Shown here: in pieces, positions 1 through 40,822 of the stretch
Layout of the letters: every line of letters starts with the position of its first letter
How positions within the stretch are numbered: position 1 is the stretch's first letter
Assembly: GCA_017524185.1 (NCBI GenBank)
Contig: JAFWUG010000026.1
Span: 1 to 40,822 of the forward strand
Direction: 5' to 3'
Length of the DNA stretch: 40,822 bases
Origin: Bacteroidales bacterium
GTDB lineage: Bacteria; Bacteroidota; Bacteroidia; Bacteroidales; Tenuifilaceae
The notes under the pieces: model-generated
Databases searched by the model: none
The model's input: only the letters and a program-made list of their open reading frames with translations
What the model was told of the DNA's origin: nothing
Position numbers and translations under genes: made by a program

Positions 1-1
1 G

Positions 2-3000
2 ACGTTGAGGGTGTCCGGTACCGTAACGGGTGCCGAGGACGGGATGCCGATACCGGGCGTCTCGGTGATTGTGAAGGGTACCACCATTGGTACCGCAACC
101 GACATGGACGGCAAATACACGCTAAACGTGCCGTCGGATGCACAAACGCTGGTGTTCAGCTACATCGGCTACGCCACCCAGGAGGTGGCCCTGGCTGGCC
201 GCACCAACGGCGCCAGCATCGATGTGGCCATGGCGTCAGCCTCTGAGGATATAGAGGAGGTTGTGGTAACCGCGCTGGGTATTTCTCGAGAGAAGAAAGC
301 ACTTGGTTACGCTGCTCAGACTTTTGGCGGCGAGGATATAGCATCGGCCACCATCTCTAATCCGATGTCGGCCTTGCAGGGACGTATTGCAGGTGTAGAA
401 ATTACCACTCCTGCCGGTCCTGGTGCTACTCAGAACGTAATCATCCGTGGTGCTTCATCGTTCTCGAGCAACCAGCCGCTCTACATCGTCGACGGTGTGC
501 CTTTGGTTAATGCTCAAACTGCCGCCGCCGGTATAAATAGTACAGTCGATTTTGGTTCGGGTATAAACGCTTTGAATCCAGATGATATAGAGACTATGAC
601 CACTTTGGTGGGTGCTGCTGCTACCGCTCTGTATGGCTCGCGTGCAGCCAATGGTGTGGTGATGATTACCACCAAGAAAGGCAAGGATACTGCGGGTAAA
701 ATCAAGGTGAACTATGATGGTAGTTTTACCCTGTCTCGCGTTGGTCGATTGCCTTTGGAGCAAACGGAGTTCGGCCAGGGCTGGAGCGGTGCCCGCGCCC
801 TCGACGAGAACGGCAACTGGGGTCCCCGATATGATGGTAAGAATCGTGTTTGGGGTAATGTCATTGATAATACCCAGCGGGTTAAACCCTATGTATATCT
901 GAACAATAGGGTGCGCGACTTCTACGATACAGGAATCAACTACAAGAACGCCTTGTCGATGATGGGAGGTTCTGAGAATACCAGCTATTATCTTTCCGTG
1001 TCGCAGAACCACCAGGATGGTGTAATCCCAACAGATAACGACTCCTACAAGCGTTACACTGTTTCAACTCGTGGGAGTCATAAGGGTAAGTATTTGCAAC
1101 TTAGTTCGAGTATTAATTTTAGTTCTGAGAAGTACAAATCTGTGAGTGGTGGTCAAGGAGCAAGTTTACACCGTAGTTTGTACGAGATAGCCAACGACAT
1201 TTCTATTGTGGATCTGAAGGATTATTTGAAAGATCCGCACAATACGCTCGACGGCTACTTTACGCCTTATGGTCTCAACCCTTACTTCGTTGTGAACGAG
1301 AATGGTAACTACCATAACAAGAACAAGTTCTTTGGCTATGCTCAGGTGGACATCACTCCTATAGAGCATTTGAAACTCACTTATCGCTTTGGGGGCGACT
1401 TTGAGGCATCGGATATCAATAGACATTGGACTATAGTAGCCTTCGACAGCGAAAGTCCCAACGCAGGTTCTTCTGCAGTAAATCCTGGCCGATATTTGAA
1501 TCAATTGCGTCAGCGTGCAGAGGTGAATCACGACTTTATGGCTAATTACGACTGGGCTATCACCGACAAATTAGGATTGAACGTGTTGGCTGGTCTGAAT
1601 ATCAATGATAGGCAGTATGGCAGTGTACAGGGTGAAATAAAATCAATTGATGTACCTGGTACTTATCGTCTTTTCAATACTTTGGAAACAGCGAAAGGTA
1701 CACAGGACGGTTGGAGGCGTAGGATGATGGGCGTTTATGCCAATCTTGATTTTAATTGGGACTCCTACCTATTCCTGAGTTTGGCCGCTCGTAACGATTG
1801 GTCATCTACGCTGCCATTGGCCAATAATTCCTTTTTCTATCCGTCGGCCACGCTGAGTTTCTTGATTACTGATTTCCTTGACAAACAGGGAGTTAGTGTT
1901 GGGCCTATAGATTTTGCTAAGGTGCGTGTTGCTGTGGGACAAACGGGTAATGATGCCCCTACTTACCGCATTTATGATACCTTTGCATCTAGCGGCTCGT
2001 TTAACCCTGGGTATAGTAACGTGAACAATCTATTATTCCCGCTGCAAGGTGTTAATGCCTACACTATGGGGGACACCAAGGGCAACGAAGCACTAAAGCC
2101 CGAGATCACCACCGAGTTCGAGGTGGGTGCAGAAATAAAGATGTTTCAGAACCGCGTGGGTCTTGATGTGTCATACTACAACCGTATAACGAGGGGGCTA
2201 ATTGAGTTTATTCCGCTTGATCCTATGTCTGGCTACGTGTGGCAAATTGATAATCTGGGCGATGTGCGTAACAAGGGTATAGAGCTTACGCTGGGTCTAA
2301 CCCCAGTTCGTTCTGATATATTCACTTGGGACATTTCCTACAACTTCTCTAAGAACATGAATATGGTTGAGAAACTTAATGGTGTAGATGAAGTTAATTT
2401 GGAAGGTTTTGGCGGTTGCAGCATATATGCTGTTGAGGGTAAGCCTATGGGACAGTTCAAAACTTCCATTGCTAAAACTGTAGAAATAGACGGCAAGACA
2501 TATACCGTGGTCGATGGTGATGGCTATCCTATGCCCTCTGCTGAGGTAAAATTTACTGGTCAGGATATAAATGAGAAGTTCCGCATGGGTCTTACCAACA
2601 CATTCAACTTCTTTGGTATATCGCTTGGCGCAACGCTCGACTTCCGCTATGGCGGCTACATGTACTCCGACACCAAGCGCTACATGTATTGGACTGGCAG
2701 CGGACCCGAGAGCGTGTACAACGGACGTGAGCCCTTTATTGTACCCAATTCTGTATATGAGGATAAGAATGGTAATTACGTAGAAAACACAACCCCAGTG
2801 AAGATTACCGCTTTGCAGGAATTCTATAACGATGGAGGTTTTAAGCGTTCTGATTGGTTTATTCTTGATCGTTCGTATCTCAAGTTGCGCAATCTGAATA
2901 TCTCGTATAGCCTTCCAAAGAGCATCTGCGAGAAGTTGCGCATGGACGGCATCACCGTGTCCTTTAATGCCAATAACTTCCTGCTTTGGACACCTGCTGA

Positions 3001-3121
3001 GAACTGTTACATCGACCCAGAGGTTACCACCTTTGGTAATGATATTAGCGGAAAGTTTGGAGAGTTCCACTCCAATCCATCGGAGCATTTTTACACCTTC
3101 GGTCTTAACCTGAAATTCTAA
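2..3121 (+). CDS. SusC/RagA-family TonB-dependent outer-membrane transporter (5' partial)
   Basis: This is an outer-membrane beta-barrel that imports a nutrient with its SusD-like partner, powered by TonB. The reading frame is already open at base 2, and neither a start codon nor a signal peptide is visible, so the gene begins upstream of the window. The visible protein opens with a carboxypeptidase-D regulatory-like domain (about residues 3-85, with GVSVIVKGTTIGTATD and FSYIGYATQE). A short linker with EEVVVTALGISREKKALGY follows, as is typical of SusC/RagA proteins. The plug domain comes next (IAGVEIT, VIIRGASS, YIVDGVPL, about residues 115-230). The rest is barrel, ending in an aromatic-rich strand (FYTFGLNLKF) with a terminal Phe, the usual outer-membrane insertion signal. 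The susD-like start lies 14 bases beyond the stop, so the two are co-transcribed. The substrate cannot be read from the sequence. The first ~250 bases are GC-richer than the barrel part. Confidence 0.96.
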   Translation, partial: TLRVSGTVTGAEDGMPIPGVSVIVKGTTIGTATDMDGKYTLNVPSDAQTLVFSYIGYATQEVALAGRTNGASIDVAMASASEDIEEVVVTALGISREKKALGYAAQTFGGEDIASATISNPMSALQGRIAGVEITTPAGPGATQNVIIRGASSFSSNQPLYIVDGVPLVNAQTAAAGINSTVDFGSGINALNPDDIETMTTLVGAAATALYGSRAANGVVMITTKKGKDTAGKIKVNYDGSFTLSRVGRLPLEQTEFGQGWSGARALDENGNWGPRYDGKNRVWGNVIDNTQRVKPYVYLNNRVRDFYDTGINYKNALSMMGGSENTSYYLSVSQNHQDGVIPTDNDSYKRYTVSTRGSHKGKYLQLSSSINFSSEKYKSVSGGQGASLHRSLYEIANDISIVDLKDYLKDPHNTLDGYFTPYGLNPYFVVNENGNYHNKNKFFGYAQVDITPIEHLKLTYRFGGDFEASDINRHWTIVAFDSESPNAGSSAVNPGRYLNQLRQRAEVNHDFMANYDWAITDKLGLNVLAGLNINDRQYGSVQGEIKSIDVPGTYRLFNTLETAKGTQDGWRRRMMGVYANLDFNWDSYLFLSLAARNDWSSTLPLANNSFFYPSATLSFLITDFLDKQGVSVGPIDFAKVRVAVGQTGNDAPTYRIYDTFASSGSFNPGYSNVNNLLFPLQGVNAYTMGDTKGNEALKPEITTEFEVGAEIKMFQNRVGLDVSYYNRITRGLIEFIPLDPMSGYVWQIDNLGDVRNKGIELTLGLTPVRSDIFTWDISYNFSKNMNMVEKLNGVDEVNLEGFGGCSIYAVEGKPMGQFKTSIAKTVEIDGKTYTVVDGDGYPMPSAEVKFTGQDINEKFRMGLTNTFNFFGISLGATLDFRYGGYMYSDTKRYMYWTGSGPESVYNGREPFIVPNSVYEDKNGNYVENTTPVKITALQEFYNDGGFKRSDWFILDRSYLKLRNLNISYSLPKSICEKLRMDGITVSFNANNFLLWTPAENCYIDPEVTTFGNDISGKFGEFHSNPSEHFYTFGLNLKF

Positions 3122-3128
3122 AGGAGGG
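3119..3128 (+). promoter_or_regulatory. Shine-Dalgarno-like ribosome binding site of the susD-like gene
   Basis: The bases TAAAGGAGGG overlap the susC stop codon and lie seven bases before the ATG at 3135. Such a strong Shine-Dalgarno match is unusual for this phylum, and most other starts in this window lack one. The overlap with the upstream stop suggests translational coupling of the transporter and its lipoprotein partner (inference). Confidence 0.6.
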
Positions 3129-3134
3129 CTAATT

Positions 3135-4670
3135 ATGAAAAGCAAATTTCTGATATTGTTTGCTGCAGTTGGTTTGTTTTTTATTTCATCTAGCTGCAAA
3201 GATTACCTTGATGTGAACCACAGCATGTCGGCCATTGAGAAACTGGATGCCCAACGTGCGCTCCCCAGTGCTCAGATAATTATCGCCAACCAGTTGATGG
3301 GATGGGATATGGGCATAGGCAGTGCCGTATGGGTGCAGTATTGGACACAGGCCTACAACTCATCGCAGTATAAGGCACTATGCTCCTACTCTGAATTCGA
3401 GTGGGGTACAGCCTACAGAGATCTTTGTGCGGGGGCACTCGCTGACCTTGGATTTATCCAAAGGGAAACAGCAGATGATAAAGATAACCAAGGACTGTGG
3501 TATATTGCTGAAGCTTTGAGCATATACACCTGGCAGGTTATTACCGATGTGTGGGGCGATATGCCATATTTTGAGGCCATGAAAGGCAATGAGGGATTGG
3601 TTCACCCCAAGTTCGACACACAGGAATCAATCTATGCTGACCTGATGGTTCGCATAGATAACTTGGTGAAAATGGATATCTCTAAGATGGTAGTTGATCC
3701 TAAGTTTGATTTCGTCTTTGCTGGTGATATGCCTCAGTGGCAGAGATTTTGTAACTCGTTGAAGTTGAAATTGATGCTCCGCCTGTCTGAAACCCCAGGG
3801 TTCGATATTGCAGCTCTTGCTGCCTTTGTGGATGATGCTATAGGCAAAGATTTGCTGCTACTCGATAAAAATGCTGAAATAGCGGGAACCACCTGGAATC
3901 CTAAGGAGGTGTCGAAAAAGCATCCCTTACACGAGGTGCAATCTGATGGTGCTAACTTCATCAGTCTAAACGTTATTGCTTGTAAATCTTTTACTGATTT
4001 CCTTGTGCAGGAGAACGACCCCCGTATCGACAAATTCTTTGATGGTACTCTTGGTGCTTTCGCTGGTGATTACGATAGCAAGGATGATTCTGACGGGAAT
4101 GGGAAAAATGATAAAGATGAGTCTTGGGCTAAGGTTAATTATAGTACCCTTGAAACTCTACCTATTCCTTTTATTTCGGCCTGGCAGATGAATTTTGATG
4201 TAGCCGAGGTGCTTGTACGTGCAGGACGTACCGCTGAGGCTCAGGCCTATTATGAGGCTGGTGTAAAAGCGTCGTGTGCTGCATGGGGTGTTGATGCCTC
4301 GGCCATGTTGTCCTCGACGGATCCCCAAGCAAAGACACCTTGGAAGGCCGAAGAAGCTTTAGAACGCATTGGCCTACAGCGTTGGGTTGCGTTTGCATAT
4401 CTTCAAAACCTAGAGGCTTTCTTGGAGCGTAACCGCACTAAATTCCCCTCGGTGAACACAATTGACGTGGAGTTGAACCGTCAAGATGCTTGGACTAATT
4501 TCCCCGTTGGTCAGCTCACTATATCCGTACAGGGTCGCGCCAAGTTGGGCGGGGAGTTGCCCCACTCGCTGTTGTATCCACAGACACTGAGAACCCGAAA
4601 CAATAACGCCATTCCTCAGAAAAAGAACGTGGGCGATAAGGTTTGGTGGGATAAGAAAAGTGGACTTTAG
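3135..4670 (+). CDS. SusD/RagB-family nutrient-binding outer-membrane lipoprotein
   Basis: This surface lipoprotein forms the ligand-binding lid over the SusC-type channel encoded just upstream. The 511-residue length is normal for the family. The N-terminus is a lipoprotein signal peptide (MKSKFLILFAAVGLFF) with a lipobox ending at Cys21 in ISSSCKDYLDV. The 'CKDYLDVN' start and the early helical TPR-like part (WVQYWTQAYN, WGTAYRDL, ALSIYTWQVITDVWGDMPY, residues ~65-145) are characteristic. The GDMPY and LKLKLMLRLS segments resemble the SusD_2/SusD-like subfamily. The ATG at 3135 is preceded by a good ribosome binding site and starts a proper signal peptide. The gene is second in a four-gene operon. 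The ligand is unknown; family knowledge suggests a glycan, glycoprotein fragment or peptide. Confidence 0.94.
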   Translation: MKSKFLILFAAVGLFFISSSCKDYLDVNHSMSAIEKLDAQRALPSAQIIIANQLMGWDMGIGSAVWVQYWTQAYNSSQYKALCSYSEFEWGTAYRDLCAGALADLGFIQRETADDKDNQGLWYIAEALSIYTWQVITDVWGDMPYFEAMKGNEGLVHPKFDTQESIYADLMVRIDNLVKMDISKMVVDPKFDFVFAGDMPQWQRFCNSLKLKLMLRLSETPGFDIAALAAFVDDAIGKDLLLLDKNAEIAGTTWNPKEVSKKHPLHEVQSDGANFISLNVIACKSFTDFLVQENDPRIDKFFDGTLGAFAGDYDSKDDSDGNGKNDKDESWAKVNYSTLETLPIPFISAWQMNFDVAEVLVRAGRTAEAQAYYEAGVKASCAAWGVDASAMLSSTDPQAKTPWKAEEALERIGLQRWVAFAYLQNLEAFLERNRTKFPSVNTIDVELNRQDAWTNFPVGQLTISVQGRAKLGGELPHSLLYPQTLRTRNNNAIPQKKNVGDKVWWDKKSGL

Positions 4671-4692
4671 TAAAACTTTCTAAGACAAAACA

Positions 4693-5403
4693 ATGAGACA
4701 CTTGAAATATATTGCAATGCTTGGAGTTCTGGGACTGTTGGCCCTGAATTCGTGCAAAAAGGAAACAGAGAACATCTCGGTGCTATCGTACTATCCCGTT
4801 CTGAAAGGCGACAACCCCTATGTAGCGCAAGTGGGCAGTTACGTTGAGCCAGGCATTGAAGCCAATGGTGTTGATGTAACGGGAGATTGCACCATAAGTG
4901 GCCTTGACGCTTCAACTCCTGGGATTTACAACATGAACTACGAATACCTTGATCCTAACGGCATTAAACTTAAGATTACGCGTAAGGTATATGTATATCA
5001 TCCTGGAACTACTATGCCCAGTGGCGTATATACGAGTAGCAAAGCGGATTTGGATATTCTTGTTATTGCTCTTTCAGAAGATTTATATTATATTGAGAGT
5101 ATAGAAGGAGGACATGCTTGGTCCGTGCAGTCTAACCCTGTTGCTTTTAAAGAGAATTATGGTTCTCGTTTGGCTATTCAAGGGAAGGTTCTGTTGAAAA
5201 GTGATAATACTTTCGAGTTGAACTGGTGGGATCCTGATGGTCTGAGCGCATACGGTTCAAATTATGTGTCGAATGTAACAATTTCTGCTTCTTTTGATCC
5301 AGTAGCAAAGAAGATGGACTTCAAAACGGTAATATCTCGTAAACCAGGATCTTCCGACTTGACACGTGAATTTACTTTAACCCTTAAAGAAGAGTGGAAA
5401 TGA
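4693..5403 (+). CDS. Ig-like-domain outer-membrane lipoprotein of a Sus-like locus
   Basis: A 236-residue lipoprotein. Residues 1-20 form a lipoprotein signal peptide with the lipobox LALNSCKK (Cys21). Residues ~30-105 look like an Ig-like beta-sandwich of the DUF5011/DUF5012 kind: G-S-Y-V-E-P-G, VDVTGDCTISG, STPGIYNMNYEYLDPNG and a closing KVYVYHP strand. The C-terminal half (~110-236) is beta-rich, with NWWDPDGLSAYGS and alternating strands, and resembles C-terminal domains of BT_2262-like proteins. The gene starts 22 bases after susD and overlaps the next gene by four bases if that gene starts at 5400. Proteins like this in Sus-type loci are usually surface glycan- or protein-binding accessories. 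That role is inferred from context, and I see no enzymatic motif. Confidence 0.8.
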   Translation: MRHLKYIAMLGVLGLLALNSCKKETENISVLSYYPVLKGDNPYVAQVGSYVEPGIEANGVDVTGDCTISGLDASTPGIYNMNYEYLDPNGIKLKITRKVYVYHPGTTMPSGVYTSSKADLDILVIALSEDLYYIESIEGGHAWSVQSNPVAFKENYGSRLAIQGKVLLKSDNTFELNWWDPDGLSAYGSNYVSNVTISASFDPVAKKMDFKTVISRKPGSSDLTREFTLTLKEEWK

Positions 5404-6071
5404 TTATGAGAACAATAAAATTCATAGCATTGTCCGCAGCTGCAATTGTTGCTTTAGTTGGCTGCAAGGATGAACTCTACATCTATAACAGTGCTACGCG
5501 CGACTACGCTGGTCGTTTTGTGATGACGCAGTTGATAACGGATCTTGGTTCAGGTGTAGAGTTGGGTGATACTGCTGAGATTCATCAAGAACTGCTTATC
5601 TATAATACCGCCGCCGATGTGGCTTCTGATATTTGGGTGGATTTTAAGGTATTCGGTATCAAGTCTAAGCAGACCATAAGCGGTTCGCCAGAGAGTTTCT
5701 CCTCCAGCCAATGGGGCATTAATATGGGAGCTATACAGTCGGCCGACGAACTTCCTCTAACAATAGCAGCAGGCCGCGATACCAGTATAGATGGTGTGGC
5801 TGAAGCTGCGATGCGTATCACCTCCGCAGCTATTGTAAAGGGTGGAGCTGTTTCACCTGGTGGCAATACCGTGGATGCGCTTAACACTCAAGTAGAGTTG
5901 TGCGAAGCCAAGGTGTTCTACAAGTCGGTACTCCGTGATAAGAGCGTCTGGGCTGATTCTACTAAGGCCGAATATGGATGGCAGTATAGTCATATAGAGC
6001 CTGATGAGTCTACGGCTTCCCCTGTCAAAATCAGTGGTTACCGTTATACAGGTCTTCCTGAGGACGAGTAG
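5400..6071 (+). CDS. Small lipoprotein, Lipid_bd (lipid-binding putative hydrolase)-like
   Basis: A lipoprotein of about 223 residues and the last gene of the Sus-like operon. Two ATG codons are possible: 5400, which overlaps the upstream stop codon as ATGA, and 5406. Both give a lipoprotein signal peptide (MRTIKFIALSAAAIVALVGC) with Cys in VGCKDE. The mature part (YAGRFVMTQ, LLIYNTAADVASDIWVDFK, then several alternating strands) resembles the family annotated as 'lipid-binding putative hydrolase', which commonly sits at the end of SusCD operons in Bacteroidales. No catalytic residues can be pointed out, so hydrolase activity should not be assumed. The 4-base overlap suggests translational coupling to the Ig-like lipoprotein. 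The family call is tentative; the lipoprotein call is firm. Confidence 0.78.
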   Translation: MIMRTIKFIALSAAAIVALVGCKDELYIYNSATRDYAGRFVMTQLITDLGSGVELGDTAEIHQELLIYNTAADVASDIWVDFKVFGIKSKQTISGSPESFSSSQWGINMGAIQSADELPLTIAAGRDTSIDGVAEAAMRITSAAIVKGGAVSPGGNTVDALNTQVELCEAKVFYKSVLRDKSVWADSTKAEYGWQYSHIEPDESTASPVKISGYRYTGLPEDE

Positions 6072-6102
6072 TGCTTTAGTATATATTTTCTAATATGCTT
6101 GT

Positions 6103-6132
6103 GAGGGCTGTCCATCTGGGGCAGCCCTCCTT
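6103..6132 (+). terminator. Rho-independent terminator of the Sus-like operon
   Basis: The stem GAGGGCTG (6103-6110) pairs perfectly with CAGCCCTC (6122-6129) and lies 31 bases after the last operon stop. The expected T-tract is only CTT before the group II intron begins at 6133. Joining the flanks across the intron gives CTTTGTGATTTG, so the intron interrupts the tail of the terminator. Confidence 0.85.
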
Positions 6133-6773
6133 GTGTTTGCCCGACATGGGCATAATCTAAAGGGTGTAAGTCCCGAGCGCGGCCTAATAGCGGCAAGCAC
6201 ACAGCCAAAGACAAGGGTGTCCATCGCGAGGTGGAATCTGAAGGAAGTTGTAGGCAAAGCACTGGCCTGACGAACAGAAACTTGATACCAAGGCGTTTGC
6301 CCGTGGGTGAGACTGCCAAAGAAGTTAAAGACCCATAGCTATTCGGAACGGGTGGTGTAAATCAAGCAGGTATAAGTGTGAAAGATTATGCTCTTAATCG
6401 GGGAGGTCTCATGGACGTATGGCGAAGATAGTATTATTCGATATGCCATGGCGGAGTAAAGCATGCCATGAGAAGTCAGCAGAGGTCATAGTACCTAAGG
6501 CACGTAGTTCCTATAGGGAAGGAACGAACCGTGCAGCGTACAGGTAATTGATGGCTATTATTATCTAAAAATCAGTTGCTCCGATAGGAGGATTCTTGCT
6601 GAAAGCATGACGGAATCAAATGATAAGCAAGATCGATGTTTGATATGAGGTGGCCGAGGACAACAGTACGCATGCCCGTTGAGGTGTCAAAGCACGGAAT
6701 CGCTGTATGCGGAACTGCTTGTACGGTGGTGTGGGAGGACGCATGGGGAGTTAATCTCCATGCTCCTACCAAT
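6133..6773 (+). mobile_element. Group IIC intron lacking a reverse transcriptase/maturase gene
   Basis: About 641 bases of group II intron RNA. It starts with GTGTTTGCCCGACATGGGC and carries hallmark domain I-III strings: AAAGGGTGTAAGTCCCGAG, AAGGGTGTCCATCG, GGAATCTGAAGGAAG, CGGGGAGGTCTC and AGTCAGCAGAGGTCATAG. These match my recollection of bacterial class C introns such as the Oceanobacillus iheyensis one. Domain V is about 6699-6730 (GCTGTATGCGGAACTGC...GTACGGTGGT). Domain VI is about 6731-6769, with GTGGGAG (6731-6737) pairing with CTCCTAC (6763-6769), and is followed by a short tail ending in AAT at 6773. There is no maturase reading frame: only ~150 bases lie between the domain IV entry and domain V, against more than 1.2 kb in a full element. 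The position immediately 3' of a terminator is the known preference of class C introns. Ends are accurate to a few bases. Confidence 0.9.
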
Positions 6774-7336
6774 TGTGATTTGTGGTGCCACCATTCGCCA
6801 ACTTAGTTGCGAGGAGAGTGGCCGCCAGTGCGTGCTTTGTTTGTGTGGTTAGTGGCAGTACTCCCGCAATTCGCCGCCTTCATGCGGCAATGAGCACTCT
6901 GGCTTTACCCACCATAATATATGGAGAGGGAGGCAGGGGAAGATTCGGTTGCGGCAGAGTTTTTGCCTCAGATTATCGTGGAGTTAATACGGCTGATTTA
7001 TAGCCCCGACAGAACCACGTTCTGTCATCTTTTGCCTAACGATAAATAGGTGTACTTCCTTGCACGCATCGTGGCGTGTATAGTGCAGTCGGTGTGGGTG
7101 TGCAATATCTATGAGCGCACGATAAGTAGCAAGAGCTATACGATAGATGTTGTACCCCACGTAAACTTTAGTCGTTGAGTTGAATGCGTGGCACATACCC
7201 TTACGCCTACTTGCAGTTAACGTATTCCACAGCAGAATATCCTTATGTTGTTGCGCAGTTGTCGCCATCTCATCAACTCTAAAAACCCCATAAATTCGGT
7301 TTTTTTGCAAATAGATGATAAAAAAAAGGGGACAAT
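6774..7336. other. Region without a confident gene between the intron and the rpsU promoter
   Basis: I find no convincing protein or RNA gene on the + strand. There is a perfect 8-base hairpin GACAGAAC-CAC-GTTCTGTC at 7008-7026, without a good T-tract, and a short GCCGC...GCGGC hairpin near 6873-6888. A possible minus-strand small reading frame is listed separately. Confidence 0.6.
6984..7268 (-). CDS. Possible small hypothetical protein, divergent from rpsU
   Basis: A 94-codon frame reads from an ATG at 7268 (MATTAQQHKDILLW) to a stop at 6984. I do not recognise the protein. It is hydrophilic and rich in His and Arg, with no signal peptide or membrane segment. A weak promoter-like arrangement lies upstream on the minus strand (ATTG, 17 bases, TCTATTTG, one mismatch to the TAnnTTTG consensus), between this frame and rpsU. 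The frame could extend upstream to 7376, but that would cover the rpsU promoter, so the inner ATG is preferred. It may equally be a chance open frame, since no neighbour supports a role. Low confidence. Confidence 0.25.
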   Translation of the reverse strand: MATTAQQHKDILLWNTLTASRRKGMCHAFNSTTKVYVGYNIYRIALATYRALIDIAHPHRLHYTRHDACKEVHLFIVRQKMTERGSVGAINQPY

Positions 7337-7369
7337 ATTGCGCTATCACACAAAAACTTATTACCTTTG
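7337..7369 (+). promoter_or_regulatory. Bacteroidota-type promoter of rpsU
   Basis: The -7 element TACCTTTG (7362-7369) is a perfect TAnnTTTG match. It is preceded by ATTG (7337-7340) as a -33 element with 21 bases between. The start codon of rpsU is at 7392. Confidence 0.75.
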
Positions 7370-7391
7370 CGGCCAATAAAATTCAACGGCA

Positions 7392-7583
7392 ATGATTATA
7401 GTACCCATCAAAGAGGGCGAGAACATTGAGAGAGCCCTCAAAAAGTTCAAGCGTAAATTCGACAAAACAGGCATCATGCGCGAACTGCGCTCACGTCAGG
7501 CTTTCACCAAGAAATCTGTTCTCCGCCGCGAGGAGATCAAGAAGGCCATCTACGTGCAGCACCTACAGCGCACAGAGGAGTAG
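7392..7583 (+). CDS. rpsU: 30S ribosomal protein S21
   Basis: S21 is a small basic protein of the 30S ribosomal subunit involved in translation initiation. The 63-residue product has the family pattern throughout: the N-terminal MIIVPIKEGENIERALKKFK, then KFDKTG, and a basic helical tail with RREEIKKA. The length is normal for Bacteroidales S21. In this phylum S21 is linked to the concealed anti-Shine-Dalgarno state of the ribosome, which fits the scarcity of Shine-Dalgarno sequences here (established knowledge plus inference). It has its own promoter and is followed at once by a terminator, so it is probably transcribed largely on its own, with some readthrough into the recombinase gene. Confidence 0.97.
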   Translation: MIIVPIKEGENIERALKKFKRKFDKTGIMRELRSRQAFTKKSVLRREEIKKAIYVQHLQRTEE

Positions 7584-7610
7584 TTCATACACTGCGCAAC
7601 GCAGCGGTAA

Positions 7611-7638
7611 AATCAGGCCGAAATGGCCTGATTTTTTT
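7611..7638 (+). terminator. Rho-independent terminator after rpsU
   Basis: The perfect 9-base stem AATCAGGCC / GGCCTGATT (7611-7619 and 7625-7633) with loop GAAAT runs into a T-tract at 7632-7638. The xerC start codon lies 35 bases beyond, so xerC and hpf probably depend on readthrough or on a promoter I cannot see. Confidence 0.9.
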
Positions 7639-7672
7639 GTTTATATCCCAAAAAAATCCCAAATTGCGGCTC

Positions 7673-8551
7673 ATGATAGCGGCCTTCGCCAAACATCTGC
7701 AAGCCGAATTGGGCTACTCCGACTGTACCATCAGGGCCTACACCGATGACGTGCAGCAACTCTTTGCACACCTTAATATTGAGCCCACTGCTCAGAACGT
7801 TGCGCACATCACCCACAGACAGGTGCGCGGTTGGCTGTCGCAGCTGATAGGGCAGGGTACGAGCGCACGCACTGCCAATCGCAAACTATCGTCGCTTCGA
7901 GCCTTTTTCCGCTACCTCACCGAACGCGGGTTGCCGCACCTCAATCCCATGGCCAAGGTGGTAGCCCCCAAGGCGTCAAAACGCCTCCCCGAGGTGGTGT
8001 CGGAACCCGCCCTGGATAGCCTCTACAGTACTGCGCCCATCGATACCAGCACCTTTGAGGGGATGCGCGACATGCTCATCATCTCATACCTATATATGTG
8101 TGGCCTGCGCCGTGCTGAGCTGGTGAGTCTAACCATTGCAGATGTAAGCCTTGATATGCGCACCGTCAAAGTGTTGGGTAAGGGCAACAAGGAACGCATA
8201 ATACCCATGCTACCAGAACTTTGCGCCCTCACCGAGGACTATCTAACGCTGCGCCGCACGCTCAATTCGCCCAGCGATCGCCTATTTCTCACCGCAAAGG
8301 GCAACCCAATATACCCTGGACTCGTTTATAGAGTAGTACATCGCTGCCTATCCATGGTAACCACAATTGACAAACGAAGCCCACACGTGCTGCGGCACAG
8401 TTTCGCCACGCATCTGCTCAACCATGGTGCCGACCTCAATGCCATCAAGGAGTTGCTCGGACACGCCAGTTTGGCCACCACGCAGGTGTACACCCACAGC
8501 AGTTTTGAGAAACTCAAGAAGAGCTATAAGCAAGCCCATCCAAGGGCATAA
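7673..8551 (+). CDS. xerC: Tyrosine recombinase XerC (chromosome dimer resolution)
   Basis: This site-specific recombinase cuts and rejoins DNA at dif-type sites to resolve chromosome dimers with a partner recombinase. An N-terminal SAM-like core-binding domain (~1-85, with IRAYTDDVQQLFAHL) precedes the catalytic domain. The catalytic residues are intact: Arg146 (GLRRAE), a Lys in LGKGNKER, His238 and Arg241 (HVLRHSFATH), His264 (LLGHASL) and the nucleophile Tyr273 (QVYTHS). An in-frame TTG at 7637 lies inside the T-tract of the rpsU terminator and is unlikely to be used. The ATG at 7673 gives 292 residues, normal for the family. The rpsU-xerC-hpf order is common in this phylum. An integrase role is unlikely, because no mobile element surrounds it. 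Confidence 0.92.
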   Translation: MIAAFAKHLQAELGYSDCTIRAYTDDVQQLFAHLNIEPTAQNVAHITHRQVRGWLSQLIGQGTSARTANRKLSSLRAFFRYLTERGLPHLNPMAKVVAPKASKRLPEVVSEPALDSLYSTAPIDTSTFEGMRDMLIISYLYMCGLRRAELVSLTIADVSLDMRTVKVLGKGNKERIIPMLPELCALTEDYLTLRRTLNSPSDRLFLTAKGNPIYPGLVYRVVHRCLSMVTTIDKRSPHVLRHSFATHLLNHGADLNAIKELLGHASLATTQVYTHSSFEKLKKSYKQAHPRA

Positions 8552-8571
8552 CCCCATAACACACTAAAATT

Positions 8572-8871
8572 ATGAGCGTTAAAATTCAATCCGTAAAGTT
8601 CGATGCCAGCACCAAACTCCTTGAGTTTGTGGAAAAAAAGGCAAGTAAACTCGACCGCCTATTCGATGGAATCATCGAAACCGAGGTGATTCTTAAGCTG
8701 GAGAATAGCCAAGATTTAGAGAACAAGGTGGCCGAGATTAACGTCAAAGTCCCTAATGGTGACCTTTTCGCCGAGCGCAAGAGCAAAACATTCGAGGAGG
8801 CGGTGGATCTCTGCATCGATGCCCTCAAGGTACAGGTGCAAAAGCACAAGGAAAAAATTCGTGGCGTATAG
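8572..8871 (+). CDS. hpf: Ribosome hibernation promoting factor, short form (HPF/RaiA family)
   Basis: A 99-residue protein of the sigma-54 modulation/S30AE family, which binds the 30S decoding region in starved cells and promotes inactive ribosomes. The visible pattern is the beta-alpha-beta-beta-beta-alpha fold: VKIQSVKFDAS, the helix LLEFVEKKASKLDRLFD, strands IETEVILKLEN and KVAEINVKVPNGDLFAE, and the helix FEEAVDLCIDALKVQVQKHKEK. The C-terminal ribosome-dimerisation extension of long HPF is absent, so this is the short form. It follows xerC by 20 bases and ends before a strong terminator. Confidence 0.95.
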   Translation: MSVKIQSVKFDASTKLLEFVEKKASKLDRLFDGIIETEVILKLENSQDLENKVAEINVKVPNGDLFAERKSKTFEEAVDLCIDALKVQVQKHKEKIRGV

Positions 8872-8903
8872 TTGTTGTGTAAATATTTATTAGTGAACAA
8901 ATT

Positions 8904-8937
8904 GGCCCTACATCAGCAATGTGGGGCCAAAAATTTT
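8904..8937 (+). terminator. Rho-independent terminator after hpf
   Basis: The ten-base stem GGCCCTACAT (8904-8913) pairs with ATGTGGGGCC (8919-8928), with one G-T pair and loop CAGCA, and is followed by AAAAATTTT. It separates the hpf unit from the tRNA-tuf operon. Confidence 0.85.
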
Positions 8938-8958
8938 CTGAAGAAAATTGCAAAAAAG

Positions 8959-8990
8959 TTTGGTAGTGAAACCAAAAACCCCTACCTTTG
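8959..8990 (+). promoter_or_regulatory. Strong promoter of the tRNA-tuf operon
   Basis: A perfect TTTG (8959-8962), a 20-base spacer and a perfect TACCTTTG (8983-8990) match the Bacteroidota housekeeping sigma factor consensus. The first tRNA starts 40 bases downstream. This is the best promoter match in the window and may drive the block from the tRNAs into tuf and beyond. Confidence 0.85.
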
Positions 8991-9030
8991 CAACCGCTTT
9001 TGAAAAGTTCATTGAGGAGTTAAAAACGAT

Positions 9031-9104
9031 GCCGGTGTAGCTCAGTTGGCCAGAGCAGCTGATTTGTAATCAGCTGGTCGGCGGTTCGAATCCGTCCACC
9101 GGCT
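9031..9104 (+). tRNA. tRNA-Thr (anticodon TGT)
   Basis: A 74-base cloverleaf. The acceptor stem GCCGGTG pairs with CACCGGC. The anticodon stem GCTGA/TCAGC encloses TTTGTAA with anticodon TGT at 9065-9067. The T-arm contains GGTTCGAAT. The 3' CCA is not encoded. Confidence 0.97.
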
Positions 9105-9135
9105 CACCGTACTTAACAACGGCACCAAAATATTA

Positions 9136-9218
9136 GGGGAGATACCAAAGCGGCCAACTGGGGCAGACTGTAAATCTGCTGACTTATGTCTTCGTAGGTT
9201 CGAATCCTGCTCTCCCCA
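9136..9218 (+). tRNA. tRNA-Tyr (anticodon GTA)
   Basis: An 83-base class II tRNA with acceptor GGGGAGA/TCTCCCC and anticodon stem GCAGA/TCTGC around CTGTAAA (anticodon GTA, 9170-9172). It has the long variable arm expected for bacterial tRNA-Tyr. The discriminator base is A, as expected. Confidence 0.97.
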
Positions 9219-9250
9219 CCATAGGCGTTCGCATGCAAGTGCGAACATAA

Positions 9251-9323
9251 GCGGGAATAGCTCAGTTGGTAGAGCATCAGCCTTCCAAGCTGAGGGTCGC
9301 GGGTTCGAGTCTCGTTTCCCGCT
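9251..9323 (+). tRNA. tRNA-Gly (anticodon TCC)
   Basis: A 73-base cloverleaf with acceptor GCGGGAA/TTCCCGC and anticodon stem TCAGC/GCTGA around CTTCCAA (anticodon TCC, 9284-9286). The D-arm is AGCTCAGTTGGTAGAGC and the T-arm GCGGGTTCGAGTCTCGT. Confidence 0.97.
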
Positions 9324-9334
9324 CTGCCTATCCT

Positions 9335-9406
<72 letters not shown>

Positions 9407-9459
9407 CAACTTCTTTTGTGTGTTAGCAACCAATTGAATATCAACTAAATACTCGAGTT

Positions 9460-10647
9460 ATGGCTAAAGAGAAATTTGATAGGTCGAAGCCGCATGTGAA
9501 CATCGGCACCATTGGCCACGTGGATCATGGTAAGACTACCCTAACCGCTGCAATCACCAAGGTGCTTGCCGAGAAGGGTCTGTCTGAGTTCCGTTCGTTC
9601 GACTCTATCGACAACGCGCCCGAGGAGAAGGAGCGCGGTATCACCATCAACACCGCTCACGTAGAGTACCAAACGGCTAACCGCCACTATGCACACGTTG
9701 ACTGCCCTGGCCACGCCGACTATGTAAAGAACATGGTTACTGGTGCTGCTCAGATGGACGGTGCTATTCTTGTTTGCGCAGCTACCGATGGTCCTATGCC
9801 TCAGACCCGCGAGCATATCCTGCTTGCCCGTCAGGTGAACGTACCCCGCATCGTGGTATTCCTCAACAAATGCGACATGGTTGAGGACGCTGAGATGCTC
9901 GACCTCGTTGAGATGGAGGTTCGCGAGCTCCTCAGCTTCTACAACTTCGATGGCGACAACGCTCCTATCATCAGGGGTTCTGCCCTTGGTGCCCTCAACG
10001 GCGAGGAGAAGTGGGTAGAGAAAATCATGGAGCTCATGGGTATTGTAGATGAGTACATTCCCATCCCTCCCCGCGACAATGAGAAGCCTTTCCTCATGCC
10101 TGTAGAGGACGTGTTCTCAATCACTGGTCGTGGTACTGTGGCTACCGGTCGTATCGAGACTGGCGTTATCCACACCTCTGACGAGGTTGAGATTGTAGGT
10201 CTCGACGATCAGAAACGCAAGTCGGTTGTTACTGGCGTTGAGATGTTCCGCAAGATTCTTGACCAAGGCGAGGCTGGCGATAACGTAGGTCTGCTGCTCC
10301 GTGGTATCGACAAGAAGGAGATCAAGCGCGGTATGGTAATTGCCAAGCCAGGTTCAATCACTCCTCACACCAAGTTCAAAGCCGAGATTTATGTGCTGAA
10401 GAAAGAGGAGGGTGGTCGTCACACGCCATTCCATAACAAGTATCGTCCTCAGTTCTACCTGCTTACTCTCGACGTAACCGGTGAGATTGAGTTGCCCGCA
10501 GGTGTAGAGATGGTAATGCCTGGTGATAACGTAACCATCACCGTAAACCTTATCTACCCTGTAGCTATCAACCAAGGTCTGCGCTTCGCTATCCGCGAGG
10601 GTGGTAGGACCGTTGGTGCAGGTCAGGTAATTGAGATTGTAGAGTAA
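9460..10647 (+). CDS. tuf: Translation elongation factor Tu
   Basis: EF-Tu is the GTPase that carries aminoacyl-tRNA to the ribosomal A site. The 395-residue length is normal. GTP-binding motifs are complete: P-loop GHVDHGKT (19-26), the switch I Thr in RGITIN (59-64), DCPGHADY (81-88) and NKCD (~136-139). Domain II ([13 protein letters not shown]) and domain III ([14 protein letters not shown], near the C-terminal third) follow. It lies 53 bases after tRNA-Thr(GGT) with no promoter or terminator between, so it is co-transcribed with the four tRNAs. The same tRNA order precedes tufB in E. coli (established knowledge). No truncation or unusual residue was seen. Confidence 0.99.
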
Positions 10648-10674
10648 TTAATTTAAAGGCATAAAACGCGAAGG

Positions 10675-10703
10675 GCCGGCTGGGTACAGCCCAGCTGGCT
10701 TTA
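10675..10703 (+). terminator. Hairpin between tuf and tRNA-Trp (partial terminator or processing site)
   Basis: The stem GCCGGCTGGG (10675-10684) pairs over ten bases with CCCAGCTGGC (10690-10699), with one G-T pair, followed only by TTTA. The short T-run and the tRNA starting at 10708 suggest an attenuator or RNA processing signal rather than a full stop. Confidence 0.5.
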
Positions 10704-10707
10704 GCAT

Positions 10708-10780
10708 ACGGGTGTAGCTCAGTTGGTAGAGCATCGGTCTCCAAAACCGAGTGTCGGGCGTTCGAGTCGCTCCTCCCGTG
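10708..10780 (+). tRNA. tRNA-Trp (anticodon CCA)
   Basis: A 73-base cloverleaf with anticodon stem TCGGT/ACCGA around CTCCAAA (anticodon CCA, 10741-10743) and discriminator G, as expected for tRNA-Trp. The acceptor stem ACGGGTG/CTCCCGT has one T-T mismatch at its sixth pair. It lies between tuf and secE, 17 bases before the secE start. Confidence 0.95.
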
Positions 10781-10797
10781 CAAATATTGTTGCAGAG

Positions 10798-10989
10798 ATG
10801 AAGATAGCCAATTATTTCCACGAGGTGTACAACGAAATGGTACACAAGGTGTCCTGGCCAACAATGAAAGAACTTCAGTCCAGCGCTTTAATTGTTATGA
10901 TTGCTTCCCTTTTAATCGCGCTGGTCATCTTCGTGATGGATATAAGTTTCGAGAACGTGATGAAGCTCATCTATCAAGTTTTGGGCTAA
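10798..10989 (+). CDS. secE: Preprotein translocase subunit SecE
   Basis: SecE is the small essential clamp subunit of the SecYEG export channel in the inner membrane. The product is 63 residues, the short single-span form common in this phylum. It has an amphipathic N-terminal helix (NYFHEVYNEMVHKVSWPTMKEL) with the hallmark VSWPT motif, followed by one membrane segment (~residues 25-45, ALIVMIASLLIALVIFVMD). An open frame extends upstream into tRNA-Trp, but the first ATG outside the tRNA, at 10798, gives the standard protein. The nusG start lies six bases after the stop, giving the classic secE-nusG pair. Confidence 0.96.
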   Translation: MKIANYFHEVYNEMVHKVSWPTMKELQSSALIVMIASLLIALVIFVMDISFENVMKLIYQVLG

Positions 10990-10995
10990 TCAGCA

Positions 10996-11565
10996 ATGGC
11001 AATAACACATACCACAATGGAGGATAATTCAAAAAAATGGTACGTGCTTAGGGCCATTGGCGGGAAGGAGAAGAAGGTGAAGGAGTATATTGAGGCGGAG
11101 GTAAACAATGCCCATCTCCAGCACCTGATTTCGCAAGTGCAGGTTCCTGTTGAGCGCATCTATCAGATGCGCAACGGCAAGAAAGTAAGCAAAGAGCGAA
11201 TCTCCTATCCAGGCTACGTGCTGGTTGAGGCCAGTTTGGTAGGCGAGGTGCCCCACATTCTCAGAAACATCCCCAACGTTATGGGCTTTCTGAACGATCC
11301 GCAAACGGGAAATCCCACACCAATGAGGCAATCGGAGGTGAATAGGATTCTTGGAAGGGTTGATGATTTGGCCGATAGCGAAGAGGAAATCAACATTCCG
11401 TACTGTGTCGGTGAGGCGGTGAAGGTGATTGACGGTCCGTTCAACTCATTCACTGGAATCATCGAGGAGGTAAACGAGGAAAAGAAGAAGCTGAAGGTTA
11501 TGGTGAAAATCTTCGGCCGTAAAACTCCGCTTGAGTTGAGTTTTACACAAGTAGAAAAGGAGTAA
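10996..11565 (+). CDS. nusG: Transcription termination/antitermination protein NusG
   Basis: NusG binds RNA polymerase, influences pausing and Rho termination, and couples transcription to translation. The 189-residue protein has the NGN domain (~15-125: [41 protein letters not shown]) and a C-terminal KOW domain (~135-189: [40 protein letters not shown]). A second in-frame ATG at 11017 ([10 protein letters not shown]) is an equally plausible start that would remove seven residues. The gene follows secE closely and precedes rplK, the conserved bacterial arrangement. Confidence 0.97.
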
Positions 11566-11593
11566 TAAACTTTAAAGAGCGCAAGCAAACACT

Positions 11594-12034
11594 ATGGCTA
11601 AAGAAATAGCTGGATTTATTAAGCTCCAGGTGAAGGGCGGTGCGGCTAACCCCTCGCCGCCTATAGGACCTGCTCTTGGCTCTAAGGGTGTAAACATCAT
11701 GGAGTTCTGCAAGCAGTTCAATGCCAGAACTCAGGACGAGGCGGGCAAAGTTTTGCCCGTAGTCATCACTGTTTACAGCGACAAGTCGTTCGATTTTGTT
11801 GTAAAAACCCCACCGGTTCCCGTACAGCTAAAGGAGTACTCCAAAGCAGCCAAAGGCTCAGCAGAGCCGAACAGGAAGAAAGTCGCTTCTGTTACGTGGG
11901 AGCAAGTTAGGGAAATAGCCCAGGACAAGATGCCCGATTTGAACTGTTTCACCATCGAGTCCGCTATGCGGATGGTGGCCGGAACGGCTCGTAGCATGGG
12001 TATAACTGTAACGGGCGAATCCCCATTGGTTTAA
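11594..12034 (+). CDS. rplK: 50S ribosomal protein L11
   Basis: L11 is part of the GTPase-associated centre at the base of the L7/L12 stalk. The 146-residue length is normal. The N-terminal domain has the Gly/Pro-rich [19 protein letters not shown] segment. The C-terminal rRNA-binding domain has the conserved [11 protein letters not shown] and [10 protein letters not shown] strings. It begins 28 bases after nusG and is co-transcribed with rplA. Confidence 0.98.
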
Positions 12035-12055
12035 CCTAAAAGCTTTTTTTACGCA

Positions 12056-12757
12056 ATGACCAAATTGACGAAAAACAGGAAGCTTGCTCTGACGAAAATC
12101 GAACCCAACAGGCAGTATAAGCTTAACGAGGCCGCTGCTCTGCTCAAGGAGATAACCTATACCAAGTTCGATGCATCGGTAGATATTGATGTACGCCTTG
12201 GTGTGGATCCCCGCAAATCGAACCAAATGGTTCGTGGCGTGGTATCTCTGCCCCACGGAACGGGCAAGCAGGTGCGCGTGCTGGTGCTGTGTACGCCCGA
12301 CAAGGAGGAGGCCGCCAAAGCGGCTGGTGCCGACTATGTTGGTCTCGATGAGTACATTGAGAAGATTAAAGGCGGCTGGACCGACATCGACGTAATCATC
12401 ACCATGCCTTCGGTTATGGGAAAGATTGGTGCGTTGGGTCGTATCCTTGGTCCCCGTGGTTTGATGCCAAACCCCAAGAGTGGCACCGTAACTATGGATG
12501 TGGACAAAGCTGTTAAGGAGGTAAAGCAGGGCAAGATAGACTTCAAGGTTGACAAGTTTGGCATCGTCCATACGTCAATCGGTAAGGTATCGTTCGATCC
12601 GGATAAGATCGTGGACAACGCTGTGGAGTTCATCAACACAATTGTGAAGTTGAAGCCCACTGCTGCTAAGGGTACGTATATCAAGAGCATATACCTATCC
12701 TCTACGATGAGCTTTGGTATTCCCGTTGACACCAAGTCGATCTCGGGAGCGAATTAA
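12056..12757 (+). CDS. rplA: 50S ribosomal protein L1
   Basis: L1 forms the mobile L1 stalk near the ribosomal E site and is a translational repressor of its own operon in well-studied bacteria. The 233-residue length is typical. Diagnostic strings include [46 protein letters not shown] and the C-terminal [15 protein letters not shown]. It starts 21 bases after rplK. I did not identify an L1-binding leader. Confidence 0.98.
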
Positions 12758-12781
12758 TGAACATTGAGAAGTTTTACCGCT

Positions 12782-13303
12782 ATGAGAAGGGAAGAGAAGA
12801 ACATCGTAATTGATAAGATAGCCGAGCAGATAAAGCAGTATCCCCATTTCTATCTCACCGACACGGCCGATTTGAACGCTGAGGCCACGAGTACCCTGCG
12901 CAGGGTATGCTTTGAGAAAGAGGTGAAGATGGTAGTGGTTAAGAACACGCTGCTGAAGTTGGCTCTGGAGCGTTCGGGCAAGGCCGATTTTTCGCCCCTG
13001 TACGACACGCTGAAGGGTTCCACTTCGATTATGTTTGCCGAGACGGGCAATGTACCCGCTAAGCTTATCAAGGAATTCCGCAAGAGCAGCGAGAAGCCTG
13101 TGCTGAAGGCTGCGTATGTTGAGGAGTCTATCTACGTAGGAGATGAGCAGCTTGAGGCTCTGGTAGCCCTCAAGAGCAAGAATGAGCTCATTGGAGATAT
13201 TGTTGCATTGCTGCAATCGCCGGCCAAGAATGTTGTTTCGGCACTACAGTCGGGCGGCAGCAAACTATCAGGCGTTATCAAAACGCTATCAGAAAGGGAG
13301 TAA
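12782..13303 (+). CDS. rplJ: 50S ribosomal protein L10
   Basis: L10 anchors the L7/L12 dimers of the ribosomal stalk. I place the start at the ATG at 12782 (MRREEKNIVIDKIAEQI), which gives 173 residues, the family norm. An upstream in-frame TTG at 12764 would add six residues and has no support. The conserved parts are the N-terminal rRNA-binding region (FYLTDTADLNAEATSTLRRVCF, VVVKNTLLKLAL) and the C-terminal helix that holds L7/L12. The rplA-rplJ gap is only 24 bases, so there is no room for the long rplJ leader known from E. coli. Regulation must differ or act elsewhere (inference). Confidence 0.96.
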   Translation: MRREEKNIVIDKIAEQIKQYPHFYLTDTADLNAEATSTLRRVCFEKEVKMVVVKNTLLKLALERSGKADFSPLYDTLKGSTSIMFAETGNVPAKLIKEFRKSSEKPVLKAAYVEESIYVGDEQLEALVALKSKNELIGDIVALLQSPAKNVVSALQSGGSKLSGVIKTLSERE

Positions 13304-13341
13304 TTTTTTTTAGTTCGAATCAATTCTAACACTTAATTACA

Positions 13342-13719
13342 ATGGCAGATCTTAAAAAATTTGCAGAGGATTTGGTAAACCTAACCGTTAAAGAGGTTAA
13401 CGAGTTGGCCCAGATTTTGAAAGACGAATACGGCATTGAGCCCGCTGCTGCAGCTGTAGCTGTAGCTGCTGCTCCTGCTGCTGGCGGTGGCGATGCTGCT
13501 GCTGAGAAGTCTTCGTTCGATGTTATCCTGACCTCGGCTGGTGGTGCCAAACTACAGGTTGTAAAACTTGTTAAGGAGCTCACTGGTCTAGGCCTGAAAG
13601 AGGCAAAGGACTTGGTTGACGGTGCACCCAAGCCTGTAAAGGAGGGCGTATCCAAGGAGGAGGCCGAGTCTCTGAAATCTAAACTAGAAGAGGCAGGAGC
13701 AGAAGTTGAACTTAAATAG
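13342..13719 (+). CDS. rplL: 50S ribosomal protein L7/L12
   Basis: This multi-copy stalk protein recruits and stimulates the translational GTPases. The 125 residues comprise an N-terminal dimerisation domain ([26 protein letters not shown]), a flexible Ala/Gly hinge (~35-53, [16 protein letters not shown]) and the C-terminal factor-binding domain ([31 protein letters not shown], then [18 protein letters not shown]). It lies 38 bases after rplJ and ends before a hairpin that may set the ratio of ribosomal protein to polymerase subunit transcripts. Confidence 0.98.
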
Positions 13720-13742
13720 CGTAAGCCTATATTAGGTACAAG

Positions 13743-13784
13743 GGTTTAGAGCCTAATTGAAAAAATTAGGTTCTAAGCCTTTTT
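13743..13784 (+). terminator. Hairpin/attenuator between rplL and rpoB
   Basis: A long stem GGTTTAGAGCCTAATT (from 13743) pairs with AATTAGGTTCTAAGCC (ending 13779) with few mismatches, around a short A-rich loop, followed by five T residues. It looks like a rho-independent terminator placed inside the operon. Partial termination between rplL and rpoB is known in E. coli and would explain less rpoBC than ribosomal protein mRNA here (inference). Confidence 0.8.
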
Positions 13785-13824
13785 ATTGTGTTTTATTTAG
13801 TTCAAACAAAAATCTCCACTTCCG

Positions 13825-16800
13825 ATGTCTCAGCCAAAAGAAAACCCCCGCATAATATTTTCTAAAACCAAGAGCCGGTATCAGTATCCCGACTTCTTGG
13901 AGGTGCAACTGCAATCGTTCAAGGAGTTCTTCCAGTTAGGCACCACGCCCGAGGAGCGTAAGAAAGAGGGACTCTATCAGGTGTTCCAGGACGTGTTTCC
14001 GATTACGGATACGCGCAACAACTATCAGCTGGAATTCCTCGACTACTACGTTGACCCCCCACGCTACTCGATTGAGGAGTGCTTGGATAGGGGCTTGAGC
14101 TACAATGTGCCGCTCAAGGCCAAGCTCAAACTCTCGTGCACCGACACCGAGCACGAGGATTTCGACACCGTGGTGCAGGACGTGTATCTGGGTGCAGTGC
14201 CCTATATGACGCCCAGCGGCACGTTTGTTATTAACGGCGCCGAGCGCGTTGTGGTGTCGCAGTTGCATAGGTCGCCTGGCGTATTCTTTGGTCAGAGCGT
14301 GCATGCCAATGGTTCCATGCTTTACTCAGCCCGTATAATCCCATTCAGGGGGGCGTGGATTGAGTTTGCTACGGACATTAACAATGTGATGTACGCCTAC
14401 ATCGATCGGAAGAAGAAATTGCCCGTAACCACTCTGCTGAGGGCTATCGGCTTTGAGAGCGATCAAGACATCTTGGAGATTTTTAACCTGGCCGACGAGG
14501 TTAAGGTGAATAGGGCCAATCTGAAAAAGGCCGTGGGCAAAAAATTGGCTGCCCGCGTGCTGCATTCGTGGATTGAGGATTTTGTGGACGAGGACACAGG
14601 CGAGGTGGTTTCCATCGAGCGTAATGAGGTTGTTTTTGAGCGCGAAACCGTAATTGAGGAAGATCAGATTGAGCAGATTTTGGATTCGGGCGTGAAGACC
14701 ATTCTGGTGCACAAGGAGAGCCAGAGCGTGTCGGACTTTGCCATAATCTACAATACGTTGCAGAAGGACACCTGCAATTCGGAGAAGGAGGCTGTGGCTC
14801 ACATCTATAGGCAGCTGCGCAGCTCGGAGCCGCCTGACGATGCAACCGCTCGCGATGTAATTGACAAGCTGTTCTTCTCCATCAAGCGTTACGACCTGGG
14901 CGGCGTGGGTCGTTACCGTATAAACAAGAAGCTCAAGTTGAAGAGCGATAAGGATGTGGACGATCCAGCCGTTAGGGTACTCTCGAAGGAGGACATCATC
15001 GAGATTATCAAGTATTTGATTGAGTTGGTGAATTCAAAGGCTGATGTGGACGACATCGACCACTTGAGCAACCGCCGCGTGCGCACTGTGGGCGAGCAGC
15101 TTGCTGCCCAGTTCTCGGTTGGTTTGACTCGCATGGCGCGTACCATCCGCGAGCGCATGAATGTTCGTGATAATGAGGTATTTACGCCCACCGAGTTGAT
15201 TAACTCCAAGACGCTGTCGTCGGTTATCAATTCGTTCTTTGGCACCAACCAGCTGTCACAGTTCATGGATCAGACCAACCCGCTGGCCGAGATGACGCAC
15301 AAGCGCCGTCTGTCGGCATTGGGTCCTGGCGGTCTGTCGCGCGAGCGTGCTGGTTTTGAGGTGCGCGACGTACACTATACGCACTACGGTCGTCTGTGCC
15401 CGATTGAGACCCCCGAGGGTCCTAATATCGGTCTGATTTCGTCGCTCTGCGTGTATGCCCGTATCAATGAGTTGGGCTTTATTGAAACCCCTTATCGCAA
15501 GGCCGATGCAGGTAAGGTGGGTATGACTAACACCGATGTGATTTACCTCACGGCCGAAGAGGAGGAGGCCAACATCATTGCGCAGGCCAACGCGCCGCTA
15601 TCTGATGATGGCAAATTTGTGAATCCTCGCGTAAAGGCGCGTTTGCGTGGTGATTTCCCGCTTTCGACGCCTGAGGAAATTAACCTGATGGACGTTGCTC
15701 CCAACCAGATTGCTTCGATTGCAGCTTCGCTGATTCCGTTCCTCGAGCACGATGATGCAAACCGTGCGCTGATGGGATCGAACATGATGCGTCAGGCTGT
15801 TCCGTTGCTCAAGCCTGAGGCTCCCATTGTGGGTACTGGTTTGGAGGAGGCCGTGGTTCGCGATAGCCGCGTACAGGTGGTGGCTAAGAAAGACGGTGTG
15901 GTTGAATATGCCGATGCAGATAAGATCATGGTTCGCTACGAAATGACCGACGACGAGCGTTTTGTTAGTTTTGAACCCGAGATAACCACCTACAATCTGC
16001 CCAAGTTTAAGAAAACCAACCAAAATACGTCAGTAACCCTGAAGCCCATAGTGCAGAAGGGGCAGAAGATAAAGGAGGGGCAAATACTCACCGAGGGCTA
16101 TTCGACGCAGGGCGGTGAGCTGGCTCTGGGACGTAACCTGAAAGTGGCTTTCATGCCATGGAAGGGCTACAACTTTGAGGATGCTATTGTAATCAGCGAG
16201 CGCCTATTGCGCGAGGATATGTTCACCTCGATTCATGTGGATGAGTATATACTTGAGGTGCGCGACACTAAGCGTGGTATGGAGGAGCTCACCGCCGATA
16301 TACCCAACGTGTCGGAGGAGGCTACCAAGGATTTGGACGAGAACGGTATGATTCGCATTGGCGCTAACATTGTGCCAGGCGACATACTGATTGGTAAGAT
16401 TACGCCCAAAGGCGAGTCGGATCCCACTCCCGAGGAGAAACTGCTCCGCGCCATATTTGGCGATAAGGCTGGTGATGTTAAGGATGCGTCGCTAAAGGCT
16501 ACGCCGTCGCTCTATGGTGTGGTGATTGACAAGATGCTGTTCTCACGCGCCATAAAGGATGAGACGTCGAAGAAGGGCAAGGGCAAAAACTCTGACAAGC
16601 AGCAGGTTGAGTTGCTTGAGGTTGAATTTGCTCGTAATGTGAATGCCCTGCATGTTACGTTGGTTGAGAAACTCAATTCGCTGGTGGGGAACAAGACCTC
16701 GCAGGGGGTTGTGGATAATCTGGGTGGTGTTGTTGTGCCACGTAGCGTGAAGTTTACGCAGAAAATACTGCAAGAGATTGACTACATGAATGTCAATCCG

Positions 16801-17667
16801 AACAAGTGGACAACCGATAAGGCTAAGAACGAGTTGATCAAACAGCTCATTCTGAACTATATAATGAAGTGGAAGGAGTATGATGCCGAGCATAAGCGTA
16901 AGAAGTTCAATCTAACCATAGGCGACGAGCTTCCCACGGGTATCATGCAGCTGGCCAAGGTTTATATCGCTAAGAAGCGCAAGATTAAGGTTGGCGATAA
17001 GATGGCTGGTCGCCACGGAAACAAGGGTATTGTGGCCAAGATTGTGCGCGACGAGGATATGCCATTCCTCGATGATGGTACGCCAGTGGATATTGTGCTG
17101 AACCCGCTGGGTGTGCCTTCGCGTATGAACTTGGGTCAGATTTATGAAACGGTGTTGGGTCATGCCGGTATGAAGTTGGGCTTAACCTTCGGTACGCCAA
17201 TTTTCGATGGTGCATCGCTTGAGGATATCTGCGAGTACAGCGACAAGGCCGGTTTGCCCCGCTACGGCAAGACCTATCTCTACGATGGCGGCACTGGCGA
17301 GCGTTTCGACCAACCGGCCACTGTTGGTGTGATTTACATGTTGAAGTTAGGTCACATGGTTGACGACAAGATGCACGCCCGCTCCATTGGTCCCTACTCG
17401 CTCATCACGCAGCAGCCGTTGGGCGGTAAGGCGCAGTTCGGTGGTCAGCGTTTCGGTGAGATGGAGGTGTGGGCACTGGAGGCATTCGGTGCATCGCACA
17501 TCCTGCAAGAGATATTGACCCTAAAATCGGACGATGTGGTGGGCCGAGCCAAAGCCTATGAGGCCATAGTTAAGGGCGATGCCATGCCACAGGCTGGTAT
17601 TCCTGAGTCGCTCAACGTGCTGCTGCACGAGCTGCGCGGCCTTGGTCTAAGCATCAGCCTCGACTAA
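13825..17667 (+). CDS. rpoB: DNA-directed RNA polymerase beta subunit
   Basis: The beta subunit forms half of the catalytic cleft of RNA polymerase. The 1,280-residue length is normal for Bacteroidales. Conserved segments run in order: [26 protein letters not shown], the rifampicin-binding cluster ([19 protein letters not shown] then [18 protein letters not shown]), [50 protein letters not shown], and the C-terminal [22 protein letters not shown]. The rifampicin cluster carries the ordinary residues at the usual resistance positions (Asp, His, Arg, Ser, Leu), so it looks wild type. It follows rplL by ~105 bases across the attenuator and precedes rpoC by 48 bases. Confidence 0.99.
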
Positions 17668-17715
17668 TTAAAAGGATACGTTTTCGCAATATAACCACTT
17701 AAACATTCAGACAAT

Positions 17716-22011
<4,296 letters not shown>

Positions 22012-22040
22012 GGGAACGTAAGCTCCGATAGATAATAGGC

Positions 22041-22074
22041 CAAGCCCCCGCTTCAGCAATGAGGCGGGGGCTTG
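22041..22074 (+). terminator. Rho-independent terminator after rpoC
   Basis: The stem CAAGCCCCCGCTTC (from 22041) pairs with GAGGCGGGGGCTTG (ending 22074), a long GC-rich hairpin with loop AGCAAT. The T-tract is poor (TGTGCGTT), but the stem is very strong and closes the operon. Confidence 0.85.
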
Positions 22075-22386
22075 TGCGTTGGGGGGACTTGGGTAATAGT
22101 GCCTAAGGAGCATGAACCAGCATAAGCTTATGCCTGATTGTGTGTGTGTATTTAAGGGCAACAGGGCGTTAATTACAGCCTAAGCCCAGAATTTGGAGGC
22201 GAAGTGTTAAAAGCATTTTAGGATGCGTAAGGCTTTGGCACTACGTGTTTTATCGTATCATGTTTTGTGGATTGCATGTTTTGTTGGGTTATAGCTGGAT
22301 AATTTGGTGCAGTGATGCTCAAAAATGGGCATGAAATGTCCGAAAATGGCATTGGCCTGTAAATAGAAAATAATAGATGTAAGTTA
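22075..22386. other. Intergenic region between rpoC and the giant protease gene
   Basis: No protein or RNA gene is supported here. There is a perfect 14-base palindrome GCATAAGCTTATGC at 22120-22133 and a short TG run near 22139. The segment becomes AT-rich towards the downstream promoter. Confidence 0.6.
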
Positions 22387-22416
22387 TTGATAGTAAGATG
22401 TTTGTTTTTATATTTG
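22387..22416 (+). promoter_or_regulatory. Promoter of the giant protease gene
   Basis: TTG (22387-22389), a 19-base spacer and a perfect TATATTTG (22409-22416) fit the Bacteroidota consensus. The ATG at 22507 would then have a leader of about 85 bases, AT-rich and without a Shine-Dalgarno sequence. A weaker TATATTTT at 22473-22480 is an alternative. Confidence 0.6.
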
Positions 22417-22506
22417 TGTTTTGGGTTAATGTTAAAAACGGAATTAGGAGAATCGATTGGGGAAATTTATTATATATTTTTCGCTCTAAAATAAACGCAG
22501 AAAGCT

Positions 22507-25500
22507 ATGATTAGACGTTACGCTTTAACAATGTTCTTGCTTGTGCTAAGCCTTTATGGGCTCAACGCGCAGCAGGTGCTCAAACTGGGGTCGGGCAATC
22601 TGACCCTGGAGGACAACGTGGGCGTGCGCGGCAGGGCTTTGCCCGTGTCCGCTGCTAACCACGCGCAGCTTATGGTGCTACGATTCGATAATCTGCCCAC
22701 AGCGAAGCAGAAAGCCGAATTGCGCAGGCAGGGCATAGAGTTGCACTCGTATATTAGCCACAATTTGTACTATGCTACGGTGAAGGGCAATCCGGTCGAG
22801 GTTCTGCCAGCAATGCGCGGTATGCGTAGCGCAATGCCTGGTGTGCGTCAGGCCAATGTGGTGGATCCGCTTTGGAAGATTAATCCAGAGGTTAGCAGCG
22901 GGCGTATTCCCGAATGGGCGAAGGGAAGCAGGGCCAGTGAGGCACGCATGGTTGTTGAGTTTTTCAAGGGTATGGATGCAAAGTTAGCCGCTAAGCAGTT
23001 GGCTGATAACGGCATACGAGTGTTGAAAATGATGGACAAATTTCGCATGGCCGAGGTGGAGATGCCTGTAGATAAAGCTCTTCGGGTAGCAGCATTCGAC
23101 TGGGTGCGTTTGGTTGGCTTTGTGCCGCCGCCTGTGGAACCCGAAAATGCCGAGTCACGCACAATATCTCGTTCTAACCTGCTTTCGCAGCCCGTCAATT
23201 TAGGCGGTTATGGCCTTACTGGTAGGGGACAGGATGTTGGACTTTGGGACGGTTCGGTAGAGCCTCATCCCGACTTCGGTAACCGTTTGGTTACCCATGA
23301 GTTTGAGTATAACAGTTCTCATGGTCAGCATACCGCTGGAACGTTGGCTGGTGCTGGCATACTCGACCCACGCGCAAAGGGCATGGCTCCTGAGGCCACC
23401 CTGCATACCTGGAATTTCAACACGCAGAGCAATGGGCTAAGTGTACCAGAAGAGATGCTTATTTCGGCACGCGACTACAACGTGCGCCTTACCTCAAACT
23501 CATACGGAGTTTATATGACCAGCAATGGTCAAGATCGTTGGTGTGTGAACAAATATCCATACACATCGTCGGATGCGATGCACGATATGATGACCAACGA
23601 GTTGTATCCCGACTTGTTGCATATTTTTTCGGGAGGCAACGACCAAGATGCCTGCTTGAATTTTACGAACTCTCGCTACGAAACCTCCACCAAGCGTGTG
23701 AAAAACTCCATATTGGTGGGTGCTTTGCAGGAGGATGGCAGCATGTCGAGCTATAGCAGCTGGGGACCAATGAACGATGGTCGTATGCTGCCGCATATAT
23801 CGGTGAGCGGGTCGAACACGTTCTCGACTGTGTATGGTATGAAGTACGAGGACGGCTGGAACGGAACATCGATGGCTTGCCCCGCAGCAGCAGGTACTAT
23901 GACGCTGCTATATCAGCTCTATGAGCAAATACATGGCGAGAAACCGTTGGCCGCATTGGCTAAGGCCATTATGCTTAACAGCGGCCACGACCGTGGCAAT
24001 GTGGGTCCCGACTATCAGTACGGTTTTGGTGTGCTCGATGGTCTGCGCTCGGCGCGTATGATTGAGCGCAAGCAGCATTTTGTGGATGCTGTTGAACATG
24101 GCGATTCCGTAAAGTTTAGCATCAATGTGCCTGCTGGTACAGTGGAGTTGCGTGTGATGTTGGTGTGGAGCGATGTGGCTGCAGCCGAAAATGCCAAGCC
24201 TGCATTGGTCAACGACCTCGACCTCACAGTGGTGCATAACGGCAATAGCTATTTGCCATGGTTGCTTAACCCTAAATATCCCGAAAATCCTGCCCTAAAG
24301 GGTTACGACCGTTTGAACAATCAAGAGCAGGTTACCATTACAAATCCTGCGGCAGGCACCTATACCATTAAGGTTAATGGCTATGCAGTACCCGAGGGGC
24401 CACAGCAATTTGCGATTGCCTACGATTGCTATAGCGCAGGTGTGGAACTTACCTATCCCAATGGAGATGAGGCTTTTGCGCCTAATGCTAAGGTTTTGGC
24501 AAGATGGAACACTGATGGTCTTCAAGAGCCTATCAGCATTGATATTAGCACCGATGGTGGTGTAACATTCAGCACATTGCTGTCGAATGTGCCAGCCAAC
24601 CAAACCGAAGCTATTGTTACTATGCCCGATGTGGCTACCGATAAGGCTATGATGCGCATTCGCCAAGGGTCGCACAGCGACATCAGCAATGCCGCGTTTG
24701 TTATCATGGGTGTGCCGCAGAACCTCAAAGTTAGCATGGCTACTCCATGCGATGCCAGCAGCTTTCAGTTGGTGTGGAACAGCGTGCCTGGTGCTGCACA
24801 ATATGCCGTGTTTAAGGCAGATGAGGCCAAGGCTGCCTACAACGAAATAGGTCGTGTGAGCGATACTATTTTTAGCCTACCTGCCATGGGCAATGAGCGC
24901 AATTTATATAGCGTGGTGGCTATAAGTGCCAGCGGAGTAGCAGGAGAGCGTTCGGTTGCCGCTGTGGCCACTCCCTCGCATCCTCTAAATCTAACAACGC
25001 TGCCTTTCGAGGAGAATTTTGAGAATTTCTTGTCGCCATACGTATCGATTATTTTAGGCGAACACACCACTCAAGATTATTTGGGCATGATGTACGAGGC
25101 ATCGCCCGCTCAGATGGTGGTGTTCTATGGAACGGGCAAAAACGCCCAGTGGAATGGCACAGGCAACCTTTTCGACGAGAATCCAAGCTGTGTGGCTAAG
25201 GCTCAAATTTGCAATATTGACGCAACTTCGGTTGAAGGCAATTTGTGGTTGAGCATGGCGACTATAGTTGAGCGTTCGCCAAACAACACCGCTGCCTTTA
25301 GGGTTGTGGTGAATGGCACGGATGTGATTGCCGACAATCTCGACCGTAGTAGCGTTTCGCAGCTCGACCAAGGCTATAGCTACTACAATCTATCGGCCTA
25401 CGCGGGTACGGTGTTCTCTGTGAGCATTGAGGCTGTACTTCGCACCGAAGAAGACGCCGCTGCCTTTGGCTATCTCAAGATTTGGCAGCCCGAAACCGAT

Positions 25501-28500
25501 TTGGAGATGGTGCGTGTACAAATGCCAGAATCACCAATTGCTGGCACCAGCGCACCGCTGTCTATCGTAGTTTATAACAATAGTCCACAGAAACTTATCA
25601 ACATTCCTGTGCGTTATAGCGCTAATGGGGGTGAATTCGTTTCCGAACTTGTGGCTGGGCCTGTGTTCCCATTCGATACCATGTTCTATACCTTTGAGCA
25701 TGATGTAGAGCTGGCTGAAGTTGATGTGCTTTACAACATAGAGGTCGAGGTGTTGAACGTAGCAGACAAAAATCCTGCTAACAACAAGGCTGTAGTGCGC
25801 TCGTTCCGTAATGGCAGCGATTACACGCAGATGCTTTGCGGAGTGAGCAACGTAAGGCTCACCGCCACAAGCACCCCGCAGTATTTCACCGACAACGGCG
25901 GTAGGTTGGGCGACTATGCCAATGAGTGCAATAGCGCAATCACCATTACCACCGAAAATGTAGGTAAGAAAATACAACTGCGTGTGATGGAGTGCGATAT
26001 AGAGGAGGATTGGGATTACTTATACCTACATGATGGCAATAGTGCCGACTCTGCTCTGTTGTTCGAACTTACGGGCAGCAACCTGATAACGCTGCAATCG
26101 ACCAATGGCAACGATACCTCTTATAGCAGCATCTATGCGCGTTTTGTGTCGGATAAAAATACCGTTGGAGCAGGCTTTTTGATTGAGTATGTGGAGGTGG
26201 ATGCAACCGCCAGCGAAAATACATTCGCTCTGCTAAGCATCGAGAACGAACCCACCGACTATACCGAGGCCAAGCCTGTGGTTATTAAAATACAGAACAA
26301 CAGTACAACGGACCAGGAAAATGTAGGGGTACGCTACCGCATTGGCGATGGTGATTGGAACGAGGAAACCATAGCCACGCTGCCTGTGGGCGAAAGCACT
26401 CACACCTTTGCTAAGGAAATGAAGCTAAAGAAAGAGGAGTTCTCGTTTAGCTTGACAGCCGAGATATTGAACTCCGATGATATGCCTGGCGACAATATCA
26501 AGAAGAAGACTCTGTACAACGATATATATTGTGTGCCTGTAAATAACACTAACACCTCATCAGCATCGGGGTTGTATGTAAAAAGCATTGCCAGCCACGA
26601 TGTATCGTTCACCATGCAGAGTGTTCCGCGCTATGTGCTAACCGAAACCCGCAGCACTTTACTGCCTGTTTATGTAGATTATGCGGCGAATAAAATTGAG
26701 GTTACGCTGCCCCGTGCGGTAGTTAATGGCCAAGTGGGATTGTGGATTGACTGGGACAAAGATTTTGCGTTCGACGATGCCGAGGGCATAGTGAAGGATA
26801 TGACCGTAGGTACGGTAAAATATGCCTTTGATATTGATGCTTCTGCACGCGAAGAGGGCGTGTACAACATGCGTGTGCGTGTAGGCTCATTTGCCGTTAC
26901 CCCCTGCGCCGATGCTGTGGCCGATGGCCAGATTGGTCAGACTGTAGATTTTAGCCTTGAGGTAAAAAGTGGTTATCAATATTTTGCTGATATTGAGGTT
27001 GTTGATATAATTGCTCAGTCGGGCTTGAATCTTGGTGGTGCAGAGGAGGTTAGCGTTGTGCTGATAAATAGAGGCAATAAGGCCGCTGAAAATATCAGCC
27101 TAAAGTTGGTTGTGGATGGTGCTGAACTTACAGGCGTTACGGGCGAAAATGTAGCACAAATTGCGGCTAACGATACAATAACTTATGTCTTTGCTGCTAC
27201 AGCCGATTTGTCGGCTTTTGGCAATCACACCATTGAGGTGATTTCTTCGATGTCTGACGACGATAATCCGTTCAACAACAGCAAACAGGTGGTTGTTATA
27301 CATACACAGCCTGCTGCCACAGGCGAGTCGTGGATGCTCAGCTTCGATGGTAAGGACGATGTGGTGAACGCTGGTACGCTCAACGGAGCCAACCTGCAGT
27401 CGTTTACCTACGAGGCGTGGATTAACCCCAACTCGTGCGGTGGCTACGGTGCGGGCGCACCTGGCTTTGGCCGCGTGTTCGAGGGCAAGGGGCTTACCCT
27501 CTTCGCCAACGGATTAGCCACATCGACGTTCTACCCCATGAACTGCTTCGTGGTGAGCATAGACAATGGAGGTTCATATTGCACCGCCGCCGAAACTTTC
27601 AAGATTGGCCAATGGCAGCATATTGCCGTAAGCCACGACAGCGCTACCCATGAGGTAAAAATTTACATCAATGGGCAGCAGGTTTGGGATAGCACCCGCA
27701 CGGCGGTTACAGCAGTGGCCAACAATGCCGCCAACAATCTGCTGATAGGCAACGGAGCCAGCGGCGACCGTCAGTTCGATGGGAAGATCGACAACGCCCG
27801 CGTGTGGCGCATCGTGCGCACCGCCAGCGAAATCGCCGCCGACATGAACACCGCTACCTCGCTCAGCGGCACCAAAGGGCTAGTGGCCGAATTCCTCTTC
27901 AACGAGGGTGTGCGCACTAACACTGTAATTAACACTGCCGATGGTAGCACTGCATCTATCCTTAACGCCTATTGCGATGAGGGCGAGCAGTCGATATGGC
28001 AGCGCTACGACGTGCTGAGTTCGTTTGCTGTTGAGGGACAAGTTGCTGAGTGGCAGCAAACTGGAAGCAATAGCTTTATTGCCGAGGTGGAGAGCGGCTA
28101 CGATATAGCTGCGCTGGTGCCTGTGTTCGCTACGAAGTTTGACACTGCCAAGGTTTACGCTAACAGCACTTTAATCACATCAGGAAACAGCTATGTCGAT
28201 TTTAGCAGTCCTGTAGATATAGTAGTTACGCACACACATTTAGGCGAGGATATTGTGGAGAATTACACCTTTGCTATAGCCAGCCAGTGTGTGCTGCAAT
28301 CGTTTGAACTACCCGCTGCTGGCATTAGCCTAAGTGCGCCCATGCCCTCTGTTATTGAAATTGAGGTTGATGGCGCAGTCGATGCCTTGGCTACCAACTT
28401 TGTGCTTTCGGGCGTTGGCTCGGTGCTTATCAACGGACAGCCCCAAAACAGCGGTGTTGTGGTGGACTATACTAATCCTGTTATCATAGAGGTGATTGGC

Positions 28501-31500
28501 ACAAGCGGTATGGTTAATGCTACATATACGGTATTGGTTAAGCAGTCGCAGACCATTAGTTGGGGTAGCATGGCCACCAACTACACCTATGGCGACCCCT
28601 CGTTTGCGCTCGCTGCCACTTCGTCAACGGGTGCACGCCTCGCCTACGAGTCGAGCAATACCGAGGCTATCGACATCAATGGTGGTAGGGCTTACATTGT
28701 GGGTGCTGGTACGGCTACCATCACCGCACGCCAATTGGGCGGACAATGCCTAAAGCCCAGTGCTGCTGCCGAAACGCGTACAATCAGCGTGGCCAAGGCT
28801 CAGCTCCACATCTATGCCGACACATTTAGCATAGACCAGAGTGCCCAGCTGCCTGAACTCACCATGAGCTTCAGCGGCTTTGTGAACGGCGATGATGCCT
28901 CTAAGCTCGATGTGCTGCCTACCGCGACCACCGATGCCGAGGCGGGCGTTGCTGGCCAATACACCATCACCCTCGAGGGCGGCTCCGATGCCAACTACGA
29001 CTACGTGCTGCACTCTGCTCCGCTCACCATCAAGCCCTATGAGATGTACGCGCTCACCATTGGCGTAATGGGCAATGGTGCAGTGGTTGATGGTGCAAGC
29101 ATCGAGGTTAATGGCCTTACTCTCAGCACCGATGCAAATGGCAAGGCCAGCACAACGTTGCCCGTAGGCAAATACGCCTACAGGGTAAGCAGCGTGGGCT
29201 TTGAGCCATACGCCGATACGGTAATCCTCAAAGCCGATGTGTCGGTGAATGTGTCGCTGCGTGCTGCGCAGTACATCCCCATCACCTACACCACCGATGG
29301 AAATGGTACGCTGCTCGATGCCAAAGGCATTGTAATCGAGCCGCAGCTAATTGTTCCAGGCCAAAACACCATGCCCGTGCAGGTACGTGCGCACAATGGC
29401 TACAACTTTGTGCGGTGGAGCGATGGTAGCACCGACAATCCCCGTCAGGACTACAACATCACCGCCCCCGCCACATATACTGCCGAGTTTGCAATAAAGA
29501 CTTTTACGGTTAATTATACGGCAGGCGAGGGTGGTAGCATCAGCGGACAAGCTACGCAAACAGTTGATTTCGGACAATCGGGCACGGAGGTAACTGCCGT
29601 GGCTGATGTAGGCTATATCTTCAAGCAGTGGAACGATGGAAAAACGAACCCCACCCGTTCTGATTTGCCTGTGGATAACATGACTGTAAAAGCAGAATTT
29701 GATAAGGTGTATGCCGTACCTTATACTCAAACTTTTGATGATGACGTAGTGCCTGCATATTGGGAAACTGTAAATAATTCAGGTGCATATGCGGAGTGGA
29801 CTTTTGCCCCCAATGCAGTTTCAAACGTAAGTGGTTTAGGCACTTATACGCTAAAAGGATCAACCCCCAACTGTGCTGTGCTTAATGATTTTGACTATAA
29901 GGGTGGAGCTAATACGAACGCTGATCTTGTAACGCCTCTTTTTGATTTTACTAATCTTCGTGAGGTTACAGTTAAGTTCAATCACTATCATTATAATAGA
30001 TGGTCTGCAGGTACTCCAGTATCTACCATATCATTTTATTATAGCGTAAATGGTGGAGATTGGAATCTTATAGAGCAGTGGCAGGGCTCAAATAATAACC
30101 CAACTGAATTTAAATGGACAACCCAATCGGCAGATATATGTGATAAGAATTATGTGAGGTTTAAATTCAAGTTTGTTAATATTATACACAAGTTGGCCTC
30201 GTCCTATGCAGGTGATGCCTGTTGGATAGTTGATGATTTTAGTGTAACAGGCGTTCCGAATGCCGACAGCTACACCGTTACCTATCGCGCTGGCAAGGGC
30301 GGTAGTTTGCAGAGTGCTAATGTTAATGCCGAGGGTGTGGTTGCTGAAGTAGTGGCTGATGGCGGCAATGGTCCCAGCGTTACCGCTGTACCTGATGTAG
30401 GATATGTGTTTAGCGGATGGAGCGATGGCAGTACTGTTAATCCGCGCCAAGATGTGGTGAGCAAGCCTATTGACGTAATAGCCTTGTTTGCACGTGAATG
30501 TAGTATTCCTATAACAACACTCCCCTGGCAGTATAGCTTTGAGCAGGGATTGCCCGATTGCTGGGCTACCACGGCCAATGTAGGCGGAAATGCAAAATAT
30601 GGTTGGTCCTTTGAGGACAATCAAGCAGAGTTCTACTATATGGGAACTGGTCTTGCCGATGGTACGCTAACCTCGCCGCTGTTCGACCTCTCTGCGGTAG
30701 CAGGCGAAGATGTTTATGTGTCGTTTAAAAGTTTGTTCTTCAACTATAATTCGTATGATGAAGATGTGTACTTTGAGTATTCCGATGATGATGGCGCAAG
30801 CTGGAATCAGTTATGGATATGTGATAGAACAGCTGAGCCATATTTTGTATCTGGAGCGAATAAGTATTTCTTGGATACTGTTTTAGTCCAATTGCCCACG
30901 GTAACTAACACCATGCGTTTCCGCTGGACATTTATGGGCTACACGGCAGGGGATGTGGCTGGTTATTGGGACGTATCTGATATAGAGATAACTACCAGCA
31001 GCATGGGCTTAATCGAGTACACCAGCAACGACGATGGTCGCTACTATCTTGGCCAAATTGCCTACAATGGCCAGCGCAATGCTAAGATTAGGGCAATTGA
31101 TGCTATTGGCTCTGACATCACTGTGGAGGCTATTCCCTACGTTGGATACCACTTCCATAGCTGGAACGATGGCAATAAAGATGCTCTGCGTACCGATCGG
31201 GTTACTGCAACTCCGCAAGCGTTTGAAGCCGAGTTCGTTATCGATACCTTCCAGTTCACCTATAGCGTTGATGCAAATGGAGCGCTTACTATGAACGATG
31301 TGAATGAAGTTACGCACATTCAGAGCATTGTTTACAAGGGCAGTGGTGTAGCTGTTAAGGCCACACCCGACGATGGCTATAAGTTTGTGCGCTGGAGCGA
31401 TGGACGCACCGACAACCCCCGCATCGATACCGATGTGAGAAAGGACAGCACCGTTGTGGCCGAGTTTGCCGCGCTTCGCACGTTCAATATTGCAGCCACA

Positions 31501-32586
31501 GCTACCCCAGCCGAGTATGGCGAGGTAACAGGCGAGGGTAGCTACCTTGAGGGTGAAATGGTAACCCTTAACGCTACGGCCAAAGATGGTAGCGCGTTTG
31601 TGCGCTGGACCAGCAATGGCGTAACGGTATCCACCGCAAATCCCTTCACCTTTGTGGCAACGTCCGATAGCTCGCTGGTGGCCGAGTTTGATGTGGCTCA
31701 GTTCAACCTCATCTACTCCGCAACCATGGGCGGCTACATCGATGGCCAAGCCCGTCAGACTATCAGCTATGGTCAGGATGGCACCACGGTTGAGGCTAAG
31801 GCTGTTGAGGGTTACGGCTACCATTTTGTGCAATGGAACGATGGCCTCACCGAGACTACTCGCACCAGCACCAATGTGATTGCCAACCAACTATTTGAGG
31901 CACAGTTTGAACTCAATAGCTATGAGCTGAACTATGCAGCCGATGCCAACGGCTCTATCAGCGGCGAGGCTACGCAAACCGTTGTACACGGTAAGTCGGG
32001 CTCTATGGTTGAGGCCGTAGCCAACCAGGGCTACGAGTTTAAGCAGTGGAGCGATGGTAGCACAGTCAATCCCCGCACCGATGTAAATGTGCAGGGCGAT
32101 ATGGACGTTGCTGCCATCTTCGAGCCAGTCATCTACCAGTTCAGCATTCAGGTGCTCGATAAAGATGCTAAGCCAGTATCGGGTGCTAAGGTTACGGTTG
32201 GAAACAACAGTCCTAAAACAACCGATGCCAATGGCTACGCTATCGACAGCGTTGCTATGGGCAAGCACAAGGTTGTGGTACAGAAAGCTAACTTTGTTGA
32301 CGCAACCTACGAGTACGAGGTGGTTAGCGACACGTTAGTCAAGGTGGTGCTGAACCATACTGGTCTGCGTGGCGTTGAGTTGGAAACGCTTGCCGTTTCC
32401 CCCAACCCAACCGTTGGGGCGGTGCAGATCGAGGCCACTGGCGAGGTGTTGGTTTACAACCTTGTTGGACAGCTGCTACAGCGCGTACCGTCCCAGGGCA
32501 AGGTGCTGATAGACCTCAGCAACTACCCCGCAGGCACATACATCGTCCGCGTGGGCAATGCCGCTGCAAGGGTGATTAAGCAGTAA
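22507..32586 (+). CDS. Giant T9SS-secreted subtilisin-like (S8) serine protease with many adhesion-type domains
   Basis: A 3,359-residue modular protein. In order: a Sec signal peptide (1-22, ending LNAQ); a propeptide-like region (~23-200); an S8 protease domain (~205-530) with an intact triad Asp248 (GLWDGS), His272 (SHGQHTAG), Ser455 (NGTSMACP) and oxyanion Asn378 (SGGNDQ); a C-terminal beta domain with VNDLDL (~540-640); an Ig-like domain (PNGDE, ~645-728); an FN3-like domain (~735-822); CARDB-like domains; a CUB-like domain (~1110-1232); GEVED (GLWIDWDKDFAFDD, ~1345-1488); LamG-like (~1605-1815); an MBG-like domain (~2095-2180); a carboxypeptidase-D regulatory-like domain (~2182-2260); and eight InlB-like repeats interleaved with two jelly-roll (choice-of-anchor) domains (~2258-3205). 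It ends in a type A T9SS sorting domain (~3290-3359; AVSPNPTVGAV, YNLVGQLLQ, LSNYPAGTYIVRV). It should be exported by Sec, then T9SS, and attached to or released from the surface. The substrate is unknown. Confidence 0.95.
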   Translation: MIRRYALTMFLLVLSLYGLNAQQVLKLGSGNLTLEDNVGVRGRALPVSAANHAQLMVLRFDNLPTAKQKAELRRQGIELHSYISHNLYYATVKGNPVEVLPAMRGMRSAMPGVRQANVVDPLWKINPEVSSGRIPEWAKGSRASEARMVVEFFKGMDAKLAAKQLADNGIRVLKMMDKFRMAEVEMPVDKALRVAAFDWVRLVGFVPPPVEPENAESRTISRSNLLSQPVNLGGYGLTGRGQDVGLWDGSVEPHPDFGNRLVTHEFEYNSSHGQHTAGTLAGAGILDPRAKGMAPEATLHTWNFNTQSNGLSVPEEMLISARDYNVRLTSNSYGVYMTSNGQDRWCVNKYPYTSSDAMHDMMTNELYPDLLHIFSGGNDQDACLNFTNSRYETSTKRVKNSILVGALQEDGSMSSYSSWGPMNDGRMLPHISVSGSNTFSTVYGMKYEDGWNGTSMACPAAAGTMTLLYQLYEQIHGEKPLAALAKAIMLNSGHDRGNVGPDYQYGFGVLDGLRSARMIERKQHFVDAVEHGDSVKFSINVPAGTVELRVMLVWSDVAAAENAKPALVNDLDLTVVHNGNSYLPWLLNPKYPENPALKGYDRLNNQEQVTITNPAAGTYTIKVNGYAVPEGPQQFAIAYDCYSAGVELTYPNGDEAFAPNAKVLARWNTDGLQEPISIDISTDGGVTFSTLLSNVPANQTEAIVTMPDVATDKAMMRIRQGSHSDISNAAFVIMGVPQNLKVSMATPCDASSFQLVWNSVPGAAQYAVFKADEAKAAYNEIGRVSDTIFSLPAMGNERNLYSVVAISASGVAGERSVAAVATPSHPLNLTTLPFEENFENFLSPYVSIILGEHTTQDYLGMMYEASPAQMVVFYGTGKNAQWNGTGNLFDENPSCVAKAQICNIDATSVEGNLWLSMATIVERSPNNTAAFRVVVNGTDVIADNLDRSSVSQLDQGYSYYNLSAYAGTVFSVSIEAVLRTEEDAAAFGYLKIWQPETDLEMVRVQMPESPIAGTSAPLSIVVYNNSPQKLINIPVRYSANGGEFVSELVAGPVFPFDTMFYTFEHDVELAEVDVLYNIEVEVLNVADKNPANNKAVVRSFRNGSDYTQMLCGVSNVRLTATSTPQYFTDNGGRLGDYANECNSAITITTENVGKKIQLRVMECDIEEDWDYLYLHDGNSADSALLFELTGSNLITLQSTNGNDTSYSSIYARFVSDKNTVGAGFLIEYVEVDATASENTFALLSIENEPTDYTEAKPVVIKIQNNSTTDQENVGVRYRIGDGDWNEETIATLPVGESTHTFAKEMKLKKEEFSFSLTAEILNSDDMPGDNIKKKTLYNDIYCVPVNNTNTSSASGLYVKSIASHDVSFTMQSVPRYVLTETRSTLLPVYVDYAANKIEVTLPRAVVNGQVGLWIDWDKDFAFDDAEGIVKDMTVGTVKYAFDIDASAREEGVYNMRVRVGSFAVTPCADAVADGQIGQTVDFSLEVKSGYQYFADIEVVDIIAQSGLNLGGAEEVSVVLINRGNKAAENISLKLVVDGAELTGVTGENVAQIAANDTITYVFAATADLSAFGNHTIEVISSMSDDDNPFNNSKQVVVIHTQPAATGESWMLSFDGKDDVVNAGTLNGANLQSFTYEAWINPNSCGGYGAGAPGFGRVFEGKGLTLFANGLATSTFYPMNCFVVSIDNGGSYCTAAETFKIGQWQHIAVSHDSATHEVKIYINGQQVWDSTRTAVTAVANNAANNLLIGNGASGDRQFDGKIDNARVWRIVRTASEIAADMNTATSLSGTKGLVAEFLFNEGVRTNTVINTADGSTASILNAYCDEGEQSIWQRYDVLSSFAVEGQVAEWQQTGSNSFIAEVESGYDIAALVPVFATKFDTAKVYANSTLITSGNSYVDFSSPVDIVVTHTHLGEDIVENYTFAIASQCVLQSFELPAAGISLSAPMPSVIEIEVDGAVDALATNFVLSGVGSVLINGQPQNSGVVVDYTNPVIIEVIGTSGMVNATYTVLVKQSQTISWGSMATNYTYGDPSFALAATSSTGARLAYESSNTEAIDINGGRAYIVGAGTATITARQLGGQCLKPSAAAETRTISVAKAQLHIYADTFSIDQSAQLPELTMSFSGFVNGDDASKLDVLPTATTDAEAGVAGQYTITLEGGSDANYDYVLHSAPLTIKPYEMYALTIGVMGNGAVVDGASIEVNGLTLSTDANGKASTTLPVGKYAYRVSSVGFEPYADTVILKADVSVNVSLRAAQYIPITYTTDGNGTLLDAKGIVIEPQLIVPGQNTMPVQVRAHNGYNFVRWSDGSTDNPRQDYNITAPATYTAEFAIKTFTVNYTAGEGGSISGQATQTVDFGQSGTEVTAVADVGYIFKQWNDGKTNPTRSDLPVDNMTVKAEFDKVYAVPYTQTFDDDVVPAYWETVNNSGAYAEWTFAPNAVSNVSGLGTYTLKGSTPNCAVLNDFDYKGGANTNADLVTPLFDFTNLREVTVKFNHYHYNRWSAGTPVSTISFYYSVNGGDWNLIEQWQGSNNNPTEFKWTTQSADICDKNYVRFKFKFVNIIHKLASSYAGDACWIVDDFSVTGVPNADSYTVTYRAGKGGSLQSANVNAEGVVAEVVADGGNGPSVTAVPDVGYVFSGWSDGSTVNPRQDVVSKPIDVIALFARECSIPITTLPWQYSFEQGLPDCWATTANVGGNAKYGWSFEDNQAEFYYMGTGLADGTLTSPLFDLSAVAGEDVYVSFKSLFFNYNSYDEDVYFEYSDDDGASWNQLWICDRTAEPYFVSGANKYFLDTVLVQLPTVTNTMRFRWTFMGYTAGDVAGYWDVSDIEITTSSMGLIEYTSNDDGRYYLGQIAYNGQRNAKIRAIDAIGSDITVEAIPYVGYHFHSWNDGNKDALRTDRVTATPQAFEAEFVIDTFQFTYSVDANGALTMNDVNEVTHIQSIVYKGSGVAVKATPDDGYKFVRWSDGRTDNPRIDTDVRKDSTVVAEFAALRTFNIAATATPAEYGEVTGEGSYLEGEMVTLNATAKDGSAFVRWTSNGVTVSTANPFTFVATSDSSLVAEFDVAQFNLIYSATMGGYIDGQARQTISYGQDGTTVEAKAVEGYGYHFVQWNDGLTETTRTSTNVIANQLFEAQFELNSYELNYAADANGSISGEATQTVVHGKSGSMVEAVANQGYEFKQWSDGSTVNPRTDVNVQGDMDVAAIFEPVIYQFSIQVLDKDAKPVSGAKVTVGNNSPKTTDANGYAIDSVAMGKHKVVVQKANFVDATYEYEVVSDTLVKVVLNHTGLRGVELETLAVSPNPTVGAVQIEATGEVLVYNLVGQLLQRVPSQGKVLIDLSNYPAGTYIVRVGNAAARVIKQ
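29281..32133 (+). repeat. Eight InlB-type repeats at the C-terminal side of the giant protease
   Basis: Degenerate repeats of ~70 residues share the signature F-x-x-W-x-D-G-x-x-x-x-x-R-x-D. Examples are FVRWSDGSTDNPRQD, FKQWNDGKTNPTRSD, FSGWSDGSTVNPRQD, FHSWNDGNKDALRTD, FVRWSDGRTDNPRID, FVQWNDGLTETTRTS and FKQWSDGSTVNPRTD, plus one divergent copy (FVRWTSNG). Two jelly-roll insertions at ~29710-30255 and ~30500-31000 split the array. Such repeats are known as divergent InlB B-repeats in extracellular proteins and usually act as stalks or adhesion modules. Confidence 0.85.
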
Positions 32587-32588
32587 AG

Positions 32589-32608
32589 CAATGGGGAATG
32601 CCCCATTG
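32589..32608 (+). other. Hairpin right after the protease stop codon
   Basis: CAATGGGG (32589-32596) is followed by its complement CCCCATTG (32601-32608) around a 4-base loop, 3 bases after the stop codon at 32586. There is no T-tract, so it may protect the mRNA end rather than terminate. Confidence 0.55.
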
Positions 32609-32625
32609 TCAGAGGACAGGAGAAG

Positions 32626-32660
32626 AGGAGGCGAATCCGCATGGGTTCGCCTCCTTTTTT
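32626..32660 (+). terminator. Rho-independent terminator of the giant protease gene
   Basis: AGGAGGCGAA (32626-32635) pairs perfectly with TTCGCCTCCT (32646-32655) around a ten-base loop and runs into a T-tract to 32660. Confidence 0.92.
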
Positions 32661-32807
32661 CGTGGTGGCGAAGAGAACCTCGTCGCATTTAAATTGTTCG
32701 CATGTGGGCACTCCTGCTACTGCATATTGATTTTATGGGTGCGTGGTTATGTTATATCTTCCAACCGTTCCCCCCCTCAAGACCATTAAACAACTGCTGA
32801 AAATCGA

Positions 32808-32840
32808 CCAACGGCAAATTTTTGCCAACCAACGGCAAAT
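32808..32840. promoter_or_regulatory. Direct repeat CCAACGGCAAAT, two copies two helical turns apart
   Basis: Identical 12-base copies lie at 32808-32819 and 32829-32840, starting exactly 21 bases apart, so both face the same side of the helix. The sequence between them forms GGCAAATTTTTGCC (32813-32826), an inverted repeat. Placement ~140 bases before the start of the second giant gene suggests a regulator binding site, but this is inference. Confidence 0.4.
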
Positions 32841-32885
32841 GCTCGCCAGATGTTGGTTTGCTTGTGGTGGTGTGGTAGCGTTGGG

Positions 32886-32919
32886 AGGCCAAATAGGCCT
32901 AACTGCCAAACATTTGGCA
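32886..32919. promoter_or_regulatory. Two palindromes upstream of the second giant gene
   Basis: AGGCC-AAATA-GGCCT (32886-32900) and TGCCAAA-CA-TTTGGCA (32904-32919) are perfect inverted repeats side by side, 57 bases before the start codon. They could be operators or an mRNA leader structure. The GCCAAA/TTTGGC theme echoes the GGCAAA/TTTGCC of the upstream direct repeats. Confidence 0.35.
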
Positions 32920-32976
32920 TGGGGCTATCGTATGAATGGGCAATAACGTGTGTAAACCAATTAACTACATAATACC

Positions 32977-35900
32977 ATGAAAAGGCACTTTTTTCGCTTT
33001 TTGAGCTTGCTATTATTTGCGGTGGCGACGAATATAGCTTGGGGACAGGACAAGGTTCTACAAGGAGAATATCATGTGGATGGAGAAGCGACGATGAGGA
33101 CTTTGTTAGGTCGTTTAGCTAAAGTAGTTTCCAAAGCGAATGTCGATAGTATAGTAATTACTGGTGGGGTATTTAATACTGCTGATTTGAATACTTTAGC
33201 ATCAGGTTTTACTAAACTCCGACATTTTGAGATTACCAATGGGATAGATTCGGTGGTTAGTTTTGGTATAAATAATCGACGTAGTAATAGCACGAGTGGA
33301 TCTAACTCTTATGCGGGGTGTTATGATTGGGATAATATGGGGAGAAAGAAGTTGACTTTGCCAGCAATAAAAACTTTTATAGCCCATAAATTAGAAGGAA
33401 TTGGAGACCAAACTTTTCATCAATGTTATACACTGGAGAAATGTGTTTTGCCACAGTTAAAGTATTTAGGTGGAGAATATACAAAGAAAGGAGATGTTTA
33501 TGATCGCAGGTATAATTTTTCTCATCATGGGGGAAATGGTGAAGTTTTTTCAAGATGTTCATCGTTAGTTCATATCGAGATACCATTGGTTGAATATGTA
33601 TCGCGCTATTGTTTTAAACAGTGCTTTAGTTTAAAGAGTGTTTCACTGCCTAGTGCTAAATATATCGGATATGGGGCGTTTAGTATGGTATCAGATGTAG
33701 ATTTTGTGGGTGAATCTGAATTAGAAGAGGTAAATGCGCCGTTGGTTGATAGTATAGGTTGGCATGCGTTTCAACAATGCAAAAAGCTTTCTGTTCTGAG
33801 GTTACCTTCAACTCCTCCTGAATTTCGTGGATATACAGGAAATAATTATTGTAATGACGGGACGCCTGTAAAAGAAATCACAAAGAATGATGGTCCCGAT
33901 GTGGACATGGGAACTGGTAGTAGAATATGTGGCTCTTCTTATCTAACATGGGCAGGAGTTCCGATGCCAGTTACTATTATACCATGTGCCCCCGATGGTT
34001 CTCCTCTTACGGGACAGGACTTGATAAATGCAAAGTTATCATATCAAGCTGATACTTTAGATGATGTAACGTGTCGAGGCTATGATGGTTTTTGGTTTGG
34101 AGGTGATGTCGGTGGAGATTTAAAAGATTTAACGGTGAAAGTTAATGGCGGTGCAGAAATCACTAAAAAGAGATTAAAAGATATATTGGAAAATTGTGGT
34201 ATATTATATAATGAGATTACTAGCATTGAGGTTATTTCTGGTTCTTTTGTTTTTGCAGATTGGGAATACATGCGCGATAGTATCGTAGCGCATAATATGT
34301 TATCGGAGTTTATAATTCATCCTAAGGCATCTGTCCCCGATATAAAAGGGGCACCGACTTATAATTCCAGTAATATGTTTTTCCCTCCGAGCCTCACAAA
34401 GTTTGTTGGCGATTCTATAGTTAATATTGGTAGTTGTGCGTTTTATAATTTAAGTCAGCTTACAACAGTAGAGATTCCCTTTGTTATAGAGGTTGGCGAA
34501 AAGGCTTTTTATGGATGTTCTTCGCTTAAGCAGTTAAGGATGCACAGGGTGGAGCGTTTTATGCTATCTGCGTTTGCAAATACAGGTTTAAATGCTATCT
34601 GGATGCCACCTATCCCTCCTAAAGTTTATAAAAAGACCTATTCCAATGGGGTTTTAGCAGAAGTATCACCCACGGGAACAAACAATCCTTTTTATGGTGT
34701 ATCTACAACGCCATCACGCTACATGCGTTTTGTGAACTCCAGTACAGGAGCGGAGCTTCTCCCTCCCACCGAAGCCTACAAAAATGCCAAGGCAGAATAT
34801 AAAAACCACACTGGCTATTATAACTCAAGCGATAAAACCTGGCTCGGCTGGACCTTCTTCGACGAGCACACGCTGACGGTAAATGTTCGGAACGGGGTGA
34901 TCAACACCAACCAGGCGCAGCATACATTCTCGGAGCTGGATAGCCTTGCTCCCGTGCAGCTGCTGCCCATCACCGCCGTTTACTACGACACGCTAACGCA
35001 GGCCAACTCCATCAGGCCCAACAGCGGATATGCGCTCCGTTGCTTGGATAGCATCATGGTTTACAAAACGGGCGACAAAACTCAAAAGGTAACGCTGGGC
35101 AGCGACACCACATTCGCCATGCCCCCGTTCGACGTAACGGTTGATGTGAAATACGAGCGCTACTACACGCTGAGGATCAACGGAACTGCTGCCGACTACA
35201 GTGCCGCGGGCGGCACGGCTGCTGCCGATAAATACAATAGGCGTTTTGTGAACGAGACGGCCACGCTCACCATCACACCCGCTGCGGGTCAGGGGCTCAG
35301 GACCCTGGTTGTGAAGAAAAAAACAAGCAACGAGGACATAACCCCAACCTACAGCTACACGGGCGGTTCGATAGTTTTCACCATGCCCAGCGACGATGTG
35401 GAGGTTACGGTTGAATTTCAGCAGCTTTACAGCGTAACCGTTCTGCCCCAAGCCAACGGAGGTGCTACGGCAAACCCACAAAACAACCTATTCGCGGGCG
35501 ATGAGGTTGAGCTCACGGTAACGCCTGATGCGGGATATAAGCTCAGGGAGCTGATTGTGTTCTACGATGATAACGAGAGCAATAGGGTGAGCGTTAGCCC
35601 AAATATTGTTCCTGATGGAGGCCAGTGCAAATTCAACATGCCCGCCGCCAATGTGAAGGTAAAGCCGGTGTTCGAGAAGAGCTACGCTGTTAGGATTAAC
35701 GGCCACACGGCCGATTTCACCGATGGCAGCAACACAGCTACAGCCGATAAGTACGACAACCGCTTTGTGAATGAGACAGTTACGCTCACCATCACGCCCG
35801 ATGCGGGCTATGGCATCAAGAGCCTAAGCGTGAAGAAAGAGGGCGGCAGCGATATAGCCCTATCGTCGAGCATTGCACCGGCTGGCGGTTCGTGTACCTT

Positions 35901-38900
35901 TGTAATGCCCGACGGCAATGCGGAGATTGTGGTTACGTTTGAGCCGGTGTACACGGTAAGCATAGCCAGCTACACCAACGGCGCGGCCTCTGCCAGCAAA
36001 ACGGCCAACATCTTTGCAAACGAAACAATATCGCTCACGCTCACGCCCGAAGCGGGCTACGGCCTCAAGGACCTGACGGTGGAGGATGCCAACGGCAACG
36101 CTGTACCCCACACGCCGGCCGACCTCCAGCGCACGGGCGGCGCCTATGAGTTCACCATGCCCGCCGCCGATGTAACGGTAACGCCCGTGTTCGAGCAGTT
36201 TTTCCATATCGATGGCAATCCCAACACGCCCGCCCTTGACACGCTGAAAGAAGAGGGCGGCATGGTTTTGCCCAAGGACAGCATCTTTGCCGATGATATT
36301 ATCCCGATTGCCGACATGGTTAGGCCTGCAAACCACTACGAGGTATGCAGCATAAACATCAAAAATCTTGACGAAGCGCATATAGCAAGGGATGCTGGGG
36401 GCAATATAACCCATATCCGAATGCCCAATCCGGGTGTTTCTAGCATCGAGGTTGAGGTTGATTTCTGCCCCAAGAATACCGTTACTGTGAACTACGGCGC
36501 GGGTAGGGCCGATGGGCTGATTGACAAGGAGTATAGGCTTGGCCCGGGCCACACGCTCAACATACCGGTTGACGCTGCCGACTGCTACAGATTTGTGGGT
36601 AGCAGCAGCAATGTGGATGGTGCGCTAAACAGCGCCGGCACTGCGGTAACCATGCCCGCCTCGCCGGTGAATATAGTTATAAATGTAAGCTACGAGAAGA
36701 TTACATATACCCTCACCTACAACGTTGAGCCCGCAGGATCGGGAGTAGTAAGCAATGCCACGCAGACGGTTGAGTGTGGAGCGGATGGTTCCACGGCTGT
36801 AGCGTCGCCCAATGGCAACCACCGATTCGTTGGTTGGAAAGAGGATGGTAAAACGGAGGCATCGCGTCAAGAGACTAACGTGCGCGGCGATGCGACCTAT
36901 ACCGCCCAGTTCGTCCCAATCTACCGGGTATCCCTCACCGCAAGTGGCGGCACGGCCACGGGCGAGGGCTACTACGAGGCGGGCGCAGCGGTTACGCTCA
37001 GCCTAAGCCCAGCAGCGGGCTTCGGGCTCAGGAGCCTAAAGGTTGATGGTGCTGAGGTTGGCGGCCTTTCGCGCGATGCCGCAGCGCACACGTTCACCAT
37101 GCCCGCCCACGACGTTGCGGTAGAGGTGCTGTTCGAGCAGCTCTACGGCATCTACCCCGACCCCGCCAGCCCGCTGAGCTGCGCATCCGACGCCCATGGC
37201 AACCGGACCTGCCCCGTGGACAGCTTGTTTGCGGGCGAAAGGGTGAACATAGTGGACCTGGTGAAGCCCGCCACGGGCTACACCATGGACGATATAAAGA
37301 TCTACCGTTTCGATGGCGGCCAGTGGGTTGAGGTTCAGGGCCCCGAGCTCACGCAGATACTCGACGGACAGGCCAAGCCCAATATAGGCTACCTGATTAT
37401 GCCGCCCTACGACATCAAGATAGCGGTGGACTTCGGGCCGGGCTACAAGGTGAACATCACCTATGGGCCGGGCGCGGATGCGACGATGCAGAACGCCATG
37501 CAGCGCCTGGAGCCGGGCCAGCGCCACACCTTCGCCGTGAGCGCCGACGGGTGCCACGAGCTTGAAACGGTTACGGCCAAGCACCACGATACGCAGGCCG
37601 ATATAACCGCCGACGTGCTGCAGAAGAGCGGTGACCAGTACGAGGTAACCATGCCCGCAACGCCCTACGACATTGATGTAGAGGTAAGCTATAAGATTAA
37701 AACATATACGCTCACCTACGACGTTCGTCCCGTGGGTGCGGGTAGTGTCATCACGGCCTCCACATCGGTGGCATGTGGGGGCGATGCCGCCGAGGCAACC
37801 GCAAATGCGAATAGCGGCTTCCGCTTCGCCAGGTGGATCGCCGAATACAATGGTGCGGAAACGGTTGTTGGCACGGACAACCCCATCGCGCTAACCGACG
37901 TGAGGCGCGACAGCGCCCTCATCGCCGTATTTGAATCGCTGTACGAGGTGACGATAACCGCCACCAACGGCACGGTGCAGGGTGCGGGCCACTACGCCGA
38001 GGGCGACGTGGTGAGGCTCAGCCAGTTCAAGCCCGCAGCGGGCCATAAGCTACGGCATGTACAATCCGCCGACGTAACCATAGGCTTTGGCACCGACACC
38101 GCCTTCGTCATGCCCGCCGCCGACGTTCAGGTGGATGTGCTGTTCGAGAAGTTCTACAGCATCTACCCCGACCCAGCCCATCCGCAGGACACCCTCACCG
38201 ATGCCCACGGCAACAGGACGTGCCCCGTGGATAGCATCTTCGCGGGCGATAGGGTGGCCCTGTCGGAGATAGTCAAACCGCAGCCGGGCTATATGATTGA
38301 CCAGCTGGTGGTTTACTACCATGATGGGAGCGACTGGGTGGTGCTCGATGAGACGACCAGCCCCAAGCTCTCGGAGGTGCTGAGCCCGTTGCCGGCCGAC
38401 ATCAACGCCACCGGGGTGACCATGCCCCCGTACAACCTCAGGTTCGAGGTGTCGTTCGTGGCGGCGTTCACCATCACGGTGAGCTACCTGCCTGCGGGCA
38501 TCAGCGAGATTGGCGATCAGTGCACCATCCCCGCCTCGCCCAGCACCTGGGTTCGGATTCCCATTGAGCCCAAGCATGGCTACCACCTGGTGCACGGCGG
38601 CAGCGTTGAGGCGCACGAGGCCCGCAATGCGGCCAACGACCTGACGGGCAGCTGGAGGCTCGCCGACAGCACCTTCCTCATGCCCGATGGCGGCATCAGC
38701 GTGGAGATGACGGTTGAGTTCGTGAAGGACACGTTCGACCTATATTATTCGGCCAACCCGTCGTATGGATACATAGAGGGAAGCCAGCATCAGGTCGTTG
38801 CCTTCGAGGAGAGCGGCAGCCAAGTATCGGCGGTGGCCACAGAGCCGGGCTACGCCTTCAAGCAGTGGAGCGATGTCAGCACCGACAACCCGCGCACCGA

Positions 38901-40822
38901 CGCCAACGTGCAGGCCGACATCGGCGTGGAGGCCCTGTTCGAAAGGTTTTACACCATAGCTGATAGCACGCTGGGGGGCGGCTCGGTTTGGTTCGAGCAC
39001 GATGAACCGCTGTTCGCCGGCACCACCGTTAGGGTTCACTCACGGCCAGCCCCCTGCTTCAAGGTTGGCGATCTGCCCACGGTGAAGGAAAAGGGTGAAC
39101 CACATTATGTTGCCATCAGCCCCGCTCTCCTGCCCACCGACACCACCTTTGTCATGCCCGCCCACGACATCGCGGTCTATGGGAGCTTCGTACCATCCGA
39201 CACCTACAGCGTAACTGCCGCCATGGTGGCCTACGACGGTTCGGGCAGCACCACGGGCAACCCCGGCGGCACGGTGAGCGGCGCGCAGAACGATGTGCCC
39301 TGCGGCGCCAGCGTAACGCTCGTTGCCACGCCCGATGCCAACCACCGCTTCTTGGGCTGGTACGAGGGCGGCGCGCTGGTGAGCACCAGCACCACCTACA
39401 CCATCACCAGCCTAATGGCCAACCACCACCTGGAGGCCCGCGTGCTGGAGCCGGTGGTGGAGAGCCTCAGCGAGGTAGCCTGCGGCGCATACCGATGGTA
39501 CGGCGAGAATCTCACCTTCACCCAGAGCCGCGACCGCGTGTTCGAGGGCAATGGCGTTGACCAGCCCGATACTGTTAGAAGCATCAATGTTACTATCCAT
39601 CCCGAGTACACGGACATGACCCTGTTCGAGGATGCCACCTTCTGCGGCAGCTACGCCTGGCATGGGCAAACCTACGATGCTGCGGGCAGCTACCCCGTAA
39701 CGCTAAAAACCGCCACCCATGGCTGCGACAGCATCGTAACGCTCCGCCTGGCGGCCAGCGCCCCCATCACCCACAGCCTCAGCGTGAACACCTGTGAATC
39801 CTCATACGACTGGGCGGGTACTACTTACGATGTCAGCGGCGACTACCAGAAGACCTTCAGCACGGCCAGCGGCTGCGACAGCATCGTAACGCTCACGCTA
39901 ACGCTGAACGACAACACCGATGTTGACCATGGCGACACCATCGTGCAGATCTGCACCTCAACAACCTACGTGTATCCCGCCAATGGGCAGTCCTATTCTG
40001 CGGGCGTACATCAGGTTGAGTATGAGGTTGGTACCACCTGCAAGCGCAGGCACACCATAACGCTGCGGATCGTGGAGGTGCCCTACCTATCGTCGGAGCA
40101 AACGGTGGTATCCTGCGTCCCCTACCCCTTCAGGGATGATTTGGGCAACGATATTACCATAGCAGAATCGAAGGTGGGGCATGTGGGCAAGTTCCAATCA
40201 AAGGCTGGTTGCGACAGTTTGGTAACCCTGAACATCACCATCCGCGATGCAAGCGCCGTGGCCGCCACCATCGACACCACCACCTGCCTGAGCTCAATCA
40301 CGCTGAACGGGCAGACCTACAGCGCTGGGGGCACCTACACCCAGGCGCTCACCGACAGCTACGGCTGCGACAGCCTAGTGGAGCTGAACCTGACGTTCAG
40401 AGCCCCCGTGCATAAGCCCCCAACCGCTGCGGATACCATAAAGGTTGAGACCTTTGGCTCCTACGTATGGAACGGAAGCACCTATGTGAATACGGGATCC
40501 GTGCGGAAAGAAAACGTTTCGGCCGATGGTTGCGAGATCACCACCACCGTGCTGGACCTCACCATCCTCGACGCCATCCCGGTCTACGACACGGTATCGC
40601 TCTGCCCCGAAGAGTTCCCCTACAGCTGGAAGCCCGATGGGGCGAGGGATGCGAGCGTGCTGAGCGCACCGGGGCCGAACACCATGACCGTGGAGCGGAA
40701 CGGCATCACCTACAACCACATGCTCGAGCTGCGGGCCAAGCCCGCCATCCTCAGCACCATCGACGAGGTTGCCACCATCTGCCAGGGCCAGACCTACAGC
40801 TGGGAGGGCCAGACCTACACCC
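32977..40822 (+). CDS. Giant secreted leucine-rich (BspA-type) and InlB-type repeat surface protein (3' partial)
   Basis: An open frame starts at the ATG at 32977 and runs without a stop to the window end (at least 2,615 codons); my translation of the same frame gives sensible protein throughout. The order is a signal peptide (MKRHFFRFLSLLLFAVATNI, ending near AWGQ); BspA/LRR_5-type leucine-rich repeats (~145-285 and ~479-550; CSSLVHIEIPLVEYV, CFSLKSVSLPSAKYIG, LEEVNAPLVDSIGWHAF, AFYGCSSLKQLRM); four FVNET...TLTITP-type domains (35152-36198); three four-domain super-repeats (36199-39195); and at least eight Cys-containing repeats (39450 onward; GCDSIVTL, GQTY). No enzyme motif is visible. A surface adhesin is the best guess. 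A T9SS signal would lie beyond the window, so the secretion route is inferred. The leucine-rich part is AT-rich; the rest is GC-rich. Confidence 0.88.
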   Translation, partial: MKRHFFRFLSLLLFAVATNIAWGQDKVLQGEYHVDGEATMRTLLGRLAKVVSKANVDSIVITGGVFNTADLNTLASGFTKLRHFEITNGIDSVVSFGINNRRSNSTSGSNSYAGCYDWDNMGRKKLTLPAIKTFIAHKLEGIGDQTFHQCYTLEKCVLPQLKYLGGEYTKKGDVYDRRYNFSHHGGNGEVFSRCSSLVHIEIPLVEYVSRYCFKQCFSLKSVSLPSAKYIGYGAFSMVSDVDFVGESELEEVNAPLVDSIGWHAFQQCKKLSVLRLPSTPPEFRGYTGNNYCNDGTPVKEITKNDGPDVDMGTGSRICGSSYLTWAGVPMPVTIIPCAPDGSPLTGQDLINAKLSYQADTLDDVTCRGYDGFWFGGDVGGDLKDLTVKVNGGAEITKKRLKDILENCGILYNEITSIEVISGSFVFADWEYMRDSIVAHNMLSEFIIHPKASVPDIKGAPTYNSSNMFFPPSLTKFVGDSIVNIGSCAFYNLSQLTTVEIPFVIEVGEKAFYGCSSLKQLRMHRVERFMLSAFANTGLNAIWMPPIPPKVYKKTYSNGVLAEVSPTGTNNPFYGVSTTPSRYMRFVNSSTGAELLPPTEAYKNAKAEYKNHTGYYNSSDKTWLGWTFFDEHTLTVNVRNGVINTNQAQHTFSELDSLAPVQLLPITAVYYDTLTQANSIRPNSGYALRCLDSIMVYKTGDKTQKVTLGSDTTFAMPPFDVTVDVKYERYYTLRINGTAADYSAAGGTAAADKYNRRFVNETATLTITPAAGQGLRTLVVKKKTSNEDITPTYSYTGGSIVFTMPSDDVEVTVEFQQLYSVTVLPQANGGATANPQNNLFAGDEVELTVTPDAGYKLRELIVFYDDNESNRVSVSPNIVPDGGQCKFNMPAANVKVKPVFEKSYAVRINGHTADFTDGSNTATADKYDNRFVNETVTLTITPDAGYGIKSLSVKKEGGSDIALSSSIAPAGGSCTFVMPDGNAEIVVTFEPVYTVSIASYTNGAASASKTANIFANETISLTLTPEAGYGLKDLTVEDANGNAVPHTPADLQRTGGAYEFTMPAADVTVTPVFEQFFHIDGNPNTPALDTLKEEGGMVLPKDSIFADDIIPIADMVRPANHYEVCSINIKNLDEAHIARDAGGNITHIRMPNPGVSSIEVEVDFCPKNTVTVNYGAGRADGLIDKEYRLGPGHTLNIPVDAADCYRFVGSSSNVDGALNSAGTAVTMPASPVNIVINVSYEKITYTLTYNVEPAGSGVVSNATQTVECGADGSTAVASPNGNHRFVGWKEDGKTEASRQETNVRGDATYTAQFVPIYRVSLTASGGTATGEGYYEAGAAVTLSLSPAAGFGLRSLKVDGAEVGGLSRDAAAHTFTMPAHDVAVEVLFEQLYGIYPDPASPLSCASDAHGNRTCPVDSLFAGERVNIVDLVKPATGYTMDDIKIYRFDGGQWVEVQGPELTQILDGQAKPNIGYLIMPPYDIKIAVDFGPGYKVNITYGPGADATMQNAMQRLEPGQRHTFAVSADGCHELETVTAKHHDTQADITADVLQKSGDQYEVTMPATPYDIDVEVSYKIKTYTLTYDVRPVGAGSVITASTSVACGGDAAEATANANSGFRFARWIAEYNGAETVVGTDNPIALTDVRRDSALIAVFESLYEVTITATNGTVQGAGHYAEGDVVRLSQFKPAAGHKLRHVQSADVTIGFGTDTAFVMPAADVQVDVLFEKFYSIYPDPAHPQDTLTDAHGNRTCPVDSIFAGDRVALSEIVKPQPGYMIDQLVVYYHDGSDWVVLDETTSPKLSEVLSPLPADINATGVTMPPYNLRFEVSFVAAFTITVSYLPAGISEIGDQCTIPASPSTWVRIPIEPKHGYHLVHGGSVEAHEARNAANDLTGSWRLADSTFLMPDGGISVEMTVEFVKDTFDLYYSANPSYGYIEGSQHQVVAFEESGSQVSAVATEPGYAFKQWSDVSTDNPRTDANVQADIGVEALFERFYTIADSTLGGGSVWFEHDEPLFAGTTVRVHSRPAPCFKVGDLPTVKEKGEPHYVAISPALLPTDTTFVMPAHDIAVYGSFVPSDTYSVTAAMVAYDGSGSTTGNPGGTVSGAQNDVPCGASVTLVATPDANHRFLGWYEGGALVSTSTTYTITSLMANHHLEARVLEPVVESLSEVACGAYRWYGENLTFTQSRDRVFEGNGVDQPDTVRSINVTIHPEYTDMTLFEDATFCGSYAWHGQTYDAAGSYPVTLKTATHGCDSIVTLRLAASAPITHSLSVNTCESSYDWAGTTYDVSGDYQKTFSTASGCDSIVTLTLTLNDNTDVDHGDTIVQICTSTTYVYPANGQSYSAGVHQVEYEVGTTCKRRHTITLRIVEVPYLSSEQTVVSCVPYPFRDDLGNDITIAESKVGHVGKFQSKAGCDSLVTLNITIRDASAVAATIDTTTCLSSITLNGQTYSAGGTYTQALTDSYGCDSLVELNLTFRAPVHKPPTAADTIKVETFGSYVWNGSTYVNTGSVRKENVSADGCEITTTVLDLTILDAIPVYDTVSLCPEEFPYSWKPDGARDASVLSAPGPNTMTVERNGITYNHMLELRAKPAILSTIDEVATICQGQTYSWEGQTYT
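35152..36198 (+). repeat. Four InlB/TITP-type repeat domains in alternating AB-AB order
   Basis: Each unit has an opening strand, a [F/Y]-x-N/G-[E/D]-x-x-x-L-T-[I/V/L]-TP turn, A-G-x-x-[L/I]-[R/K]-x-L and a closing F-x-MP-x-x-[D/N]-x-x-[V/I] strand. Units one and three (35152 and ~35680) resemble each other most (RINGTAADYS / RINGHTADFT; FVNETATLTITP / FVNETVTLTITP), so a two-domain block of about 0.53 kb seems to have been duplicated. Confidence 0.75.
36199..39195 (+). repeat. Three tandem super-repeats of four domains each (~0.94-1.04 kb)
   Basis: Unit starts are at ~36199, 37141 and 38152. Each unit runs: a domain with a D-S-[I/L]-FA-[G/D] core (units two and three share YPDPA, DAHGNRTCPVDS and FAGE/DRV); a TVxYxxG domain; a TYTLTYxVxPxG InlB-like domain; and a domain ending MPAxDVxVxVLFE. 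Unit two to unit three similarity is visible at the DNA level (ATCTACCCCGACCC; CGCATCCGACGCCCATGGCA versus the related string near 38200), so the duplication is fairly recent. Unit one is more diverged. Confidence 0.8.
39450..40822 (+). repeat. Cys-containing GQTY/GCDS repeats, at least eight, continuing past the window
   Basis: Repeats of ~45-60 residues follow the pattern C-x(2-5)-Y-x-W-x-G-x-x-Y-x-x-x-G-x-Y ... GCDS-[I/L]-VTL-x-L. Clear copies are FCGSYAWHGQTYDAAGSY, TCESSYDWAGTTYDVSGDY, TCLSSITLNGQTYSAGGTY and TICQGQTYSWEGQTY, with GCDSIVTL or GCDSLVTL ends. Repeats of this kind are frequent near the C-termini of large Bacteroidota surface proteins. The array is cut by the window edge. 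Confidence 0.85.

Follow-up and report, generated by a model that had tools for sequence, protein, structure and literature searches.

The window analysed here is a stretch of 40,822 nt (positions 1-40,822 of the forward strand of contig JAFWUG010000026.1, GenBank assembly GCA_017524185.1) from a Bacteroidales bacterium of the Tenuifilaceae, whose draft genome consists of 2.52 Mb in 174 contigs with 97.6% completeness. It contains an uninterrupted orf of 3359 codons that encodes a long-stalked subtilase with a T9SS sorting domain. Upstream (9031-22011) are tRNA genes for Thr, Tyr, Gly and Thr, a tRNA-Trp gene, frames that resemble ribosomal proteins, rpoB and rpoC in size and order. The orthologue of another genome of the same genus occupies the same place after rpoC, but the linkage is limited to the genus: the neighbours are different in two other genera (L034 and L033) and in Balneicella halophila. 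In L034 (2572-4353) and L033 (11389-13113) the upstream gene encodes a TPR-type protein that weakly resembles BT3442-family and FimS-like regulators and is possibly a co-inherited regulator. On the 3′ side of the window subtilase gene, an orf that is open at the contig end (32977-40821, + strand; at least 2,615 aa) encodes another giant surface protein, in which numerous InlB-type repeats accompany BspA-type LRR_5. An operon of the two genes was considered and rejected, as genome G001 has a DNA polymerase III alpha gene there on the opposite strand. In the intergenic region past the protease gene, a 21-bp sequence occurs twice as a direct repeat (32807-32848). A Bacteroidetes-type promoter was also rejected, the pattern having one match in the window, as expected by chance, and not upstream of the subtilase gene. 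The features of the subtilase gene are listed below, with residue numbers and the basis of each assignment in parentheses.

22507-32586, + strand: long-stalked T9SS subtilase orf (uninterrupted, 3359 aa)
22507-22569, + strand: hydrophobic N-terminal stretch, likely Sec signal peptide (1-21; by eye from the translation)
22570-23145, + strand: propeptide (22-213; AlphaFold2 secondary structure)
23146-24429, + strand: mature protease unit of KP-43 type, subtilase plus C-terminal jelly roll (214-641; fold match, Pfam)
23248-23250, + strand: catalytic Asp248 (present in 24 of the 25 rows of the family alignment)
23320-23322, + strand: catalytic His272 in SHGQH (aligned to KP-43 H68; kept in 24 of 25 rows)
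23638-23640, + strand: oxyanion Asn378 in GGND (family alignment)
23869-23871, + strand: catalytic Ser455 in NGTSMACP (aligned to KP-43 S255; family alignment)
24427-25506, + strand: Ig-like, FN3-like and jelly-roll-like modules, approximate (641-1000; orthologue comparison)
25921-26190, + strand: CUB (1139-1228; 18.4 bits against a cut-off of 21.4)
26734-26958, + strand: GEVED (1410-1484; PF20009, 30.9 bits)
26989-27243, + strand: CARDB (1495-1579; PF07705, 20.8 bits, just under the cut-off)
27346-27837, + strand: LamG, concanavalin-like lectin fold (1614-1777; PF13385, 83.2 bits)
27877-28791, + strand: conserved stretch (1791-2095; 29-63% identity in orthologues)
28807-29028, + strand: MBG_2 module (2101-2174; PF18676, 41.9 bits)
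29074-29256, + strand: CarboxypepD_reg module 1 (2190-2250; PF13620)
29341-29703, + strand: InlB-type repeats 1-2 (2279-2399; PF18998, own HMM)
29707-30231, + strand: jelly-roll-like module A (2401-2575; by eye, the F5_F8_type_C match having an E-value of merely 0.25)
30343-30492, + strand: InlB-type repeat 3 (2613-2662; own HMM)
30748-30990, + strand: Reelin-B/MAM-like jelly roll B (2748-2828; PF21471, 32.8 bits)
31099-32124, + strand: InlB-type repeats 4-8, length-variable array (2865-3206; PF18998/PF09479)
32146-32328, + strand: CarboxypepD_reg module 2 (3214-3274; PF13620, 28.1 bits)
32398-32577, + strand: T9SS type A sorting domain (3298-3357; PF18962, 33.7 bits, and TIGR04183, 30.9 bits, both over cut-off)

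The order of modules is probable signal peptide, propeptide of ~190 residues, KP-43-type subtilase, Ig/FN3-like modules, jelly roll, CUB, GEVED, CARDB, LamG, MBG and eight InlB-type repeats, with the T9SS type A sorting domain last. Profiles that score over their Pfam cut-offs are S8 (102.8 bits), Laminin_G_3 (83.2), Flg_new_2 (209.6), MBG_2 (41.9), GEVED (30.9) and Por_Secre_tail (33.7). The original prediction of an intact protease combined with a train of CUB, GEVED, LamG, MBG and InlB-like modules is borne out by the single orf and the Pfam profiles, and its observation of this layout is right, beyond chance. CUB is below threshold in the window copy and over the cut-off in four collinear orthologues (33.3 bits in the same genus; 39.6, 30.1 and 31.5 bits in three other genera). 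The modules overlooked at first were the PPC jelly roll, two CarboxypepD_reg modules, CARDB, the Reelin-B/MAM-like jelly roll, and a probable sister of the latter between InlB repeats. The estimate that the protease makes up about one tenth of the protein holds for the S8 domain (~290 of 3359 residues), but the mature unit homologous to KP-43 (214-641) makes up 13%.

Asp248, His272, Asn378 and Ser455, predicted to form an intact set, are each found at that number in the translation, and the catalytic triad is retained in 24 of 25 relatives in the family alignment. The protease unit matches PF00082 (102.8 bits) and, at residues 535-625, PF04151 (PPC; 26.2 bits); by phmmer, residues 263-638 match KP-43 (PDB 1wmd) with an E-value of 2e-22, and the alignment that pairs His272 with H68 and Ser455 with S255 has an E-value of 2e-23. 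An AlphaFold model of residues 22-660 built from nine sequences (pLDDT 71.5, loops of low confidence) aligns with the 1wmd chain 1-434 with a Z-score of 42.5, an rmsd of 2.4 Å over 383 residues and 30% identity (VIA-align). Because the model superposes on the entire 434-residue chain of KP-43, comprising protease and jelly roll, the mature enzyme is expected to span residues ~214-641. The triad with its oxyanion Asn and the jelly roll that follows the protease place the unit in the KP-43 subfamily, and the window protease is predicted to be an active-type, KP-43-like enzyme. Four Chitinophagaceae relatives (L010, L011, L013 and L014; orfs of 827-966 aa), in which Glu replaces the catalytic Asp and the Ser region is altered, look like inactive subtilases that have retained the NNQEQVTI jelly roll.

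The propeptide has no Pfam match in a profile search with the window subtilase. In the AlphaFold2 model it looks like two beta-alpha-beta-beta-alpha-beta units in tandem (residues 54-118 and 145-205; window 22666-23121), and a profile comparison of its halves gave a weak likeness (P = 0.0013, versus 0.07-0.44 for five control stretches).

Between the protease and the sorting domain, residues 641-1000 of the window copy have no significant Pfam match; they are 38-65% identical to the five orthologues, and there is a KRE9/KNH Ig match at the equivalent place in L034. Residues 1791-2095 likewise have no significant Pfam match. Across genera, LamG is the best kept (42-50% identity) of the core modules that lie between the FN3-like module and MBG. 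In every orthologue, jelly-roll-like module A follows InlB repeat 2 and precedes repeat 3, both of which are fixed. The structure model of residues 827-1800, which include the CUB-LamG region, was built with Balneicella as sole partner and has a pLDDT of 41. Two other classifications were rejected: the protein is not a periscope protein, as its InlB repeats are merely ~60-73% alike in DNA and no tandem array was found there, and it is not an internalin, as no LRR family matches its 3359 residues at E ≤ 1.

Five collinear orthologues were identified: one from the same genus (3375 aa, 72% identical in the protease), three from other genera of the window's family (L034, L033 and L035), and one from the cultured Balneicella halophila (L007/L047; 4479 aa), which belongs to the same order, Bacteroidales. 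They align with ~2,830 residues of the window protein with few gaps, and those from the other genera and Balneicella have equal modules at nearly equal residue numbers, except that Pfam reports no CUB for the Balneicella orthologue. As far as residue 2400, and leaving aside the signal peptide and the N-terminal half of the propeptide, the modules have hardly any gaps (0-6%; in Balneicella up to 17%); the two jelly rolls have ~12%. Because genomes of other genera and of Balneicella halophila, assembled separately, show the same full-length order, the proposal that an assembly or frame artefact fused two genes, which could be raised for a draft of 174 contigs in which two paralogues run off contig ends, is refuted and has a negligible probability. 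The original prediction also named no protein with this order and called for a domain-architecture search; a reading of the order as singular falls with at least five orthologues that include a cultured species, as the order recurs in all five and the core in shorter relatives. The window subtilase is a member of a conserved Bacteroidales family, which represents a known kind of protease in a variant with a long stalk.

Conservation is uneven along the protein. In the five orthologues, identity to the window protein is 52-77% in the protease and 42-67% in LamG, and lower in most other modules; across genera it is 52-62% in the protease, 50-56% in its jelly roll, 51-60% in one InlB repeat, 46-52% in MBG, 42-50% in LamG and 23-44% in most remaining modules. 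That the protease is the best conserved part, with its triad present in 24 of 25 relatives, unlike the Asp-less Chitinophagaceae relatives, argues against a protein that is mainly an adhesin and whose protease domain matures just itself or neighbouring surface proteins. We regard this alternative as quite improbable, even though binding and stalk-type domains account for most of the mass, two jelly rolls lie within the InlB region, and a section heading of the report on Bergeyella cardium describes reciprocal cleavage of SpBcA and SpBcB, two T9SS peptidases of the KP-43 subfamily (PMC11982257).

The first three InlB repeats are constant across the orthologues, whereas the last array changes in number: the window protein (eight repeats) and its orthologues have 8, 8, 7, 6, at least 6 (open at a contig end) and 24. 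A phylum sample of 395 genomes, of which 13 (window genome counted) encode related T9SS subtilases, yielded three proteins of 2,300 aa from one genus of the window's class (L062-L064). Together with G023, from the window's own family, they can be aligned with the window protein as far as residue ~2016, beyond which they have a different short tail without InlB. The S8-CUB-GEVED-LamG core is thus common to InlB-free relatives of ~2,300 aa; outside the window's family, Balneicella alone has the full core among 393 genomes of the order, with at most two candidates scored per genome. In a maximum likelihood tree of the protease region, from which rows truncated at contig ends were excluded, a single branch (support 96/95; present in 98% of bootstrap trees) separates the eight InlB-bearing proteins from the others, and therefore the InlB stalk was probably gained once, by an older S8-CUB-GEVED-LamG protein. 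The window genome has two paralogues (G000:C64 and G000:C13, 61% and 42% identical in the protease), each truncated at a contig end, and its genus mate has four such protease genes, indicating that the proteases multiplied in the genus. A short paralogue form, considered for frames of 1071 and 1281 aa, was rejected because both run off contig ends.

A T9SS sorting domain at the C-terminus was correctly predicted: both PF18962 and TIGR04183 score over their cut-offs, and the window genome encodes PorU (1197.6 bits) and PorV (385.8 bits) ~0.2 kb apart on the same contig, as well as 36 loci with type A C-terminal domains (CTDs) over the cut-off. The sorting domain and PorU/PorV identify the window protein as probable type A cargo with predicted export. 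At its C-terminus the Balneicella orthologue has a T9SS type B domain instead (L047 13971-14267; TIGR04131, 33.4 bits, slightly below the cut-off of 35), so that, going by this match, the sorting signal is swapped while the remainder is collinear. Type B CTDs are proposed to be anchored through PorP/SprF (PMC10202324); no PorP/SprF was found in four neighbouring frames examined beside this orthologue.

Type A cargo is both retained and released, and a significant subset of T9SS cargo is released (PMC10202324). Flavobacterium columnare, a fish-associated species, encodes a look-alike of 2135 aa (C6N29_05315, PTD13902.1) with S8, CUB, Laminin_G_3 and a type A CTD, which is present in the culture fluid of the wild type, whereas a gldN mutant secretes it poorly or not at all; it was deleted within a chain of peptidase mutants, and the stepwise CTD peptidase deletions mostly gave partial loss of extracellular proteolysis (PMC9936825). 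The presence of the look-alike in the medium argues for release over display, at least in that species, and on this analogy release of the window protease may be as possible as display. Accordingly, the window protein might be a soluble digestive protease, freed by PorU as a whole or as a protease fragment, whose C-terminal domains merely aid binding to particulate substrates. This account seems rather unlikely to us, since a variable InlB spacer beside the sorting domain is most readily understood in a protein whose C-terminus is fixed, and since the Balneicella orthologue carries a CTD of the class proposed to be PorP/SprF-anchored (PMC10202324).

From the exported-protease relatives and the precedent of fibrillar enzymes, the best explanation, which we consider fairly probable, is that the window protein is a self-activating subtilase of KP-43 type that is exported by the T9SS, built as a "fibrillar enzyme" and docked by its CUB-GEVED-LamG core. 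The Sec system would deliver a latent zymogen to the periplasm, the C-terminal type A domain would pass it through the T9SS, and PorU would cut off this domain, with the protein joined to the surface or released. The propeptide would be cleaved near residue 213, leaving the catalytic unit at the distal tip of a chain of twenty-odd small domains, most of them beta. The CUB-GEVED-CARDB-LamG core beside the protease would probably dock the enzyme on a substrate that is a protein or glycoprotein. The InlB array, closest to the cell, would be a spacer, the length of which is set by each lineage. Activity, cleavage site, docking role and surface retention are all inferred here. The original interpretation, a protease displayed far from the cell surface or tethered to a specific polymer, is supported in part, by the active-type protease, by the T9SS tail with its machinery and by a spacer-like InlB region that varies behind a fixed front; the tether to a specific polymer may be a further possibility. 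Unlikely, in our estimate, is a more specific version in which an undescribed family of Bacteroidales surface proteases uses a fixed lectin-like core of CUB, GEVED and LamG to select one glycoprotein, and the InlB array as a ruler, tuned in each lineage, for the distance that the protease extends past a capsule or S-layer.

In several genera belonging to two families, an architecture of ~2,800 residues is constant and change is confined to the spacer by the sorting domain; even the sorting domain appears exchangeable, being type A in the window protein and type B in Balneicella. The orthologues therefore constitute a natural series in which to study the contribution of a stalk to a surface enzyme, and the export by the T9SS of cargo that measures 2,300 to 4,500 residues.

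Several known systems resemble parts of this protein. By domain content, C6N29_05315 of F. columnare has the set of the 2297-aa InlB-free relatives; it is ~1,200 aa shorter than the window protein, and no InlB array is listed for it. SpBcA and SpBcB of B. cardium are described as active, self-cleaving zymogens of the KP-43 subfamily secreted by the T9SS, and SpBcA as having an inhibitory, non-I9 propeptide removed by self-cleavage (PMC11982257). They share with the window protein the KP-43-type S8 protease, the non-I9 propeptide and the T9SS CTD, but they are short and have PKD/cleaved-adhesin or choice-of-anchor-J domains instead of CUB-GEVED-LamG-InlB. KP-43 (1wmd) and SubHal (5fax) have the same combination of protease and C-terminal jelly roll (Z-score of 42 over the whole chain), but they are free Bacillus enzymes without extra domains or a T9SS tail. 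In Gram-positive bacteria, the cell-envelope proteinases SpyCEP, C5a peptidase and CspA parallel the proposed mode of action, as they carry an S8 protease on a multidomain stalk that is fixed at its C-terminus. Such proteinases are also among the sequence and fold matches of the window protease, but they differ in having Fn-type stalks and sortase anchoring and in falling outside the KP-43 subfamily. The term "fibrillar enzymes" has been applied to catalytic domains on Flg_new stalks, such as C6CUY3 (PMC9210967). The likeness consists of a catalytic head, a stalk of Flg_new/InlB type and an anchor; C6CUY3 has another catalytic head, and a T9SS tail is not described for it in the portion of the source used here (PMC9210967). 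With an enzyme, repeated stalk domains and a sorting region in one chain, the window protein has each of the parts by which a fibrillar enzyme is defined.
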